Both the position numbers and the translations under genes were made by a program. A DNA stretch of 64,000 bases. It comes from Chryseobacterium sp. SN22 (GTDB lineage: Bacteria > Bacteroidota > Bacteroidia > Flavobacteriales > Weeksellaceae). Below the pieces are notes generated by a model. It did no database searches and was not told where the DNA came from. It saw only the letters and a program-made list of their open reading frames with translations. Shown here piece by piece: positions 1 through 64,000 of the stretch. The number at the start of each line of letters is the position of its first letter. Position 1 is the first letter of the stretch. The stretch spans positions 124,001 to 188,000 of the forward strand of contig NZ_VTSX01000001.1 of assembly GCF_008329705.1 (NCBI RefSeq), written 5' to 3'.

Positions 1-365
1 GACGGCATCGTCACGACCGCAAAAGGCCTTTCAATATGGAATGATGCCCTTCACGAAGGAAAAATCCTGACTCCTGAAATGTACCGGTTCATGACCACTC
101 CGTCAGCAATGTCCCAGCATGATGTTTCGGAAAAGAAAAAGCAGGCTATGGTTATAATATCAGAATAGTAAACGATCAGGAAATTCCATATTTCGGGCAT
201 ACGGGTTTGGGTGACGGTTTTACTTCGCTCAATGTTTACTTTCCTAAAAGTAAAGTAAGCCTTATTATTCTGGAAAACCAGATGAATGAAAACAGTGATC
301 TGTATTATTACTTTGAAAAAGAAATCAAAAACATCATTTTAAGCAGCAATCTGGTGAAAGAATAA
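1..365 (+). pseudogene. beta-lactamase-family serine hydrolase, C-terminal part, frameshifted
   Basis: The left edge cuts this gene. Bases 1-143 encode a stretch (DGIVTTAKGLSIWNDALHEG and on) typical of the C-terminal half of serine beta-lactamase/penicillin-binding-like hydrolases, but that frame stops at 166. The family motifs GYGYNIRI and FGHTGLGDG continue from 144 in the next frame and run to a TAA at 363-365. Adding one A to the A5 run at 136-140 would restore a continuous protein (EKKKAGYGYNIRI). It is therefore a recent frameshift or a homopolymer sequencing error. The family hydrolyses esters or beta-lactam-like substrates, usually in the periplasm. The catalytic SxxK and YxN motifs would lie outside the window, so specificity cannot be judged. 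Confidence 0.75.
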
Positions 366-593
366 TTTGTTCGCACCTTTTAAAAACCGGCGTCCCATAA
401 AATTTTCCGGCTTCTACATCTCTTGTTATCTTTTTAAATGACAGTAATTTACCTGTATTCCGATAAATATTAAGTATCCGCTTATTTTTTTAATAAAAAT
501 ATTTTTTGCATTTATTTTTTTATTACATTTAATATCACAAAACAGTGAACTAAACAACAAGTTTGCTAAATATTAACCAAACAAAATAAAACT

Positions 594-1547
594 ATGAAAC
601 AGCTTCTGTTATCCATGATGGCATTTGTGACCATTGCGTCCTTTAATGCCTGTGCAGATTCAAATGCCGGCCAGGATCCTGCGCTTGCAAAGGAATTCAA
701 CGAAAATACCCAAAACTTCGGAAGAACCGTCCCGGTAACCATGGAAAAAGAAAACGGTAAATACCGGGTGAATTTTATCATCACCGCCCAGAATTTTGAA
801 ATCCAGGACAGCAGAGAAAATGCAGCCTACATTTCCATGATTGGGGAAGCTGTGAAAAATGAAACGCCGATCCATGTTTTTCTGAGAGCCAATACTAATG
901 AAATTGTAAGAGTAGACCCACCGACGGAAGAAGATATCCGTTATTTTAAATCGCTGCTTACGAAAGAAACACGTACGGAAACCCAGAAAGCCGTAAGTGT
1001 GATTCCGAACCAGGCTACGCTAAACAGCCTTTTCACCCAAATTAAGAACCAGTCCTGCGGAACATCCACCGCATCTTCTCCCTGCATAACCTTCAGATAT
1101 GCAGTTGACGGATGCTATGCCCGGGCTCACAAGATGAGACAGATTCTCCTTAATGCAGGATATGACTGCGAAAAACAGTTTGTTTACGGAAACCTGCGGG
1201 CTTCCACCGGCACCTGCTGCGTATCATGGGGATACCATGTGGCGATATTGGTAAGCTTTAGAAATTCTTCGGGAACGGTTGAGAAAAGAATCATCGATCC
1301 TTCCCTGTTCACCAGCGGACCGGTAACGGATACGGCCTGGAGAAATGCCTGTGTGAATACCAGCTGCGGGTCTGCATCGGCCTCTTCTTATGCGAACACC
1401 GCCGGAACTGTCTACTACAGAAGTCCGTCCGGCTCTTTACTTTACGATAACAATTATGTAAATACCAATTGTGTACTGACCACTTTCGCTTCTCTTTCCG
1501 GCTGTTCCCCCAGCCCTGCACCAAGTGTAGCAAGTTGTGGATTTTAA
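594..1547 (+). CDS. prgA: protein-glutaminase precursor (secreted protein deamidase)
   Basis: This 317-residue precursor hydrolyses side-chain amides of glutamine in intact proteins, releasing ammonia (EC 3.5.1.44). It has a signal peptide with a lipobox-like end at residues 1-20 (SFNAC, Cys20), a pro-region to about residue 132, and a 185-residue mature enzyme starting near A133 (AVSVIPNQ). The mature part closely resembles my recollection of the Chryseobacterium proteolyticum enzyme. The Cys-His-Asp triad is intact: Cys174 in DGCYARAH, His215 in SWGYH and Asp235 in RIIDP. Many paired cysteines fit a disulfide-rich extracellular protein. The gene stands alone between non-coding stretches and ends in a clear terminator. 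The pro-region is known in the family to block the active site until proteolysis. The gene symbol is from memory. Confidence 0.95.
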   Translation: MKQLLLSMMAFVTIASFNACADSNAGQDPALAKEFNENTQNFGRTVPVTMEKENGKYRVNFIITAQNFEIQDSRENAAYISMIGEAVKNETPIHVFLRANTNEIVRVDPPTEEDIRYFKSLLTKETRTETQKAVSVIPNQATLNSLFTQIKNQSCGTSTASSPCITFRYAVDGCYARAHKMRQILLNAGYDCEKQFVYGNLRASTGTCCVSWGYHVAILVSFRNSSGTVEKRIIDPSLFTSGPVTDTAWRNACVNTSCGSASASSYANTAGTVYYRSPSGSLLYDNNYVNTNCVLTTFASLSGCSPSPAPSVASCGF

Positions 1548-1560
1548 CCGAAAGCCATAT

Positions 1561-1590
1561 AGCTCCTGCATTTTGCAGGAGCTTTTAATT
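1561..1590 (+). terminator. rho-independent terminator after protein-glutaminase gene
   Basis: A perfect 10-bp inverted repeat, AGCTCCTGCA and TGCAGGAGCT, with a TTT loop is followed by TTTAATT. It starts 13 bp after the stop codon. Confidence 0.9.
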
Positions 1591-1811
1591 TATCATAACT
1601 ATGAAAATCTTTATTAATATTATTGTTTTAATCATAACAATTATCTGCTATTGCGGTAATTCCGGTTCACACGATCTAACGTAGTATAATCATTCTTTTA
1701 TTATAAATATCACATAAGATTCGGAGCATCTTGGGAAATTCGAAGTCGGAATTAATGTATGGTCAATAGACTAAGGAAATAATTCATTTAGATAAATATG
1801 ACGAAATTAAA

Positions 1812-1842
1812 TTGCACACAATTCAATTTGGCAATATCTTTG
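1812..1842 (+). promoter_or_regulatory. Bacteroidota-type promoter for nitroreductase gene
   Basis: TTG at 1812-1814 and TATCTTTG at 1835-1842 are separated by 20 bp, matching the Bacteroidota consensus of a -33 TTTG/TTG and a -7 TAnnTTTG. The inferred transcription start is near 1849, giving a leader of about 25 nt before the ATG at 1873. Confidence 0.75.
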
Positions 1843-1872
1843 CAGTATAGAATTTAATAAAAATTTAACAAA

Positions 1873-2505
1873 ATGTCATTAATAGAAGATTTAAACTGGA
1901 GACATGCGGTAAAAGCTTATGATCCGGCCAAAAAAGTATCGGAGGAAGATTTGAATAAAATTCTGGAGTCGGCAAGGCTTGCCCCTACTTCATCCGGACT
2001 GCAGCCTTTCCGTGTTATCGTAGTAGAAAATCAGGAATTAAAAGAAAAAATGGTTCAGGGCGCGTTGAATCCGGAAGTAATGAGGGATTCTTCCCATGTA
2101 TTGGTTTTTGCCGCCTGGGACAGCTATTCCGACGAAAAAATCGACAAGGTGTATGATCATCATACCGATGTAAGAAATCTGCCGAGAGGCCGTTTTTCCA
2201 GCTACACCGACAAAATAAAGGAGCTTTACGGAGCCCAGACGCCTGAAGAGCATTTTGCCCATACGGCCAGACAAACCTATATTGCCCTTGGATTGGCGAT
2301 GGCACAGGCTGCCGAACTGAAAATTGATACTACTCCGGCAGAAGGTTTCAGCAATGCAGTGGTAGATGAGATCTTAGGATTAAGAAATCTGGGATTGAAA
2401 AGCGTCAGTTTACTGTACATCGGATACCGGGACGAGAAAAACGACTGGCTTTCCCACATGAAAAAAGTGAGAATTCCTATGGAGGAATTTATCATTAAAA
2501 TGTAA
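1873..2505 (+). CDS. NAD(P)H-dependent nitroreductase family flavoprotein
   Basis: The 210-residue protein has the length and pattern of FMN-dependent nitroreductases (NfsB/YdgI-like). Visible family features are an N-terminal R10xxxK14 phosphate-binding pattern in NWRHAVKAYD, PTSSGLQPF at residues 38-46 on the FMN site, and a C-terminal GYRDEKNDW segment. Members reduce quinones, nitroaromatics or other electrophiles in the cytoplasm; the true substrate is not evident. It lies 27 bp upstream of ohrR on the same strand, has its own promoter, and no terminator separates them. Co-transcription with the peroxide-response pair is likely, suggesting a role in oxidative or electrophile stress. Confidence 0.9.
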   Translation: MSLIEDLNWRHAVKAYDPAKKVSEEDLNKILESARLAPTSSGLQPFRVIVVENQELKEKMVQGALNPEVMRDSSHVLVFAAWDSYSDEKIDKVYDHHTDVRNLPRGRFSSYTDKIKELYGAQTPEEHFAHTARQTYIALGLAMAQAAELKIDTTPAEGFSNAVVDEILGLRNLGLKSVSLLYIGYRDEKNDWLSHMKKVRIPMEEFIIKM

Positions 2506-2532
2506 AAAATTCAACTTTCAGTTTCAGAAGTT

Positions 2533-2967
2533 ATGGAAAATCCCGAATGCTTAAAACTCGATAATCAGCTCTGCTTTCCGTTGTACGTGATTGCCAAAGA
2601 GATTACGGGGCTTTACCGTCCGTTTCTGGATGAGCTCGACATTACGTATCCGCAATACCTTGTGATGATGATCCTTTGGGAACATGACGGCCTTCCGGTA
2701 AACAGTATCGGCGAAAAGCTCTATCTGGACAGCGGTACCCTCACGCCCCTGCTGAAAAGACTGGAAGCAAAAGGATTTATTTCCCGGAAACGGAAAAAAG
2801 AGGACGAACGGGTGGTTGAAGTATTCATTACGGAATCCGGGAAAGCCCTGCAACTGAAAGCCTGTGAAATCCCCGGGAAGCTTCTGCAGAAAATTGATGC
2901 TGCTCCCGAAGACTGGATCCACCTTAAAGAAAGTGTTCAGAAAATATTAAATAAAATAGAAAAATAA
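2533..2967 (+). CDS. ohrR: OhrR-like MarR-family organic hydroperoxide sensor/repressor
   Basis: A 144-residue MarR-family winged-helix protein. The N-terminal segment LDNQLCFPLY places a cysteine at position 14, equivalent to the peroxidatic Cys of OhrR proteins. The winged-helix core (about residues 45-110) includes LYLDSGTLTPLLKRLEAKG, the DNA-recognition region. In the family, oxidation of this Cys by organic hydroperoxides releases DNA and derepresses ohr. Its stop codon abuts the ohr ATG directly, so the two are translationally linked. No second cysteine pattern typical of 2-Cys OhrR was identified, so it may be the one-Cys type. The likely operator would be upstream of this gene or of the nitroreductase; I could not assign it. 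Confidence 0.92.
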   Translation: MENPECLKLDNQLCFPLYVIAKEITGLYRPFLDELDITYPQYLVMMILWEHDGLPVNSIGEKLYLDSGTLTPLLKRLEAKGFISRKRKKEDERVVEVFITESGKALQLKACEIPGKLLQKIDAAPEDWIHLKESVQKILNKIEK

Positions 2968-3390
2968 ATGAAAACCTTATACACCACAAAAGTTACGGCA
3001 ACCGGGGGAAGAAACGGCCACGTAAAAAGCGAAAACGGAATCCTTGATCTTGAAGTAAAAATGCCTAAAGCGTTAGGAGGAGCCAATGACGAATTCACCA
3101 ATCCCGAAATGCTTTTTGCAGCCGGATACGCTGCCTGTTTCGACAGTGCTTTAAACAGAGTAATTTCCCTGTCTAAAACGCAAACCGGAGAAACTACCGT
3201 AACTGCGGAAGTAAGCATCGGGCAACTTGAAAACGGAGGCTTCGGACTGGCGGTTCAGCTGGATGTCAACATTCCCGGCGTTTCTCAGGAAGAGGCTCAG
3301 TCTTTAACGGAAAAAGCCCATGAGATCTGCCCGTACTCTAACGCCACCCGCAACAATATCGAAGTGAAGCTTTTGGTAACGAACAATTAA
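2968..3390 (+). CDS. ohr: organic hydroperoxide resistance protein Ohr
   Basis: A 140-residue OsmC/Ohr-superfamily thiol peroxidase that reduces organic hydroperoxides, in known members using lipoylated proteins as reductant. Both catalytic cysteines are present: Cys57 in AAGYAACFDSAL and Cys121 in HEICPYSNATRNN. The conserved Arg near residue 15 (GGRNGHVKS) that orients the peroxide is also seen. The length matches the family. It is the last gene of the nitroreductase-ohrR-ohr group, and a strong hairpin terminator follows. Confidence 0.95.
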   Translation: MKTLYTTKVTATGGRNGHVKSENGILDLEVKMPKALGGANDEFTNPEMLFAAGYAACFDSALNRVISLSKTQTGETTVTAEVSIGQLENGGFGLAVQLDVNIPGVSQEEAQSLTEKAHEICPYSNATRNNIEVKLLVTNN

Positions 3391-3412
3391 GATTTACTTC
3401 TTATATAGTATG

Positions 3413-3441
3413 AAATCTGCTTTCCGGAAGCAGATTTTTTT
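3413..3441 (+). terminator. terminator after ohr
   Basis: AAATCTGCTT (3413-3422) pairs with AAGCAGATTT (3428-3437) around a 5-nt loop, followed by a T run. It ends the nitroreductase-ohrR-ohr transcript. Confidence 0.9.
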
Positions 3442-3512
3442 ATTTGATAAATATATATAGCGGATGTGGTTTCTATAATTCAAAGATCCGATAATTCGTT
3501 AAAAATTATCCG

Positions 3513-3520
3513 TATGTTTG
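3513..3520 (+). promoter_or_regulatory. -7 element for lactonase-fold gene
   Basis: TATGTTTG matches TAnnTTTG and lies 34 bp upstream of the TTG start at 3555. No good -33 TTG was found at the expected distance, so this is only half supported. Confidence 0.5.
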
Positions 3521-3554
3521 CCACTCAAAAGTTTCAATGCATTAAATCATATCC

Positions 3555-4676
3555 TTGAAAAATATCCTTTCTTTAATCATTATTTTCTCCTGCCTTTTTA
3601 AAATCCATGCCCAGCACACCTATGCTTTCTTCGGTTCTTTTAACCGGGATAAAGATACGGAAGGCCTGTATGTCTACGAACTGGATGCCCTCAGCGGAAA
3701 ACTTTCAAAAGTTACTTCAATTAAAGGAATCCTCAATCCTTCTTTCCTTACGGTTTCTCCCAATGGAAAATACGTTTTTGCCTGCACGGAAAGCAAGACG
3801 AAAAACGGAGGAAGTGTCAGCAGCTTTGCTTTTGATCCTGAAAGAAAGTCGCTCACGCTGATCAGCAAACAGAAAAGCGGGGGAGAAAATCCCGTTTATC
3901 TCACCGTTCATCAAAACGGAAAATGGCTGGTGAACGGAAATTACACGGAAGGCAGCATTTCGGTATATCCTGTTTCTGAAAACGGGCAGATTCAACCGTA
4001 TGTCCAGAATTTTCAGTTTACGGAAGGAAGCATAGACCCAAACAGGCAGGCACGGGCCCATATCCATTCCACCGTTTTTTCTCCTGATCTCAATTACATT
4101 TTTTTACCGGATCTGGGAGCGGATAAGATCAGGACGTACCGGTTTAAAAGTGAGGAGGAGCAGCCGTTACAACCTGCAACAATTCCCTTTACGGCAACGG
4201 TTCCCGGAAGCGGACCAAGACATTTCACCTTTCATCCCAACGGAAAATTTGCCTACTGCATTGAAGAGATGGGCGGAGCGGTAAGTGTTTATTCGTATGA
4301 TAACGGAAAGCTGGACTACCTCCAACGCATCGATACCCATTCTGAAAAGTACAGGGAAGATTTTGAAAGTTCGGATGTACACGTTTCGCCGGACGGCAGA
4401 TTCCTGTATGCCTCCAACCGTGGGAACGAAAACAACATTGCCATTTTTTCAATTCGTGATGACGGAACTTTAAAAACGGTCGGTTACCAATCCACCAAAG
4501 GAAAACATCCGCGGGTTTTCAATCTGGATCCGGAAGGCAAATTTTTAATTGCCACCAACGCCGGAACCGGTACGGTTGTCGTATTCAGAAGAAACCCGGA
4601 CACAGGACTGCTGAAAAAAGTGGGCAGAAAGATTAAGATTAAAAGTGTTTCGTGCGTGGAGATCAGGAAATATTAA
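3555..4676 (+). CDS. exported lactonase-family seven-bladed beta-propeller protein
   Basis: This 373-residue protein resembles the 6-phosphogluconolactonase (YbhE/Lactonase, PF10282) beta-propeller family. It has repeated blades with signatures such as LTVSPNGKYVFA, RHFTFHPNGKFAYCIEE and VHVSPDGRFLYASNRG. The residues RARAHIHS and GPRHFTFHPNG are conserved in the family. The start is TTG: an in-frame upstream ATG at 3537 runs straight into a stop, and TTG at 3555 gives a clean signal peptide (residues 1-19, ending KIHA). Export to the periplasm or surface makes a role in the cytosolic pentose-phosphate pathway unlikely; a sugar-lactone hydrolase or a binding role is possible. It stands alone with its own -7 element. 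Confidence 0.85.
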   Translation: MKNILSLIIIFSCLFKIHAQHTYAFFGSFNRDKDTEGLYVYELDALSGKLSKVTSIKGILNPSFLTVSPNGKYVFACTESKTKNGGSVSSFAFDPERKSLTLISKQKSGGENPVYLTVHQNGKWLVNGNYTEGSISVYPVSENGQIQPYVQNFQFTEGSIDPNRQARAHIHSTVFSPDLNYIFLPDLGADKIRTYRFKSEEEQPLQPATIPFTATVPGSGPRHFTFHPNGKFAYCIEEMGGAVSVYSYDNGKLDYLQRIDTHSEKYREDFESSDVHVSPDGRFLYASNRGNENNIAIFSIRDDGTLKTVGYQSTKGKHPRVFNLDPEGKFLIATNAGTGTVVVFRRNPDTGLLKKVGRKIKIKSVSCVEIRKY

Positions 4677-4823
4677 TCCTGTCTTTATTCCTTCTAAACG
4701 TTTAATATGAAGATGTACATTATTATCCCGGATCATGTCCGGATAAACCGGTTCCCGTTATAGCTGCCCATCACTGCATGTTATAAAAAACATAAATAAT
4801 CATTAAAATAAATAATTATCCTC

Positions 4824-5309
4824 ATGACTAAAACTGAGTTTCTGGATCTTTTACGGGAATCAACAACAGAGTGTTACAAATTTGCAAAAAATTATGTTGC
4901 TGATGATCTTCCCGAACGTTTTATCTATTGCGTTTCGCTCAACGTTTCCTATGATGATCCTCAACTTAAAGGATTTGATATTTACCCTGAAGATCATGAC
5001 CGCAGACTTGAAATGATAAAGGATACGGATGTTGCAGAGCTTCTGTACCGGAAAGGCAAAATACCGGTTTGGATCGACATTTCCGTAGAATGTGTTCACA
5101 GGCATACAACCGTCATCGAGCTTCTGTGTGCAGGACGTTTTTCTGATAAAAGCGAAGACTGTTATTATAACCATTATGATATTGTATCTCCATTTGGGGT
5201 CAAAAGCCCTACTCTTCCTTACGGCCATAAAGAGGGAGAAAAATTCAGATTAAAAAACAAGTATAAAAAATCTCTTTTAGGCAGGCTGACAGCATGGTTC
5301 AGTAAATGA
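4824..5309 (+). CDS. conserved hypothetical cytoplasmic protein
   Basis: A 161-residue protein that I do not recognise. It has no signal peptide or membrane segment. The middle carries an acidic stretch (DIYPEDHDRRLEMIKD), a beta-strand-like segment (PVWIDISVECV) and a His/Cys-rich patch (VHRHTTVIELLCAGR). The C-terminus is basic and ends in LTAWFSK. Codon use matches neighbouring genes, so it looks real. It is a single-gene unit between the lactonase-fold gene and the convergent deformylase-like gene. The overall look is of the small stand-alone proteins found near immunity genes, but nothing here proves that. Confidence 0.7.
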   Translation: MTKTEFLDLLRESTTECYKFAKNYVADDLPERFIYCVSLNVSYDDPQLKGFDIYPEDHDRRLEMIKDTDVAELLYRKGKIPVWIDISVECVHRHTTVIELLCAGRFSDKSEDCYYNHYDIVSPFGVKSPTLPYGHKEGEKFRLKNKYKKSLLGRLTAWFSK

Positions 5310-5360
5310 TCCAAATAAGGTTAAAGAAATTGAATTTACGTTAACCTATTGAACATCAAA

Positions 5361-5981
5361 TCACAACATCACTTTCTTAAAAGCATCCACCTTCTGATAG
5401 TGATCATTGGATCCCCTCTCCTTTTTATTGATAATCAGAATACCGGAAAGGTGGTCGATTTCATGCTGGAAGATGACGGCAGTAAATCCTTCGACAATTT
5501 CCGAATATTTCTGTCCTTTGAGATCAACATATTCCAATTGAATAACCAGACTGCGGTAAAACTGGTCCCGGAAATCGGGAATGGAAAGGTCGCCTTCCGG
5601 ACCGAGGTTCTGGATTTCGGATTCCCAGGTAATCAAGGGATTGATAAAATATTCCAGCGGTTCTCCCGGTTTGTCGAAACGTTGGACCCAGATCACTTTC
5701 CGGTTGATCCCGACCTGCGGTGCGGCAATGCCTACTCCACCGTCCGTGGACCGCAAAGATTCCTTCATCCTACTCACCAAAACCGCTGTGTTTTTATCCA
5801 GCGGATCGATTTCCGAGGAAAGCCCGAGCAAAGTATTGTGCTGATGTTCATCGGTCGTCTGGTAAATCGGCAAAGCCGTCCGGATATCCCCTTTATTAAT
5901 CAGGGAAATTTCATCAGCAGTAAGCTTCTGCGCATTGATGAAGCCGATAAAAAAGATCAATAGCAAAGAAAGTTTTCTCAT
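5361..5981 (-). CDS. exported peptide-deformylase-like protein with altered metal ligand
   Basis: The 206-residue protein has the peptide deformylase fold signatures. Motif I is GVGIAAPQ (residues 82-89) and motif III is QHEIDHLSG (172-180) with the two metal-binding histidines and catalytic Glu. Motif II, normally EGCLS, reads EGDLS (129-133): the metal-ligand Cys is replaced by Asp131, encoded GAC. An N-terminal signal peptide (1-17, FIGFINA) and about 60 extra residues precede the catalytic domain. Cytosolic Def removes formyl groups from nascent proteins; an exported copy cannot do that, so another hydrolytic or binding role is inferred. It is a single-gene unit, convergent with the upstream hypothetical gene. 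Confidence 0.85.
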   Translation of the reverse strand: MRKLSLLLIFFIGFINAQKLTADEISLINKGDIRTALPIYQTTDEHQHNTLLGLSSEIDPLDKNTAVLVSRMKESLRSTDGGVGIAAPQVGINRKVIWVQRFDKPGEPLEYFINPLITWESEIQNLGPEGDLSIPDFRDQFYRSLVIQLEYVDLKGQKYSEIVEGFTAVIFQHEIDHLSGILIINKKERGSNDHYQKVDAFKKVML

Positions 5982-5998
5982 ATTAATGGAATGTAGGG

Positions 5999-6032
5999 CA
6001 AAGGTAGATGATGTTTTTTAAGTTTTGACAAA
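5999..6032 (-). promoter_or_regulatory. promoter of deformylase-like gene
   Basis: On the minus strand TACCTTTG (complement of 5999-6006) matches TAnnTTTG, and a TTTG (complement of 6029-6032) lies 22 bp upstream. It is 17 bp from the start codon, giving a short leader. Confidence 0.6.
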
Positions 6033-6520
6033 CAAGACACGATTTTTCAGATGCCCTGTGTAAATGTAATACTGAAAAGCAATACGGAAAGATTCGGGTT
6101 GAGATTCCTACCGGAATGACAAAAGTGTGGAAAAATTCATCGATGATCTTTATTAAAAATCAATCATACTATTCGCAGCCAAAAATACTCCGTTTTTCAT
6201 CCCGCAGGGATCCAAACATAGTATTAGAGAGCAGCCCGAAAAGATTCGCAGAAGCTAAATTAATGTGAACTCGAAGTAAAGACTGAGTTTAAAGGCTTGA
6301 AGAAAAGAAGCTGGAGGCAGGAAGTTTATTCGATCACCATATCGATAACAGTCTAAAGTGTCTGCACTCCTTAAAGAAAAACTCTAATTAAAATTCCAGA
6401 CCATTTCCTGTGTTTTTTATTTTAATAACTGAAAACAATAAACATCATCGAATTCATGTTAAATTAGAAAATAATCTTCCCACTTAAAAAACCTGGCTCC
6501 TTTTACTTTTCCCCTGGCTC
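6033..6520. other. non-coding stretch with short dispersed repeats
   Basis: No convincing gene is present. I see small hairpins (ATTCC-TACC-GGAAT near 6108, ATCCCGCAGGGAT near 6200) of a type often scattered in flavobacterial intergenic DNA. At about 6490-6515 there is a GGCTCC/CTGGCTCTT motif that recurs near 22.79 and 23.13 kb. Confidence 0.4.
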
Positions 6521-7393
6521 TTAATAAGTTTTCGTCATATCCGTCGGGATCAACAGGTTAAAATCTGTCGGGATATAGTCTTTTTCCGGCACTTTCAGTT
6601 CGGGATATTCGGATTCAAAGACGGAGATCACCGTCATTTTCAGGTTCGGATTTTTCTTTTTGAGATACCAGTAGATACCGCCGAATTCCTTGCTGTGGTA
6701 ATTGCCGTTATAATGGATAAACGTTTTTCCGGACTGAAGACTTTTCAGGATCGATTCTGCCATGGTCGCATCCTTGATCGCCTGGGCCGAAATAAAATTC
6801 ATCACTTTCATTTCTTCCGCATGGTCGCCCATCATTTTTTTCATTTCGGGATAACCAGGCGTTTCCAAAGTTACCTTAATGGGCAGTTGGGCAATGTATG
6901 CTTTATCTTTCGCGGGCAGACTGTTCAGAGATTCCAGCCCTTCTTTTGATATTTGGGAAGCATATCTTCTGGGAACATTGGTGGCGATAAACGGTAATTT
7001 TTTATCTTTCGCAAAATCAACCAGCGGCTGGTAATCAGTAGCAAAATTGTTCCAGAGCCTTGCCGAATCCTTTAAGGTTTTGGCATCGAAGGTTCCGCTT
7101 AAGTATTTATTTAATTGGGGCTGATTGTCTCGTTCAAACATTTCCGCGCCTAAGATCAGCTGCCCCTTTTTTTTCTGATACAAAGCTTCGGTCACTTTCA
7201 GCTGCAGCCAGTGGTTGATGGAATTGTTGTGGTTTTCGCCGAAGAGTACGATGTCATAACCGGCCAGTTCATTCACCAGTTCTTCCGTTTGCACTTTATT
7301 CCCCTTTTTATCATAAAACTGATAGGATTTAAAATCCTGTGCGTAAAGCGAACAGAAAGCAACCAACAATATAGAGATAAGAATATTTTTCAT
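6521..7393 (-). CDS. ChaN-family haem-binding lipoprotein-like protein
   Basis: A 290-residue exported protein of the ChaN/Tiki-like superfamily (PF04187). The signal peptide is residues 1-18 (ending SLYA). The family motifs are FGENHNNSINH (51-61) and GAEMFERDNQ (82-91), and the C-terminal His-containing HYNGNYHSK segment is also typical. Campylobacter ChaN binds haem as a dimer and is linked to iron uptake; here the gene is just downstream of the haem-uptake operon on the same strand, which supports the same role. A strong terminator at 7661-7691 separates it from that operon, so it is probably transcribed on its own. No lipobox cysteine is present after the signal peptide, so it is probably periplasmic rather than lipid-anchored. 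Confidence 0.85.
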   Translation of the reverse strand: MKNILISILLVAFCSLYAQDFKSYQFYDKKGNKVQTEELVNELAGYDIVLFGENHNNSINHWLQLKVTEALYQKKKGQLILGAEMFERDNQPQLNKYLSGTFDAKTLKDSARLWNNFATDYQPLVDFAKDKKLPFIATNVPRRYASQISKEGLESLNSLPAKDKAYIAQLPIKVTLETPGYPEMKKMMGDHAEEMKVMNFISAQAIKDATMAESILKSLQSGKTFIHYNGNYHSKEFGGIYWYLKKKNPNLKMTVISVFESEYPELKVPEKDYIPTDFNLLIPTDMTKTY

Positions 7394-7660
7394 ACTGAAT
7401 AATTTTTAATGCAAATGACAACAATAAGAATCACAAAGATCACAATATAATTTTAAAGATAACTTCTGAATTTTTAAAACCTGTTTAAATTTAACTTAAT
7501 AATATATTTACATTTATCAAGCAAATAAATCTGCGGAATCTGCCACATCTGCGTGAATATAAAAAACAATTAAGCAGGCATAAGGGTCAAACTTAATTTC
7601 AGACAAACATCAGCCGTGTCATTTGTGAAACTATTTGTGACATTTGTGTTTAAGCTGAAG
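7394..7660. other. non-coding stretch upstream of ChaN-like gene
   Basis: AT-rich spacer with several near-copies of ATTTGTGA/CATTTGTG around 7610-7650. It should hold the minus-strand promoter of the ChaN-like gene, but no good TAnnTTTG element was found. A GAATAATTTTTA segment near 7404-7416 slightly resembles the operator-like elements at 15.36 and 16.46 kb. Confidence 0.3.
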
Positions 7661-7691
7661 AAAAAGCCGCCCTGCAAAGAACAGGACGGCC
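7661..7691 (-). terminator. terminator of the haem-uptake operon
   Basis: On the minus strand GCCGTCCTG and CAGGGCGGC form a 9-bp stem with one G-T pair around a 7-nt loop, followed by TTTTTC. It lies 20 bp after the haem-degrading factor stop codon. Confidence 0.85.
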
Positions 7692-7710
7692 TTAAAAACA
7701 ATCTAACTAT

Positions 7711-8739
7711 TTATTTTTCCAGCCCTGCTACAAGGTCTTTCCATTCCTGCAGCTCAGGAATTCCCGGTTTTCTTTTCCCGAAGAACTGAACGATAAAGTC
7801 CCCTTCTTTGTTGAATACCTCAATCGCCGTCACTTCGCCGTCTTCCGTCGGCTTTTTTACAATCCAGGCTTCTGCTATTTTTGTAACGTCAAGATGAAGA
7901 TTGAAATCAGGATCCATTACGTTGAACCACTGCTGGTGCCATAAGGTTTTCTTTACATTTCCGGTGTGGATCTGGATAATCCCCCTGTTCCCTACAAAGA
8001 TCATGATCGGAAGCTCTTTTTCCGAAGCGTCTTCCAGTACGTTTACCACTTTCGAGCTGTCGATCTTTTGGGTAAAGCCTTCCGGAGCCAGCCTCAGGGC
8101 CTGGGTTCTGCTTACCCCGAATTTCCGGGTCATCATAAAGAAATCGTGGGTATCTTTCAACGACGTCCATGCGTTTTGGAAACCCTTCACGTCGATTTCG
8201 GCATCCGGTTTTTCTTCAGCTTTAGGAGCCACCGCTTCAGATTCAAAAGACGTACCCTGTTCATCAGCCCTGAATTTTTCAACCAACGCATCAAATGCGG
8301 CTTCGTTACTGTCTTTGGTAAGGTAAATTTTATGAAGCGCTAATCCGTCTTTTCCGAAGAACTGAAGACTCTTCCGGTCCCCTTCTGCCACGGCAAAAGC
8401 AAATTTCCAGTGGTTCAGGAAAATCCTTAAATCAATATCTTCCCCTACAAAAAGCTGGGCGTGCGGACTGCTGAAATCACCGTTCAGATAAGTTCCTTTT
8501 CTTTCGTGAACGCATTCTTCGTTACGGGTAAGCGCCATTACTTTTCCCAACTGCTCAGCTTCCGTTAAAATATTCTGAAATTCCGGTTTCAGCACGGTTA
8601 CGCCTTCTCCAACACCGGTTGCCAGCAATTCCGCTTCGCTTACGCCAAGTTCCGCCGCTGCGTTTCTTATTCTTACGTGCGGATTTTCCGCTTTCAGAGC
8701 TTCCCATTTTTCTTTCAGATCGTGTACTAATGTGCTCAT
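7711..8739 (-). CDS. hmuS: haem-degrading/haem-handling factor (HemS/ChuS/HmuS family)
   Basis: A 342-residue cytoplasmic protein with the duplicated ChuS/HemS architecture: an N-terminal half (about 1-165) and a C-terminal half (about 185-342), each with a sequence of the type ERKGTYLNG or GNRGIIQIHTG. The proximal haem ligand of the family corresponds to His198 in KDTHDFF. Family members take haem delivered by the ABC importer and either degrade it oxidatively or pass it on. It is the last gene of the operon, 4 bp after the methyltransferase gene. The linker (about 160-184) is Glu/Ala/Lys-rich and probably flexible. Confidence 0.93.
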   Translation of the reverse strand: MSTLVHDLKEKWEALKAENPHVRIRNAAAELGVSEAELLATGVGEGVTVLKPEFQNILTEAEQLGKVMALTRNEECVHERKGTYLNGDFSSPHAQLFVGEDIDLRIFLNHWKFAFAVAEGDRKSLQFFGKDGLALHKIYLTKDSNEAAFDALVEKFRADEQGTSFESEAVAPKAEEKPDAEIDVKGFQNAWTSLKDTHDFFMMTRKFGVSRTQALRLAPEGFTQKIDSSKVVNVLEDASEKELPIMIFVGNRGIIQIHTGNVKKTLWHQQWFNVMDPDFNLHLDVTKIAEAWIVKKPTEDGEVTAIEVFNKEGDFIVQFFGKRKPGIPELQEWKDLVAGLEK

Positions 8740-8743
8740 TATT

Positions 8744-9394
8744 TTATTTTTTTATGGTTAAAATCGTGTAATTTCTTGTTATGGTTTCATCTCCTGTTTT
8801 GCTTTTTACTTCTTCTTCCCTTTCGGAAACTGCCATTCTGCTGAAATAGCTTTTAGAAACCGTTTCCTCCATTTCATCGGTATTGTACAGGGTAAAACCG
8901 AATCGGGTGAACGGCAGCTTCTCCATGAAATCCCTTTGCCCGAACGTCAGGACAAACGTTCCTGTTTTTTTCAGGACCCTATATATTTCATTTAAATAAT
9001 CTACCGGCTGCTTCCAGAAATAGACAGTATTTACGGTAAATATTTTATCAAACGTTTTATCTCCGAAAGGAAGTTTTTCACCTTCGTACAATACAAAATC
9101 CGCCTGGTCTTTAAAGGCTTCATTCAGTTTCATGGCTTCCCGATGCATGGTTTCGGAAATATCGATTCCCGTGTACCTGATGTTTCGCGCCCTGTTCAGG
9201 ATGCTCTTCACATGGCCTGCGTTTCCGTGACCGATCTCAAGAATATGCTCGTTGTCTTCGATCAGGAGTGCCTGGATGCTTTCAAGCGTCATTCCGATAT
9301 TGGTAGCGTTCATCATCTCGCCGATCTCGATGCCTTTTTCACCCTCGGGATTTGCGAGGTTCTGTGCTAATATTTTTAGTTTTTCCTGGTCCAT
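8744..9394 (-). CDS. class I SAM-dependent methyltransferase in haem operon
   Basis: A 216-residue Rossmann-fold methyltransferase. Motif I is LEIGHGNAGH (52-61), the acidic end of strand 2 is TGIDIS (75-80), and the post-motif TVNTVYFWKQP is of the UbiE/COQ5-like type. It has no Fe-S or radical-SAM motif, so it is not a ChuW-type haem-opening enzyme. Its ATG overlaps the hmuV stop by one base (TAATG), and hmuS follows 4 bp later, so it is embedded in the haem operon. The substrate is unknown; possibilities are a haem breakdown product, a metallophore, or detoxification of an unrelated small molecule. Confidence 0.85.
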   Translation of the reverse strand: MDQEKLKILAQNLANPEGEKGIEIGEMMNATNIGMTLESIQALLIEDNEHILEIGHGNAGHVKSILNRARNIRYTGIDISETMHREAMKLNEAFKDQADFVLYEGEKLPFGDKTFDKIFTVNTVYFWKQPVDYLNEIYRVLKKTGTFVLTFGQRDFMEKLPFTRFGFTLYNTDEMEETVSKSYFSRMAVSEREEEVKSKTGDETITRNYTILTIKK

Positions 9395-10164
9395 TATCCA
9401 AAAATGATCATAGGGTTATGGGTTATCGGATGCTCGCAGATCGTGCACGGGAAATTATAAGCATTGCTGATATTTTCAGCCGTAAAAACTTCTTCCGGTG
9501 TTCCATAGGCAGCTGCTCTTCCCGATTTCATTAATAATATTTTATCAGCGTACTGCGCCGCGAGATTCAGATCATGAAGCACAACGACTGCAGAGTTGGT
9601 CTTTCGGGTAAAATTCTTAATGGTCTCCAATGCTTTATACTGATGCTTCACATCCAGGTTATTCAAAGGTTCGTCCAGGAAAAGGAGCTTGTGGACAATC
9701 TCATTCTGAAGCTGGGCCATTACCCTTGAAAGATGCACCCTTTGTTTCTCTCCACCCGATAATGTATTGTATTCCCGGTCTTTTAAATGGAAAACATCGG
9801 TTTCATACATCATGTTGTTCATGGCTTCCAGATCTTCCTTCTGGGGCTGGGCATCAAAATACGGATACCGTCCCATCATCACCACATCTTTCACATCAAG
9901 CGGGATATCATTGCTGTTGTGCTGGGAAAATTTAGCCTTATGCCTGGACAATTCCTGCACAGGCCAGTCACTGATAGACCTATCTTTAAATAAAATCTGC
10001 TGTTTGCATTTTACTTCATTCGCCAGCATACTCAGCAGACTGGATTTTCCGGCTCCGTTCGGCCCCACAATTGCCAGAAATTCACCGTATTCCAGATGAA
10101 CATCCACCGCATCCAGAATGTGGAAATCTTTATGTTTATAAGTAATCTGATGGGCCCTGATCAT
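9394..10164 (-). CDS. hmuV: haem ABC importer ATP-binding protein
   Basis: A 256-residue ATPase of the FecE/HmuV type that energises haem or siderophore import across the inner membrane. All motifs are present: Walker A GPNGAGKS (34-41), signature LSGGEKQR (135-142), Walker B LLFLDEP (160-166) and H-loop His197. Its first four bases overlap the permease stop (ATGA), a sign of translational coupling. It is preceded by the permease and binding protein and followed by the methyltransferase. Confidence 0.93.
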   Translation of the reverse strand: MIRAHQITYKHKDFHILDAVDVHLEYGEFLAIVGPNGAGKSSLLSMLANEVKCKQQILFKDRSISDWPVQELSRHKAKFSQHNSNDIPLDVKDVVMMGRYPYFDAQPQKEDLEAMNNMMYETDVFHLKDREYNTLSGGEKQRVHLSRVMAQLQNEIVHKLLFLDEPLNNLDVKHQYKALETIKNFTRKTNSAVVVLHDLNLAAQYADKILLMKSGRAAAYGTPEEVFTAENISNAYNFPCTICEHPITHNPMIIFG

Positions 10165-11204
10165 AACAGTGATTTTTTGAATTTAACCAGAATCGCAATA
10201 AAGATCGGACCTCCCATCAGAGCGGTGAGAATCCCAATCGGCAGTTCCGAAGGTTCCACAATGCTTCTGCTGAATGTATCGGCGGTCAGCAATAAAATAC
10301 TTCCGCAAATCCCCGATAACGGCAGAATGAAAGCATAATCGGATTTAAACAGCAGCCGTAAAATGTAAGGCACAATAAGGCCCACAAATCCGATCGTCCC
10401 GGAAAATGCCACGCAGCTTCCGATCATCAGTGCCGTTAGAAGGATAATCTGTTTCTTTAACCTTTCCACATTAATTCCCAGATGCTGCGCATCTTTTTCC
10501 CCCAGCATCATGGCATTCAACGCTTTGCCCTTCGGCAGCAGGATGAGGTAGGAAACGATTAAAACAACGGCTAAAATAATATTCTTTGTCCAGGTGGCTG
10601 CCGCAAGGCTTCCCAGGTTCCAGAACGTTAAATCCCTCAGCTGATCGTCCTTTGAAATATAGATCAGGAAGCCGGTAACGGAAAAGCCTATAGCCGTAAT
10701 GGCCACCCCGCTCAGCAGCATCATGACCACATTGGTTTTTCCTCCGCTGGTTGAAATCCTGTAGACCAGCAGCATGGATAAAAAAGAACCGATGAAAGCG
10801 GCGATGCCTACCAGTGAAAACTGTACCGCTTCAGGAAGATACTGCTTGAAGTGTCCTCCTAAAACGATGGTAATGGCGGCAAGCAGCGTTGCTCCCGAGG
10901 TCAGTCCTATTAGATCTCCCGTGGCCAGAGGATTTTTAAACAATCCCTGTAGGCTTGTCCCTGAAACAGCCAGCATGCTTCCGATCAGGATCGCCATTAC
11001 AATTCTTGAAGCCCTTACGTCCCACACGACATACCGGTCGCTTAAAGCTAAACCCGGATCCTCTGTTATCATTTTACCTAAAATTTCAAAGGCAGATTTC
11101 CCTCCGAAATCGTAAACTCCGGTATTAAGAGACCATACTGCTATTAAAGCAAGCAGTATGGCACTTATGCTGACGTAAACGTATAATTTACTTGGTGTTC
11201 TCAA
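10161..11204 (-). CDS. hmuU: FecCD-family haem/iron-chelate ABC importer permease
   Basis: A 347-residue integral membrane protein with about nine to ten hydrophobic segments and the FecCD-type signature GAILLLTADTFSR-like segment near the C-terminus (SILLLTADTFSRSI) plus PSELPIGILTALMGGPIF. The reading frame starts with TTG at 11204, 17 bp inside the upstream binding-protein gene; no ATG is available before the first membrane segment, so TTG (MRTPSKLY) is preferred. It forms the channel of the HmuTUV-like importer. The overlap with both neighbours shows tight co-translation. Confidence 0.9.
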   Translation of the reverse strand: MRTPSKLYVYVSISAILLALIAVWSLNTGVYDFGGKSAFEILGKMITEDPGLALSDRYVVWDVRASRIVMAILIGSMLAVSGTSLQGLFKNPLATGDLIGLTSGATLLAAITIVLGGHFKQYLPEAVQFSLVGIAAFIGSFLSMLLVYRISTSGGKTNVVMMLLSGVAITAIGFSVTGFLIYISKDDQLRDLTFWNLGSLAAATWTKNIILAVVLIVSYLILLPKGKALNAMMLGEKDAQHLGINVERLKKQIILLTALMIGSCVAFSGTIGFVGLIVPYILRLLFKSDYAFILPLSGICGSILLLTADTFSRSIVEPSELPIGILTALMGGPIFIAILVKFKKSLL

Positions 11205-12066
11205 TTAACAGTTTGTTTAATCCTACAGCAGCTTCTCCTAGTCTCGGCCCGAAACCTGAAACCAGGCCTCCGTCCATGGCGATGATCTTTTTGTTTTTCC
11301 CGGCATTGGTTTGGGAAACACCCGGCATTTTCAGAGCCCCTTCGTTTCCTCCTGCGCCCTGCAGTCCGCTGGTAAAAAAGAATAACACATCTGGGTTCGC
11401 TTTTACCACCGCTTCCGGGGTTAACGGTTTGAAATCTTCGAAATCATTTACGGCATTTTCTCCGCCGGCAATTTCAATTAAAGAAGCCATCGGTGTATTT
11501 TTTCCGGCCACCATCAGCATGTTTCCTCTGGCATAGATGAAAAGGACTTTCGGCTTCTTGGCAATCGGCCGGATCTGTTTCAGATCGGCATCGATTTTAT
11601 CGTTCAGTTTCTGGTAATCGCTGCTTCCGATGGTTTTGGCTACATCAGCGATTAGTTTTTTGGTTCCGTCAACCGTAAATTCCTGTTTGAAAACCTCGGT
11701 TTTTATTCCGGACGATTTGATTTTTCCCATCAATGCCGGATTGATGTCTTTATCGGAAGCTAAAATCAGGGTCGGGGAAACTGCCATAATCGGCTCAATG
11801 GTCATGGACCGCACATGGCCCAAATCAACAGCCGTGCTTTTCAACGATGCCGGATAAGTGCTGGTCACATCGGTTCCTACGATTTCTTTTTCATGGCCTA
11901 AAGCCGCTATGATTTCCGTGATTCCGCCATTCAGCGTAACGATCTTATTGTTGGATTTCGGGGTTTCCGCGTTTACTTCCGTAGCATTTCCTGTTTTGGC
12001 ACTCTCCTCTTTTTTACATGAGTAAACGGCAACCAACACAGAAGCGGCAAGAATGAATTTTTTCAT
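11188..12066 (-). CDS. hmuT: haem/iron-chelate ABC importer substrate-binding lipoprotein
   Basis: A 292-residue periplasmic binding protein of the TroA/BtuF-like helical-backbone class. A lipoprotein signal ends at Cys17 (AVYSC), so it is lipid-anchored. Family blocks include the opening IVTLNGGITEIIAALG and the TDVTSTYPASLK segment, as in HmuT. It presents haem or another iron compound to the permease encoded directly downstream. The gene starts 24 bp after the HmuY-like gene. Confidence 0.9.
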   Translation of the reverse strand: MKKFILAASVLVAVYSCKKEESAKTGNATEVNAETPKSNNKIVTLNGGITEIIAALGHEKEIVGTDVTSTYPASLKSTAVDLGHVRSMTIEPIMAVSPTLILASDKDINPALMGKIKSSGIKTEVFKQEFTVDGTKKLIADVAKTIGSSDYQKLNDKIDADLKQIRPIAKKPKVLFIYARGNMLMVAGKNTPMASLIEIAGGENAVNDFEDFKPLTPEAVVKANPDVLFFFTSGLQGAGGNEGALKMPGVSQTNAGKNKKIIAMDGGLVSGFGPRLGEAAVGLNKLLIENTK

Positions 12067-12090
12067 AATCTACTTATTATTTGATTTTTA

Positions 12091-13179
12091 CTATAGGGGT
12101 TTGTATTCGAACTGAGGGAAACCTCTTTCTCCTGAGGTATTTGTAATCCTGGTAAATCTTAATTTAAAATAATAGCCTTCGGCATCCCTGACGATATAGA
12201 AACGGTCGCCATATACTTCCAGGCCGTTTGCACCCACCGGGTTTCTCCAGTTGGATCCGATCACCCGTTGATCGTTATATATGAATTTGGACGGATCGAT
12301 ATCGGATGTTTTAAAGTTGCTATAGGCTTCCACTCCTGATGCCGGTGCCGGAACCACCACTTCATAAGCCCCTGCCCCGCCTACATTGTTGATCGTTACA
12401 AAATCCGCAAAAATATAGCTTCCCGCTCCGGTAATGGTATTGGTAAATACGGTGAAGCAAAGGTCCCATTTTTTCTTTTCAGGCTGAATGACCACCTCTT
12501 TTTTGTTTTTTAAACTGACGAAACTGTAATTATAAGCCGTGTTTTTATTAATAACCAGTTCTTCATGGGAAGAAGAAGCCAGTGGTGCATATTTCACTTT
12601 GTAGCCACCGGTTGCGGTTCGGGTAATCTGGACTTTCATCCAGCCTCTGCTGTCTCCGCCGGTTGCCACAGAACCTACAGGAACAGAACCTGTGAAAATT
12701 TCTTTTCCCATATTAATAAGATAAACAGCGTTTTCGGAATCATTTGATTTAATTTCCTCGATAGCGGTATATCCTGAAGGGAAATTTCCTTTTACATCAT
12801 CAATATAGGTTACATTGGAAGGATTGAAATTGGCAACCTGAACCTGCGGCTGTAAAGAGGCAACACTCGCTTCGGTAACGGCATCAATATTCGTAGCATT
12901 CGGGATTTTGCCCGCAGCCATCATAATGGATGAGTTTAATACTACTTTAAACGCGCTTCCCGAATAAAAAGCAAGATCCCAATCCGTCCTCTTGGTAAGC
13001 ATCTGCGAATTGGTCCCCAGATCGAACCAAACCTGGTTCGGCTGTGTTGCACCGCCCACATTAGGATCCACTCTTGCCCCATCGGAAGGCGCTATTGCCA
13101 CAGGGTCTTCGTTATCATTAATACACGATTGGGAAATAAAGGAAGCTCCTACAAGTAAGCAAAATAGTATTTTTTTCAT
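12091..13179 (-). CDS. HmuY-family haem-binding surface lipoprotein
   Basis: A 362-residue lipoprotein (lipobox SQSC, Cys19) with the HmuY signature QVWFDL (49-54) followed by WDLAFY (67-72). HmuY proteins, best known from Porphyromonas, sit on the outer surface or are released and capture haem from host haemoproteins for a TonB receptor. That receptor gene lies 10 bp upstream. The haem ligands of HmuY are histidines or methionines in loops and cannot be assigned here by eye. A related HmuY-like region occurs in the T9SS protein at 16512-17822, showing a local expansion. Confidence 0.88.
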   Translation of the reverse strand: MKKILFCLLVGASFISQSCINDNEDPVAIAPSDGARVDPNVGGATQPNQVWFDLGTNSQMLTKRTDWDLAFYSGSAFKVVLNSSIMMAAGKIPNATNIDAVTEASVASLQPQVQVANFNPSNVTYIDDVKGNFPSGYTAIEEIKSNDSENAVYLINMGKEIFTGSVPVGSVATGGDSRGWMKVQITRTATGGYKVKYAPLASSSHEELVINKNTAYNYSFVSLKNKKEVVIQPEKKKWDLCFTVFTNTITGAGSYIFADFVTINNVGGAGAYEVVVPAPASGVEAYSNFKTSDIDPSKFIYNDQRVIGSNWRNPVGANGLEVYGDRFYIVRDAEGYYFKLRFTRITNTSGERGFPQFEYKPL

Positions 13180-13189
13180 TTTTATGGAT

Positions 13190-15325
13190 TTAAAAATTAT
13201 AATTTAAGCGGGCAAAATAGCTTCTGCCGTAGAAGAGATTCTGCTGACCTGCAGCTGCATTATGGCTGTCACCGGATTGGATGGTATTTCTCACGCTGGT
13301 TACGTCGAAAATATTTTTTATTCCTGCACTTATTTCAAAATGGTTTTTAAAGAAGGGCTGGCTCACCGTAAAATTCAGCATATTGAAATCTCCGATTTCA
13401 CCCAGAATATACTGTCCGGGATCGGTAGGTGCATTTCTGTCCCCGACATGGGTGTATCTCCGCTGTATTCCGGTGTATTTATAATAAAGGGCAAACAGCG
13501 TCCCGGCAGACGGTAAGGTGTAGTTGGCCGCCAGGTTGGCCTCCGCGTAATAATTGTAGTCATCAGGCGAGGTGAGTTTTCCAGTGCTTAAAGCCTGGGA
13601 AATTCCCATCACCGAAACACCGGCATTCAATGACAAAGCTCCTTTTCTGAGATTTACTCCGCCTCCGAATAATAAGGATTTGTAATTATCTACGTTCAGG
13701 TAGGTAATCTGTAACGGACTGTTGTTGATGATCACATCTTCAATTCTGTTCTGTACATCCAAATACATTCCCGAAAGGCTGAAATTGAATTTCCAGCTGC
13801 TGGTATTGGTTAGTGCATAATCCCAGAATGCGGCAGCCGAGTATCCGGTCTCAGGCTTCAGGTTTTCATTTCCCCTGATGTCGTGGTTGTTGTCGACAAC
13901 ATAAGTATACAGTTCATCATACGTCGGGAACCGGTTTGCAGATCCGAAGACCGTACGGATATCCGAACTTTCCGAAGTTTTAAACCGTAAGGTTCCGGAA
14001 TAATTGTATTGGGAATTGAATTTATCGCTTAAAGCCAGCCTTACCCCGGGACGGAATGAAAGCCAGCTGTTGATGTTCCATTCTGCCGAAAGGAAATTGG
14101 CGTAATTGAAGACCGAACGTTCGATGCTCCTGCCGTTGTTATTGCTTTCAAAGGTGGTGGCATCGGCAAAGCCTTTAGTTCTGTCCAGTTCATACCCGAT
14201 CTGGAAATTCACTTTTTCGCTGTCGAGGAAATTACTGAACATTCCCCTCGAGTAGAGTACATCCGATTTGTAAAATGTAATTTCAGCATCTCTCGAAAGT
14301 TCTTTCCGGTTGGGAATGTCATAGGTATATTGCTGCGATTTTCTTTCCTGGCTCTGATAAGAGAAGTCTCCTACATAATTGATCCTTCCCATTTTGCTCT
14401 GGATGTTAAACTGATGGATCCACCGGTTGGTATGGTAATCTTTATCATTTGCCGTATACGTCCTGTTGCCTCCTCCGAGATAAAGCTCATTAACGATGGG
14501 ATTATAATAGTTTATTTTTTCGGTAAGAAAATTAAGCTTGTAGAAAAAGCTCGTGTTGTTTTTGCTGTAACGGATGGTCCCGTTCGTGGTCAGCTGATCT
14601 TTCGGTTGCCAGTCGTAGCCCCGCTGTCCGTCGTTGCTTTCGCTGAAATATTTATAACCGTTAAGGACTCCTCTGTATCCCTGGAAATCATTATGATTGA
14701 TATCGGCGGAAACAGACCAGTTGTTGTTGATCCTGTATCCGAGATTCAACGACTGGATATGCCGGCCGTTTCCTTTTTTAAACCAATCGTAGTCATTTCT
14801 TACCGTTTCTTCTTGCAAAGAAGCCAGGGCTGTAAATTTTTTGGCATACGTTTTTTTGGTAATGATATTGATGACACCGGCGACCGCATTGTTTCCGTAT
14901 TCAACCCCCATGGAACCTTTTACGACTTCTATTCTTTCAACATTATTCACATTAATTTTGGTAAGGTCTACGATATTCCCCATTCCTTCGTCACTTACTA
15001 CCGGAATGTTATCGATGAGGATTTTGGTATATTTACCGCTCAATCCCATAATGCTGGCATTGGAATTCCCGGAGCCTTTGCTGGGTTCTATTAAAATATT
15101 GAGATTCTGATTAAGTACTTCCGCAACATTGGTTACCGCCATATTTTTAATCTGCAATGCATCAATGACCTCCACTTTATAAATAGACTTGTTGATGGAT
15201 TGCTGGGTGTACTGGCCGGTAACCACCACCTCTTCGATCTGCTTCTGTTTTACAGAATCATTTTCCTGTGCACTCATCCATAAAACAGTGGACAAAGAGA
15301 GAATGGAAAGCACTTTCTTCTTCAT
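13190..15325 (-). CDS. TonB-dependent outer-membrane receptor, probable haem receptor
   Basis: A 711-residue receptor. It has a signal peptide (1-19), a TonB-box-like EEVVVTG (31-37), a plug domain (about 45-155) with the usual VERIEVVKGSMGVEYGNNA segment, and a beta-barrel ending in the terminal aromatic F711 (RLNYNF). It imports a bulky ligand using TonB energy. As first gene of an operon encoding a HmuY-like lipoprotein, an Fe-chelate importer and a haem-degrading factor, its ligand is most probably haem. FRAP/NPNL-type haem receptor motifs are not clearly visible, so ligand identity is by context. Confidence 0.9.
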   Translation of the reverse strand: MKKKVLSILSLSTVLWMSAQENDSVKQKQIEEVVVTGQYTQQSINKSIYKVEVIDALQIKNMAVTNVAEVLNQNLNILIEPSKGSGNSNASIMGLSGKYTKILIDNIPVVSDEGMGNIVDLTKINVNNVERIEVVKGSMGVEYGNNAVAGVINIITKKTYAKKFTALASLQEETVRNDYDWFKKGNGRHIQSLNLGYRINNNWSVSADINHNDFQGYRGVLNGYKYFSESNDGQRGYDWQPKDQLTTNGTIRYSKNNTSFFYKLNFLTEKINYYNPIVNELYLGGGNRTYTANDKDYHTNRWIHQFNIQSKMGRINYVGDFSYQSQERKSQQYTYDIPNRKELSRDAEITFYKSDVLYSRGMFSNFLDSEKVNFQIGYELDRTKGFADATTFESNNNGRSIERSVFNYANFLSAEWNINSWLSFRPGVRLALSDKFNSQYNYSGTLRFKTSESSDIRTVFGSANRFPTYDELYTYVVDNNHDIRGNENLKPETGYSAAAFWDYALTNTSSWKFNFSLSGMYLDVQNRIEDVIINNSPLQITYLNVDNYKSLLFGGGVNLRKGALSLNAGVSVMGISQALSTGKLTSPDDYNYYAEANLAANYTLPSAGTLFALYYKYTGIQRRYTHVGDRNAPTDPGQYILGEIGDFNMLNFTVSQPFFKNHFEISAGIKNIFDVTSVRNTIQSGDSHNAAAGQQNLFYGRSYFARLNYNF

Positions 15326-15344
15326 AAACTCAAAAAATTTTCGA

Positions 15345-15352
15345 CAAATATA
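15345..15352 (-). promoter_or_regulatory. -7 element of haem-uptake operon
   Basis: TATATTTG on the minus strand (complement of 15345-15352) matches TAnnTTTG and lies 19 bp upstream of the receptor start codon. Its -33 region overlaps the operator-like element at 15361-15383. Confidence 0.65.
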
Positions 15353-15360
15353 ATGCTTTA

Positions 15361-15406
15361 TTTAGAATAGTTAAAAATAAATACATATTTTTGTAGAATA
15401 ATTCTA
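15361..15406 (+). promoter_or_regulatory. promoter and operator-like element of first T9SS protein gene
   Basis: TTTAGAAT (15361) followed by TTAAAAATAAATA is spaced 25 bp (start to start) from a -7 TATTTTTG (15386-15393). A near-perfect palindrome TAGAATAATTCTA (15394-15406) follows directly at the inferred transcription start. The same layout occurs at 16458-16495. The AT-rich palindromic form fits a Fur-like metal/haem repressor, but that is an inference; the whole divergent region is only 96 bp, so the receptor operon may share it. Confidence 0.6.
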
Positions 15407-15421
15407 AATAAAAATAACAGT

Positions 15422-16249
15422 ATGAAATTAAGACTACTTTTAGGAAGTTTAATGTTTACGGCTGCGGCAGTACATGCACAGGTAGCTATGATTGATGAAA
15501 ATTTTGAGAGTGCGATTGTATCATCTCCCGTAAACTACAATAACCTTGTTAATGGCTGGATAAAAAAAACAACCGTTAACCACAATATTTATGTTGATAA
15601 AAATACGACAACCAATAACCAATATGCTCAGTTTTATGCAGCAGGCTCATTGAGTACAGACGTATTTCTTGTTTCACCACAGATTATAGCTCCTGACGGT
15701 TCAAAAAAAATAACTTTTACCGTTACTCCTACGGGCGGATCCACACTTGAGGTCGGACTAATTGATGATCCGTCTAATCTTATAGCAGGAAGTGGTGTAC
15801 CTGCATCGTATCAATTATTGCAATCATTTACATTTACAGAAACAGCTGCTGAAACCACAGTTTCCCCTATTACCGTGCCTGCATCAACAAAACAGTATAT
15901 TGTATTCAGGTTCAGAAATCCTTTAGCCACATTTCCGGGATCTTCACATTCTGCACTAGCCGTTGATAACGTAAAATATAATAATTCATCTATATTGAGT
16001 ACTTCCGACCAGGCAAAACCAAAAGACGAGATCAGGTTTGCAGTGAATGCCGATAATACTGCACTGGAATTTATCGCCAAGAAAAACCCTAAGAATATCC
16101 AGGTTTATTCAGCTGGCGGCCGGAAGGTTGCTGCCGGAACATTATCCGGAAGATCTTTTGACATCAGCACCCTTCAGACAGGTGTTTACTACCTTCTTAT
16201 CGAAACCGCGGAAGGTGCAGCAGTGAAATCAAAATTCGTTAAGAAATAA
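15422..16249 (+). CDS. T9SS-secreted surface protein with adhesin-like domain
   Basis: A 275-residue exported protein. The signal peptide is residues 1-19 (ending VHAQ). The N-terminal two thirds form a beta-rich module with FLVSPQIIAPDGS and HSALAVDNVKY, patterns of the cleaved-adhesin/choice-of-anchor J domains in flavobacterial T9SS substrates. The last 70 residues are a type A sorting domain (IQVYSAGGRKVAAG, YYLLIETAEG, ending KFVKK). Its promoter resembles that of the HmuY-like gene downstream and lies opposite the haem receptor, so a role on the surface under iron or haem limitation is likely. The ligand is unknown. Confidence 0.8.
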   Translation: MKLRLLLGSLMFTAAAVHAQVAMIDENFESAIVSSPVNYNNLVNGWIKKTTVNHNIYVDKNTTTNNQYAQFYAAGSLSTDVFLVSPQIIAPDGSKKITFTVTPTGGSTLEVGLIDDPSNLIAGSGVPASYQLLQSFTFTETAAETTVSPITVPASTKQYIVFRFRNPLATFPGSSHSALAVDNVKYNNSSILSTSDQAKPKDEIRFAVNADNTALEFIAKKNPKNIQVYSAGGRKVAAGTLSGRSFDISTLQTGVYYLLIETAEGAAVKSKFVKK

Positions 16250-16274
16250 GATTTATCAGACCGTTTTTATAATT

Positions 16275-16306
16275 AAACTGATTTATGCTTTCATAGATCA
16301 GTTTTT
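16275..16306 (+). terminator. terminator after first T9SS protein gene
   Basis: AAACTGAT and ATCAGTTT form an 8-bp stem around a 14-nt loop, followed by a T run. The DNA from here to 16457 is extremely AT-rich and non-coding. Confidence 0.6.
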
Positions 16307-16457
16307 AGCTTATTAAAATTTAAATTTCATTAATTAACTTTTAAATAAAATAAGAATTAAAATATTCAATAAATAAATTTAACAATCTTTAAAACAGAAT
16401 TTTAATAAATATTTTAAATAAAATAAATTTTAAAACACGACAAAAATCATATTTTTA

Positions 16458-16495
16458 TTTAGAATAATTAAAAATAAATATTTAGTTTTGTAGAA
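16458..16495 (+). promoter_or_regulatory. promoter and operator-like element of HmuY-like T9SS gene
   Basis: TTTAGAAT (16458) plus TTAAAAATAAATA, then a -7 TAGTTTTG at 16483-16490, again 25 bp start to start, and TAGAATAA immediately after. This repeats the arrangement at 15361-15406 almost base for base, including the position of the second TAGAAT half-site. Confidence 0.6.
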
Positions 16496-16511
16496 TAAAA
16501 AGAACCATATT

Positions 16512-17822
16512 ATGAAGACAAAATTATTTTTTACGGCCATGCTGGCTTTGGGAGTACAGCAAACCACGCCGGCTCAAGTTGATGCGAACGGATATACGAC
16601 GGTAAATATGTCCATGGGCGCAAGCTACCAGAACCGGGTATTTTTTGACCTGAGTGCCAATACGATGGTGTCCCAGCCTGCGAATACCTGGGATATCGCT
16701 TTTTACAGGAACGCAAGCATGAATTTCGGAACCAGGATCAATGATGCCCAGAATATTGAAGTGTATCAGGCCTCCAGCAACCCGAACGACTGGAACAGCA
16801 TTACCACAAACAGTGTCGCTTCCTACGGATCGCCGTTGTATAATCTTGACAATACAACAACAATTCAGAAAGGTGCTTTCGAACAGGGAACGGCAACCTA
16901 CGGCTGGGGAGAATACAACCCGGGAAACCACCATGTTGAAGGCAAAGTGATCTTTATCCTGAAATATGCTTCCACCAACACGTATTATAAGTTTATGATC
17001 GATGATTATTTCGGCGGTTATACTTTTAAATATGCCAAATGGAATGCAGCCAATTCTTCCTGGGATGCCACCACTTCCAAAACCATTGCCAACGGAAGTG
17101 ATGATGCTTACTTCAATTATTTCTCCTTCGCAACCGGAGATAAGGTGCCGGGTCTTGAGCCTTCAAAATCAGGCTGGGACTTGATGTTCACAAGATACTG
17201 GACCGATTATCCGTACACCGATCCCAACACGGGACAACCCGCTACCATGAAATACCGAATGGCGGGCGTTATCCAGAATACGAACATTACCGTAGCCAAA
17301 GTACAGCCTGAAACCCAGACCACCTCCACCTCTACCCTGCCTGCCTCAACCGCCTTCTCAAATAATATAACGGCCGTCGGGCATTCCTGGAAACCGGCCA
17401 TGGGCGCACCTTATTCCGATATCGTCTATTATGTGAAGCAGGGCTCGGAATATTACCGGATGTATTTTACTTCCAATGACGGATCTTCCACCGGAAATAT
17501 GTATTTCAAATACAAAAACATTACTTCAACTTTAGGAACCACCGACATCGCTGCCAAAAAAGCAACTTTCGGAATTTACCCGAATCCGACAACGGCAGAC
17601 AAACAAGTGACGGTTTTGTTTGATATTAAAGAAAAGGTAAACACCAGAGGCCAGGTAGAAGTTTATGACCTGTCGGGCAAAAAAGTGTATTCGGCTGAAC
17701 TGACGAACCAAACCGGTTTCTACAAGCAGGACCTGAATCTTTCCCACCTGTCTTCCGGAAACTACCTGGTGAAAATCTCCTTCGGCGGAAGCACCGAAAC
17801 GAAAAAGCTGATCATCAAATAG
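16512..17822 (+). CDS. T9SS-secreted HmuY-like protein
   Basis: A 436-residue exported protein. After a signal peptide (1-21) the region RVFFDLSANT (42-51) and WDIAFY (60-65) matches the HmuY-like signature seen in the lipoprotein at 12091-13179, and a second half (KSGWDLMFTRYWTDY) repeats the WDLxF pattern, so there may be two HmuY-like lobes. The C-terminal 80 residues form a type A T9SS sorting domain (FGIYPNPT, VEVYDLSGKKVYSAEL, NYLVKISF, ending KLIIK). It would be carried through the outer membrane by T9SS and anchored or released as a haem-capture protein. Transcribed separately, opposite to the haem operon. Confidence 0.85.
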   Translation: MKTKLFFTAMLALGVQQTTPAQVDANGYTTVNMSMGASYQNRVFFDLSANTMVSQPANTWDIAFYRNASMNFGTRINDAQNIEVYQASSNPNDWNSITTNSVASYGSPLYNLDNTTTIQKGAFEQGTATYGWGEYNPGNHHVEGKVIFILKYASTNTYYKFMIDDYFGGYTFKYAKWNAANSSWDATTSKTIANGSDDAYFNYFSFATGDKVPGLEPSKSGWDLMFTRYWTDYPYTDPNTGQPATMKYRMAGVIQNTNITVAKVQPETQTTSTSTLPASTAFSNNITAVGHSWKPAMGAPYSDIVYYVKQGSEYYRMYFTSNDGSSTGNMYFKYKNITSTLGTTDIAAKKATFGIYPNPTTADKQVTVLFDIKEKVNTRGQVEVYDLSGKKVYSAELTNQTGFYKQDLNLSHLSSGNYLVKISFGGSTETKKLIIK

Positions 17823-17886
17823 TCAACGATGGTTTTAATTGACCATTGACTATTCATTTAAATAATACTTTCTATTTTTTCTAATA

Positions 17887-17917
17887 AAAGGCTGCTCATC
17901 CAGGTGAACAGCCTTTT
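17887..17917. terminator. bidirectional terminator between convergent genes
   Basis: AAAGGCTG and CAGCCTTT pair, with an inner TCA/TGA pair and a 6-nt loop. It is flanked by A-rich and T-rich runs, so it can serve the HmuY-like gene and the convergent monooxygenase gene. Confidence 0.8.
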
Positions 17918-17940
17918 AGTTTTTTACATAATGACCGGAA

Positions 17941-18231
17941 TTATAACGTTTTAAATCCTTTGTGCACCATTGTTGAGCTTTCCAGCATTTTTGAAACGTT
18001 TCTTCTGAAATCCAGCAGGTGATCCTGCCCGTTGTGACGGTTCAGATGCTCCTCGCTTTCCCATAATTCCACCATGAAAAAAGTTCCTTTGTTGTCTTTA
18101 TCCTCGATGAGGTCGTACTGAAGACATCCTTCTTCCTTTCTGGTTTCCCGCACCAGCGTCTGAAAAAGTTCCACCGCTTCCATAAGGTAATTTTCATTAA
18201 ATTTAAAAAGCGCAACTACATGTATATTCAT
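17941..18231 (-). CDS. antibiotic biosynthesis monooxygenase-fold protein (quinol monooxygenase-like)
   Basis: A 96-residue ABM-domain protein with the length and pattern of YgiN-like enzymes: VVALFKFNENY at the start, a GCLQYDLIEDKDNKGTFFMVE strand region and ELWESEEHLNRHNGQDHL. The dimeric ferredoxin-like fold oxidises quinols without a cofactor or, in other branches (IsdG-like), degrades haem. The IsdG Asn-Trp-His triad is not evident, although the haem locus is adjacent. Single-gene unit. Confidence 0.8.
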   Translation of the reverse strand: MNIHVVALFKFNENYLMEAVELFQTLVRETRKEEGCLQYDLIEDKDNKGTFFMVELWESEEHLNRHNGQDHLLDFRRNVSKMLESSTMVHKGFKTL

Positions 18232-18323
18232 TGTTAATTTTTTTAGCGGTGTAAATGTAGAATATTTTAAAGCCTGAAAAGATATTTCACGGATTTATTT
18301 TCAATATATAACAGCATTAGCCG

Positions 18324-19208
18324 CTAAAAAACTGATTTGTAAATGGTAATGCAGCTCATAACGATGACCAGAGTCCCTATGACTGTAAACATGCTTTTTA
18401 CCGGAAGTTTCGCTGTAAGCATGGCTGAAAAGGGGGCCGTGACAATACCGCCGATCAGCAGTCCCAGAATAATATTCCAGTGCTGGATGCCGAGTGTAAA
18501 AATAAAAGTAATGGCAGCCGTTAAGGTCAGAATAAATTTAGCCACCGTAGAACTTCCTACGGCAAATCTCGGGGTAAAAGAATTTTTTATCAAGGTTCCT
18601 GTAACCAAAGGTCCCCAGCCGCCGCCGGCAAAAGAATCAATAAATCCGCCGATGAGCCCGAGCTTGGTTAAATGGGTTTTCTTTTTAAGTTTTTTATCCT
18701 GTTTTCCCTTAAAAGCATTCAATAAAATCCGGATGCCGAGATAAAGCGTATAAAAAGAGATGATGCTTTTCGTGACTTTGGAATAATACTCTCCGAGATA
18801 AGTAAGTGAAACAGCACCGATAACCGCACCAATAACGGCAGGAACAGCTAATCTTTTCACCAGGTTTTTGCTTACGTTTTTCAGTTTGATATGACTGATG
18901 CTTCCTGCGGCCGTGGTAAAGCTTTCTGCCGAATGGATGCTGGCACTTACCGCGTGCGGCGGAATTCCCAGAAATAGAAGGGTTGTCGTACAGATAACGC
19001 CGTAACCCATTCCCATAGAGCCGGCTACAATTTCCGCCAGAAACCCCACCAGGAGCATCCAGTAAAAAATGTAATTGTCCTTAGCCAGAACGTTTAACAG
19101 TTCATTGAAATAGCCCATTTCGTACATGGAAAAAACAATGAGGGCCACTGCCGCAACCGTAATGAAAAAAACGTTGAGCCTGAGCTGCACTTTTCTTGAG
19201 ATGACCAT
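18324..19208 (-). CDS. TauE/SafE-family sulfite/sulfate permease
   Basis: About 294 residues with eight predicted membrane segments and the duplicated TauE/SafE signature: GSMGMGYGVICTTTLLFLGIPPHAVSASIH in the first half and GGFIDSFAGGGWGPLVTGTL in the second, each with the glycine-rich re-entrant segment. I start at ATG 19208 (MVISRKVQ); a TTG start at 19217 would add three residues. Members move sulfite, sulfate or organosulfonates. As last gene of the cysH-cysD-cysN group, two bases after a TTG-proximal cysN stop region, it probably supplies sulfate or exports excess sulfite. No dedicated sulfate ABC importer was found in the window. Confidence 0.85.
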   Translation of the reverse strand: MVISRKVQLRLNVFFITVAAVALIVFSMYEMGYFNELLNVLAKDNYIFYWMLLVGFLAEIVAGSMGMGYGVICTTTLLFLGIPPHAVSASIHSAESFTTAAGSISHIKLKNVSKNLVKRLAVPAVIGAVIGAVSLTYLGEYYSKVTKSIISFYTLYLGIRILLNAFKGKQDKKLKKKTHLTKLGLIGGFIDSFAGGGWGPLVTGTLIKNSFTPRFAVGSSTVAKFILTLTAAITFIFTLGIQHWNIILGLLIGGIVTAPFSAMLTAKLPVKSMFTVIGTLVIVMSCITIYKSVF

Positions 19209-19218
19209 CCGATTCAAT

Positions 19219-20460
19219 TTATAAAATCATTATTGCTCCTACAGTGGAGTTGCTTGTCTCGTCAATCAGAATGGCGTTTCCTGTTGCATTGCTGTCTTCA
19301 AAACGGTCATACACCAAAGGCGAAGCCGTCTTCAGCCGTATTTTTACGACTTCGTTCAGTTTTATGCTTTCTGAAACGGGGATTTTCTCCAGGGTATTGA
19401 CATCGATTTTATAATCGATTTCTTTAACAATGGCTCTTACGACCCTGCTTTTATGCTGAATGAAATATTTATTGCCTTCCTGCAGTTTTTTTTTGTCCAG
19501 CCAGCATACCACGGCTTCAACTTCACTTTCCACTTTTGGAAGACTTTCTGTTTTTACCAGAAAATCACCGCGGCTGATGTCGATATCGTCTTCCGTATGC
19601 AGTACGGCAGGCTGATGGGCATAAACAGCTTCTACCTCTTTTCCACCGGTTTCAATTTTTGAGATCCGGGTCTGAATCTCTTGGGGCAGAACAGTAATTT
19701 CATCCCCTTTTTTATAAACTCCTGAAATCACTTCTCCGGCGTACCCCCGGTAATCATGAAGCTCATCGGTCTGCGGACGGATCACATACTGCACCTGGAA
19801 TCTCGGGCTGTCAAAATTTTGGGATGAACTGATTTCGACGGTTTCAAGAAAATCCAGCAGCGCAGGACCTTCATACCAAGGCAGATTTTCCGATTTTCCG
19901 ACAATATTGTCCCCGTGAAAAGCGGAAATCGGGAAATAATTTACATTTTCCAGCTCCAGCTTCGTGGCCACCCGCTCATATTGGGCTTTGATGTCGTTAA
20001 AAATATCCTCGGAATAATCCACCAAATCCATTTTATTGATCGCTACCACCACATTTTTTATTTTCAGAAGGGAAGCAATAATCGAATGCCTTCTTGTCTG
20101 TTCGATTACCCCCTGTCTGGCATCAACGAGAATGACGATCAGCTGGGAATTGGAAGCACCCGTAATCATATTTCTTGTATACTGGATGTGCCCTGGCGCA
20201 TCGGCAATAATAAATTTCCTTTTCGGAGTTGAGAAATAACGATAGGCTACGTCAATCGTAATACCCTGCTCCCTTTCAGCTCTCAACCCGTCCGTCAAAA
20301 TGGCAAGATCGATTCCGTTTTCATTTTTATTTTTCGATTGTTTTTCCAGCGCCTCGAGCTGGTCGATCAGTATATTTTTGCTGTCGTACAGAAGTCTTCC
20401 GATCAGGGTACTTTTCCCGTCGTCCACACTTCCGGCAGTGATGAATCTTAATATATCCAT
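19219..20460 (-). CDS. cysN: sulfate adenylyltransferase subunit 1 (GTPase)
   Basis: A 413-residue EF-Tu-like GTPase that drives ATP-sulfurylase (sulfate + ATP to adenylyl sulfate). The G motifs are G1 GSVDDGKST (10-18), G3 DAPGHIQYTRNM (87-98) and G4 NKMD (142-145); the C-terminal half has two beta-barrel domains. At 413 residues there is no APS-kinase (CysC) fusion, consistent with the APS-type CysH nearby. It is 162 bp downstream of cysD, an unusually long gap filled by repeats. Confidence 0.95.
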   Translation of the reverse strand: MDILRFITAGSVDDGKSTLIGRLLYDSKNILIDQLEALEKQSKNKNENGIDLAILTDGLRAEREQGITIDVAYRYFSTPKRKFIIADAPGHIQYTRNMITGASNSQLIVILVDARQGVIEQTRRHSIIASLLKIKNVVVAINKMDLVDYSEDIFNDIKAQYERVATKLELENVNYFPISAFHGDNIVGKSENLPWYEGPALLDFLETVEISSSQNFDSPRFQVQYVIRPQTDELHDYRGYAGEVISGVYKKGDEITVLPQEIQTRISKIETGGKEVEAVYAHQPAVLHTEDDIDISRGDFLVKTESLPKVESEVEAVVCWLDKKKLQEGNKYFIQHKSRVVRAIVKEIDYKIDVNTLEKIPVSESIKLNEVVKIRLKTASPLVYDRFEDSNATGNAILIDETSNSTVGAIMIL

Positions 20461-20622
20461 GTTTATTTATGGGTAATGGGTAATGGATAATGAGTAATTT
20501 TTAATATCACTCATATCAATTTCTCATTAATTTTTTAGTTTAAATTTTTTAATCTATCTGAATGAATTTCATATGATTCAATAAGTATCTGATATTACCT
20601 ATTACTTATTGCTCATTACTAA
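20461..20622. repeat. inverted arrays of short GGTAATG-like repeats between cysD and cysN
   Basis: GGGTAATGGGTAATGGATAA (20470-20489) on the left is mirrored by ATTACCTATTACTTATTGCT (20594-20613) on the right, i.e. the same degenerate 7- to 8-bp unit in opposite orientation. The arms could pair into a long imperfect hairpin inside the operon transcript. Confidence 0.55.
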
Positions 20623-21531
20623 TCAAAAATAGCCTCCTTTTTTCCGGTCTTCCATCGCTGCTTCCGTTACTCTGTCGTCAATCCGGGTTTCACCGCGTTC
20701 TGAGATTCTTGAGGCTGTAATTTCGGTAACAACCTCATCCAGTGTTTCGGCATGGCTCTCTACGGCAGCGGTACAGGTCATATCGCCTACGGTCCGGTAG
20801 CGGACTTTTTTATTGACAACCGTATCACTTTCATCGATCCTGATGAAATCCGAGACTGCGATCCACTGCCCTTCATGCTCGATGACGTCGCGGTCGTGGG
20901 CAAAATAAATCGGCGGTAATGCAATATTTTCCCTTTTGATATAATTCCACACATCAAGCTCGGTCCAGTTCGAAATCGGGAAAACCCTAACATTCTCCCC
21001 TTTGCTGATCCTTCCGTTGTAAATGTTCCACAATTCAGGGCGCTGCAGTTTCGGATCCCATTGTCCGAATTCATCGCGTACCGAAAAAAACCGTTCTTTT
21101 GCCCTGGCCTTCTCTTCATCCCTCCTGGCTCCGCCGATACAGGCATCAAACTGAAATTCCTCGATCGTATCCAGCAGGGTGTGGGTCTGAAGCCAGTTCC
21201 GGGAAGCGAATTTCCCTTTCGGCTCGGCTAAACTTTTAGCTTTAATGGTATCTTCCACTTTTCTTACAATCAGTTCAGCACCGATACTTTCAGCCAGCTC
21301 GTCCCTGAACCGAAGGGCTTCCGGAAAGTTGTGCCCGGTATCGACATGGACCAGCGGAAAGGGAATTTTCATCGGGGCAAATGCTTTTATGGCTAGATGG
21401 ACCAAAGTGATGGAATCTTTTCCGCCGCTGAAAAGCAGGGCCGGTTTTTCAAACTGAGCCGCCACTTCACGCATGATGTAAATACTTTCGGCTTCCAGCT
21501 GTTCCAGATAATCTGGTTGATAGGTGTTCAT
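20623..21531 (-). CDS. cysD: sulfate adenylyltransferase subunit 2
   Basis: A 302-residue PP-loop ATP pyrophosphatase, the catalytic ATP-sulfurylase subunit partnered by CysN. The PP motif is SGGKDS (35-40), followed by HVDTGHNFPE. Conserved blocks FASRNWLQTHTLLDTIEEF, GGARRDEEKARAKERFFSVRD and the C-terminal DDRVTEAAMEDRKKGGYF identify CysD. I use the ATG at 21531 (MNTYQPDYLEQLEAES); an upstream ATG at 21606 would overlap cysH by 46 bp and add 25 residues foreign to the family. Confidence 0.95.
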   Translation of the reverse strand: MNTYQPDYLEQLEAESIYIMREVAAQFEKPALLFSGGKDSITLVHLAIKAFAPMKIPFPLVHVDTGHNFPEALRFRDELAESIGAELIVRKVEDTIKAKSLAEPKGKFASRNWLQTHTLLDTIEEFQFDACIGGARRDEEKARAKERFFSVRDEFGQWDPKLQRPELWNIYNGRISKGENVRVFPISNWTELDVWNYIKRENIALPPIYFAHDRDVIEHEGQWIAVSDFIRIDESDTVVNKKVRYRTVGDMTCTAAVESHAETLDEVVTEITASRISERGETRIDDRVTEAAMEDRKKGGYF

Positions 21532-21560
21532 TTCTTCGTTTAATTTTTTTTGAATTAGAA

Positions 21561-22253
21561 TTAGTGGGTATGCAGGCCGCATTCTTTTTGTGAGCTTTCC
21601 CACCACCAGCGTCCGGCACGGGGATTTTCTCCTTCTGCAATCGCCCGGCTACAGGGCTGGCAACCGACACTGATGAATCCTTTTTGGTGCAATGACAATT
21701 CCTGGACTTTGTATTCGGCCAGGTAATCCAGCACCTGCGGGTAGCTCCAATGCATCAGCGGATTGTATTTGTAGAGCCGCCTTTCTTCATCCCATTCGAT
21801 TACCTGCATATGTTCACGGTTTTCCGACTGTTCAGCCCGTAATCCCGTAATCCAGACTTCAGCGTGTTCAAGGGCCCGATTTAAAGGTTTAACCTTTCTG
21901 ATAAAGCAGCACTCCTTACGGTTTTCAACGGAATGGTAAAAGGCATTGATCCCTTTTTCATTTACGTATTGTTCCACATCGGAACTTTCCGGGAAATAGA
22001 CTTCCGTTTTTCTTTTGTACCGGGCATTGTTTTGAGCCAGTAATTCGTAGTGTTCCGGAAAAAGCCTTCCCGTATCCAGGGTAAATACTTTGATCGGGAG
22101 TTGGTTTCTGAAAATGATGTCGGTAATTACCTGATCTTCCTGACCAAGCGATGTAGAGAAAACGGCTCCCTGCGGAAATTTTGACGAGAGCAATTTTAAT
22201 CCTTCCTCTGCTGAAAGCCTTTTCAGAATATCTGCCTCTTCTTGTGAAATCAT
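21561..22253 (-). CDS. cysH: adenylyl-sulfate (APS-type) reductase
   Basis: A 230-residue reductase that converts APS to sulfite using thioredoxin. The 4Fe-4S-binding cysteine pairs that distinguish APS from PAPS reductases are present (Cys115-Cys116 in KECCFIRK; Cys198 and Cys201 in GCQPC), and the catalytic Cys225 is in KECGLH. FSTSLGQEDQ and FTLDTGRLFPE match the nucleotide-binding core. It is the first structural gene of the sulfate-assimilation operon; sulfite reductase genes are not in this window. An Rrf2-type regulator lies upstream with a palindromic site between them. Confidence 0.95.
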   Translation of the reverse strand: MISQEEADILKRLSAEEGLKLLSSKFPQGAVFSTSLGQEDQVITDIIFRNQLPIKVFTLDTGRLFPEHYELLAQNNARYKRKTEVYFPESSDVEQYVNEKGINAFYHSVENRKECCFIRKVKPLNRALEHAEVWITGLRAEQSENREHMQVIEWDEERRLYKYNPLMHWSYPQVLDYLAEYKVQELSLHQKGFISVGCQPCSRAIAEGENPRAGRWWWESSQKECGLHTH

Positions 22254-22299
22254 AATTTATCCATTTGAAGTATAACAAATATCCGACAAAATAACTATC

Positions 22300-22314
22300 C
22301 TACCAAATGAGTAG
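22300..22314 (-). promoter_or_regulatory. candidate operator for the cysH operon
   Basis: CTAC-N7-GTAG (CTACCAAATGAGTAG on the plus strand), an imperfect palindrome 46 bp upstream of the cysH start codon and downstream of the regulator gene. Position and symmetry suggest a binding site for the adjacent Rrf2-family regulator or another sulfur regulator; this is an inference. Confidence 0.45.
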
Positions 22315-22325
22315 ACTAATTATTG

Positions 22326-22356
22326 CAAAAAAAAGATCCGGTTAATTCACCAGATC
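22326..22356 (-). terminator. terminator overlapping the end of the Rrf2 gene
   Basis: On the minus strand GGATCTGGT and ACCGGATCT pair over nine positions (two G-T pairs) around a 6-nt loop, followed by eight T residues. The stem includes the Rrf2 stop codon and implies that cysH has its own promoter. Confidence 0.65.
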
Positions 22357-22749
22357 CATTAAAGTTCTTTGCTCAAGAATATTCAGCGAGGCATCCCGTA
22401 CTTCGATCAGTACGTCATGGAGACCACAGTGGTCTTCGCTGCAGTCATCACATTTTTCGTAAAAATTCAGGCTGACGCACGGCAGAAGCGCAATCGGGCC
22501 GTTTACCAGACGGATAATTTTGGCAAGCTTTACGTTTTCAGGGTTTTCCTTGAAAAAATATCCGCCGCCCTTCCCTTTTTTACTGTCGAGGATGTCCGCT
22601 TTTTTAAGTTCAAGCAGGATATTTTCCAAAAACTTTAAAGGAATCTTCTTACGGTCTGCAATTTCGGAAATAAGAACCGGGCCGTCATTCCTTTTCTCTA
22701 CCAGGTATGACAGTGCCTTAAAAGCATATTGGGATTTTTTAGAAAGCAT
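22342..22749 (-). CDS. Rrf2-family regulator with C-terminal Cys cluster
   Basis: A 135-residue Rrf2 regulator, using the ATG at 22749 (MLSKKSQYAFKAL) because the 28 residues upstream are hydrophobic and unlike the family. The winged helix is residues 1-75 (ISEIADRKKIPLKFLENILLELKKADIL). Four cysteines, Cys91, Cys100, Cys103 and Cys108 (LPCVSL, EKCDDCSEDHCGLH), are placed like the Fe-S ligands of IscR/NsrR, though the spacing (x8, x2, x4) differs from IscR. It may sense Fe-S status or a cysteine-pathway metabolite, as CymR does without a cluster. Its position before cysH suggests control of sulfate assimilation. Confidence 0.85.
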   Translation of the reverse strand: MLSKKSQYAFKALSYLVEKRNDGPVLISEIADRKKIPLKFLENILLELKKADILDSKKGKGGGYFFKENPENVKLAKIIRLVNGPIALLPCVSLNFYEKCDDCSEDHCGLHDVLIEVRDASLNILEQRTLMDLVN

Positions 22750-22831
22750 TACCACAAAAATAAGAAAAAAATAATTAAGAGTCAGGGAAAAAGAGCCAGG
22801 GAAAAAGGCAAAAAAACAGATGAGAAAAACC

Positions 22832-23121
22832 ATTAAGATGGAATAAGATATTTAGGAAAATTAAGATGAGCCTCGCTTTAAGCGTAGTGCTGAATAAAAA
22901 TCTTTGATTTCTAAATAAACCTTAAAACATTCATATCTTTTAATGGTTTAAACTGCATTTTACCTTGTTCTTCCCGAATTGAAAACTATTAAGATCTGAT
23001 AAGGTATTAGGAACATTAAGATGAGCTCTGCTTTAAACGGAGTGCTGAATAAAATCTTTGATTTTTCTAATCAACTTTAAACCTTCATATCTCTTAATGG
23101 TTTAAAATGCATTTTACTTGG
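22832..23121. repeat. tandem direct duplication of a ~134-bp non-coding segment
   Basis: Copy 1 (22832-22966) and copy 2 (22988-23121) are offset by 156 bp. Shared landmarks in order are ATTAAGAT, ATTAAGATGAGC, CTGAATAAAA, ATCTTTGATTT, TTCATATC, TTAATGGTTTAAA and GCATTTTAC. They differ by scattered substitutions and small indels. No coding potential was seen. It fills the gap between the divergent Rrf2 and DUF4268 genes. Confidence 0.8.
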
Positions 23122-23153
23122 CTCCTTCAACCTGGCTCTTCCCACTTTTTCCC

Positions 23154-23161
23154 TACCTTTG
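23154..23161 (+). promoter_or_regulatory. -7 element four bases before the DUF4268 start
   Basis: TACCTTTG matches TAnnTTTG and ends only 4 bp before the ATG at 23166, implying a leaderless or nearly leaderless transcript. The same arrangement occurs before the helicase gene at 63464. Confidence 0.55.
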
Positions 23162-23165
23162 TATT

Positions 23166-23594
23166 ATGTTCAGCAAACAGGAAGCACAGCAGTTAAAAAA
23201 GGAGTTTTGGACGGCTTTCGGAAAGTCTTTCCCGAGGAAATGGATTTTGTACGATACCAAGATCAAGGACATGTCGTTTAAATTTTACGCAGACAATAAA
23301 AAAGCGGAAGTTTCCCTGGATATCGAAATGAAGGACGAAATTTTCCGGAATGCCTATTACGAAAAGATCTGGTCTCTGGAGGACACCCTGAAAGATTTTA
23401 TCGGGGATTTCCACAAAGACGAATATTATACCCTTGAAAACGGAAAAGTAATGGCCAGAATCTGGGTGGAAAAGCACCAGGTTTCTATCTTCAATAAAAA
23501 TACCTGGCAGGAAGTCTTTGAATTTTTTGTAGAAAAAATGGACGGCTTCGAAAGGTTCTATTATGAATACGAAGATTTTATAAAGGATGTTTGA
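23166..23594 (+). CDS. DUF4268-family protein
   Basis: A 142-residue cytoplasmic protein matching the small flavobacterial DUF4268 family: MFSKQEAQQLKKEFWTAFGK at the start, WILYDTKIKDMSFKFYADNK, then an aromatic, acidic C-terminus (FERFYYEYEDFIKDV). I use ATG 23166; an in-frame upstream ATG at 23118 adds 16 hydrophobic residues lying in repeat DNA. The DUF4268 domain also occurs attached to nuclease-like domains, but nothing nuclease-like is visible here. Function unknown. Confidence 0.8.
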   Translation: MFSKQEAQQLKKEFWTAFGKSFPRKWILYDTKIKDMSFKFYADNKKAEVSLDIEMKDEIFRNAYYEKIWSLEDTLKDFIGDFHKDEYYTLENGKVMARIWVEKHQVSIFNKNTWQEVFEFFVEKMDGFERFYYEYEDFIKDV

Positions 23595-23715
23595 GCCTGA
23601 CCAAAAGATCAATGATCTATTTCAATAATACAGTAAAGGTAAGGAATTCTTACTCATATTTTCGGCAAAGCTTATCTATATTTACCAAAATTAAATCACA
23701 AACCTATTAAGTACA

Positions 23716-24537
23716 ATGGAAAACAATCCCATCTTTTTCGCAGACGGTACAGACCCGAAAATGCTTGAAGCGTACAGAAAAGCGCAGGAAACGTTCAAAT
23801 ATTTCTGGCGGGAGCAATCCTGGGAATACCGGAGGATTATTCCCGGACTGTCGGTTTCCTGTGTGAAAGTGGCTTTCTCCCAGGAGGATCCGTCTTCCGA
23901 CACTCCTGCTGTTGAACATATGTGGATCAACAATATCAATTTCGACGGTGATTTTATTAAAGGATACCTTATCAACAATCCGAATACGCTGACCAATGTT
24001 GCGGTCGGAGATTATGTGGAAATTCCCCTGAACGAAATCAGTGACTGGCTTTTCGCCATGCCTCAAAGGGCAAAAAAAGCGACCGGGCTTTCAAAATTAT
24101 TTTCATCTTCTTCAAAATCGCCGCTTCCTAAAGCTTACGGAGGGTTTACCATCCAGAAAATGCGTTCGGATATGTCCCCTGCCGAAAGACGTGCCCATGA
24201 TGAGGCATGGCAGATGGATTTCGGAGATTTTAATGATATTGAAATTGTTTACGAACAGAAAGAACATCCTGAAAACCTTGTCGAACACCCGATGAGCAGA
24301 AACATGAAGGACGAACTTGTAAAATTTATCAATGAAAATCCTGCTGAAATTACAGGTCAGGACCGTAACGGCTATACCCTCCTCCACACCGAAACCATTG
24401 CCGGAAACCTAAGCTCTGTGGAAGTGATCCTGAAAGCAGGAGCCGATAAAAGTTTAAAAACGAACTCAGGAAAAACAGCTCTTGATTTTGCCAGGCAACT
24501 GAACTGGGAACATCTCATTCCGGTTCTGGAAGATTAA
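23716..24537 (+). CDS. DUF2314 domain protein with C-terminal ankyrin repeats
   Basis: A 273-residue cytoplasmic protein. The first 125 residues match the DUF2314 (YegJ-like) pattern (AQETFKYFWREQSWEYRRII, then VSCVKVAF, and VGDYVEIPLNEISDWLF). A linker with a Ser-rich stretch (SSSSKS) leads to a middle segment FGDFNDIEIVYEQK. Residues about 215-273 form ankyrin-like repeats (DRNGYTLLHTETIAGN, VEVILKAGADKSL, TNSGKTALDFAR). Ankyrins suggest protein binding. The function of DUF2314 is unknown. It is probably a separate unit from the DUF4268 gene 121 bp upstream. Confidence 0.85.
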   Translation: MENNPIFFADGTDPKMLEAYRKAQETFKYFWREQSWEYRRIIPGLSVSCVKVAFSQEDPSSDTPAVEHMWINNINFDGDFIKGYLINNPNTLTNVAVGDYVEIPLNEISDWLFAMPQRAKKATGLSKLFSSSSKSPLPKAYGGFTIQKMRSDMSPAERRAHDEAWQMDFGDFNDIEIVYEQKEHPENLVEHPMSRNMKDELVKFINENPAEITGQDRNGYTLLHTETIAGNLSSVEVILKAGADKSLKTNSGKTALDFARQLNWEHLIPVLED

Positions 24538-24864
24538 TTGGCGGCCGATAGATGTTGAACGGAAAAAGGCTGAAAAACGGAAATCTGACGATAGAAGTTT
24601 TTCGGCTTTTGCTATATTGCATACTGGGCAAATCTTTAATAACTATTTTATTTTTATCTGAGAAAACTTTTGTTGATAAGGTTTATTCATCGCAAACTAT
24701 CAATTCATTTCCTGTTCTCAATTTTTGTGATTATAATCATAAATCATAATACAGAGAATTATTATTTTTGACCGAGAATCAGGTATTGCTCTGATTATTA
24801 GGATTAAATTCCGATTTATCTGCAGCAGTAAGATCTTAATGCTTAAATTATTTAATTACCTTTT
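24538..24864. other. non-coding stretch upstream of secreted beta-rich protein
   Basis: No supported gene; a 65-codon frame here has no ribosome-binding context or family pattern. TATTTTTG at 24763-24770 could be a -7 element for the gene at 24865, but it would give a leader of about 90 nt and no -33 partner was found. Confidence 0.35.
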
Positions 24865-26358
24865 ATGATGAATTTTTATACTCCCAAGAATTCCAGGATT
24901 TCTTTATCTCTGGTTCTTTTACTGATATTTCTGACGGGCAAGGCGCAAGTGGGCATAGGTACAACTACTCCTGACGCAAGCTCTGTTCTGGATCTGAACT
25001 CTACGACGCGGGGAATGCTGGCACCAAGAATGACCACCACGCAACGGAATGCCATTGTATCTCCTGCAGACGGACTTATGGTGTACGATACGACTGCAAA
25101 ACTGTTCTATTATTACACAAGCAATCCTGCTTCATGGTCCTCCATTGCCAGCAGTGTATCCGGGAGACTGAATTTTAAGCGTATCAAATCGACGGATGTG
25201 CTCTCGACGGTATTGGCGGCTGAACGTTCTGCCGGAAACGGGACCAAATACGTTATGAATTCCAATACCCTGTATGAAATTAACGGCCAGGTTAATTTTG
25301 ATCTGCCGATCGATATCAACAATGCCTATATTTCCGGGCTGGACTCTGAAAACGATATTATATCCCGGACTTCCGGCAACATTTTCGATGGAGCTACCGG
25401 AGGCAGTATCAGAAGCTTGACGCTTACGGCTCCCGGAGGTACGGTTTTCAATCTTAATGCTACGCCTGCCCAGAATTTGGTTGTCAGGGATTGTATTATC
25501 AGAGAATCCGGAAATGTAGGTACCATTTCGGGATTCGGTCTTGTTTTCGCAAGCATCATCCAGTTTTCAGGGAATACAAACGGGATTACCTACAACAATA
25601 TTACGCAGCTGCTGCTCAGCAATATGGGTTGGTTCGGGAACAACAGCGGGACTTATGAACGGCTGACCGGTACTTTTACCCTTGTGGAGAAACAGGGCGG
25701 ATTCAGCCAGGTGAACGGTACAGCCATAGGATTTGATGTTTCTGCTTCGGGGCTTACGATTACCGGTGATGCGGTGCTGGAATCGGTAGTCTTTACAGGA
25801 ACCAATACGGCAGGCTATGTAAGGCCTTATACCACCGGAACCTATGCCGGCTACAATTTCAATAACAGCTGGAATGTGAGGGCTGCCGGAATACCTACGG
25901 AATCGGACGCCAATGCCGTAGGAGATTTTACGGTAGATTATGCTGTAGGCAGCGGAATCGGAGTAACTTTCAACACTTCAAATCCCAGTAATATCGTAAA
26001 AATAGGAACGGCCACTTCCGTTTCTACTTCATCCAATTTATTCAGGTTTTCAACAGACGGCGTCCCGAACCGGTTAAGATACCTGGGTAAGAAGAAAAGG
26101 ATTTTCCAGGTATCGGGATCAGTTTCCTTCCAGGTACCGGCAGCAGGAACATATATCATTTATATTGCTAAAAACGGTACGGCCCTTACGCAATATAAAG
26201 TTTACGGCCGGGGATCCGCCACCAACGATATCGTTGTACTTCCTATTAATGGAACGACCGAGCTGAATACAAATGATTACATAGAAATATTCGCTCAGCG
26301 GTATACCGGATCTACCGGTGATATTGTGGTTCCCAATATGAGTATTACGATTAAATAA
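24865..26358 (+). CDS. secreted beta-rich surface protein
   Basis: A 497-residue exported protein with signal peptide at about 1-28 (ending GKAQ). The mature start VGIGTTTPDASSVLDLNSTT, then GMLAPRMTTTQRNAI, is a recurrent opening of flavobacterial surface proteins that resembles phage tail-fibre or trimeric repeats. The middle is a long, polar, Gly/Thr/Asn-rich beta-helix-like region (about 110-380), followed by a barrel-like C-terminal domain (FQVSGSVSFQVPAAGTYIIY). No T9SS sorting signature was found at the C-terminus, so the mode of display is unclear. Function unknown; adhesion or structural roles are plausible. A terminator follows at 26474. Confidence 0.75.
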   Translation: MMNFYTPKNSRISLSLVLLLIFLTGKAQVGIGTTTPDASSVLDLNSTTRGMLAPRMTTTQRNAIVSPADGLMVYDTTAKLFYYYTSNPASWSSIASSVSGRLNFKRIKSTDVLSTVLAAERSAGNGTKYVMNSNTLYEINGQVNFDLPIDINNAYISGLDSENDIISRTSGNIFDGATGGSIRSLTLTAPGGTVFNLNATPAQNLVVRDCIIRESGNVGTISGFGLVFASIIQFSGNTNGITYNNITQLLLSNMGWFGNNSGTYERLTGTFTLVEKQGGFSQVNGTAIGFDVSASGLTITGDAVLESVVFTGTNTAGYVRPYTTGTYAGYNFNNSWNVRAAGIPTESDANAVGDFTVDYAVGSGIGVTFNTSNPSNIVKIGTATSVSTSSNLFRFSTDGVPNRLRYLGKKKRIFQVSGSVSFQVPAAGTYIIYIAKNGTALTQYKVYGRGSATNDIVVLPINGTTELNTNDYIEIFAQRYTGSTGDIVVPNMSITIK

Positions 26359-26473
26359 TACAAATCAGATTATTGTAAGCTGGAAGTTTTTTTATCAAGA
26401 CTACAGCTCTGTAAAATTACCCTACCTAAAACATTTTATCAAATCTATTGATTTTCAGGAATTAATTGATATC

Positions 26474-26508
26474 CGGTAAAGCCGTCTTATGATGGCTTTA
26501 CCGTTTTT
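26474..26508 (+). terminator. terminator after the beta-rich protein gene
   Basis: CGGTAAAGCC pairs with GGCTTTACCG around a short loop, followed by TTTTTA. It isolates the upstream gene from the Crp/Fnr-type gene. Confidence 0.85.
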
Positions 26509-26541
26509 ATTTAAAAGCATTTAATGACAGAGTCTGAGAAA

Positions 26542-26559
26542 ATTTGCCAAATGACAAAT
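26542..26559 (+). promoter_or_regulatory. palindromic operator upstream of the Crp/Fnr-type gene
   Basis: ATTTGCCA-AA-TGACAAAT is an 18-bp palindrome, mismatched only at one internal position per arm, 33 bp upstream of the start at 26592. The same core occurs before the SDR gene at 27296-27313, suggesting that this regulator binds both sites and regulates itself. Confidence 0.65.
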
Positions 26560-26591
26560 GGTGAACGCTAAAGTTTACCTAAATTGCCTTT

Positions 26592-27164
26592 ATGAAAGCA
26601 TTATTTGATTTTATCCTGACATTCGGGAACCTCAACCCGCAACAGATGGATTTTATTACGGCAAAGGCCCGGGAAATCACCATTCCTAAAGAAGAATATT
26701 TTTCTGAAGCAGGTAAAATAGCCAGGCAGGTAGGATTTATCACCGAAGGCATTCTCAGGGTTTGCTATTACAACAATAAAAGCGAAGAGATCACCAAATA
26801 TTTTATCGATGAAAACAGCCTGGTCGTAGATTTAGAAAGTTTCGATAACCAGATCTGCTCGAGTGCTTATGTGCAGGCGGTAACCGATTGTAAGCTTATT
26901 GTTTTTGAAAGGAAAGACTGGCTGGAACTGTTGCAGACGATCGTAGGCTTTGATGCCATTGTACATAAAATTATTTCCAGGGCCCTGATACAGAAGGTAG
27001 AGCGGCGAAGCCCGCTTGTTTCGGAAGATGCCACCACACGTTACCTGAAATTCATGGAGATCTATCCTTCTGCCGTCAACCGGATTCCGCTTTCCTATGT
27101 GGCGTCCTATCTTGGAGTAACCCAGTCGTCGCTGAGCAGGATCAGGAAGAATGTGAAGTTGTGA
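26592..27164 (+). CDS. Crp/Fnr-family transcriptional regulator
   Basis: A 190-residue regulator with an N-terminal cyclic-nucleotide-binding-like beta-barrel (about 20-120; FITEGILRVCYYNN) and a C-terminal helix-turn-helix (about 160-188; SYVASYLGVTQSSLSRIRKN). The barrel lacks the E-x8-R cAMP phosphate-binding pattern and the N-terminal Fe-S cysteines of FNR, as is usual for the short Bacteroidota members, so its ligand is unknown. A palindrome matching a site before the downstream SDR gene lies in its own promoter, indicating autoregulation and control of that SDR. Confidence 0.9.
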   Translation: MKALFDFILTFGNLNPQQMDFITAKAREITIPKEEYFSEAGKIARQVGFITEGILRVCYYNNKSEEITKYFIDENSLVVDLESFDNQICSSAYVQAVTDCKLIVFERKDWLELLQTIVGFDAIVHKIISRALIQKVERRSPLVSEDATTRYLKFMEIYPSAVNRIPLSYVASYLGVTQSSLSRIRKNVKL

Positions 27165-27295
27165 AAGACTGGGTGCTGGGTGCAGGAAATTTAATGCCTC
27201 ACCAGTTTTGACTTTAATATCTGTTACAGGAAAATGCTAAATAATAAAGCTAAAACAGAATCTTAAACTGCCACGGCATCCAGCATCTACCCTCT

Positions 27296-27313
27296 TTTTG
27301 TCAAATGGCAAAT
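27296..27313 (+). promoter_or_regulatory. palindromic operator upstream of SDR gene
   Basis: TTTTGTCA-AA-TGGCAAAT shares the core TTTGnCA-AA-TGnCAAA with 26542-26559. A weak -7-like GAATTTTG at 27334-27341 would place the palindrome near -43, a position typical of class II activation. This is an inference. Confidence 0.6.
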
Positions 27314-27371
27314 GCAGGTCCGGTAAATTGGCGGAATTTTGCTTCAGTAATTCATTAAAATAAAAAACAAT

Positions 27372-28109
27372 ATGCAAACCGTACTTATTACAGGAGCCAA
27401 CAGAAGCATCGGACTGGAAACGGCCAAACAGCTTTCCGAAAAAGGGTTATTCATTTATTTAGGCAGCCGCGACCTTGCCAAAGGTGAAGCGGTGGTGAAA
27501 GACCTTACCGGAAAAGGATTTAAAAACATCAGAGCCATTGAAATTGATGTGACCAGCCCGGAATCTGTTTTAAAAGCAAAGGAAATTATTGATAAAGAAC
27601 AGGGGAAACTGGATATCCTGATCAACAATGCCGGGATCTTAGGGATACAGCCGCAGACAGCAGAAGCAACAGCCGTTGAAAACATCCGGGAAGTTTTCGA
27701 AACCAACTTCTTCGGGATTATCACTGTTACGCAGATTTTTCTCGAACTGCTTAAAAAATCGGACCGTCCGAGAATCAGCAATATTACCTCCGGATTAGGT
27801 TCGCTCACATTGCACAGCGATCCGGAATGGAAATATTACCACGTGAAAAGTGCAGCCTATGGCCCTTCAAAATCTGCTTTAAATGCATATACTATTGTAC
27901 TGGCTTATGAACTAAAGGAACTTCCTTTTAAAGTCAATGTCATTGATCCCGGCTATACGGCCACGGATTTCAACCATCACAGCGGACCGGGTTCCACAGA
28001 AAGTGCCGCATCATTTATCATTAAGCATACCCTAACCGGTGAAAACGGACCGACCGGACAATTTTTCAGCAACGATATTGAAGACGAAACCGGAATCAGC
28101 CCGTGGTAA
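27372..28109 (+). CDS. short-chain dehydrogenase/reductase
   Basis: A 245-residue classical SDR. It has the cofactor motif TGANRSIG (7-14), NNAG (85-88), and the catalytic Ser140 and Tyr163-Lys167 (YGPSK). The Asp/Arg pattern after strand 2 (GSRD) suggests NADP(H). The substrate cannot be told. Proximity of the Crp/Fnr-type gene, with a shared operator palindrome, makes it the probable main target of that regulator. A hairpin terminator at 28133 follows. Confidence 0.9.
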   Translation: MQTVLITGANRSIGLETAKQLSEKGLFIYLGSRDLAKGEAVVKDLTGKGFKNIRAIEIDVTSPESVLKAKEIIDKEQGKLDILINNAGILGIQPQTAEATAVENIREVFETNFFGIITVTQIFLELLKKSDRPRISNITSGLGSLTLHSDPEWKYYHVKSAAYGPSKSALNAYTIVLAYELKELPFKVNVIDPGYTATDFNHHSGPGSTESAASFIIKHTLTGENGPTGQFFSNDIEDETGISPW

Positions 28110-28132
28110 CCGGACCGCAAATTACAATTCAG

Positions 28133-28158
28133 GAGAAACTTTCGGGTTTCTCTTTTTT
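28133..28158 (+). terminator. terminator after SDR gene
   Basis: GAGAAAC and GTTTCTC form a 7-bp stem around a 6-nt loop, followed by TTTTTT. Confidence 0.8.
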
Positions 28159-28204
28159 ATTTAAAGACAATTCAGCATATTTGATCTGATCAAAATCGGA
28201 TTTT

Positions 28205-28436
28205 ATGAAAAAAGTTTCTTTCCTGCCAGCCTTCCTTTTCATCATGCTAGCTCTTATACGATTACAGCATAGAAGGCAACCAGGAGACAGAAACAGAAAT
28301 GATGAAAATCGAAAACAACAAACTGTACATTAAAACAGGAGAACTGATTGATCCTTAAAATGATGGCCATCTGATTTATAAAGATGCCTCAAAAGCAGTC
28401 TATAATGAAATGCTTGAAAAAGTTTCCTGTAAATAA
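28205..28436 (+). pseudogene. decayed small exported protein gene
   Basis: An ATG at 28205 starts a signal-peptide-like run (MKKVSFLPAFLFIMLAL). The natural continuation (YDYSIEGNQETETEMMKIEN, KLYIKTGELIDP) is in the next frame from about 28256, then is interrupted by an in-frame TAA at 28356-28358, after which NDGHLIYKDASKAVYNEMLE and VSCK follow to a TAA at 28434. One frameshift and one nonsense mutation therefore break what would have been a protein of about 75 residues. I do not recognise the family. Confidence 0.6.
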
Positions 28437-28486
28437 TACCCGAAACAGGCACAAATGTTGCGCTGAATTTACTGAAAATCCATTCT

Positions 28487-28789
28487 ATGAAAACAAAACC
28501 CCATTTTACCGCTCTGCTGACTTACGATTCTACCGAAGCAGGAGGGCTGACCGCTCCGGTTTCCTCAGGCTACCGGCCTATCATCAAGTTTCCGTTCGAT
28601 GAAAATCTTTTTACCGGCATCCAGAAGTTCGACGGCGAAGACCTGGTATTTCCAGGCGACAGCATTACGGCGGAAATCACCCTGCTTCATCCGGAAAAGC
28701 TGACCGGAAGCCTGTATGAAGGAATGGATTTCGATTTTTTCGAGGGTGACAAACCGATAGGACACGGCACGATTACCGGAGTATTTTAG
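28487..28789 (+). CDS. stand-alone EF-Tu domain III-like small protein
   Basis: A 100-residue protein matching the C-terminal beta-barrel of elongation factor Tu: FTALLTYDSTEAGGLTAPV, SGYRPIIKF, VFPGDSITAEITLLHPEKL and a final GHGTITGVF, which parallels the GxGxVT end of EF-Tu. It lacks GTPase and domain II sequences. Such isolated barrels occur in Bacteroidota; their role is unknown, perhaps RNA or protein binding. The start at 28487 is preferred because upstream DNA belongs to the decayed gene. Confidence 0.7.
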   Translation: MKTKPHFTALLTYDSTEAGGLTAPVSSGYRPIIKFPFDENLFTGIQKFDGEDLVFPGDSITAEITLLHPEKLTGSLYEGMDFDFFEGDKPIGHGTITGVF

Positions 28790-28961
28790 AGAAACTGTAC
28801 GTAAAAATGGCTTCTCTGAACAGTCTATTTTATTTTTAAATTTATTTTATCTAATAATTAAGACCCACTCACGATCCGGATACATCCTTCGCGGATCCGG
28901 TTACTTTTTTCGTCAGCTAACTTCCCATCTTTGTACCATCAATTAAAACAAATATTTAGAA

Positions 28962-29801
28962 ATGGAAACAAAAAAAGTATGGTTCGTTACAGGAGCCTCC
29001 AAAGGATTGGGATTTGAACTGGTGAAAAAATTATTATTGGAAGGATTCCGGGTAGCGGCCACCAGCCGCACCGCCGAATCGCTGGTTGCTTCTTTCGGGA
29101 AAGCTTCGGAAAATTTTCTTCCGCTGGAAATGAATATTGCCGAAAATGACAACGTAAAATGGGCTGTTTCCAGAACCGTTGAACATTTTGGAAATGTTGA
29201 CGTGATCGTAAACAATGCAGGATATGGCCAAATCGGAACGCTTGAGGAACTGACGGACGAGGAAGCAAGAGCAAACTTTGATGTGAATGTTTTCGGAAGC
29301 CTGAATGTAATCCGCAACGCGATGCCTTATCTGAGGGAACAAAAATCAGGAAACATTTTCAACATCTCCTCCATTGGCGGTTATGCCGGGAATTTTCCGG
29401 GCTGGGGCATTTACTGTTCCACCAAATTTGCCGTGGCCGGATTCACGGAAGCCCTGGCAGAAGAAGCCAAAGCTTTCGGGATTCATGCAACGGTTGTTTA
29501 CCCCGGCTATTTCCGCACGGATTTTTTAAGTAAGGAATCAGCGAAAACGCCGGCCCACACCATCGAAGCCTATGAATCGGCCAGAAATTCAGAACAGGCC
29601 CACCTCAACGACATCAACGGAAGCCAACCGAATGATCCGGTAAAGGCGGCCGAAGCCCTGGTCGAGCTTAGCAGGGCCCAGCAGCCACCGGTTCATTTTC
29701 TGCTGGGAATTGAAACCCATGAGTTCCTCAACAACAAGATTGAAGCACTTACAAAAGATGCAGAGAACTGGAAAAGCCTAACGGAATCGACGGCGATTTA
29801 A
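28962..29801 (+). CDS. short-chain dehydrogenase/reductase (second copy type)
   Basis: A 279-residue SDR with TGASKGLG (10-17), NNAG (84-87), Ser137 and Tyr151-Lys155 (YCSTK), and a C-terminal extension (about 230-279) typical of the oxidoreductases often annotated as SDR family NAD(P)-dependent. The TSR after strand 2 suggests NADP(H). It is not closely similar to the SDR at 27372 outside core motifs. Single-gene unit; no palindrome of the Crp/Fnr type was found upstream. The substrate is unknown. Confidence 0.9.
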   Translation: METKKVWFVTGASKGLGFELVKKLLLEGFRVAATSRTAESLVASFGKASENFLPLEMNIAENDNVKWAVSRTVEHFGNVDVIVNNAGYGQIGTLEELTDEEARANFDVNVFGSLNVIRNAMPYLREQKSGNIFNISSIGGYAGNFPGWGIYCSTKFAVAGFTEALAEEAKAFGIHATVVYPGYFRTDFLSKESAKTPAHTIEAYESARNSEQAHLNDINGSQPNDPVKAAEALVELSRAQQPPVHFLLGIETHEFLNNKIEALTKDAENWKSLTESTAI

Positions 29802-29843
29802 TTTTTATCAAAACAAAAATTCAGGACCTGTCACCTGAAAGTT

Positions 29844-29913
29844 GAAGCGGTCTGAATTATTTTTAAATAAAGACAAAAGGGAATACTTTGTTTACTTTAA
29901 TTCAGACCGCTTC
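29844..29913. repeat. perfect 16-bp inverted repeat with 38-bp spacer
   Basis: GAAGCGGTCTGAATTA (29844-29859) and TAATTCAGACCGCTTC (29898-29913) are exact inverted copies. The spacer is AT-rich. No U-tract follows, so it is not a typical terminator; it may be a structured RNA, an operator pair or a small mobile-element remnant. Confidence 0.75.
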
Positions 29914-30049
29914 TCCATTATTTATACTTCCAACAGGTATCGGCACAAATTATGAAGTCTAAACGAAGTAATTTCCGGCAGGAAGACTGGACCGATCGGC
30001 CATTCAAACTGACCTGGAAAAAAGTTTAAAATGAAACTTCGTAAAAAAA

Positions 30050-31018
30050 ATGAAAGCATTAGTGATTACAAAACCCGGAGGACCGGAGGTTTTAGCATTA
30101 CAAGAATATCCAACGCCTGAAATATCAGGAGATCAGGTACTGATAGAAGTAAAAGCAGCAGGACTTAACCGTCTGGATATTTTTCAGCGTGAAGGAAATT
30201 ATCCGGCTCCGCCTGGTGTTTCCAACGATATTTTAGGTTTGGAAGTCGCCGGAACGGTGGTCAAATGCGGACCGGATGTAACTGATTTTAAAACCGGTGA
30301 TAAAGTCTGCGCTCTTTTAGAGGGCGGCGGTTATGCGGAATTGGTCAGTGTTCGTGAAGGTCAGTGCCTCCCGGTTCCAGAAGGGCTTAGTTTTGCAGAA
30401 GCGGCAAGTTTACCCGAAACCGTATTTACCGTCTGGTCTAATATTTTTCAGAGGGCAAATCTTCAGCCCGGAGAAACGCTTCTGCTTCACGGCGGAAACA
30501 GCGGCATCGGTATTACCGGAATTCAGATCGCCCGTGCTTTAGGCTCGAAAGTAATTGTTACCGTCGGCTCCGAAGAAAAAGGTAAAACCTGCCTCAACCT
30601 TGGAGCAGATTCATTCATTAATTATAAAACTCAGAATTTTGAAGAAGAACTGCAAAATGAAGGGGTGGATGTGATTCTGGATATGATTGGCGGTGAATAT
30701 TTAGCCAAAAATATAAATATTTTAAAAACGAACGGAAGACTTGTCCATATCAATGCAGTGGACGGAAGCCCTACCCGTCTCGATATAAAGAAAGTGATGA
30801 CAAAACGTTTAACGATCACAGGAAGCACACTCCGGAGCAGAGAATACGAATTCAAAAAACAACTGGCAAAAGAAGTTCAGAAATACGTCTGGCCGTTGAT
30901 CGAATCCAAACAATTCAAGCCTGTGATCTTCCGGACGTTTCCTTTTTCCGAAGCTTCTGAAGCACACAGATTACTGGAAAACGGGACTCATACCGGTAAA
31001 ATTATTCTGGTAAGATAA
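30050..31018 (+). CDS. zinc-independent NAD(P)H quinone oxidoreductase (PIG3/QOR type)
   Basis: A 322-residue medium-chain dehydrogenase/reductase. It has the N-terminal GroES-like domain (AAGLNRLDIFQREGNYPAPP) and the Rossmann motif HGGNSGIGITGIQIARALG, with VTVGSEEKGKTCLNLGAD following. The catalytic zinc ligands of alcohol dehydrogenases are absent, as in quinone oxidoreductases. RLTITGSTLRSR is diagnostic of the PIG3-like branch. It reduces quinones or reactive carbonyls with NADPH, fitting the detoxification flavour of this region. A 25-codon frame just upstream (29952-30029) might encode a leader peptide but has no other support. Confidence 0.9.
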   Translation: MKALVITKPGGPEVLALQEYPTPEISGDQVLIEVKAAGLNRLDIFQREGNYPAPPGVSNDILGLEVAGTVVKCGPDVTDFKTGDKVCALLEGGGYAELVSVREGQCLPVPEGLSFAEAASLPETVFTVWSNIFQRANLQPGETLLLHGGNSGIGITGIQIARALGSKVIVTVGSEEKGKTCLNLGADSFINYKTQNFEEELQNEGVDVILDMIGGEYLAKNINILKTNGRLVHINAVDGSPTRLDIKKVMTKRLTITGSTLRSREYEFKKQLAKEVQKYVWPLIESKQFKPVIFRTFPFSEASEAHRLLENGTHTGKIILVR

Positions 31019-31337
31019 TCGTGAAAACCAGGTAATAGGCTGGATGAGAAAAGCTGGATGCCGGGAGTTTCTGGTGTCAACAGTATGTGATCTAAAAATA
31101 CACATAAGGCTTCAAACTAAAATCTTATATGTCTTTTGTGAGATATAAAACCACAGATCCGTACCGGTGACGGTATGGTTTTAACTCCGCTCAGCCACCG
31201 GGTTTTGAGAAGCTTAACCACCGGATGGAAAGAGGGCATCTAAATCTAATAGCTTATATGCTAAAAGCTTTTGTGAATTTTGTGGTTAAAGTTCAGCTTC
31301 CTGGGCTGCGTTTATTTTAAATTAATAATTTAGTATC
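31019..31337. repeat. intergenic stretch with dispersed repeat elements
   Basis: No gene. It contains CCGCTCAGCCACCGG (31187-31201), which recurs inverted at 48362-48376 and in part at 48552-48564, and AAAGCTTTTGTGA near 31265, which recurs in the 48.2-48.7 kb gap. A small hairpin, TACCGGTGACGGTA, is at about 31162. Confidence 0.6.
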
Positions 31338-32258
31338 ATGAAACAAACAGAAACCTTCCGTTTTAATTCCATTTCTGATTTCCATACGTTCTGCGGCCTG
31401 CCGAAACCTGAACATCCGCTGATCAGCCTGATCGACTACAGCAAGGTTCAGTATCCGGTGAATGATGACGAAATGAAATGGATTCAGAATTATTATTCGA
31501 TCGGACTGAAAAGGAATGTGAATGCGCGGTTCAATTACGGTCAGCAGGAATACGATTTCGATTCCGGCGTGCTCTGTTTTGTTTCCCCGCTGCAATTTCT
31601 GCGGATTGAGATGAAGCCCGACGTGGAAGTAAAACCCAGCGGCTATCTGTTGCTGATCCATCCCGATTTTCTCTGGGGGACTTTCCTCATCAAAAAGATG
31701 AAATCCTATGAATTTTTCAGCTACCGGATCAACGAAGCCCTGTTCCTGTCGGAGAAAGAAGAGAATATTATTGTCGGATTATTTAAAAACATTGAAAAGG
31801 AATACCAGAACAACATCGATAAATTTACCCAGGAACTGATTGTCGCCCAGCTGGAATTATTCCTGATCTATTCCGAACGCTTCTATGAACGCCAATTCCT
31901 TACCCGGAAAAAGTCCAGCCATGAGCTGCTCGACAAGTTTGAGGAAGTGCTTACCGGTTATTTTGAAAACGGGAGCCTTATGGAAAACGGGATTCCTTCC
32001 GTAAGCACCATTGCCGAACAGCTGAGCATTTCGCCCAATTACCTTAGCACTTTACTGCGCATTCATACCCAATACAATACACAGCAGCATATCCAGAACA
32101 AGCTGATCGATTACGCCAAGGAACGCCTGAGCACCACCACCCTGTCCGTCAGCGAAATTGCCTACGAACTGGGGTTTGAGCATCCGCAGTCGTTCAGTAA
32201 GTTGTTTAAGCAGAAGGTGAAGCAGTCGCCGGGGGAGTTTAGGAGAGCATTTAATTAA
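31338..32258 (+). CDS. AraC-family transcriptional regulator
   Basis: A 306-residue protein with a cupin-like N-terminal sensing region (about 1-190; FNYGQQEYDFDSGVLCFVSP) and a C-terminal double HTH (about 210-306; SVSTIAEQLSISPNYLSTLL, then LSVSEIAYELGFEHPQSFSK and the ending KQSPGEFRRAFN). This is a common architecture of Bacteroidota regulators induced by small molecules. The closest plausible targets are the oxidoreductase genes just upstream (30050, 28962), by proximity only. Confidence 0.92.
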   Translation: MKQTETFRFNSISDFHTFCGLPKPEHPLISLIDYSKVQYPVNDDEMKWIQNYYSIGLKRNVNARFNYGQQEYDFDSGVLCFVSPLQFLRIEMKPDVEVKPSGYLLLIHPDFLWGTFLIKKMKSYEFFSYRINEALFLSEKEENIIVGLFKNIEKEYQNNIDKFTQELIVAQLELFLIYSERFYERQFLTRKKSSHELLDKFEEVLTGYFENGSLMENGIPSVSTIAEQLSISPNYLSTLLRIHTQYNTQQHIQNKLIDYAKERLSTTTLSVSEIAYELGFEHPQSFSKLFKQKVKQSPGEFRRAFN

Positions 32259-32316
32259 GATAATCCGGTTTATATTATTTAAAATTAATTTTCATTTTGA
32301 TTTAAATACTTCAGTT

Positions 32317-32547
32317 ATGGATCTTCAGACAAGAAAATCAAAGTTAATCACTTATCTTGCTCAATGACAGGATGAGCATCTCTTTGGAGAAATTGAAGAG
32401 TATATTTTATCCGGATTGGAGAAAAAAGATCATTCTGAGCCCACTCCTTTTAATGCTGAAACATTAGTTAACAGCATTGAACGATCCGAAGATGATTTAA
32501 AAAACGGAGGATTTAGGGCTAAAGAAAATTTGGAAAATCTAGTTTAA
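32317..32547 (+). pseudogene. orphan antitoxin-like gene with premature stop
   Basis: The frame reads MDLQTRKSKLITYLAQ, stop (TGA, 32365-32367), then QDEHLFGEIEEYILSGLEKK through EELVxxIxxSExDxKNG-like residues to TAA at 32545. It resembles flavobacterial antitoxins that precede RelE/YoeB-like toxins; the missing residue would be Leu, TTA to TGA by a single change. No toxin gene follows: a terminator starts directly after. It is most likely a decayed remnant. Confidence 0.6.
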
Positions 32548-32553
32548 AAATAA

Positions 32554-32579
32554 AAAAGAGAAGCAAAAGCTTCTCTTTT
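32554..32579. terminator. bidirectional terminator between antitoxin remnant and gldG
   Basis: AAAAGAGAAGC and GCTTCTCTTTT form a perfect 11-bp stem around AAAA, with A and T runs on both sides. It serves the plus-strand remnant and the minus-strand gldG. Confidence 0.9.
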
Positions 32580-32588
32580 CAATATAAT

Positions 32589-34259
32589 TTATTCAAACTT
32601 CTTCTTCCTCACCCAGAAAAACAATCCTCCCAGGATTCCGATGATGGCTAACGGCAGCAGCAGGTTGAACCATTGCCAGTTTGTTTTCTCTTCGGTAATC
32701 CGTTGACGGTCCAGAAGCCGTTCTTCGATGTTGCGGTTTCTGAGTTCCATCAGGTTGCTGTCGTCCAGAAGGTAGTCTAAGGCATTTCTCAGGAACTGCT
32801 CGTTTCCGAACTGTTCGTTGGTCAGCAGATCGACCCCTAAAGGAAGCGGTTCGCCCTTCAGGACCTTGTTCCGGCCCACATCTCCGTCGGCGATGATGAT
32901 CATTTTATTTTCAGGACTGCTGGTTTTAAAACCGGGATATGATTTCCTTTCAATTCTTGAAGCATACGCCGAGCTGAACTTTCCTTCCAGGGATACCGCA
33001 TAAATTTTCGGGGTGCTCGGTTTTTCCATCTGTCCGAGACTGTCGACGCTGGAGATTTCTTTCAGGTCTACATAATTCGGCACCTGTTTCAGCAAGGTCC
33101 GTTCGCTGGATTCAAAAAGGACACGGGTTCTGATATTCTTTCTTCCGCCCAAAGTATCGATGGACGTCGGGAATTCAAACTTTACCGGGTTGATGTTTTT
33201 GGTAATAGGATTGTCCTTTTCCGCAATTCCCAGCGGGAAATACGGCCATGGAAGGCTCGTGTACTGCGGGTTTCCACTTACTTCCCCGGTCACCAGCCTC
33301 AGCAAAGCAAACTTTTTTACATCTTTCACCAGAGCCGGATTGATCCTGACGCCGTAATTGAAGAAAAAGTCGGTCATGTTGATGTCAACCGGGAAAGGCA
33401 TCACTTTTTGGGAGCGCATCAGCGTATCCATTTCGGCATTTACGGCATCGATCATCCAGAGGGTTTTTCCGCCGTTCATGATGTACTGGTCCAGGATGAC
33501 CTTTTCGCCGTCGGTAAAAGCTTTTCTCGGTTTTGCAATGACCAGCGCGTTCATCTGTTTTAAGGTAGGAATATCCGCAAACGTCAGCTCGGTCTGGTTT
33601 TTAGGAATAACCGGGCCGGCATCGTAACTTTCGGTAGCCAGCTGCATAAATCCCTGGAATTCCCTCGGGTTCAGTTCATCCTGGTTAACCAGGATCCCGA
33701 TTTTCTTTCTTTTGTTAGCGGCAATGTTTTTAATATTGGAAACCAGGTTGTATTCCAGGTTCTCAATGGATTTCGTCAGCTGCTGATCAGCATCGATCCC
33801 TGTCTGCTGAACCACTAATGGAATGGAAACTCCTTTATTGTCGTATTTTACTACGGCATACGGGAAAAGCATGATCTGGGAAACCTTTCCGTCTTTGATA
33901 TCCGGAAGCATGGAAGGCTGCATGCCCATTGCCATCAGGGTATCTTTCGACATTTTGGTTTTGATCGGATCAATGAATTTAAAATCGATCTTCGGGTTGA
34001 TTTTCCTGAATTCTTCCAGCATAAACTTTGTTTCCCCCTGCAGCTGCTTAAAGCTTGCCGGGAAATCCCCTTCCAGGTAAACATCCACCACCAAAGGCTT
34101 ATTGACCGATTCCAATACTTTAACGGTGTTGTCAGAAAGCGTGTATCTTTTTTCTTTGGTCAGATCCAGCCTGATACCGGAAATGGCAAGAATAACTACC
34201 AAAGGCAGGACTACAAAAAGTAAAATTCCTAACGGAGACTTAAATGATATCTTCTTCAT
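32589..34259 (-). CDS. gldG: gliding-motility ABC transporter substrate-binding protein GldG
   Basis: About 556 residues from the ATG at 34259 (MKKISFKSPLGI); 26 upstream residues of an in-frame TTG/ATG start would overlap gldF and are unlike the family. It has an N-terminal membrane segment (about 10-30), the ABC_transp_aux-like extracytoplasmic domain with KRYTLSDNTVKVLESVNKP, and a C-terminal membrane segment (LLLPLAIIGILGGLFFWV). GldG acts with GldF and the ATPase GldA, required for gliding in Flavobacterium johnsoniae. gldF ends 4 bp upstream; gldA is not in this window, as is usual since it lies elsewhere. Confidence 0.93.
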   Translation of the reverse strand: MKKISFKSPLGILLFVVLPLVVILAISGIRLDLTKEKRYTLSDNTVKVLESVNKPLVVDVYLEGDFPASFKQLQGETKFMLEEFRKINPKIDFKFIDPIKTKMSKDTLMAMGMQPSMLPDIKDGKVSQIMLFPYAVVKYDNKGVSIPLVVQQTGIDADQQLTKSIENLEYNLVSNIKNIAANKRKKIGILVNQDELNPREFQGFMQLATESYDAGPVIPKNQTELTFADIPTLKQMNALVIAKPRKAFTDGEKVILDQYIMNGGKTLWMIDAVNAEMDTLMRSQKVMPFPVDINMTDFFFNYGVRINPALVKDVKKFALLRLVTGEVSGNPQYTSLPWPYFPLGIAEKDNPITKNINPVKFEFPTSIDTLGGRKNIRTRVLFESSERTLLKQVPNYVDLKEISSVDSLGQMEKPSTPKIYAVSLEGKFSSAYASRIERKSYPGFKTSSPENKMIIIADGDVGRNKVLKGEPLPLGVDLLTNEQFGNEQFLRNALDYLLDDSNLMELRNRNIEERLLDRQRITEEKTNWQWFNLLLPLAIIGILGGLFFWVRKKKFE

Positions 34260-34263
34260 AATT

Positions 34264-34992
34264 CTACTTTTTTTTATTGATAAAATGATTGGACAATACC
34301 AAGGCAACTCCAATGATGAAAACGAAATAAGCGACATCCTTAAAATCGATAAGCCCTCTCGTAAATCCTAAGAAGTGCTGGTAAAAGCCTATGCTCTGTA
34401 AAATAAAATCGGCACTGCCCAACAGTTTGTAACTTGCCAGCTGCTCGATTCCGAAATACAGGATAAAGCACATAAAAACACCCAGCAGGTAAGCCATGAT
34501 CTGATTCTGGGAAAGCGAAGAAGCCAGAATTCCCACTCCGGAAAATGCCGCGATAAGAATCATTAATCCTACGTAGCTTCCGAACGTCATGCCAAGATCG
34601 ATGTTCCCTTCCGGAACACCTAATACGTAAACGGTGTATAAGTAAATCAGCGAAGGAATCAGGCAGAGAATCCCGACGATCCATACCGAAAGGAACTTTC
34701 CGAATACGAGATCCGAAACTTTCAAAGGCTGGGAAAACAGCCAGTTCAGGGTTCCGGTCTGCTGCTCTTCCGCAAAGGTCTTCATGGAAAGCGCCGGAAT
34801 GATGAACATCAGCAACCACGGAACCAAAACGAAATAGCTCTGTAAGGAGGCCATCCCGATCTCAAAAATATTGGAATCGTTTTCGAAAAAAAACAGAAAC
34901 AGCGTCGCGATCAGACTGAAAGCTGCGATGATGATCCACGCGCTCCAGTTCCCGAAGTAGCTCCAAAGTTCCTTTTTTAAAATTGCAATCAT
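34264..34992 (-). CDS. gldF: gliding-motility ABC transporter permease GldF
   Basis: About 242 residues with six membrane segments of the ABC-2 permease type. I use ATG 34992 (MIAILKKELWSYFGNWSAW), the usual start; ATG 35025 adds 11 residues. The EEQQTGTLNWLFSQPLKVSDLV segment is the intracellular coupling helix. With GldG it forms the transporter. It is not clear that it powers gliding directly in this organism, since some Chryseobacterium are non-motile; the gene pair is often kept regardless. Confidence 0.93.
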   Translation of the reverse strand: MIAILKKELWSYFGNWSAWIIIAAFSLIATLFLFFFENDSNIFEIGMASLQSYFVLVPWLLMFIIPALSMKTFAEEQQTGTLNWLFSQPLKVSDLVFGKFLSVWIVGILCLIPSLIYLYTVYVLGVPEGNIDLGMTFGSYVGLMILIAAFSGVGILASSLSQNQIMAYLLGVFMCFILYFGIEQLASYKLLGSADFILQSIGFYQHFLGFTRGLIDFKDVAYFVFIIGVALVLSNHFINKKK

Positions 34993-35046
34993 AGTTTTTA
35001 TCAGGGGTTTAGAAAAGATGAACATTCATCATCGACGGTTCACCAT

Positions 35047-35607
35047 TCACTGTTGTTTATTACTTTTCTTGTTTTTATTCACCAGCTTTACGGTCATCAT
35101 GATTAAAAATACCAGAACGAAAAATCCGGCAATTAATTGCCACCAGTATTCAATAACCTGCGATTTCAGGATCACTGTGAAAACGACCAGGAATAAAATG
35201 AAAGTTGCGATTTCATTGGCCTGCCGCAGTTTAATGTTGGCGGTTTCAAGGGTACTGCCGTTTAATTCTTTTAATTTCAATACTTTTTTCCAGCACCAGT
35301 AATGGTAGATAGCCAATCCGACAAGGAATGTAAGCTTCAGATGAAACCAGGGGGTCTTCATCAGCCCGGTATTCAGAAAAACCATGACCAAACCGCAAAC
35401 CGCCATGATCACTCCTGCCGGAACCGTAATGATATTCCACAGCCGGCGGGCCATGAAGATGTACTGCTCCCTCAAGATCCTCTTTTTATCTTCTGTAAAT
35501 GCATCAGTGTCTTTATAATACACAAAGATTCTTACCAGATAAAAAATCCCTGCAAAATAACTGACCATGAATATAATATGAAGCGCTTTGATGATGGTAT
35601 AAAGCAT
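35047..35607 (-). CDS. hemJ: HemJ-type protoporphyrinogen IX oxidase
   Basis: A 186-residue four-to-five-helix membrane protein of the UPF0093/CopD-like family. The conserved ALHIIFMVSYFAGIFYLVRI (His10) and WFHLKLTF (His89, Lys91) match the haem-ligand and catalytic positions of HemJ. It oxidises protoporphyrinogen IX in bacteria lacking HemG/HemY and is needed for haem synthesis. The gene lies 54 bp upstream of gldF; its own -7 element is at 35624. Haem synthesis (this gene) and haem uptake (6-18 kb) are both present. Confidence 0.9.
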   Translation of the reverse strand: MLYTIIKALHIIFMVSYFAGIFYLVRIFVYYKDTDAFTEDKKRILREQYIFMARRLWNIITVPAGVIMAVCGLVMVFLNTGLMKTPWFHLKLTFLVGLAIYHYWCWKKVLKLKELNGSTLETANIKLRQANEIATFILFLVVFTVILKSQVIEYWWQLIAGFFVLVFLIMMTVKLVNKNKKSNKQQ

Positions 35608-35623
35608 CTTAAAAATTTGTTTG

Positions 35624-35631
35624 CAAAGATA
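35624..35631 (-). promoter_or_regulatory. -7 element of hemJ
   Basis: TATCTTTG on the minus strand (complement of 35624-35631), 16 bp upstream of the start codon. No clear -33 partner. Confidence 0.55.
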
Positions 35632-35823
35632 AGTTATTTCACAAAAAAAGAAGGGTTAATACGAAAAAATGACGGTAAAATAAGGGTAACCAATATCAAC
35701 TTAAAAACATAATGCAGAATATCCGGAAGGAAAAAACTTCGTTGTGTTATTTATAATTATTAGCCGGTGAGCAAGATGGCTTTTATGATACCGGAAAACC
35801 ATAAATAATCCAGGGTAAATTTA

Positions 35824-36261
35824 CTACTGTACCATTGAGATACTGTCCGTTTTCTGGCCCTGCCGGTATACTTTTACGTAGAGCAGCTTTCCGTTTTCAC
35901 CATAATATTTCCACGGACCGAAATAAAACCAGTGCCGCTCACGGTCTGAAATTTCCAGCCTGGACTGGCCTTTTTCCATGATGTTGCCATTGGGAAAATA
36001 CTTTTTGGTTTTGGTTACCTCTTTCCTGATCACATCCTTCTGATATTTCCTTCCATTAAAAGAAGTCTTCCAGGTTCTTACTTTTTCCCCATTCCTATAT
36101 CTTCCGGTAGCTACGAGCGCCCCTTCGTCCGCCGAATACTCTTCCACCCACTTTCCATTCCGCCTGTTAACTTTCCGTTCGTCCTGAACATATTGATTAA
36201 GTTTTGTCTTACAGGAAGTAAGAGACATTATCATTAAAACAGTGATATAAAGTTTATTCAT
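35824..36261 (-). CDS. lipoprotein with MORN/YwqK-like repeats
   Basis: About 145 residues from ATG 36261 (MNKLYITVLMIMSLTSC; lipobox Cys17). The mature part has repeated modules of the MORN/YwqK antitoxin-repeat type: KWVEEYSADEGALVATGRYR, then KYFPNGNIMEKGQSR and WKYYGENGKLLYVKVYRQG. Such repeats occur in surface lipoproteins and toxin-immunity proteins; which applies cannot be told. A good promoter lies just upstream. Confidence 0.8.
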   Translation of the reverse strand: MNKLYITVLMIMSLTSCKTKLNQYVQDERKVNRRNGKWVEEYSADEGALVATGRYRNGEKVRTWKTSFNGRKYQKDVIRKEVTKTKKYFPNGNIMEKGQSRLEISDRERHWFYFGPWKYYGENGKLLYVKVYRQGQKTDSISMVQ

Positions 36262-36279
36262 AAAAAAAAAGGATTTCCG

Positions 36280-36312
36280 CAAATATAGGAAACCCTGTTT
36301 TTATTCTACAAA
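36280..36312 (-). promoter_or_regulatory. promoter of the lipoprotein gene
   Basis: On the minus strand TTTG (complement of 36309-36312) and TATATTTG (complement of 36280-36287) are 21 bp apart, matching the Bacteroidota consensus; the -7 element is 18 bp from the start codon. Confidence 0.7.
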
Positions 36313-36329
36313 TGTAGAGTTACTTATTT

Positions 36330-37526
36330 TTAAGAAATCACATTCAGTTCTTTTCCCACTTTCTCAAAAGCGGCAATGGCTTTATCCAGATGTTCCCTTG
36401 TATGGGCTGCAGAAAGCTGAACCCTGATTCTTGCTTTTCCTTTCGGCACCACAGGATAGAAGAACCCGATCACGTAAATTCCTTCATCCATCAGCTTCTC
36501 CGCCATTTTCTGGGCTAAAGGCGCATCGTAAAGCATTACCGGAACAATCGCAGCATCACCGTCCGGAATATCAAAGCCTTTGGCTTTCATTTCCGTTCTG
36601 AAATATTCGGCATTTTCCATTACTTTATCGCGGAGGGAAGTATCTTCGGAAATCATATCCAGTACTTTCAGTGCCGCTCCTACGATTCCGGGAGCCAGGG
36701 AATTGGAAAACAGGTATGGTCTGGAACGCTGCCTCAGCATATCGATAATCTCTTTTTTACCGGAAGTAAATCCGCCAAGCGCACCGCCCAAAGCTTTTCC
36801 TAAGGTCGAGGTAATGATATCCACCCTTCCCATTACTTCATTGGCTTCATGGGTCCCGCGGCCCGTCTTTCCGATAAATCCGGTAGCATGGGAATCGTCG
36901 ACCATCACCAGAGCATCGTATTTATCGGCCAGGTCACAAACACCTTTAAGGTCGGCTACAATTCCGTCCATTGAGAACACGCCGTCTGTTACGATAATTT
37001 TAAAACGGTGATTTTTTTCGGAAGCGGCGATTAATTGTGCTTCCAGATCCTCCATGTTGTTGTTTTTGTAACGGTATCTTGCCGCTTTACAAAGACGAAC
37101 CCCATCGATAATTGATGCATGGTTCAGCTCATCCGAAATGATGGCATCTGCTTCCGTAAACAAAGGTTCGAAAACCCCGCCGTTTGCATCAAAACAGGCA
37201 GCATACAGAATCGTATCCTCAAGACCTAAAAAATCGGCGATTTTCTGTTCCAGCTGCTTGTGGATATCCTGGGTTCCGCAGATAAAACGCACCGAAGACA
37301 TTCCGTAGCCGTGGGATTCGATCATATCCTGAGAAGCTTTCATTACTTCCGGGTTGTTGGATAATCCCAGATAATTGTTGGCACAGAAGTTCAGAAGCTT
37401 CTTTCCGTTGGCTTCGATTTCCGCACTCTGCTGAGAAGTGATGATCCGTTCTTTTTTGTAAAGCCCGTCATTTTCAATATTCTGTAGTTCGTTCCGTAAA
37501 TTTTCAAGATACTTTTCAGAGATCAT
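36330..37526 (-). CDS. kbl: glycine C-acetyltransferase (2-amino-3-ketobutyrate CoA ligase)
   Basis: A 398-residue PLP-dependent alpha-oxoamine synthase. The PLP lysine is Lys244 in [30 protein letters not shown] and TDGVFSMDG are the family cofactor-binding blocks. Kbl converts 2-amino-3-ketobutyrate and CoA to glycine and acetyl-CoA in threonine degradation. Its usual partner, threonine dehydrogenase (tdh), is not in the window. A terminator at 37559 separates it from the upstream M1 peptidase gene. The acyl-CoA choice could in principle differ (other AOS enzymes), but length and motifs fit Kbl best. Confidence 0.94.
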
Positions 37527-37558
37527 TTCTAGTAATTTTTATGATGTGCTAATTTAAT

Positions 37559-37590
37559 AAAAAAAGCCGTTTCGCACTTATGAAACGGCT
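37559..37590 (-). terminator. terminator after M1 peptidase gene
   Basis: On the minus strand AGCCGTTTC and GAAACGGCT form a perfect 9-bp stem, followed by TTTTTT, 23 bp after the stop codon. Confidence 0.9.
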
Positions 37591-37612
37591 CTGTTATTTC
37601 CATTCTGAAGAT

Positions 37613-39535
37613 TTATTTCTTTAAAAACTTAACGTTCTTATCATTAATCCTGAAAATATAGGTCCCCGGAACCAATTCCGAAATATTAACCGGCTTTTCA
37701 GGCTGATAAGTTCCTTTTCGCACCAGCTTCCCGTCAATAAAATAAATCGTGAAATCCGTCGGCTGATTGATTCCTTTCAGATTAAGCTCATTTTTTGCAG
37801 GATTCGGATATAAGGCGAACTGATCTTTAACCGCTTGTGAAACAGACAATGTATTGTCCTGTGTTACGGTAGAATTCTTTTCCAAGATCTGATATTCATA
37901 GTTAAATTCCACGCTGGCCACCGGGAAATTTACCGTTTGTGTAAAATACTGGTTGTTAAAGGTATTGTTTAAAGCAAAATAAGCCACCTGTCCTCCGGTA
38001 CCGTTCACTTTTACCGGCAAAGGCATTTCGAAGAAGCTTACCGTATTGCTGCTTTGCGTCTGGGCTGCCCTGAATGTCACGGTGTTTCCAACCTGCTTCC
38101 AGCGGATGTCATACGTCGGATAACCCTGGCCGTAGATCCAGTCGTTGAAGAATTCGGTAAAATCCTTTCCGGTAGACGTTAGTAGCGAAGCATTGAAATC
38201 CTGGGTTTTTACATAATTGTAAGCCAGTGCCGGTCTTGAATGATATTCCTGAACCGCCTGATAAAATGCGGTATCCCCTAAAATCCATTTGATCATCCTC
38301 AAAACATAGCCTCCTTTGGAATAAGACAATCTACCACTAAAGATCACCCCTACATTGGCTAAATTGGCATCTTCTACATACACGCTTCCGCCTGTGGAAC
38401 TGGTAATAAAGTTTTTCTGATTTAATAAATAACTTAAAAACTCGGTATTGGACATCAGCAGTTTTTCATTAGCCAGGTGTTCCCCGTAAGTGGCAAAACC
38501 TTCATTCAGCCAGATGTCGTTCCATGCCCCGCAGGTTACTTTATCTCCGAACCATTGGTGGGCCAGCTCATGTGCGATCAGTCCCCTGTTCCATCCGCCC
38601 ATGGAAGACATGGTCTGATGTTCCATTCCGGCACTCGGCTGGAATTCCATGTGCCCGTACTTTTCGTTTCTGAAAGGATAAGGCCCGAAATAGGTTTCAA
38701 AAGTGTTCATCACCGTTTTCGTCCACTCGATGTTGCTCATGTTGGTCGCATTCGTGGAAGTGGACGGAAAGACATAATTGATAAACGGAAAAGGAGGATT
38801 CCCCATGGTATCCGTTAATTTCACAAAGTTGGTTACGGAAAAGGCAATCAGATAGGCGGCTGTAGGATATTGGGTACGCCAGAATGTACGTTTTTGCCCG
38901 TTTCCTAAAGCCGTTTCCGACATCAGCTTTCCGTTTGATGCCACGCTGTATTGGGAAGGCGTCGTTATTTTAACGTCTATTCTTTCGATTTTATCATTTA
39001 AGCTCTGTTTGGTCGGGAACCAGTCCTGCGCTCCGTAGGGCTCGCTTAAAGTGGAAAGTACGGCGGTTCCGCCCTGGGTTCCGTTAAAGAAAGCATTGTT
39101 AGCTGTGGGAGGCGCTCCGGAATAAGTGATGGTAAGGGAATCCAGGACATTGGCCGCCAGTGCCGACTGGAAATCAATTTTTACTTCTTTGGTAGGAAGC
39201 TGCTGGAAAGCCAATGTATTCCCGTGGTACTGAACCTGCGAAACCGTCAGCTGATTGTCAAGGTCAAAATAGATATTGCTTATGCTCTGATTCGGTTTGA
39301 AATGGGAAGTCACCGAACCTGAAACATTATAGACTGCCGGATTTATGGTGAGATCGAGCCTTTGATACTGAAGGTCGTAATTCAGTGTATTCGGGTTGGT
39401 ATTCCCTGCAGCCATTTTGTGTGCAAAAGATTTTATCTCTTTCGCCATCATGGCTTTCCGTTCAATATTTTCATTCTGAGCATAAAACTGCTGTAAAACG
39501 AAAACGCTCAGCACCAAAAAGTAAATTTTTCTCAT
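37613..39535 (-). CDS. secreted M1-family zinc metallopeptidase with T9SS sorting domain
   Basis: A 640-residue exported aminopeptidase. The signal peptide is 1-19 (ending FYAQ). The zinc motif is HELAH (322-326) with the distal Glu345 in WLNEGFATYGE. The exopeptidase motif usually written GAMEN reads AGMEHQ (302-307), common in bacterial M1 branches. A barrel-like C-terminal domain precedes a type A T9SS domain (about 560-640: QFALYPNPAKNELNLK, IYFIDGKLVRKGTY, GTYIFRINDKN, ending VKFLKK). It would trim N-terminal residues from peptides outside the cell, complementing the secreted protein-glutaminase. Confidence 0.93.
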   Translation of the reverse strand: MRKIYFLVLSVFVLQQFYAQNENIERKAMMAKEIKSFAHKMAAGNTNPNTLNYDLQYQRLDLTINPAVYNVSGSVTSHFKPNQSISNIYFDLDNQLTVSQVQYHGNTLAFQQLPTKEVKIDFQSALAANVLDSLTITYSGAPPTANNAFFNGTQGGTAVLSTLSEPYGAQDWFPTKQSLNDKIERIDVKITTPSQYSVASNGKLMSETALGNGQKRTFWRTQYPTAAYLIAFSVTNFVKLTDTMGNPPFPFINYVFPSTSTNATNMSNIEWTKTVMNTFETYFGPYPFRNEKYGHMEFQPSAGMEHQTMSSMGGWNRGLIAHELAHQWFGDKVTCGAWNDIWLNEGFATYGEHLANEKLLMSNTEFLSYLLNQKNFITSSTGGSVYVEDANLANVGVIFSGRLSYSKGGYVLRMIKWILGDTAFYQAVQEYHSRPALAYNYVKTQDFNASLLTSTGKDFTEFFNDWIYGQGYPTYDIRWKQVGNTVTFRAAQTQSSNTVSFFEMPLPVKVNGTGGQVAYFALNNTFNNQYFTQTVNFPVASVEFNYEYQILEKNSTVTQDNTLSVSQAVKDQFALYPNPAKNELNLKGINQPTDFTIYFIDGKLVRKGTYQPEKPVNISELVPGTYIFRINDKNVKFLKK

Positions 39536-39552
39536 TCTTTAATTAATTGTAT

Positions 39553-39560
39553 CAAAGATA
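39553..39560 (-). promoter_or_regulatory. -7 element of M1 peptidase gene
   Basis: TATCTTTG on the minus strand (complement of 39553-39560), 17 bp upstream of the start codon. The -33 region falls in the terminator of dacB. Confidence 0.5.
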
Positions 39561-39561
39561 T

Positions 39562-39592
39562 AAAAAAACCTTTCAATCATTGATTAAAAGGC
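39562..39592 (-). terminator. terminator after dacB
   Basis: On the minus strand CCTTTTAATCA and TGATTGAAAGG pair (one mismatch), followed by TTTTTTTA. Confidence 0.75.
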
Positions 39593-39619
39593 TTTTATAT
39601 TAATTAAGTTTTGATTGAT

Positions 39620-41092
39620 CTACAAATCCAGTGCAGGCTCCAGAATTTTTTCCATTCTTTTCTTCACCATATCCACCGACCCTGCATAATTGTTTACCAT
39701 CAGGGAGAAAACGAGTGTTTTCCCGGTGTTTGTTTTCATATATCCGGCCAGGGTTTTCACTTTATTCAGAGTTCCCGTTTTGGCAAAAACCTGTCCGTTT
39801 CCAAGACCGTTGAACATTCTTTTCAAAGTTCCGGACTGCCCTCCTACCGGCAATGAATTCAGATACGTTTTATAAAATTTTTCATCCATTAGAGAAGTCA
39901 GGAATTTGGCCTGTGCAATCGGAGTTACATTATTGCTTCTGGAAAGTCCGCTTCCGTCGATATAATTAAGGCCCATCATATCAAAGCCGTCATTTTTAAG
40001 ATGCTCCGTTACCACTTTTCTGCCGGACTCGGTGGTCTGGTCTCCCAGACTCTGGAAACCTACTGTTTTCAGTAAAGCCTCAGCCAGTCCGTTGTCGCTG
40101 TGCTGGTTGGTATAATAAATAATATCTGCTAAGGTAGGCGATTTGTATACCGAAACCATTTTTCTGGCTTCAGGATTGGCATCCGTCATTTTAGGAATTA
40201 CTTTTCCGGTAACGGGAATCCCGCTTTTCACCAGCGTTGTTCTGAAGGTATTGGCCAGGTAAGCCGGCGCATCAGGCAATTTGGTGGTTAAAACTCCATT
40301 ACCTTCGTATTTGTCGGCATATACCATCTGGTTGTTGTACGGAGAAACGTAGAAGAATTTTTTCTCCGCGGAAAGGCCGGCTGCTTTTTTTACGATCAGT
40401 TTTTCATTGGCCGGGTTGATTTCGCGTGTGGTTCCTGCCGGTAAGTAGTAATTGTTGTTTTCCAACCAAACAACATTTTCCGGAAGCCTGGAAATATTGC
40501 CTTTGAAAAGCGCTGTCTGGATAATAATATCACCATTTACTTTCCTGATTCCTTCACGGGAAAGTCCCTCCTTGAAATCCGTTACGATATCCCGGTATGC
40601 CCAGGCTCCGCCTTTATTGGTTCCCAACGAGGGGTCGCCGCTGCCTACAATGTACAGATTTCCGTTCAGTACGCCGTTTTCGTCTACACTTCCAGAATAT
40701 TCCAGTTGGGTATTCCAACGGTAGTTTTCTCCCAGCATGCTCATGGCGGTTTCCGTTGTCAGCAGTTTGGTTGTAGAAGCCGGAACCAGCGGTGTATTTT
40801 CATTATACGAAGAAATCACCTTCTTCGTTTTCGGGTCGTACACAACGAATCCCCAGGTTGCATTTTTCAACACCGGATCGGCCATCATTGTGTTTACATT
40901 AATGTCTACAAGTTCTTTGGCCGACAAAATCGTTTTCTCCACCATGGAAGTGATGGGGGAAGGTAAGTTTAAGCTGCTCTTCTGATTTTCGTAAGCCTGA
41001 GAATAAAGAACGGTAGAAACGGTAGACTGTGACAGGAAGAACCCTGAGGCCAACACCGCAACACCTGAAATATATTTTCTGAAATTTACCAT
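39620..41092 (-). CDS. dacB: D-alanyl-D-alanine carboxypeptidase/endopeptidase (PBP4 type)
   Basis: A 490-residue periplasmic class C low-molecular-weight penicillin-binding protein. Active-site motifs are STTK (106-109), SDN in QHSDNGLAEALL, and KTGT in FAKTGTLNKVKTLAGYM. It has a signal peptide (about 1-22) and the extra inserted domains usual for PBP4. It hydrolyses D-Ala-D-Ala or peptide cross-links in peptidoglycan. It lies between priA and the M1 peptidase on the same strand, with a terminator after it. Confidence 0.94.
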   Translation of the reverse strand: MVNFRKYISGVAVLASGFFLSQSTVSTVLYSQAYENQKSSLNLPSPITSMVEKTILSAKELVDINVNTMMADPVLKNATWGFVVYDPKTKKVISSYNENTPLVPASTTKLLTTETAMSMLGENYRWNTQLEYSGSVDENGVLNGNLYIVGSGDPSLGTNKGGAWAYRDIVTDFKEGLSREGIRKVNGDIIIQTALFKGNISRLPENVVWLENNNYYLPAGTTREINPANEKLIVKKAAGLSAEKKFFYVSPYNNQMVYADKYEGNGVLTTKLPDAPAYLANTFRTTLVKSGIPVTGKVIPKMTDANPEARKMVSVYKSPTLADIIYYTNQHSDNGLAEALLKTVGFQSLGDQTTESGRKVVTEHLKNDGFDMMGLNYIDGSGLSRSNNVTPIAQAKFLTSLMDEKFYKTYLNSLPVGGQSGTLKRMFNGLGNGQVFAKTGTLNKVKTLAGYMKTNTGKTLVFSLMVNNYAGSVDMVKKRMEKILEPALDL

Positions 41093-41253
41093 CTATCTTT
41101 CAATTTTTGTTACATTTTGGATCGGATAACAGGCAATGGGTTAAATTGAAAGTTAAACTCCAAACATATAATCAACGGCCAAATGTAGAAAATATTGTTG
41201 TATGGCAGTTCAGTAGACTATTATAAAAAGTCTATAAATTTTGTTAAAAACTG

Positions 41254-43701
41254 TTAAAAGTCCACAAAAATGTCCTTTTTAATGCTTTGATAGGCAGGGA
41301 TTTCCTCAAATTCTTTGATGCTGGCCAGCACAAGTTTTTTATATTCCTCATACTTTTTGCCTTTCGGAAGTTTGAGCATAATCTGAAACTGGTAGAGGTT
41401 ATTCAGCCTGGCAATCTGGGCTTTTTCCGGACCCAAAATACAGTCTTCCGGCAGGTATTTCCTGAGGACGGAACCCAAAAACTGGGAAGCGCGGTTGGCT
41501 TTGTCTTCGCGCCGGTGCTTCAGTTCGATCATGATTAGCTTTGTAAAAGGCGGATAATGGAACTTCTGGCGTTCCGTCAGGATATATTTGTAAATCCTGG
41601 CGGGATTGTGCATTTTGATCAGCTGAAAAACAGAATGTTCGGGATTGAAGGTCTGGATCAGGATTTTACCTTTTCCGGAAACCCTTCCCGCTCTTCCGGA
41701 AACCTGGGTAATCAGCTGATAGGCTCTTTCTTCCGCCCGGAAATCCTGTACGTATAATAAAGAATCCGCTTTGGGAATGGCCACCAGCTCAATATGATCG
41801 AAATCGAGGCCTTTGGAAATCATCTGGGTTCCGACCAGAATATCCGTTTCCCGGGCTTCGATTTTTTCGTACAGCTTTTCGTAGGCAAATTTTTTCCGCA
41901 TCGAATCCACGTCCATGCGGTCCACTTCATTGTCCGGAAACAGCTTGGAAACCTCTTCATGGATTTGTTCCACGCCTACTCCTCTTTCATTAAGGTTTTC
42001 GGAGTGGCATTTCGGGCAGGTTTTCGGTTTGGAAGCCCGCTGGCCGCAATAATGGCATTTCATTTCATTGGCTGCCTTATGATAAGTCATCACCACATCA
42101 CAGTTGGAGCAGTAATTCACATATCCGCATGTCTCGCATTCCACCACATTGGCATAACCCCGGCGGTTGTGAAGCACAATGGTCTGATTCCGTTCTTCCA
42201 GTACCTTTTTTATCTCATCGATCAGGTGCAGCGAAAAATTTCCGGATACTTTTTTGGAATCCTGGGCTTCTTTGAAATTGATGATTTCGTATTCCGGGAG
42301 ACTGACCTTGCCGAAGCGTTCTTCCAGGGAAATATATTTCATTTTATCTTTGCGGGCGTTGTAATAGCTCTCGACAGAAGGCGTTGCCGAACCTAAAATC
42401 ACATTTGCACGGTAAAAATTCCCCAGCACCAAAGCCGCATCTTTCGCATTGAAATAAGGGGAAACTTCCCTTGGCCTGTAGGCAGAATCATGTTCTTCAT
42501 CCACGACAATCAGGCCTAAATTTTTGAACGGCAGAAACAGGGAATTCCGGGTTCCGATAAGGATCCTGATGTCGTTCTGCCGGATTCGGCGCCACACTTC
42601 CACCCTTTCAAAATCGGTAAGTTTCTGGTGGTAAAAACCGAGCTGACGGCCGTATTTCTTTTCCAGCCGCTGGGTGATTTGTTTGGTCAGGGATATTTCA
42701 GGAAGCAGGAACAGGACATTTTTCCCTTCGTTAATGCATTCTTCGATTTTCTCTAAATACAGATGTGTCTTTCCCGATGAAGTAACTCCATGAAGCAGAA
42801 CGTTTTTCCCTTCTTCAAAGGCTTCATCAATTTCTGTTCTTGCCGATTCCTGGGCTTCGGAAAGTTCTTCAAGTTCCTCTATTTCACCTTCATAGCTTTC
42901 CAGCCGGTCTTTCTGCATATAATATTCCTCCACCAGATTTTTATTGGTTAAAGCTCTAAAATGCGAACTTCCGAAATATCCGTCTTCGAAAAGGTCTGCT
43001 TTTTTGAGGTGAGAATCCGGGTTTTCGGTCTGCTTTTCCAGGATGTGGAGGAAAAGGTCTTTCTGCTTTTTGGCTTTGTTCAGCTTCAAAAGAATCTCCG
43101 TCAGGTTCTGATTCTGCAGGACGCTATCCTTGATCTTTACGTAGGCAACTTCTTTCGCCTTGTATTTTTCCGCAATCTTTTCGTCGATTTCAATGTATTG
43201 CAGATCAATTAATGAATTAACGGTTTTGATGATGTCTTTTTTCGGAATAAACGCTTCGATATCGGTAAGGTTGATGAGCTGGCGGACTTCCAAAGCCTGA
43301 ATAAGGTACATTTCGTTGACATCCAGGTTTTCAAAATCGACGGTAACGTTCGGTTTCAGCTTCAGGTAGGTTTCGCTTTCCAGCTTCAGGGAAGAAGGGA
43401 ATGCAAAACGGTAGATCTCACCCAGCCCGCACAGGTAGTACTCGGACAGCCAGTTCCAGAACCGGATCTGCTCTTCAGGAACGATCGGCTGATCATCCAG
43501 CAGACTGATGACTTCTTTTGCAATAAACGTTTCGGGCGCATTGTCGTGAAGCTCAAACACAATTCCCGTATAAATTTTCTTTCCGCCGAACGGAACCAAA
43601 ACCCGCATTCCGATCTGGATTCCGGCTATTAATTCTTCAGGAACTTTATAGGTAAAAGATCCTTTCAGGTTCAACGGTAAAATAATCTGGGCGTAATTCA
43701 A
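41254..43701 (-). CDS. priA: primosomal protein N' (replication restart helicase)
   Basis: An 815-residue superfamily 2 helicase. Walker A is GVTSSGKT (305-312) and the DEAH-type box is VDEEHD. Eight cysteines in the zinc-binding insert follow (CETCGYVNYCSNCD, then CHYCGQ, CPKCHSE). The start is TTG at 43701 (MNYAQIILPLNLKGSFTYKV); the frame upstream has a stop before any ATG. PriA reloads the replisome at stalled forks. Length is typical. It is monocistronic as far as can be seen. Confidence 0.95.
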   Translation of the reverse strand: MNYAQIILPLNLKGSFTYKVPEELIAGIQIGMRVLVPFGGKKIYTGIVFELHDNAPETFIAKEVISLLDDQPIVPEEQIRFWNWLSEYYLCGLGEIYRFAFPSSLKLESETYLKLKPNVTVDFENLDVNEMYLIQALEVRQLINLTDIEAFIPKKDIIKTVNSLIDLQYIEIDEKIAEKYKAKEVAYVKIKDSVLQNQNLTEILLKLNKAKKQKDLFLHILEKQTENPDSHLKKADLFEDGYFGSSHFRALTNKNLVEEYYMQKDRLESYEGEIEELEELSEAQESARTEIDEAFEEGKNVLLHGVTSSGKTHLYLEKIEECINEGKNVLFLLPEISLTKQITQRLEKKYGRQLGFYHQKLTDFERVEVWRRIRQNDIRILIGTRNSLFLPFKNLGLIVVDEEHDSAYRPREVSPYFNAKDAALVLGNFYRANVILGSATPSVESYYNARKDKMKYISLEERFGKVSLPEYEIINFKEAQDSKKVSGNFSLHLIDEIKKVLEERNQTIVLHNRRGYANVVECETCGYVNYCSNCDVVMTYHKAANEMKCHYCGQRASKPKTCPKCHSENLNERGVGVEQIHEEVSKLFPDNEVDRMDVDSMRKKFAYEKLYEKIEARETDILVGTQMISKGLDFDHIELVAIPKADSLLYVQDFRAEERAYQLITQVSGRAGRVSGKGKILIQTFNPEHSVFQLIKMHNPARIYKYILTERQKFHYPPFTKLIMIELKHRREDKANRASQFLGSVLRKYLPEDCILGPEKAQIARLNNLYQFQIMLKLPKGKKYEEYKKLVLASIKEFEEIPAYQSIKKDIFVDF

Positions 43702-43972
43702 GGGAAATATTTAAAATGTAAAATTAAAATTTTCCTGAGAGAAGTGCAATTTTTAAGGGAGGTAAATGGGAGTATTTTCTATTTTTCCGGGGAAGACTGA
43801 TTTATTTTTAAACGCGGGTTTGTAAAGAATTCATTTGATATTGATATGCCCATTTTTCGTTCGCAAAGGCGTTTAACTGCGCCGAATCTTCGATTTTACT
43901 CAGCAAATGGAGCAGAACCGGTAAGTTTGTTTCTGTTAAATTCTGCGTAAATATGAAGCTGAGGCAGACTGT

Positions 43973-44084
43973 CCTAGCCCGGATAGGAACGGCATCCTTT
44001 TTTGTTTTTTTGCTGGCTATATCCATTATGGTCCTAAAATACTGAAAAACAAAAAAGATACAGTGGATAGCCGGATTAAGCTCC
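43973..44084 (+). ncRNA. conserved intergenic element with variable hairpin, copy 1
   Basis: The ends CCTAGCCCGGAT (43973) and TGGATAGCCGGATTAAGCTC (44064-44083) are shared with the element at 57809-57934. In between, CTTTTTTG (43997) pairs with CAAAAAAG (44050) to form the base of a longer AT-rich hairpin, with ATCC before it and GGAT after it as a second pairing. It lies between priA and the AEC transporter gene. From memory this kind of element is widespread between genes in flavobacteria and may belong to a named RNA family such as Flavo-1; that is unverified. Confidence 0.5.
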
Positions 44085-44146
44085 TTACAAGCAGAAGGTT
44101 TGAGAGTTAGAGAGTTTGCAAGTTTGAAGGTTAGGGTTATTTTGGA

Positions 44147-45055
44147 TTAAAAGAAGAATTCCGTCAATCGGTACCAGATGGCAGAGGTGAAAAGGCCGGC
44201 GATGATGCTGAAACCTATTGTTAAATTGGTGAGTTTTGTATTCAATCTGAATGGTTCTGCGATGATGCTTGCGGTAAGAACCGTCGGCATTGCGGCTTCA
44301 AATACGGTGATTTTTGCCACATTGCCTTTGATGCCGGCAATTAAAGCAAGGCCTAAAACCAATGTCGGAGCCAGAATCAGCTTGTAGAACATGGAAACAG
44401 ACATCTGGGGAATGAATTTTTTCCAGCCGTTGAATTTCAGCTGAAGCCCTACAGAAAATAGAGCCAGCGGGCTTACGGTTGCCGCAAGCTTGTCAAAAAA
44501 AGGTTCTGCCGATGAGAAATCGATAAACCTTGACAGAACCAGGGCCGCAATGCAACCGATGAGCGGCGGAAAGGTAATGAGCCTTTTCAGGATAAACTTT
44601 GTACTTACTTCTCCGGATCGGCCTCCTCCTTTTACAGCAGCGATGATGCCCAGTGTCGAAAGGGCCAGAAACATGGTCTGGTCACAGATCACGGCAATGC
44701 TTAAAAGGTTTTCACCGTAAAATGCGGCCACCAGCGGGAAGCCGATAAACGAAGTATTGCTGTACCCACTGATGAGTTCCAGCGTACTTTGAGAACGCCC
44801 GGAGTAGCCTTTGTAACGGCTGTAAAACTTCATAAAGAAAAAACAGAAGACCGAGATGAGGAAGGTAGCGACGATGGGAAAGAGCATTTCAGCCGTCCAC
44901 TGCACTTTCGGAAGGTATTTGAACGAAACGGCAGGAAGCGCCAGATAGAGGATCCAGGTGTTGATGCCTTTATGTGCATCGGGGTGGATGGATTTTGTTG
45001 CCTTGAACACCATTCCCGCGATGATGCATACTGCAATCAGAACAAAATTGACCAT
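44147..45055 (-). CDS. AEC-family (auxin efflux carrier-like) transporter
   Basis: A 302-residue membrane protein with about ten hydrophobic segments in two halves, matching AEC transporters: PDAHKGINTWILYLALPAVSF near the start, SGYSNTSFIGFPLV in the middle and EAAMPTVLTASIIAEPF in the second half. Characterised bacterial members carry malate or other organic anions. The substrate here is unknown. Its start lies 45 bp from the convergent-direction small membrane protein at 45100, same strand, so they might be co-transcribed. Confidence 0.88.
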   Translation of the reverse strand: MVNFVLIAVCIIAGMVFKATKSIHPDAHKGINTWILYLALPAVSFKYLPKVQWTAEMLFPIVATFLISVFCFFFMKFYSRYKGYSGRSQSTLELISGYSNTSFIGFPLVAAFYGENLLSIAVICDQTMFLALSTLGIIAAVKGGGRSGEVSTKFILKRLITFPPLIGCIAALVLSRFIDFSSAEPFFDKLAATVSPLALFSVGLQLKFNGWKKFIPQMSVSMFYKLILAPTLVLGLALIAGIKGNVAKITVFEAAMPTVLTASIIAEPFRLNTKLTNLTIGFSIIAGLFTSAIWYRLTEFFF

Positions 45056-45099
45056 ACTTCAGAATCTGCGGCAAAGGTACGGCTGAAAATTCTATTTCT

Positions 45100-45735
45100 T
45101 TAAATTTTGGAGCGAAGTTTCCTCCATTTTTCTGCGATAAATACCATGAATTTCAAAATAACCGCTGTTAAAACAACCAATATCATTGACGGAAAACTGA
45201 GCAACCGGAGGAAAAAGCTCTGCTCGACGATTTTTTCCTTTGTGCCGGATAATTTCCAGATTGCAGGAAAGCGGGTACCCAGATTTCCATATTTTTCGTG
45301 GTTGCGGGTAATAAAAAATGTATTGACTTTCTTTATTTTCGCTGTCCCGTCATCGTAGAAACTAAAACTTTCTTTTCGTTCGGAAGAAGGATATACCGTA
45401 ACTTTCCTACCCGTCTGCCTTGTTACGATGATGTTATTGCGGGTATCAATGCCCAGGTGAAACGGTTTTCCCGATGTATCTTTTACCCTGAAAGATTCTA
45501 TAAAGTTTCCTGCTCTGTCGTATTTTTGAATAATCGAATAGAAATCATCACCTATATAGATATTCTCATGGCTATCAACAACGAATCCGGCAAAATCATT
45601 AATTGGCAGTTCGGTTTTTATTTTAAAATCGGTCCATGTTATAATAGCTTTTGGTATGAATATCAAGAAGAATATAAAAAACACGAAATCGGAGATTTTC
45701 TTTATTATTTTCATATACGAATCCATATTATTCAT
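45100..45735 (-). CDS. membrane protein with NHL-like beta-propeller fragment
   Basis: A 211-residue protein with an N-terminal membrane segment (FVFFIFFLIFIPKAI), an extracytoplasmic part with NHL-like strands (GFVVDSHENIYIGDD, IQKYDRAGNFIESFR, LGIDTRNNIIVTRQ), and a C-terminal membrane segment (FPSMILVVLTAVILKFMVFI). Its first ATG overlaps the beta-mannosidase stop by 8 bp, suggesting coupling; ATGs at 45726 and 45714 are alternatives. Only two to three blades are present, far too few for a closed propeller. Function unknown. Confidence 0.65.
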   Translation of the reverse strand: MNNMDSYMKIIKKISDFVFFIFFLIFIPKAIITWTDFKIKTELPINDFAGFVVDSHENIYIGDDFYSIIQKYDRAGNFIESFRVKDTSGKPFHLGIDTRNNIIVTRQTGRKVTVYPSSERKESFSFYDDGTAKIKKVNTFFITRNHEKYGNLGTRFPAIWKLSGTKEKIVEQSFFLRLLSFPSMILVVLTAVILKFMVFIAEKWRKLRSKI

Positions 45736-48199
45736 TCATCGTATCCCAAAGGCTCATTACCTCAATTCTTTCCAAAGGTTCTGATAGGATAATCCTTTTG
45801 GATGTATTCGGAAGCAAATCGAAGAAGTTATCGCTGAAGTGGGTATTTCCGATGAGATAAACATCTCTTGCCAGGACATCGGTGGAGATTTCGATTTCGG
45901 TAGTGGAGATCTTTTTGATCTGAATGGCCGGCCTGGAAAGTTTGAGGTCTTTCGGACGGCTGAAATAAAACAGTTTTTCCGCTTTTCCGGCAGACCCGTT
46001 AAAAGCAAGCCTTAAAACCGAACGGGATAAATCAAATTCAGCAAATTCAGATTTTTCTATTGTCAGATGCTTACCCGATGAATTGGCAGGTAAGTGATCG
46101 GCAGCATCCAAAACCCATAATGGCTGTCCCTCAAAACTTAAAAGTTCTACCTGTAAACCTCCATCGAAGTCAGTTAATGCGTCATTTAACAGGTAAATAT
46201 CATACGCTTTTTCTTTTTCCTCCACTAAGATGGCAACCTCTTCAAAACTTCTTTTCACCTGGTAATGCAGGGCTTTCCAGTTGCCCAGATAATCAATGGA
46301 CGACCACGAAACGACCGGCCAGCAATCGTTGAGCTGCCAGTACAGGGTTCCCATGTTGTAAGGCCTGGCGCGGCGGTGGGCTTCAATGGCAATCTGCATG
46401 CCGCGTGCCTGAAGCAACTGGGAAATGTAGTTGTATTTCACAAAATCTTCCGGCACTACATAATCGCGTTTCATATAGTTGTTGATGATTTCCCAGCCTC
46501 TCGAATGCTTTTCGTGGGCTTTGATGGTTCCGTTCTGTAAGCTTAAATCCGGTTTTCCTGAGAACATTGATTTTGTGGTTTCCAGCGTCGGCATTCCCTG
46601 GAAGCCATATTCCGAAGCAAAACGCGGTACCTTTTCATTAAAAATTTCAAACGGCTGTTCGCCCCACCAGACGCCCCAGTAATGGGAATCGCCTTCCGTC
46701 AGGCTTTCTTTGTGTCCCCAGCCGATGGACGGAGAACTCGGCCAGTAAATTTGTTTATCGGCCGTTGCGTATTTTTTGATGGCGTCAGGGATTACCTCAT
46801 GAAAGATGGTTTTGTAATCTTTCCAGACCTGTACCGAATCCTCTTTTGAATAGCTTAATTGCTTTTGGTAGCCCCAATTGACGATGGCTTCATTGATCTC
46901 ATTGTTTCCGCACCATATAGCCAGCGAAGGATGGTTCTGAAGCCTTTCGATCTGGTCTTTCACTTCCGCTTCCAGATTTTCCCGGAAATTTTCATCAGCC
47001 GGATAAAAGCTTCCGGCAAACATAAAATCCTGCCAGACCAAAATCCCGTTTTCGTCACAGGCCTTGTAAAATTCATCGTCTTCGTAAATGCCGCCGCCCC
47101 ATACGCGGATCATGTTCATATGGGCCTCTTTACAGTCTCTGATCAGCTTCTGATATCTTTCTTTGGTCATGCGGGGAGAAAAGCTGTCCCCTGGAATCCA
47201 GTTCGTTCCTTTGGCAAACATCGGCTGGCCGTTTACTTTAAAGTAAAACGATTTTCCTTTGGCATCTTTTTCCTGAATTAATTCTATTATTCTCAGTCCG
47301 ATCCGCTCTTTTTTTTCAGTGATGATCTTTGAATCTTTCTGTAGGGTGATTTTAATGTCATACAGTGTTGGTTGTCCCCACCCATTCGGCTGCCAGAATT
47401 TTGGGTTCCGGATCTGATACGGCAATGAAATGATGTTGATCCCGGATTTTAAAGCAATATCCTGAATCTGATTATTGATGGAAAGGGTATATTTTCCGGC
47501 ATTCTGTGCAAAGATTTCTGCATGAACGGACAGATCTGCTTTCTGTGGTGTGAGTCTTACCTGTTCGATCTTTACGGTTTCAAGTTGAGCCTCATTCCAG
47601 AACCTGAGGCTGACGTCTTTCCAGATTCCCGCCGTCACTAACCTCGGGCCCCAGTCCCACCCGAATTGATATTGTGCCTTCCTCACAAAACTTCTCGGCG
47701 ATTCCGGTAGGGTAAAAGGAATTTTTTGGGCCAATTCTTTTCCAACCCTTACAGCAGATCTGAATTTCACCTGAAGCCTATTTTCACCCTGCTTTAAATA
47801 GGACTTGGCCGGAATGGCCCATGTTCTGAACATATTGTCCGTTTTTTTCAGCAGTTTTCCGTTCAGATAAATTTCAGCGAAAGTATCCAGTCCGTCAAAT
47901 ACCAGATCAATATGCTGGTTCTTTAGCTCTGCATCAGAAACGATAAACTGAGTCTGATAATCCCAGTCTTCATTTTCCACCCACTGTGCTTTTTTTTCGT
48001 TTTCGTCTTTGTATGGATCGGGAATGACGTTATTGTTCATCAGGTCCAGATGAACCGTCCCCGGAACTTTAGCCGAAAGCCACTTACTGTCTTTTGTATT
48101 TTTAAACTGCCAATCCTGAGAAGACAGAGAACGTTCTTTGATCTGGGCATTTACCAAAAACTGAATAAAAAAGGAAGAAAAAAGTAAAATTTTGTTCAT
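45728..48199 (-). CDS. exported beta-mannosidase (GH2)
   Basis: An 823-residue glycoside hydrolase family 2 enzyme. It has a signal peptide (1-18), an N-terminal sugar-binding domain (GTVHLDLMNNNVIPDPY; FDGLDTFAEIYLNG), an immunoglobulin-like domain, and a TIM barrel with acid/base Glu434 (GNNE, 431-434) and nucleophile Glu530 (SEYGFQG). The RVWGGGIYEDDEFY and PYNMGTLYWQLNDCWPV segments are characteristic of beta-mannosidases. It removes terminal beta-1,4-mannose, as in the core of N-glycans after trimming. It opens a group with glycosylasparaginase and hexosaminidase, separated by a 506-bp gap. Confidence 0.93.
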   Translation of the reverse strand: MNKILLFSSFFIQFLVNAQIKERSLSSQDWQFKNTKDSKWLSAKVPGTVHLDLMNNNVIPDPYKDENEKKAQWVENEDWDYQTQFIVSDAELKNQHIDLVFDGLDTFAEIYLNGKLLKKTDNMFRTWAIPAKSYLKQGENRLQVKFRSAVRVGKELAQKIPFTLPESPRSFVRKAQYQFGWDWGPRLVTAGIWKDVSLRFWNEAQLETVKIEQVRLTPQKADLSVHAEIFAQNAGKYTLSINNQIQDIALKSGINIISLPYQIRNPKFWQPNGWGQPTLYDIKITLQKDSKIITEKKERIGLRIIELIQEKDAKGKSFYFKVNGQPMFAKGTNWIPGDSFSPRMTKERYQKLIRDCKEAHMNMIRVWGGGIYEDDEFYKACDENGILVWQDFMFAGSFYPADENFRENLEAEVKDQIERLQNHPSLAIWCGNNEINEAIVNWGYQKQLSYSKEDSVQVWKDYKTIFHEVIPDAIKKYATADKQIYWPSSPSIGWGHKESLTEGDSHYWGVWWGEQPFEIFNEKVPRFASEYGFQGMPTLETTKSMFSGKPDLSLQNGTIKAHEKHSRGWEIINNYMKRDYVVPEDFVKYNYISQLLQARGMQIAIEAHRRARPYNMGTLYWQLNDCWPVVSWSSIDYLGNWKALHYQVKRSFEEVAILVEEKEKAYDIYLLNDALTDFDGGLQVELLSFEGQPLWVLDAADHLPANSSGKHLTIEKSEFAEFDLSRSVLRLAFNGSAGKAEKLFYFSRPKDLKLSRPAIQIKKISTTEIEISTDVLARDVYLIGNTHFSDNFFDLLPNTSKRIILSEPLERIEVMSLWDTMNE

Positions 48200-48705
48200 T
48201 ATAATTTTTTTAATGACTCTATTATAAGTTGCAGGGCTTATGTGGATTTCTTAATCACAAAAGCTGTTAATACATGAGAAACATAAGATGTAAAGATAAA
48301 TTTTTACGCATATTTTAGAGCATTAAAGAAGAAAATCAAAGATTTCAATAATGTTATGGTGCCGGTGGCTGAGCGGAGCCGAAGCCACGCATTATGTGAG
48401 AAATATTTATCACAAAGCTTTTTTAATACATTAGGAATAAAGATAAATTTTTGAAAACAGAAATACCAGAGAAGTCTTTAAAATCACACATCTATTGATG
48501 ATTGGCTGTAAACATTTTTCATGATCTTATGGTTAAAAACATAGTTTCGAGCGCTCAGCCACCGAACAGCAGTTAAGCATAATGCAAAAAAATCTTTTGA
48601 CTTTTCTTCTGTGTTTTAAAATACTTTCAAAGCAGGAAAACTCTAATTTTATGTGGCTCATGTGTTAAAAAGCTTTTGTAAACCGTTAATCAGATAAATT
48701 TAAGT
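48200..48705. repeat. intergenic stretch with dispersed hairpin repeats
   Basis: No gene. A REP-like hairpin, GTGGCT (48365-48370) and AGCCAC (48383-48388), encloses GAGCGGAGCCGA; CCGGTGGCTGAGCGG inside it is the inverse of 31187-31201, and CGCTCAGCCACCG recurs at 48552-48564. Several segments (ACATAAG, AAAGCTTTTnT, AATCAAAGATTT) recur in the 31.0-31.3 and 22.8-23.1 kb gaps. Confidence 0.65.
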
Positions 48706-49368
48706 TCACTTAGTTTTCAAAGCCACAACTTCTTCTGCACTGGCAAAAGCACTGCCATCCGTAATAGCAGACGAATGGAAATACTCTGCTTTGGTAAATT
48801 CCCTGATTTCTTCAATATTCGTTGAGCGCAGGCCACCGCCGACCAGGATTTCAATTCTCCCGGCGGACAGTTCCACCAGCTTTTCCAGGTTTTCTCTGCC
48901 TTCGGAGACATTGGGTTTCTGACCGGAAGTAAGGATGGTGGTGAATCCGCAGCCGATGACCTTTTCCAATGACTGTCCAAGGTCTTTGGCCCGGTCGAAA
49001 GCCCGGTGGAAAGTACACGGACAGGGTTGAGCCAGTTCCACTAATTCTTTATTCTGTAAAGTATTTACCTCATCATTTTCATCTAAAATTCCAAATACAA
49101 AGCCGTCCACCGACAATGATTTTAAAAGAATCAGATCGGATTTCATCTGTTCGAATTCTTCATCGGAATAGGTAAAATCTCCTCCGCGCGGACGGATCAT
49201 CACAAATATCGGAATGCTGATTTTTTCACGCAACTGTTTTACGGTTTCAAAGTTCGGTGTGGTTCCGCCTTCGCTTAATCCGTCACACAATTCGATCCGG
49301 TCGGCTCCATTTTCAAAAGCGATGATGGCAGATTCCGGGTTGAAGCAGGCTATTTCTATTTTTGACAT
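48706..49368 (-). CDS. cutC: CutC-family protein
   Basis: A 220-residue TIM-barrel protein using ATG 49368 (MSKIEIACFNPESAIIA); a TTG at 49380 is less likely. Motifs include GADRIELCDGLSEGGTTPNF, MIRPRGGDF and FHRAFDRAKD. CutC was named for copper tolerance in E. coli, but that role is disputed and the real function is uncertain. In Bacteroidota it is very often beside glycosidases and glycosylasparaginase, as here, which hints at sugar or glycopeptide metabolism. It follows the glycosylasparaginase gene by 35 bp on the same strand. Confidence 0.92.
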   Translation of the reverse strand: MSKIEIACFNPESAIIAFENGADRIELCDGLSEGGTTPNFETVKQLREKISIPIFVMIRPRGGDFTYSDEEFEQMKSDLILLKSLSVDGFVFGILDENDEVNTLQNKELVELAQPCPCTFHRAFDRAKDLGQSLEKVIGCGFTTILTSGQKPNVSEGRENLEKLVELSAGRIEILVGGGLRSTNIEEIREFTKAEYFHSSAITDGSAFASAEEVVALKTK

Positions 49369-49403
49369 CTGAGGGTTCAAAGTTAATGTTCAAGATTCAG
49401 GGT

Positions 49404-50399
49404 TTATTTCAAAGCAAATCCGGGTTTTTCCAGACGGTTTCCCTTTTGGTCGTGTACAGCAAAGCTGAACCCGTCCTGAATGCAGTAAGAGCCGTACTCT
49501 CCTTTTTTATTAAGAGCGATAAAACCAACCTGAATGTCTTTCAGATTTTTATTTCTTCTTCTGGTAATCTGTACGATGCGTTCTACTGCTTCTCTGCAGG
49601 CCTGTTGCGGTGTTTTTCCCTGACGCATCAGTTCCACTACCAGATGGGTTCCCACCATCCTGATCACTTCCTCGCCATGGCCGGTTGCCGTGGCTGCCCC
49701 TACTTCATTGTCCACAAATAATCCGGCCCCGATAATCGGGGAATCGCCAACCCTGCCGTGCATTTTGAAGGCCATTCCACTCGTGGTACATGCCCCGGAA
49801 AGGTTTCCCTGGGCATCCAGAGCGATCATTCCGATGGTATCGTGGTTTTCGATATTGACGACCGGCATGTATTTGCTGTCTTTCAGCCACTCTTTCCATT
49901 CCTTTTCGGATTCGGGAGTGAGCAGACTTTCTTTTTTAAACCCCTGCGATACAGCGAACTGCAAGGCGCCGTCGCCCACCAGCATCACGTGCGGCGTTTT
50001 TTCCATGACCGCCCGGGCTACTGAAATCGGGTTTTTAATATTTTCGAGGCAGGCTACCGAACCGATGTTGTAGTTTTCATCCATAATGCAGGCATCCAGC
50101 GTTACCCTTCCGTCCCTGTCCGGCCGGCCGCCATAGCCTACGCTTCTCTCGGTAGGATCATCTTCCACCAAACGCACTCCTCTCTCCACAGAATCCAAAG
50201 CTCTCCCACCTTTGCCAAGGGTTTTCCAGGCTTCCTCATTGGCTCTCAATCCAAAATCCCAGGTAGACAGGACGATGGGTTTATTGATGGTTCTATCATT
50301 AATTGCAGTCGTATTCTTTGCTATCAGATCGAGCGGATTCAATAACAAAGCGGATGATGCAATGGCGGTGTTTTTTATAAATTTTCTGCGTGAAGACAT
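49404..50399 (-). CDS. N4-(beta-N-acetylglucosaminyl)-L-asparaginase (glycosylasparaginase)
   Basis: A 331-residue Ntn-hydrolase precursor. A twin-arginine-like leader (SRRKFIKNTAIASSALLL) targets export. Autoproteolysis is expected before the catalytic Thr188 in ENHDTIGMIALD, giving two subunits. STWDFG, GRPDRDG and RVGDSPIIGAGLFVDNEVG match the flavobacterial enzyme of known structure. It cleaves the GlcNAc-Asn bond in free glycosylasparagine, the last step of N-glycoprotein breakdown. Lies between the hexosaminidase and cutC, same strand. Confidence 0.95.
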   Translation of the reverse strand: MSSRRKFIKNTAIASSALLLNPLDLIAKNTTAINDRTINKPIVLSTWDFGLRANEEAWKTLGKGGRALDSVERGVRLVEDDPTERSVGYGGRPDRDGRVTLDACIMDENYNIGSVACLENIKNPISVARAVMEKTPHVMLVGDGALQFAVSQGFKKESLLTPESEKEWKEWLKDSKYMPVVNIENHDTIGMIALDAQGNLSGACTTSGMAFKMHGRVGDSPIIGAGLFVDNEVGAATATGHGEEVIRMVGTHLVVELMRQGKTPQQACREAVERIVQITRRRNKNLKDIQVGFIALNKKGEYGSYCIQDGFSFAVHDQKGNRLEKPGFALK

Positions 50400-50483
50400 G
50401 GTGGTTTAAAGTTTAAGGTTCAGATTCAAGTTAAAAGTTCAGGGTTGAGATTTTCCGTCAGATAATTTTGAACTTTGAATTTA

Positions 50484-52742
50484 TCAGTTCGCTCCGATTT
50501 CGTCTACGAACAGCCAGGCTTTGGAATCGGCACCCGGATTTCCGGCAGGAATGATTCCTGCATTTTCTATTTCGATTTTTAAATATTTCGTTTTCTGATT
50601 GCCGACCTGCAGCCTGATTTTTCCTTTGGCTGCAAGAATTTCCTCTTTTCCGATTTCTTTGACCATTTTAAAGTCGGTTTCGTTATCCGAGATAAGAATC
50701 CGGGCGGATCTGGCAAAATGGATCCAGCTTCCTTTATTGTCCAGGGTATTGAAATAAACTTCCGAAAACGGTGTTGCCTGTCCGAAATCGATGGTGGCCA
50801 CCACGTCTTTTCCCTGGAAGCCCAGCCAGGTTTTTCCCAGCTGACGTTGGTTTCCGATAATCCCGTCGACCAAAGTGAAAGCCCCTCCGAAAGAATAGTT
50901 TTCGCTAGGCTCCTGTTCCAGTGTAATTTTTTTGCCTGTGGTTTTTGAAATCTTAAAGTCCTGCGTAGAAACCGCACTTTTCAGTTGTCCGCTTTCAAAA
51001 TACGCTGATTTCATGGTCATGGATTTTGAAACGGGAATCGGGTTGGTGTAGGTTGGTGAGTCTGTCTGCGGCTCTGTACCATCTGTTGTGTATCTGATTC
51101 CCGCCGTTTTCTGTGAGGTGGAAAGTTCATAAGCTACTCCATTGCTGACCGGGATTACCTTTCCGTTGATGTTGTAAATACTTCTTGCATAATTAACCCC
51201 TATTTTATCCAGCGTTCCGAATTCATTGATCACGCGGCCTTCAAATTCTTTGTAATTTTTCGGGTCCGAAGTTCCCCAGGCAACTTCAGAAAGGGCCAGC
51301 AATCTCGGAAAGATCATATACTGAACCTGTTTGAAATCCAGAATGTATTCGGTCCAGAGGTTAGCCTGCACCCCTGAGATATATTTTGACTGCTCCGCAT
51401 TCAATTCTTCAGGAACTGGCTGATAGGAATAGACTTTATCCAAAGGGGTAAATCCTCCGAAAGCATTCGGTTCCGTAGCCGGATCTCCCTGGTAATGGTC
51501 GAAATAACAATACGCTCCCGGTGTCATAACGGCGAAATGCCCGGACTTGGCCGCTTCCACGCCGCCTTTAATCCCGGTCCAGCTCATTACCGCTGCATTC
51601 GGGGCCAGTCCGCCTTCCAGGATTTCATCCCAGCCGATGATTTTTCTGCCTTTTGAATTGACATATTTTTCAATCCGATGGATGAAGTAGCTTTGGAGCC
51701 CGTGTTCGTCCTTCAGGTTATTTTTTCTGATCAGTTCCTGACAGTGCGCACATTCTTTCCATCTTGTTTTCGGGCATTCATCGCCTCCGATATGGATGTA
51801 CTGCGAAGGAAAAAGCTGGATGACTTCGTTCAATACATTTTCCAAAAAGGTAAAGGTTTCTTCTTTCGGGCAGAAAACATCATCGAATACGCCCCATTTG
51901 GTCGCCGGTTCAAAAGGCCCTTTGGTACAGGCCAGTTCGGGATAAGCGGATAAGGCCGCTAAGGCATGCCCCGGCATTTCAATTTCCGGAACTACGGTAA
52001 TATGCCGTTCGGCTGCATATTCTACAACTTCTTTGATCTGTTCCTGGGTATAAAAATACGGCCCGTACGGTTTCCCGTCGAAGGTATTATCGACATAGGC
52101 TCCGATCATGGATTCTTTTCTTTTGGAACCGGTCTGCGTCAGTTTAGGATATTTTTTGATTTCGATTCTCCAGCCCTGGTCATCGGTTAAATGCCAGTGA
52201 AAGGTATTCAGTTTGTACATGGCCAGATAATCGATATACTGCTTTACTTCTTCTACGGTGAAAAAATGGCGGCAGACGTCAAGGTGCATTCCGCGCCACG
52301 CAAATTTCGGCTCATCTTCAATCTTCATCGCGGGAATCTTTCCAGAACCCTTATATTGTCTCAGGAGCTGAGTCAAAGTCTGAAGTGCCAGAAAATAGCC
52401 TTGTTTGGTATTGGAACTGATCACAATCCGACGCGGGGAAATGTCGATGGCATATTTCTCCCTTTTTTCCCGGTCTTCTTTGGATTGGGACGGAAAAAGA
52501 ACATTTACCAGATGAGCGACATTTCTTTTACCCATACCGAATTTCAGTATTCCCTGAGTCTGTTTTTTAAAATAACCGGTTTCCTGCTGAGGAAGATCGT
52601 GATCGAGCTTAAAATTTTCCGGGATGATAAACTCTCCTTTTGAAAATTCCAGTTTCTGAGGATATGGAATTAAATTTAACCGGTTCTGAGTAAAAAACAA
52701 GCTTGAAATCAGGACCGAAAATACCAGTAAAAAACGCTGCAT
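50484..52742 (-). CDS. exported beta-N-acetylhexosaminidase (GH20)
   Basis: A 752-residue enzyme. It has a signal peptide (1-19), a GH20b-like N-terminal domain (about 22-145), a TIM barrel with the catalytic Asp321-Glu322 pair in HIGGDE, a fibronectin-like chitobiase C-terminal domain (YTTDGTEPQTDSPTY) and an F5/8-type C-like carbohydrate-binding domain at the end (NTLDNKGSWIHFA, ending DEIGAN). It removes terminal GlcNAc or GalNAc with substrate assistance. With the beta-mannosidase and glycosylasparaginase it suits dismantling of N-glycans or chitin oligomers. An imperfect -7 (TATATTCG) is 22 bp upstream. Confidence 0.95.
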   Translation of the reverse strand: MQRFLLVFSVLISSLFFTQNRLNLIPYPQKLEFSKGEFIIPENFKLDHDLPQQETGYFKKQTQGILKFGMGKRNVAHLVNVLFPSQSKEDREKREKYAIDISPRRIVISSNTKQGYFLALQTLTQLLRQYKGSGKIPAMKIEDEPKFAWRGMHLDVCRHFFTVEEVKQYIDYLAMYKLNTFHWHLTDDQGWRIEIKKYPKLTQTGSKRKESMIGAYVDNTFDGKPYGPYFYTQEQIKEVVEYAAERHITVVPEIEMPGHALAALSAYPELACTKGPFEPATKWGVFDDVFCPKEETFTFLENVLNEVIQLFPSQYIHIGGDECPKTRWKECAHCQELIRKNNLKDEHGLQSYFIHRIEKYVNSKGRKIIGWDEILEGGLAPNAAVMSWTGIKGGVEAAKSGHFAVMTPGAYCYFDHYQGDPATEPNAFGGFTPLDKVYSYQPVPEELNAEQSKYISGVQANLWTEYILDFKQVQYMIFPRLLALSEVAWGTSDPKNYKEFEGRVINEFGTLDKIGVNYARSIYNINGKVIPVSNGVAYELSTSQKTAGIRYTTDGTEPQTDSPTYTNPIPVSKSMTMKSAYFESGQLKSAVSTQDFKISKTTGKKITLEQEPSENYSFGGAFTLVDGIIGNQRQLGKTWLGFQGKDVVATIDFGQATPFSEVYFNTLDNKGSWIHFARSARILISDNETDFKMVKEIGKEEILAAKGKIRLQVGNQKTKYLKIEIENAGIIPAGNPGADSKAWLFVDEIGAN

Positions 52743-52824
52743 CTGATGGGTTTAAGATTTAGGCGAATATACTTATTTTCTGAAAATTTACAGAGGCATT
52801 TAACTTATTAAAACAGAAAAGATC

Positions 52825-52832
52825 TAATTTTG
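52825..52832 (+). promoter_or_regulatory. -7 element of DUF4197 gene
   Basis: TAATTTTG matches TAnnTTTG and ends 11 bp before the ATG at 52844. Confidence 0.55.
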
Positions 52833-52843
52833 TAAAAAAATAA

Positions 52844-53647
52844 ATGATGAGAAAAACATTTCTATTGGTTGGCGGACTTTTATTCTCTGTTTCTTCACAG
52901 GCACAGATCTTTGATGCCATTAAAACAGTGGTGAAAGACAAAACAGGCATTGACCTGAACCAGCCTAAACCAACCACCACCAACCCCTACCCTGCAACTT
53001 CAGGTTCTGCAGGCGCTTCTGCAAATCTTGGAAGCCTCAGCTCCTTACAGATTTCATCAGGACTGAAGGAAGCGCTGAGCCTGGGAGTCAATGAAGGCGT
53101 AAAAAAACTGGGCGTCACCGACGGATTTTTCAGAAACGAAGCCGTAAAAATTTTAATGCCTGAAAAGCTGAGAAAAATTGATGCTACTCTGCGTTCAATC
53201 GGACTGGGAAGCCTGGCTGATCAGGGTGTCAAACTACTGAACCGCGCCGCAGAAGATGCCGTAACGGAAGCCGCACCGATTTTCACCAATGCCATTACTT
53301 CAATGACGATTACCGATGCCAAAAACATTCTGTTGGGAAGCGATAATGCAGCGACCAGTTACCTGCAAGGGAAAACCCAAAGCCAACTGTTTACCGCCTT
53401 CCAGCCGAAAGTGAAAGCTTCACTGGGTAAAGTAGGGGCCGACAAGGTGTGGTCTAACCTGATCTCGAAATACAACACTTTCACGGGGCAATCGGTAACC
53501 ACCGACCTGAATGCCTACGTAACGACCGAGACCATCAACGGGGTCTTCAAAATGGTTGCGGAAAAAGAAAGCGGCATCCGCAATACTCCGGCGATGCGGA
53601 CAACGAGTATCCTGAAAAAGGTATTCGGGGCACAGGACGGGCGTTGA
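52844..53647 (+). CDS. exported DUF4197 protein
   Basis: A 267-residue protein with a signal peptide (1-20, ending SSQA) and a mostly helical DUF4197 domain from about residue 65: SGLKEALSLGVNEGVKKLG, LMPEKLRKIDATLRSIGLG and AAPIFTNAITSMTITDAKNIL. A low-complexity Pro/Thr/Ser linker (about 40-60) joins them. The family is widespread in exported bacterial proteins; its function is unknown. ATG at 52847 would shorten it by one residue. Single-gene unit on the plus strand. Confidence 0.88.
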   Translation: MMRKTFLLVGGLLFSVSSQAQIFDAIKTVVKDKTGIDLNQPKPTTTNPYPATSGSAGASANLGSLSSLQISSGLKEALSLGVNEGVKKLGVTDGFFRNEAVKILMPEKLRKIDATLRSIGLGSLADQGVKLLNRAAEDAVTEAAPIFTNAITSMTITDAKNILLGSDNAATSYLQGKTQSQLFTAFQPKVKASLGKVGADKVWSNLISKYNTFTGQSVTTDLNAYVTTETINGVFKMVAEKESGIRNTPAMRTTSILKKVFGAQDGR

Positions 53648-54059
53648 TATCCTTTTTCCTTGATGAAAAAAGAAACAAAAAATCAAGACCCGGAACTCTC
53701 CGCTAAAAATAAAACCTGAAGCCTGAAATTCCCACACTTGCGCGATTTCCTTATTCATTCTCCGTTTTTAGTTTTGCCCCGCGCTCCGGAAAGTAGGAAT
53801 TGCTTAACGGAATCAGGTTTTATTTCCTTAATGCTCCGATTTCCTGGGTCAATTAAATAACAAAAAGCTGTCTCCGTTGAAACAGCTTTTTCTAATATTG
53901 TCAGTTGTTATTCATAAATAGTGAGGCTAAAAAGCTAACTACAGCCTTTCAATTCATTTACCGGCAAACCGTATGACCAAGAATGCCTCAAAAGAAACGG
54001 CCCTTATCTAATAAGTTGTATGTTATGCCAGAAGCCAAAAGCCTGCAGCCAGCCGCTTA
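53648..54059. other. intergenic stretch with a hairpin terminator at 53862-53892
   Basis: No supported gene. The hairpin AAAAAGCTGT / ACAGCTTTTT (53862-53871 and 53882-53891) with flanking A and T runs can terminate transcripts from both sides, although it is 215 bp beyond the DUF4197 stop. Confidence 0.6.
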
Positions 54060-54713
54060 TTAAAACTGCATTTCAGGGATTTCACCTTCAATGATCAGGT
54101 CGGCTTCCGTTGATTGGATAATATGTTCTACGGAAATGCCCGGTGCTCTTTCAACAAGCTTGAATCCGGCAGGGGTAACATCCAAAACCGCTAACTCGGT
54201 AACGACTCTTTTTACACAATTTACCCCCGTTAAAGGAAGTGTACATTTTTTAAGGATTTTGCTTTCTCCGGCTTTGTTCACGTGCATCATCGCCACAATG
54301 ATATTTTCCGCAGAAGCCACGAGATCCATCGCACCGCCCATTCCTTTCACCATCTTTCCCGGAATCTTCCAGTTGGCGATATCCCCGTTTTCGGCGACTT
54401 CCATGGCTCCGAGAATGGTGAGATCCACTTTCTGCGCACGGATCATTCCGAAACTGAAGGCGGAATCAAAGAAAGATCCACCGTCCAGAATGGTAATCGT
54501 CTGTTTTCCGGCATTAATGATGTCTGCATCTTCTTCCCCTTCGAAAGGAAACGGCCCCATTCCCAATACCCCGTTTTCACTCTGGAACTCCACGGAAAGA
54601 TTGTCCGGCACATAATTAGCCACCAGTGTCGGGATCCCGATTCCCAGGTTTACATAATATCCGTCTTTCACTTCTCTGGAAATTCTCTGTGCAATTTGTT
54701 CTTTAGTCAGCAT
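54060..54713 (-). CDS. scoB: 3-oxoacid CoA-transferase subunit B
   Basis: A 217-residue beta subunit of a succinyl-CoA:3-ketoacid CoA-transferase. The catalytic Glu that forms the CoA thioester is Glu46 in QSENGVLG. GIGIPTLVANY and NWKIPGKMVKGMGGAMDL are family blocks. It moves CoA from succinyl-CoA to acetoacetate in ketone-body or branched-chain carbon use. Its partner scoA is 2 kb away on the same strand, separated by an ABC transporter gene on the other strand, an unusual split of a pair that normally adjoins. Confidence 0.93.
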   Translation of the reverse strand: MLTKEQIAQRISREVKDGYYVNLGIGIPTLVANYVPDNLSVEFQSENGVLGMGPFPFEGEEDADIINAGKQTITILDGGSFFDSAFSFGMIRAQKVDLTILGAMEVAENGDIANWKIPGKMVKGMGGAMDLVASAENIIVAMMHVNKAGESKILKKCTLPLTGVNCVKRVVTELAVLDVTPAGFKLVERAPGISVEHIIQSTEADLIIEGEIPEMQF

Positions 54714-54807
54714 AGCTTAATCTTATCCTGCCAAATTAGCCATTTTTTCAGAATTATGAAATATTTTCTTTCTTATCCTATGGTAAATTTTAGCACTCAA
54801 TTTGTTG

Positions 54808-54815
54808 TAAATTTG
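54808..54815 (+). promoter_or_regulatory. -7 element of ABC exporter gene
   Basis: TAAATTTG matches TAnnTTTG and ends 7 bp before the ATG at 54823. No convincing -33 partner. Confidence 0.5.
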
Positions 54816-54822
54816 TAAACTT

Positions 54823-56619
54823 ATGAAAGTTTTACTGCATTACCTGAAACCCTACCGTCTCCTGATTTTCATTTCCCTGCTCTTAGCCTCTGTAAACCAG
54901 GTTTTTTCGCTGTTTTCACCTGCTATTACAGGAAATATCCTGGACCGGCTGGTTACCCATCCCAATTTCTTTGATAAGGAGAAAACCATCCCGAGAAACC
55001 TGAACGAATACCTGTATGGAAATGATATATACCACGGTGTTTTCTATTTTCTGGGGCTTTTAATCGGAACTGCCATGATCAGCCGTATTGCGAAAGCTTT
55101 CCAGGATTATGTGGTGAACGTAATCATCCAGAAGTTCGGGGCAAAGATTTTTACCGACGGACTGAGGCATTCGATGCGGCTGCCGTATCATGAATTTGAG
55201 GACCAAAGGAGCGGTGAAACGCTTTCGATCCTGACGAAGGTGCGTGAAGATACGGTGAAGTTCATCAATAATTTCATCAACATCTTCTTTGGGATTCTGG
55301 TAAGTATCATTTTCGTTTCAGTATATGCAATACGCCTGCACTGGTCGATCATGCCGGTGTATATTATAGGAATCATTTTTATTGCCGTTGTTACGAACCT
55401 GCTGAGCAGGAGAATTAAAACCATCCAGAAAAGCATTGTAAAGGAAACTACTGATCTGGCGGGAAGCACAACGGAAAGTTTACGGAATATTGAGATCGTT
55501 AAAAGTTTAGGCCTTACCAATCAGGAAGTGGAGCGGCTGAACAACAATACCTACAAAATATTAAACCTTGAGCTTAGAAAGGTAAAAAGCATCCGTTCCC
55601 TGAGCTTTGTGCAGGGAACGCTGGTGAACTTTTTACAGCAGATGATTACTTTTACTTTGCTTTTATTAATTTTCAAAAATATCGTTACCCCGGGACAATA
55701 CCTGTCGCTGATGTTTTACGGGTTCTTTATATTCGGACCGATGCAGGAAATCGGAAATATCATTATTTCTTACCGTGAAGCGCAGGCATCGCTTAATAAT
55801 TTTGACCGGGTGATGAAAAAACAAGTGGAACCTAAACCGTTAATGCCTAAAAAGATCGGGGCGATTGAAGAACTGGAATTCCAGAAGGTTTCTTTCCAGC
55901 ATCAGACGGCTCAGTATAAAGCGCTCAATTCGATTTCATTTGATGTAAAAAACGGGGAAACTGTTGCTTTTGTAGGACCGAGCGGTTCGGGGAAAAGTAC
56001 GTTGGTGAAATTGCTTGTCGGTTTATACCGGCCGCAGGAAGGTTCTATTTTTTATAATCATGTGGACGGAAAAGAGTTTGATTTTGATGAGCTGAGAAAC
56101 CAGATCGGCTTCGTTACACAGGATACCCAGCTTTTTGCAGGAACTATCCGGGAGAATCTTTTGTTTGTGAACCCGGCTGCTACCGAAGAAGACCTGCAAT
56201 CAGCTTTGAAAAAATCCAGCTGTACCGGTCTTCTGGAGCGTGCTGAAAATGGAATTGAAACGGTGATCGGTGAAGGCGGACTGAAGCTGAGCGGCGGTGA
56301 AAAGCAACGGATTGCAATTGCCAGGGCTTTGTTGCGGAAACCGCACCTTCTGATTTTTGATGAGGCTACTTCTGCCCTGGACAGCATTACCGAAGAAGAA
56401 ATTACGACGACCATTAAAGAAATTTCTAAAGAAAAAGAACAGATTACCGTCCTGATTGCTCACCGTCTGAGCACCATCATGCATGCCGACCGGATTTATG
56501 TCCTGGAACGCGGACAGATCGTAGAGACCGGATCGCACCTAAAACTCATTGAAGAGAAAGGCCTGTATTATGCGATGTGGAGGCAGCAGATCGGGGAAAG
56601 GAAGACGATGGGAATCTGA
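54823..56619 (+). CDS. ABC-type exporter (fused permease and ATPase)
   Basis: A 598-residue half-transporter. It has six membrane segments (about 15-330) and a C-terminal ATPase with Walker A GPSGSGKST, signature LSGGEKQRIAIARALL, Walker B LLIFDEATSALD and the H-loop in IAHRLSTI. The type IV (MsbA/multidrug) fold works as a dimer to export lipids, peptides or drugs. The substrate is unknown. It is a single-gene unit lying head-on between the two CoA-transferase genes. Confidence 0.93.
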   Translation: MKVLLHYLKPYRLLIFISLLLASVNQVFSLFSPAITGNILDRLVTHPNFFDKEKTIPRNLNEYLYGNDIYHGVFYFLGLLIGTAMISRIAKAFQDYVVNVIIQKFGAKIFTDGLRHSMRLPYHEFEDQRSGETLSILTKVREDTVKFINNFINIFFGILVSIIFVSVYAIRLHWSIMPVYIIGIIFIAVVTNLLSRRIKTIQKSIVKETTDLAGSTTESLRNIEIVKSLGLTNQEVERLNNNTYKILNLELRKVKSIRSLSFVQGTLVNFLQQMITFTLLLLIFKNIVTPGQYLSLMFYGFFIFGPMQEIGNIIISYREAQASLNNFDRVMKKQVEPKPLMPKKIGAIEELEFQKVSFQHQTAQYKALNSISFDVKNGETVAFVGPSGSGKSTLVKLLVGLYRPQEGSIFYNHVDGKEFDFDELRNQIGFVTQDTQLFAGTIRENLLFVNPAATEEDLQSALKKSSCTGLLERAENGIETVIGEGGLKLSGGEKQRIAIARALLRKPHLLIFDEATSALDSITEEEITTTIKEISKEKEQITVLIAHRLSTIMHADRIYVLERGQIVETGSHLKLIEEKGLYYAMWRQQIGERKTMGI

Positions 56620-56747
56620 TGGATGATGGTGATGAATAATGGAAGTTTAAAATATTGAGGATATTCAGGACGGGCAACGCAGAACAGTAAAAGTTTAAAG
56701 AATTATTTATTGTTGTGCACTTTGTCTTTTTCAACAAATACAAAAAT

Positions 56748-56774
56748 AAAACCGTGAAGTGCTCACGGTTTTTA
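56748..56774. terminator. bidirectional terminator between exporter and scoA
   Basis: AAAACCGTGA and TCACGGTTTT form a perfect 10-bp stem around a 5-nt loop, with A and T runs on either side. It sits between the convergent stops. Confidence 0.9.
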
Positions 56775-56777
56775 TCT

Positions 56778-57479
56778 TTAATCTCTTTTTCTTACAGTTC
56801 GTTGTTCGATTCTTTTTTCGAATTTTTCGCCCTGGAAAATCCTCTGGATCATGATTCCGGGAATATGGACCTGGTTCGGATCCAGTTCGCCCGGCTCTAC
56901 CAGCTCCTCTACTTCGGCAATGGTAATTTTCCCGGCTCCCGCCATCGGATGATTGAAGTTCCTGGCGGATCCTTTAAAGACAAGGTTTCCGGCATGATCT
57001 CCTTTCCAAGCTTTTACGATCGCAAAATCGGCTTCATAGGCAAATTCGAGGATGTGGGGTTTTCCTTTGAAATCTTTTACTTCCTTGCCTTCCGCTATTT
57101 CAGTCCCGAAGCCGGCAGGGGTATAGAAAGCAGGAATTCCCGCCTGTGCCGCCCTGCATTTTTCAGCAAGTGTTCCCTGAGGCGTCAGTTCCACTTCCAG
57201 TTCTCCGGAGAGCATCTGTCTTTCGAACTCGGCATTTTCTCCCACGTAAGACGAAATCATTTTTTTGATCTGCCTTTTGTGAAGCAGCAGGCCCAGTCCG
57301 AAATCATCCACTCCGGCATTGTTTGAGATGCAGGTAAGGTCTTTTACATCGCTTTCCACCAACGCATTGATTGAATTCTCCGGGATTCCGCAAAGGCCGA
57401 AGCCTCCCAGCATCAGGGTCATTCCGTCCTGTATCCCTTCAATGGCTTCCTTTGCATTTTTTACTCTTTTATCTATCAT
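56778..57479 (-). CDS. scoA: 3-oxoacid CoA-transferase subunit A
   Basis: A 233-residue alpha subunit. The CoA-binding glycine-rich segment is [10 protein letters not shown] (25-34), followed by [17 protein letters not shown] and [27 protein letters not shown]-type sequence. It pairs with ScoB. A terminator directly after it shows that it is not co-transcribed with scoB, so subunit balance must be set by two promoters. No TAnnTTTG element was found upstream. Confidence 0.93.
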
Positions 57480-58049
57480 GAACTATCAGATTTTCTGTTG
57501 GCTAAATTTAATACTTTTTCTTATATCCGGACGAATGGGAAATCATTTCATTGGAGAATGGTAATTCTACGGGATTGTGTTAAAGTATAAACAGACCTTA
57601 AGATAACCCGAAGTAAAATTTGACTCAAAGGGTTGGAAACTGGAAGTTTTCCAGTCAATATCAACAATAAACTCCGATGTATCAAACCTTTTTAAGGCTT
57701 GTGGAATATTGAATTTAACTGTGCCTGAATATAGACGGCATACCATCTATACCCTGATGGAGACAATAATCTTATTGAAGGCCTGATGTAAGAAATGAGA
57801 TCTACTGCCCTAGCCCGGATCGCAGCGGTTACCCCACAGCGGGGTTGGAAGTTTGGGAGCGGCTGGGTTTGACAATGGAGAGCCTGGAAAGCAGCGGCGC
57901 GAGGAGTATAAGCGGAGAGCCGGATTAAGCTCCCGAGAAAAAGAATTTCGACTGGCCCGCCGCTACCATCATTTGGTACCGTGAGGAGCCAATAAGAAAC
58001 GTGGTCTGAATTTTGGTTGTGGTATGCTACACCAATTAAATTACATTAT
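57480..58049. other. 570-bp non-coding stretch containing an RNA-like element
   Basis: Apart from the element at 57809-57934 no gene or clear promoter was seen. Short inverted pairs such as ACCATCATTTGGT (about 57967) are present. Confidence 0.4.
57809..57934 (+). ncRNA. conserved intergenic element with variable hairpin, copy 2
   Basis: The ends CCTAGCCCGGAT (57809) and GCGGAGAGCCGGATTAAGCT (57912-57931) match those of the element at 43973-44084, but the middle is different and GC-rich, with a hairpin ACCCC-ACAGC-GGGGT (57831-57845). Two copies with constant ends and dissimilar middles suggest selection on the ends. Confidence 0.45.
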
Positions 58050-58430
58050 ATGGAAACGAAAGAGATTTCAAGACTTGCGCTGGGCGCTTTTCTGATTACG
58101 GCCGGTATCGGGCACCTTACTTTTGCAAGAAAAGCTTTCCAGGCACAGGTTCCGGAATGGGTACCGCTGGACAAGGATGACACAGTTGTATATTCCGGCT
58201 ATGCAGAGATTGCTTTGGGAACTGCAATGATTGCCACGCCTAAGAAATATAGAAAGACCATGGGACGAGTAGTTGCCGGATTTTTTGCGGCCGTGTTCCC
58301 GGGAAATATTGCCCAGTACAAAAACAGAAGGGATTCTTTCGGCCTGAATACCGATAATGCAAGGCTCGGCAGGCTGTTTATGCAGGCTCCACTGATTGCC
58401 TGGGCATTGAAATCGACGGATGAAGAATAG
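58050..58430 (+). CDS. DoxX-like small membrane protein
   Basis: About 126 residues from ATG 58050 (METKEISRLALGAF); an upstream in-frame ATG at 58017 adds 11 residues. Four hydrophobic segments and the opening ALGAFLITAGIGHLTFARKAF and FPGNIAQY match DoxX-like/DoxD-like proteins. The family is linked to quinone or thiol redox at the membrane, but the function here is unknown. The stop codon lies within the first unit of a 5-bp tandem repeat that follows. Confidence 0.78.
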   Translation: METKEISRLALGAFLITAGIGHLTFARKAFQAQVPEWVPLDKDDTVVYSGYAEIALGTAMIATPKKYRKTMGRVVAGFFAAVFPGNIAQYKNRRDSFGLNTDNARLGRLFMQAPLIAWALKSTDEE

Positions 58431-58474
58431 AATAGAATAGAATAGAATAGAATAGAATAGAATAGAATAGAATA
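58425..58474 (+). repeat. (GAATA)10 pentanucleotide tandem repeat
   Basis: Ten perfect copies of GAATA from 58425 to 58474. The DoxX-like stop codon (TAG 58428-58430) is inside the first unit, so copy-number change would alter only the 3' untranslated part. Confidence 0.95.
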
Positions 58475-58482
58475 AAAATATT

Positions 58483-58517
58483 AAAAGCGGAAAGATTTAA
58501 ATCTTTCTGCTTTTTTT
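58483..58517 (+). terminator. terminator after DoxX-like gene
   Basis: AAAAGCGGAAAGATTT pairs with AAATCTTTCTGCTTTT (one mismatch), followed by a T run. Confidence 0.85.
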
Positions 58518-58613
58518 ATACTTAACAGAAATAAACTCTACTCTACTGTCTTAAATTTCAGATCTGTCACAGCTGGAATTGTCTGATTTTATAAAGATTT
58601 TAGTAATAAATTA

Positions 58614-58646
58614 TTTGGGAAATTAGAAAAATGTTTTGTATATTTG
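58614..58646 (+). promoter_or_regulatory. promoter of rplS
   Basis: TTTG (58614-58617) and TATATTTG (58639-58646) separated by 21 bp form one of the best Bacteroidota promoters in the window. Confidence 0.8.
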
Positions 58647-58715
58647 CAACCTGTTATTCAACCTCTGACGAAGTCCGTGTAAGTTGCTTAGCCTTAACAT
58701 TTTATTTATTTAATA
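58647..58715 (+). promoter_or_regulatory. rplS leader, possible autoregulatory RNA
   Basis: The 5' leader is about 65 nt. GCAAC (58646-58650) can pair with GTTGC (58682-58686), enclosing a CTCTGACGAAGTCCGTG segment. Ribosomal-protein genes often carry such leaders for feedback control; this one is only a candidate. Confidence 0.4.
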
Positions 58716-59072
58716 ATGGATTTATTAAAGTACGTACAAGACAAGTACATTACAAAAAAAGAATTCCCTGAATTCAAAGCCGGTGATACCATCACTGTGT
58801 ATTACGAGATTAAAGAAGGACAGAAAACAAGAACCCAGTTCTTCAAAGGAACAGTTATCCAATTGAGAGGTACCGGTTCTACAAAAACGTTCACCATCAG
58901 AAAAATGTCCGGTGATGTAGGTGTAGAAAGAGTATTCCCGATCAACATGCCTGCTCTTCAGAAAATCGAAGTTGACAGAAGAGGTAGAGTTAGAAGATCA
59001 AGAATCTACTACTTCAGAGACCTTAGAGGTAAAAAAGCGAGAATTAAAGACGCTGCTTACAAGAAGAAATAA
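58716..59072 (+). CDS. rplS: 50S ribosomal protein L19
   Basis: 118 residues, the usual length for L19. Recognisable blocks are FKAGDTITVYYEIKEG, FKGTVIQLRGTGSTKTFTIR, VGVERVFPINMP and the basic end RRGRVRRSRIYYFRDLRGKK. L19 lies at the 30S-50S interface. Here the gene stands alone rather than with rpsP-rimM-trmD, with its own strong promoter, leader and terminator. Confidence 0.97.
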   Translation: MDLLKYVQDKYITKKEFPEFKAGDTITVYYEIKEGQKTRTQFFKGTVIQLRGTGSTKTFTIRKMSGDVGVERVFPINMPALQKIEVDRRGRVRRSRIYYFRDLRGKKARIKDAAYKKK

Positions 59073-59092
59073 TTCAGACAACAATACATACG

Positions 59093-59126
59093 AAAAGAGA
59101 CCGTTTATTTTAAGCGGTCTCTTTTT
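59093..59126 (+). terminator. terminator of rplS
   Basis: AAAAGAGACCG and CGGTCTCTTTT form an 11-bp stem around an 11-nt loop, followed by a T run. Confidence 0.9.
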
Positions 59127-59188
59127 ATTTGGTGAAGGTCTATGGTGAATGGTGATTTTTTTCTTTTTGGCTAAATGTGAGTGGGGAT

Positions 59189-60181
59189 TTATTTTATAAA
59201 ATCATACAAAGTTTTCCAGAATTGGTGATATACTTCAATATGCGGAAGGTGCCCCACATTTTCAAGCTCTGCCAATTTTGAACCGGCAATCTGCTGCTGT
59301 GTCTTTTTTCCCAATTCCTGGTACTGTCCCATTTTCGGCTGCAGTTCTTTTGGCGCGCGGTCTTTTCCTATTGCCGTTCTGTCTCTTGTTCCAATAATGA
59401 GTAAAGTCGGGACTTTGATATTTTTGAATTCATAACAGACCGGCTGATTATAAATCATATCGGACGTTAAGGCAGCATTCCAGGCCACTTTAGGGTAATC
59501 GGGATGCAAAGTCCAGCCTGCGATCAGATCCAGCCACGGCTGATATGCTGCCTTCCATTTGTTATCATAATAGAATTTCAGCTGATAGCTTTTATACGAT
59601 TCTGCCGTGTTTTTCAGCTCCGACTGATAAGCCTGGTCGATGGTCTGATAAGATGCAAAAGTTTTATAATCTTCCAGCCCTATCGGATTCTCCAATATTA
59701 ATTTCTCCACTCTTTCAGGATACAGCAAAGTAAACCGGGTCGCTACCATCCCTCCCATTGAATGCCCGAGAACAATAGTTTTATCGATTTTCAGTTCATC
59801 GAGAATGGCTTTCGTATTATCGGCCAGTTGTGAAAATGAGAACTGGTAGCTTTGGGGTTTTGAAGATTTGCCAAAACCGATCTGATCCGGTATAATTACC
59901 CTGAAGCCCTGAACAGACAGGTCTTTTGCCGTTCTTTCCCAGTAAGCCCCGTTAAAATTTTTACCATGAAGCAACATGATGGTCTTTCCGTTTGCAGTTT
60001 TAGGTTTCACATCCATATAAGCCATTTTCAGATTATTGTTCTGGGATTTCAGGTTTAAAAAACGGACTTCGAAAGGATACCGATAATCCGTTAGTTCTGC
60101 ATCCAAAGGTTTGATTTGTGAAAACATGAGACCCGACATTAAGGAAAACATAACAAGAAGTGTATTTTTACAATATTTCAT
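59189..60181 (-). CDS. exported alpha/beta hydrolase
   Basis: A 330-residue protein with a signal peptide (about 1-22). The catalytic Ser141 lies in the nucleophile elbow GHSMGG (139-144), the Asp is in IIGTRDRTAIG, and the His in GHLPHIEVY. The oxyanion segment is LLHGKNFNGAYW. A lid-like insertion (about 170-240) is present. Family members include esterases, lipases and dehalogenases; the substrate cannot be told. It is the last gene before its terminator-less end; the EamA gene upstream has its own terminator. Confidence 0.88.
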   Translation of the reverse strand: MKYCKNTLLVMFSLMSGLMFSQIKPLDAELTDYRYPFEVRFLNLKSQNNNLKMAYMDVKPKTANGKTIMLLHGKNFNGAYWERTAKDLSVQGFRVIIPDQIGFGKSSKPQSYQFSFSQLADNTKAILDELKIDKTIVLGHSMGGMVATRFTLLYPERVEKLILENPIGLEDYKTFASYQTIDQAYQSELKNTAESYKSYQLKFYYDNKWKAAYQPWLDLIAGWTLHPDYPKVAWNAALTSDMIYNQPVCYEFKNIKVPTLLIIGTRDRTAIGKDRAPKELQPKMGQYQELGKKTQQQIAGSKLAELENVGHLPHIEVYHQFWKTLYDFIK

Positions 60182-60205
60182 GAATTTATTTTTAAAGTGT
60201 TGAAA

Positions 60206-60234
60206 TTAAAAAACCGTTCCAAAAGAAACGGTTT
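60206..60234 (-). terminator. terminator after EamA transporter gene
   Basis: On the minus strand AAACCGTT and AACGGTTT form an 8-bp stem around an 8-nt loop, followed by TTTT. Confidence 0.8.
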
Positions 60235-60241
60235 AGTTATA

Positions 60242-61219
60242 TTAATTGCCAGCGTATGATATTCTTTCCTTTTTGGGAAGGTTCATGAGAACAATGGCGA
60301 AAAGGATCAGGACAATACCTACCCATTGAATAAAAATGACTTTCTCACCCAACAGGGCAAAGGCCATCGTTACCGAAACGGGAAGTTCCAGAGAGGAGAC
60401 AATACTCCCTAATCCAAGGCCCGCATTCGGAAATCCGATATTGAACAGGATAGGCGGAATAACGGTTCCGAATAATGACAGAATAAGTCCATAAGTCCAA
60501 AAAATGGAATAATTAAAAGCGTGGATGTGCTCTGTATTTTCGGTAAAATTAAGATATAAAGATTTTAAACCCTCAAAATGCAGAGGACCGATCTGGGCAA
60601 AAAACAGAAATCCGAAAACAATAACGGAACCGCCACAAAGCATAATAATACTTTTTCTGAAAACCGGCAGGTGGGTTGCCAATGTATTGGAGGTAAACAT
60701 CGTAAGCGTATAGGAAGCTGCCGCCATCAATCCCCAGAAAATTCCTTTCCAATCGAGATCCAGGCTTTCATTGACTAAGTTGGTTGCCAGCACCGTTCCC
60801 AGCAAAACAATAATTACCGATACGATCTTTCTTGTATGGGGCCATTTTTTTGTCAGGATACTTTCCACCACCACACTGAACCAAACCGACTGCATCAGTA
60901 ATACAATGGCAATGGACACATTAATGTACTGAACGGCAATGTAATAAAACAAGCTGGTACATCCTAAAGAAGTTCCTGCCAACATCAGGTTTCTCACTTC
61001 TTTGGAGGTTGGCGACGGTAAAGCTTTTTTAGAAGTGATGGTCTGAAAAAAATTCAGGACCAGAAGTCCGATCAGTCCCAGTAAAAACTGTGAGGTGGTA
61101 ACTTCCGAAGTGGTATAGCCTTCCTGATAAGCCAGTTTCACAAAAGTTGCGAGCATCCCGTAGATGCTGGCTCCGATTCCTACAAACAAAACCCCTTTCA
61201 GTATATTTTTCTTCTGCAT
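60242..61219 (-). CDS. EamA/DMT-family transporter
   Basis: A 325-residue membrane protein with ten hydrophobic segments in two EamA halves, matching drug/metabolite transporters. Characteristic segments are GASIYGMLATFVKLAYQEGY at the start and SSLELPVSVTMAFALLGEKV near the end. Members export amino acids or other metabolites; the substrate is unknown. Transcribed alone between rpsA and the hydrolase, each with its own terminator. Confidence 0.88.
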   Translation of the reverse strand: MQKKNILKGVLFVGIGASIYGMLATFVKLAYQEGYTTSEVTTSQFLLGLIGLLVLNFFQTITSKKALPSPTSKEVRNLMLAGTSLGCTSLFYYIAVQYINVSIAIVLLMQSVWFSVVVESILTKKWPHTRKIVSVIIVLLGTVLATNLVNESLDLDWKGIFWGLMAAASYTLTMFTSNTLATHLPVFRKSIIMLCGGSVIVFGFLFFAQIGPLHFEGLKSLYLNFTENTEHIHAFNYSIFWTYGLILSLFGTVIPPILFNIGFPNAGLGLGSIVSSLELPVSVTMAFALLGEKVIFIQWVGIVLILFAIVLMNLPKKERISYAGN

Positions 61220-61287
61220 AATTCATTTTTCTTAACAGCCTGCAAAGGTACAATTTATTCTGAAAACGGGCAGAGGGTGTGAGAAGA

Positions 61288-61318
61288 ATAAAAAAGGCTG
61301 TCCAAAATTTGGACAGCC
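61288..61318 (-). terminator. terminator of rpsA
   Basis: On the minus strand GGCTGTCCAAA and TTTGGACAGCC form an 11-bp stem, followed by TTTTTTA. Confidence 0.9.
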
Positions 61319-61344
61319 CTTATATTACAAAATAAGAATAAGGA

Positions 61345-63147
61345 TTATTTACCTTCTTCCATTTTTCTTTTCAATTCTGCCAATGCATCGATATCTCCAA
61401 GAGTTGATCTCTCTTCATTGTTTGAAGAAGACGACATATTGTTGTTAGATCTGTTATTAGAAGATTCTCTCATGTTTTTCTTCTCTTCATCTCTGAAGAT
61501 TCCAGTGTGAGAAACAACTACTCTTTTGAATTCTTTGTTGAACTCGATTACTTTGAAGTCAGCTTCTTCTCCTTTCTTGATTTTGGATCCGTCTTCTTTC
61601 TCTAATAATCTTGAAGGGCAGAATGCTTCAACCTCAGCATCTTCGAACTGTACAGAAGCACCTTTATCGTGTACTTCTACTGCTTTACCAGCGTGGATCG
61701 TTCCTTCAGCATATTTCGTTTCGAATGCATCCCAAGGATTGTCAGTCAATTGTTTGTGACCTAAAGATAATCTTCTTGCCTGGATATCAAGTTCAAGAAC
61801 GATAACATCTAATTTATCACCAACTGCACAGAACTCAGACGGGTGCTTGATTTTCTTAGTCCAGGAAAGATCAGAGATATAGATTAATCCGTCGATTCCT
61901 TCTTCCAATTCTACGAATACACCAAAATTAGTGAAGTTTCTTACAGTTCCTACGTGCTTAGATCCTACCGGATATTTCGCTTCGATATTTTCCCATGGAT
62001 CTTTGCTCAATTGCTTGATACCCAAAGAAATTTTTCTGTCTTCTCTGTCTAAAGTAAGTACTTCAGCTTCCACTTCATCACCTACTTTTACAAAGTCACC
62101 TGCCGATCTTAAGTGTGTAGACCAAGACATTTCAGAAACGTGGATCAGACCTTCAACACCCGGAGCAATTTCTACGAATGCACCATAGTCAGCAAGAACC
62201 ACTACTTTTCCTTTTACTCGGTCACCTACTTTCATATCAGCAGAAAGAGCATCCCAAGGATGAGCTTCCAATTGCTTCATACCCAACTGGATTCTTGTTT
62301 TCTCATCATCGAAATCAAGGATAACCACTTTTACAGTCTGTCCGTCCTCAAGGATTTCAGACGGGTGGTTCACTCTAGACCAAGAAAGGTCTGTGATGTG
62401 GATCAATCCGTCAACACCTCCTAAGTCGATGAATACCCCGTAAGAAGTAATATTCTTAACAGTACCTTCAAGAACCTGCCCTTTTTCAAGCTGTGCGATG
62501 ATTTCTTTTTTCTGACCTTCGATATCTGCTTCGATCAATGCTTTGTGAGATACTACTACGTTTTTGAACTCAGGGTTGATTTTCACCACTTTGAACTCCA
62601 TAGTTTTACCTACGAACTGATCGTAATCTTTGATTGGCTTAACGTCGATCTGAGAACCTGGTAAGAATGCTTCGATTCCGTGTACGTCCACGATCATACC
62701 TCCTTTGGTTCTTGATTTTACAAAACCGTTTACGATTTCACCTGTTTCGTGAAGCTCGTTTACTTTATCCCAAGCTTTAAGCGTTCTTGCTTTTCTGTGA
62801 GATAACTGTAACTGTCCGGTTTTGTCTTCTCTTCTGTCTACCATTACTTCTACCTCGTCTCCTACTTTAAGACCTTGGTTGTAACGGAATTCGTTAAGAG
62901 AAATAACACCTTCAGATTTGAAGTTGATGTCTACGATTGCTTCTTTGTCAGTTAATCTTACTACTTTACCAACCAACACGTCGTTATCGTCAAGGTTGTT
63001 TAAAGATCCGTTGTAGATTTCCTCAAGATCGCTTTTTTCTTTTCTCGCATCCGCATCAAGACCTGATTCGAAAGAATCCCAGTCAAATTGTTCCGGTGTT
63101 ACGTTTTGGTTTAATAAAACCTCTGCTGAATTTGTCTCTTTTGACAT
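61345..63147 (-). CDS. rpsA: 30S ribosomal protein S1
   Basis: A 600-residue protein with six S1-type OB-fold repeats; recognisable repeats include GSQIDVKPIKDYDQFVGK, YGVFIDLGGVDGLIHITDLSW, YGAFVEIAPGVEGLIHVSEM and FGVFVELEEGIDGLIYISDL. The C-terminus is a Ser/Asn-rich tail (NNRSNNNMSSSSNNEE) before a final helix (DALAELKRKMEEGK). S1 binds mRNA and helps initiation. In Bacteroidota, where Shine-Dalgarno motifs are weak, S1 is thought to be especially important. Codon use is strongly biased toward AT-rich preferred codons, as expected for a highly expressed gene. Confidence 0.97.
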   Translation of the reverse strand: MSKETNSAEVLLNQNVTPEQFDWDSFESGLDADARKEKSDLEEIYNGSLNNLDDNDVLVGKVVRLTDKEAIVDINFKSEGVISLNEFRYNQGLKVGDEVEVMVDRREDKTGQLQLSHRKARTLKAWDKVNELHETGEIVNGFVKSRTKGGMIVDVHGIEAFLPGSQIDVKPIKDYDQFVGKTMEFKVVKINPEFKNVVVSHKALIEADIEGQKKEIIAQLEKGQVLEGTVKNITSYGVFIDLGGVDGLIHITDLSWSRVNHPSEILEDGQTVKVVILDFDDEKTRIQLGMKQLEAHPWDALSADMKVGDRVKGKVVVLADYGAFVEIAPGVEGLIHVSEMSWSTHLRSAGDFVKVGDEVEAEVLTLDREDRKISLGIKQLSKDPWENIEAKYPVGSKHVGTVRNFTNFGVFVELEEGIDGLIYISDLSWTKKIKHPSEFCAVGDKLDVIVLELDIQARRLSLGHKQLTDNPWDAFETKYAEGTIHAGKAVEVHDKGASVQFEDAEVEAFCPSRLLEKEDGSKIKKGEEADFKVIEFNKEFKRVVVSHTGIFRDEEKKNMRESSNNRSNNNMSSSSNNEERSTLGDIDALAELKRKMEEGK

Positions 63148-63262
63148 TTTCTAATAAAATTTGTATTCCTTCTCTTTTAACGGTTTGAATAAATGTGGGT
63201 TAAAAAATACGGAAGTAATTAATTATAAGTTGTTTACTTTTCAAACCTGGCTACCCCAAAAG
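63148..63262 (-). promoter_or_regulatory. rpsA 5' leader
   Basis: A leader of about 115 nt between the inferred start and the ATG. A small hairpin CCCCAAAAGTGGG (63254-63266, plus strand) lies at its 5' end. Autoregulation of S1 through its leader is known in other bacteria; here it is a possibility only. Confidence 0.35.
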
Positions 63263-63268
63263 TGGGTG

Positions 63269-63299
63269 CAAAGATAGTGAATTTATTTAAAATAAACAA
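63269..63299 (-). promoter_or_regulatory. promoter of rpsA
   Basis: On the minus strand TTG (complement of 63297-63299) and TATCTTTG (complement of 63269-63276) are 20 bp apart, matching the Bacteroidota consensus. Confidence 0.75.
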
Positions 63300-63451
63300 C
63301 AATTGAAAATAGGTAAATCTCAACTGTAAATCATTGATCTCCAGATTTTTTATTTACAAGTTCTGCAGAAATATAAAATCATAATTAAAATAACCTCTAG
63401 AATATAAACCTTAAAATCTGCTACCCCTTTCTACCCAAACAGTCAATTCAC

Positions 63452-63459
63452 TACCTTTG
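63452..63459 (+). promoter_or_regulatory. -7 element four bases before the helicase start
   Basis: TACCTTTG matches TAnnTTTG and ends 4 bp before the ATG at 63464, implying a leaderless or nearly leaderless transcript, as at 23154-23166. Confidence 0.55.
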
Positions 63460-63463
63460 CACC

Positions 63464-64000
63464 ATGGAATTAGAATCAATTTATGAGAAACTGCGGATTC
63501 AGGAGATGAATCAGATGCAGAAATCTACCTATAAAACAACGGAAAATAATCAGGATGTCGTGCTGCTTTCTCCTACAGGTTCAGGGAAAACACTTGCTTT
63601 TTTATTTCCTGTTCTCAGAAACCTTAAGAAGAATACGCCCGGAATCCAGACTTTGATCTTAATCCCTTCAAGAGAATTGGGATTACAGATCGAGCAGGTT
63701 TTCAAATCGATGGGAACCGATTTTAAAGTTTCGGTTTGTTACGGTGGACACGATAAAAAGATTGAAGTGAATAATTTAATTCAGGCTCCGGCAGTTTTAA
63801 TCGGAACACCGGGAAGAATTGTATACCATTTAAGAAATAACAATTTTGACCCTGACACGATTCAGACGCTGGTACTGGATGAATTCGATAAGGCGCTCGA
63901 ATTGGGCTTTCATAAGGATATGGAATTTATTTCCAGTTCTTTAAAAAGTATTTCACAAAGAATCCTTACTTCTGCAACAGCGATGGACGAAATTCCTGAG
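63464..64000 (+). CDS. DEAD-box RNA helicase, N-terminal part
   Basis: 179 codons to the window edge. Motif I is SPTGSGKT (36-43), Ia is PSRELGLQ, Ib is GTPGRI, motif II reads DEFD (139-142) in place of DEAD, and motif III is SAT (170-172). The Q motif region is RIQEMNQMQK. The DEFD variant is seen in some bacterial DEAD-box proteins. Cold-shock or ribosome-assembly roles are typical of the family. The C-terminal helicase domain lies outside the window. Confidence 0.9.
   Translation, partial: MELESIYEKLRIQEMNQMQKSTYKTTENNQDVVLLSPTGSGKTLAFLFPVLRNLKKNTPGIQTLILIPSRELGLQIEQVFKSMGTDFKVSVCYGGHDKKIEVNNLIQAPAVLIGTPGRIVYHLRNNNFDPDTIQTLVLDEFDKALELGFHKDMEFISSSLKSISQRILTSATAMDEIPE

Follow-up and report, generated by a model that had tools for sequence, protein, structure and literature searches.

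REP/BIME repeats, with their RAYT transposases, are dispersed intergenic imperfect palindromes that occur in many copies, and REP hairpins have been proposed as blocks to 3′ exonucleases. REP, matS and KOPS are comparison systems for chromosome boundaries. Integron attC sites are imperfect hairpins with a constant base and a variable terminal structure. The elements described here share the respective traits of REP/BIME and of attC. They differ from REP/BIME in a larger hairpin, constant internal loops, an exchangeable core and no transposase link found, and from attC in occurring as single dispersed copies at gene borders.

The constant ends, order of stems, purine-rich 3x3 loops and AT-core form are those of Flavo-1 (RF01705; Weinberg et al. 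2010, PMC2864571), an already-known family. Table 1 of the 2010 paper lists it as a probable RNA, probably not cis-regulatory, without a function, and the available parts of a 2021 transcriptome study give no clue to its function (PMC9723704). What we add is that copies are kept at their sites, that cores are exchanged wholesale, and that copies are oriented with respect to the replication fork and rRNA operons; the swapping of cores, the bias relative to the fork and the bracketing of rRNA operons are absent from the available parts of these two accounts. Comparison of orthologous sites makes Flavo-1 testable.

Two Flavo-1 copies with different cores

The window is the whole 64,000-nucleotide stretch of Chryseobacterium sp. 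SN22 DNA that was analysed (Table 1). CCTAGCCCGGAT starts at both 43973 and 57809, and AGCCGGATTAAGCTC is found at 44069-44083 and 57918-57932, exact in each, which confirms the two elements with constant ends reported in a preliminary description. There is no further match to either end elsewhere in the window with up to three mismatches allowed; because shuffled controls at that tolerance give 1.41±1.16 matches, the mismatch scan is uninformative alone and the weight lies in the exactness of both matches. The contrast between an AT-rich and a GC-rich middle also holds: element 1 contains a T6/A6 stem, and the middle of element 2 is G-rich. A hairpin had been proposed for each: the core of element 1 folds clearly (ViennaRNA), but in element 2 the fold of the long apical part is less clean and departs from the family register.

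In an Rfam search of the entire window, element 1 matches Flavo-1 at 69.7 bits (E 3.1e-13), above the curated gathering cut-off of 42 bits for RF01705, and is a member of the family that the earlier description had named for checking. Element 2, searched within an 801-base stretch, matches at 36.3 bits (E 6.1e-6), below the cut-off; its arms, together with the exchange of AT and GC cores at orthologous sites, lead us to group it with the family. Seven of nine GC-core copies in the same genome score under 42 bits, and copies with a third core type score 29 to 34.5 bits or are missed by the RF01705 search. Both elements belong to Flavo-1, a hairpin that recurs in many dispersed copies in Bacteroidota.

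Table 1. Coordinates in the window of the two elements, their parts and the neighboring genes
Feature	Position	Strand	Basis
Flavo-1 element 1, AT-core form	43973..44083	+	RF01705 69.7 bits at 43972-44081; letters checked
Element 1 5′ outer stem, AGC+CCGG	43976..43982	+	Partners 44080-44082 and 44071-44074; letters and family covariation
Element 1 exchangeable core, AT type	43993..44060	+	Site-matched GC-type cores in relatives
Element 1 bulge ATTAA, 5 nt	44075..44079	+	Separates closing helix (AGC/GCT) from outer stem
Flavo-1 element 2, GC-core form	57809..57932	+	RF01705 36.3 bits at 57808-57930; under Rfam cut-off
Element 2 exchangeable core, GC type (TTACCCCACAGCG ... GCGCGAGGAGTAT)	57829..57909	+	Tip hypervariable
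PriA helicase gene, left neighbor of element 1	41254..43701	-	Pfam PriA_3primeBD, DEAD, PriA_C
Membrane transport protein gene, beside element 1	44147..45055	-	Pfam Mem_trans; ORF
CoA-transferase subunit gene, left neighbor of element 2	56778..57479	-	Pfam CoA_trans
126-aa gene, right of element 2	58050..58430	+	Matches in 26/59 genomes of the genus

The stop codon of the membrane transport gene lies about 65 bases from element 1. A Pfam search of the 126-aa gene gave no match at E<=1e-5.

A covarying hairpin with internal loops

The Flavo-1 hairpin has a 3-bp closing helix, a bulge (usually 5 nt, 4 in a few copies as judged by eye), short stems with purine-rich 3x3 loops between them, and a core at the distal end. 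Since the arms pair yet retain mismatched 3x3 loops, they are not plain inverted repeats. The Rfam consensus leaves its last 8 positions unpaired and so lacks the closing helix across the bulge that the copies here have; at one site (L028) this helix covaries, from AGTC/GACT to AGTT/AACT.

In the outer stem, 188 of 200 cells are Watson-Crick, against 114.6±6.7 with arms dealt at random (maximum 136 in 1000 shuffles), counting one copy per site at 40 sites with an unambiguous anchor and leaving out the 58 of 158 elements that have no unique 3′ anchor. Other comparisons picked the 3′ arm by pairing score and therefore lean towards pairing, which makes this the fair test. Inside orthologous sites, 37 pair columns vary and 20 have Watson-Crick states only (18 of 35 without a stray-paralog cluster), in a count whose 3′ arms were preselected by pairing. 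Covariation strongly supports the hairpin. The proposal of a structured RNA family with a variable stem thus stands as to family and structure, given the Flavo-1 matches, the outer-stem covariation and the varying core; the family may act as an RNA.

Copies kept in place, cores exchanged

The genome of strain SN22 (G000) contains at least 37 copies. Across 39 genomes, this one included, the number per genome ranges from 0 to 91, and Flavo-1 is found in 56 of 198 genomes across the class. Comparison of flanks revealed two copies in the related genome G013 (L226 and L228) that the list from the genome search lacks, so every copy number is a lower bound. Counting copies in the SN22 genome by the pattern AGCCNNGATNG was rejected; it is too short, with 121 matches versus 60 for the reversed control.

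Among 36 SN22 copies compared, 34 are at a site common to at least one of three related species, and 25 of the 56 sites in the four species are occupied in all four. Identity is 0.96 for arms, 0.79 for cores and 0.64 for flanks (171 same-type ortholog pairs). The core type (AT, GC or third) differs at 4 of 42 shared sites with the site unchanged; the 42 include a cluster with a stray paralog (L030, with L191; also among the 25) and one with an unclassified core (L186/L248), neither of them among the four switches. The site of element 1 carries a GC-type core in G013, G014 and G063, and in L104 of G047. That of element 2 is occupied in 7 of 16 loci having both flanking genes. Our best reading is a hairpin at gene borders that is kept vertically and would act in cis, with a direction.

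There are exceptions. The whole element is replaced at one site (L013/L286), and in two other species a copy (L117, L129) is apparently elsewhere in the intergenic gap of element 1, as judged by eye. At most unoccupied sites examined the flanks have diverged; for L022 and for L188 of G013, the partner genome has no element and a diverged gap. One site is close to a clean empty site: where G013 has L192, about 220 bases including the element are absent from the SN22 genome between matching flanks, three species have the element, and there is no evident duplication. For L001, there is no right-half match among those listed in G013 and G014, and for L025 and L007 the G013 stretches predicted by collinearity gave no match longer than 100 bases.

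A possible, though doubtful, explanation is a MITE- or REP-like repeat that is no longer autonomous, was spread in the past by an enzyme now lost, and is today inherited while gene conversion swaps its cores; the hairpin would be the former substrate of that enzyme. The patchy, multi-copy distribution, the apparently shifted L117 and L129 copies, the replacement at L013/L286, and the nearly pure Watson-Crick covariation, which suits a DNA hairpin, are consistent with it. Arms at 96% identity against flanks at about 64% at fixed sites, however, exceed what is expected of decaying repeats, and the near-clean empty site misses more than an element-sized piece. Nor do Y1 transposases fit. PF01797 (Y1_Tnp) has no match at E<=1e-4 in the SN22 genome or in G023 (29 copies), G010 (13) and G024 (14); the gene is present in 24 of 39 genomes, and copy numbers do not track it. 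No copy was found by pattern at 30 transposase loci fetched out of 85 matches, leaving a REP/RAYT link unsupported, and one AT-type query had no match in plasmids or phages. With shared sites, no Y1/REP transposase match in the genome and none beside a copy in the fetched loci, the passive mobile element suggested earlier is not supported as a description of the present. The wide range of copy numbers nevertheless makes dispersal in the past likely.

Orientation relative to forks, genes and rRNA operons

Outside rRNA operons, 46 of 59 copies in two genomes (29/38 and 17/21) are oriented against the replication fork, with seven rRNA-linked G013 copies set apart beforehand and two later-found G013 copies omitted. 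The origin and terminus were placed with skew; the bias weakens under other placements, with p ranging from 0.0005 to 0.014 for G013 and from 0.007 to 0.08 for G003. The bias is tangled with gene orientation, as 23 of 45 copies are antisense between two co-directional genes. In 35 of 45 copies the distance to a gene is shorter on the 3′ side than on the 5′ side (median 122 vs 265, p=0.006).

Copies bracket rRNA operons in four of six genomes tested. In these four, all 15 upstream copies are antisense and all 9 downstream copies are sense, but the rRNA copies within one genome are duplicates, so the 24 are not 24 independent events. A G013 copy between tandem operons fits only one of them; relative to the second it lies 1.1 kb downstream, in antisense orientation. 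No rRNA link was found in G003, with 21 copies and a main contig that carries seven 5S genes, or in G002, with 9 copies and a single 5S match, and there is no rRNA in the stretches around fetched copies of three genomes from other families (G264, G105, G242).

We put at roughly one in three the chance that each copy is retained for a role in cis as a directional border element. In this reading a putative protein would recognize the bulge and purine loops at the hairpin's constant base, whatever the core, and would affect transcription or replication passing through the site from its 5′ side. The effect would be less transcription leaving rRNA operons or running against the fork, and the short constant arms would let dispersed copies convert one another's cores. 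In its full form, a chromosome-border hairpin that, met 5′ to 3′, blocks head-on transcription or transcription leaving rRNA operons with a dedicated protein, and that combines a fixed outer stem and site with a modular, cassette-swapped core, the proposal is unlikely. Counting against a cis-acting border are the two of six genomes without an rRNA link and four genomes (G008, G012, G017, G021) that live with at most three copies each. If the border reading is true, Bacteroidota possess a boundary for transcription or replication that resembles none of REP, matS and KOPS; if false, the repeat family still evolves by core exchange within conserved hairpin arms.

The gene arrangement also bears on a role at mRNA ends, in which the reverse complement would be part of the 3′ untranslated region of the right-hand gene, as a terminator or a block to 3′ exonucleases. 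The stop codon of that gene faces the element in 28 of 45 G013 copies (within 140 bases in 18 of the 28), and the core-stem C.A mismatch, constant in 152 of 152 AT and GC copies, is U.G on that strand. By the same simple ORF calls on which these G013 counts rest, however, 17 of the 45 have a gene start on that side, and the downstream rRNA copies are on the other strand relative to transcription. An intrinsic terminator was considered and rejected: the flank consensus (56 sites) is A-rich on the 3′ side and, whichever strand is read, lacks a T-run next to the stem. We regard an mRNA-end role as improbable.

Least probable of all, in our estimate, is a family of trans-acting small RNAs in which the variable core would do the targeting. 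RF01705 has the Rfam type label Gene; sRNA, and hairpin covariation would suit such a family. The promoter motif TANNTTTG, the sole one tried as a sign of the elements' own promoter, occurs within 80 nt upstream five times on the annotated strand and never on the other (56 sites). Five occurrences could account for few copies, and across 260 nt upstream the two strands carry the motif equally often (0.89 per kb). Dozens of copies each kept at its own site would also be unusual for a trans-acting RNA. The 2010 listing in Table 1 of PMC2864571 as probably not cis-regulatory favors a small RNA, but the F. psychrophilum transcript map, in the available parts of PMC9723704, has Flavo-1 matches in either orientation, sense or antisense, relative to transcribed regions, with many lying outside these, a poor fit to one stand-alone small RNA.

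RNA or single-stranded DNA

Outer-stem wobbles are few: with one copy per site there are 4 GU and 3 AC, and over 100 copies 9 and 3. In the distal AT core, read on the annotated strand, T.G outnumbers A.C by 59 to 3, with an uncertain pairing register, and the constant C.A mismatch becomes U.G on the opposite strand. Folding energies are mildly below those of shuffles (z -1.2 and -1.6) and do not separate the strands. Neither wobble counts nor folding energy single out one strand. In the GC core, a k-turn-like loop was considered by eye as a possibility.

Family assignment and distribution

The two elements of the window are members of a known family, Flavo-1 (Rfam RF01705), in which constant arms enclose an exchangeable core. 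Their common ends are exactly those given in the preliminary description, and the AT-rich and GC-rich middles reported there are two of the family's core types. The Rfam comparison suggested there, with Flavo-1 included, places element 1 above the gathering score of 42 bits; element 2 matches the same model and is a form under the cut-off of the current model. Element 1 is flanked by two minus-strand genes, priA and one for a membrane transporter; the neighbors of element 2, a CoA-transferase subunit gene and a small gene, are divergently oriented. The window also has a match to a ribosomal protein leader upstream of the L19 gene.

Coordinates and core sequences of the Flavo-1 elements and of other RNA matches
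Feature	Position	Strand	Match or sequence	Score or copies
Element 1, AT core	43973-44083 (window)	+	RF01705	69.7 bits, E 3.1e-13 (whole window)
Element 2, GC core	57809-57932 (window)	+	RF01705	36.3 bits, E 6.1e-6 (801-base stretch)
L19-Flavobacteria ribosomal protein leader	58659-58686 (window)	+	RF03130	35.8 bits
L19 gene	58716-59072 (window)
Acido-Lenti-1 RNA, first match	3987-4032 (locus L228)		RF01687	above cut-off
Acido-Lenti-1 RNA, second match	4117-4161 (locus L228)		RF01687	above cut-off
AT core type			ATCCTTTTTT...AAAAAAGAT	98/158
GC core type			TACCCCACAGCG...GCGAGGAGTA	54/158
Third core type			TGTCTGAGC...GCGAGTAG	5/158

The host genome, whose closest named records are Chryseobacterium, contains at least 37 copies at E<=1e-4, 30 of them above the cut-off. 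The number is a minimum, since the matches found in the search of a relative's genome do not include two of its copies (L226 and L228). Copies occur in 26 of the 39 genomes searched (own included), with 0-53 per genome inside the genus; a genome from another family has 91. When 198 genomes were sampled across the class and at most 22 candidates scored in each, 56 gave at least one match at E<=1e-6; for 21 of the 56 a single match is listed. A Flavo-1 copy with a third-type core is at most about 0.8 kb from the two Acido-Lenti-1 matches in L228.

Structure of the element

Three core types sit on one common base among 158 copies from four species, with one copy unclassified. One of these species (genome G013) also has a 36-base form without a core, which could derive from recombination between direct repeats in the arms. 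In copies of the host and G013 the 5' side of the base consists of AGC, a short GC-rich stem, an A.G mismatch, 2 bp, a purine-rich 3x3 loop, 2 bp, and a second 3x3 loop, followed by the core. The 3' side has a bulge, usually of 5 nt (AAAAA, ATTAA, TTCCC, etc.), between the stem and a terminal GCT that can pair with AGC as a closing helix. At site L028 this helix changes from AGTC/GACT to AGTT/AACT.

Five variable outer pairs in 134 copies give 650 Watson-Crick states in 670 (8 GU, 3 AC, 9 other), a count biased towards pairing by the choice of 3' arms for their pairing. Fairer is a count anchored by sequence with one copy per site: 188 of 200 pairs at 40 sites are Watson-Crick, against 114.6±6.7 with randomly reassigned 3' arms (1000 shuffles, maximum 136). 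All anchored copies (100 of 158) give 479 of 500, against 284.6±11.0. With arms as set in the comparison of orthologous elements, 37 pair columns vary within sites, and in 20 every state is Watson-Crick (18 of 35 if a stray-paralog cluster is left out); 9 include GU and 2 include AC. The Watson-Crick excess and the within-site covariation therefore support the hairpin well.

Wobble and mismatch counts and folding energies do not single out the strand that folds. In the outer stem the ratio of GU to AC is 9 to 3 when all anchored copies are counted and 4 to 3 per site; at distal AT-core positions, where the register is uncertain, it is 59 to 3. A core-stem C.A mismatch, which is U.G on the other strand, is constant in 152/152 AT and GC copies. 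Single-sequence folding energies are mildly low (z -1.2 for the annotated strand, -1.6 for the reverse).

Fixed sites and core exchange

The 158 elements of the host, G013, G014, and G063 fall into 56 sites, 25 occupied in all four genomes and 42 in at least two. Mean identity over 171 same-type ortholog pairs is 0.96 in each arm and 0.79 in the core; flanks 10-60 bases away have identities of 0.635 and 0.652. Among 28 loci with both neighboring genes, the pattern finds the site of element 1 occupied in the 5 closest; copies in two species further removed were seen by eye in the same gap, seemingly at another place, and were missed by the pattern. For element 2, 16 such loci were compared and 7 have a copy at the site; the nine gaps without it measure 130-369 bases and in one case 844.

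Core type differs at four of the 42 shared sites (L003, L006, L013, and L023). Both flanks are homologous in the compared pairs at L013, L023, and L003. At L006, element 1's site, the core is AT in the host and GC in three other species; good alignment is limited to the downstream flank, and the two neighboring genes are the basis for synteny. The outer arms also differ at L013/L286, so the whole element was replaced with its place unchanged. Site L192 of G013 is also occupied in G014 and G063, and the host is without about 220 bases, the element among them; at this one empty site the flanks align well with no evident duplication. By eye, the upstream flanks of L013, L286, L023, and L293 contain a second repeat-like sequence, TGAATTTTGCTTTGCAAGTGAATGGTGAAT ... 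ATTCACCATTCACCGGCAAAGCCGAATTCACC.

Mobility and transcription

No Y1/REP transposase was found in the host genome at E<=1e-4. The transposase is present in 24 of 39 genomes, Flavo-1 copy number does not track it, and 30 fetched transposase loci have no Flavo-1 copy by pattern. One genome (G012) has only 2 Flavo-1 copies and 15 Y1_Tnp matches, of which 13 form three sets with identical or near-identical scores. Phage and plasmid records gave no match to one AT-type query. A T-run after the hairpin is absent over 56 sites; one promoter motif was counted 5 times on the annotated strand and 0 times on the other in the 80 nt upstream, and over 260 nt its frequency is the same on the two strands.

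A table row in PMC2864571 lists Flavo-1 as a probable RNA, probably not cis-regulatory, and a passage of PMC9723704 places its hits sense or antisense to transcribed regions, with many outside. Parts of PMC9029176 mention it and give one table row, the accession occurs in PMC3765529 and PMC7682815, and a table in the REP survey PMC12306157 has two Flavobacterium rows. Exchange of cores, orientation to the fork, and bracketing of rRNA operons are not described in the portions of the Flavo-1 literature covered; these, with core exchange placed at fixed orthologous sites, and site-by-site conservation are new here.

Orientation to the replication fork and rRNA operons

Sampled GC skew switches near 0.45 and 2.65 Mb in G013 and near 3.27 and 0.45 Mb in G003. 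On the leading strand G generally exceeds C, and this agrees with the strand of the rRNA operons. Of 38 copies in G013, 29 point against fork movement, and of 21 in G003, 17 do (together 46/59, pooled regardless of orthology), excluding seven rRNA-linked and two later-found G013 copies. The bias shifts somewhat with switch-point placement (p 0.0005-0.014 in G013, 0.007-0.08 in G003). It is partly confounded with genes because 23 of 45 G013 copies are antisense between two co-directional genes; 10 are sense, 7 lie between divergent and 5 between convergent genes (simple ORF calls). In G013 the dnaA gene (at 3301035) and the GC-skew origin (near 0.45 Mb) lie far apart.

Four genomes (G013, G007, G010, and G019) together have 24 copies no more than about 6.5 kb from a 5S gene, with operons confirmed in seven loci. 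Upstream of an operon all 15 copies are antisense, and just downstream of a 5S gene all 9 are sense; in either position the element thus has its 5' end towards the operon. A G013 copy counted among the 15 sits between tandem operons and is also 1.1 kb downstream of, and antisense to, the other operon. Copies within a genome are duplicates of operon surroundings and thus represent four lineages, not 24 events. None of 21 copies in G003, with seven 5S genes on that contig, is near rRNA, nor is any of 9 in G002, where a single 5S match was found; rRNA is also absent from the stretches fetched around copies in three genomes of other families. Of the functions considered for Flavo-1, we infer that a cis-acting directional border is the likeliest.

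At the G013 operons of L202, L203, and L207, about 1.3 kb separates the upstream Flavo-1 copy from the 16S gene, and simple ORF calls place ORFs of 129-135 amino acids in this gap at 3 of 4.
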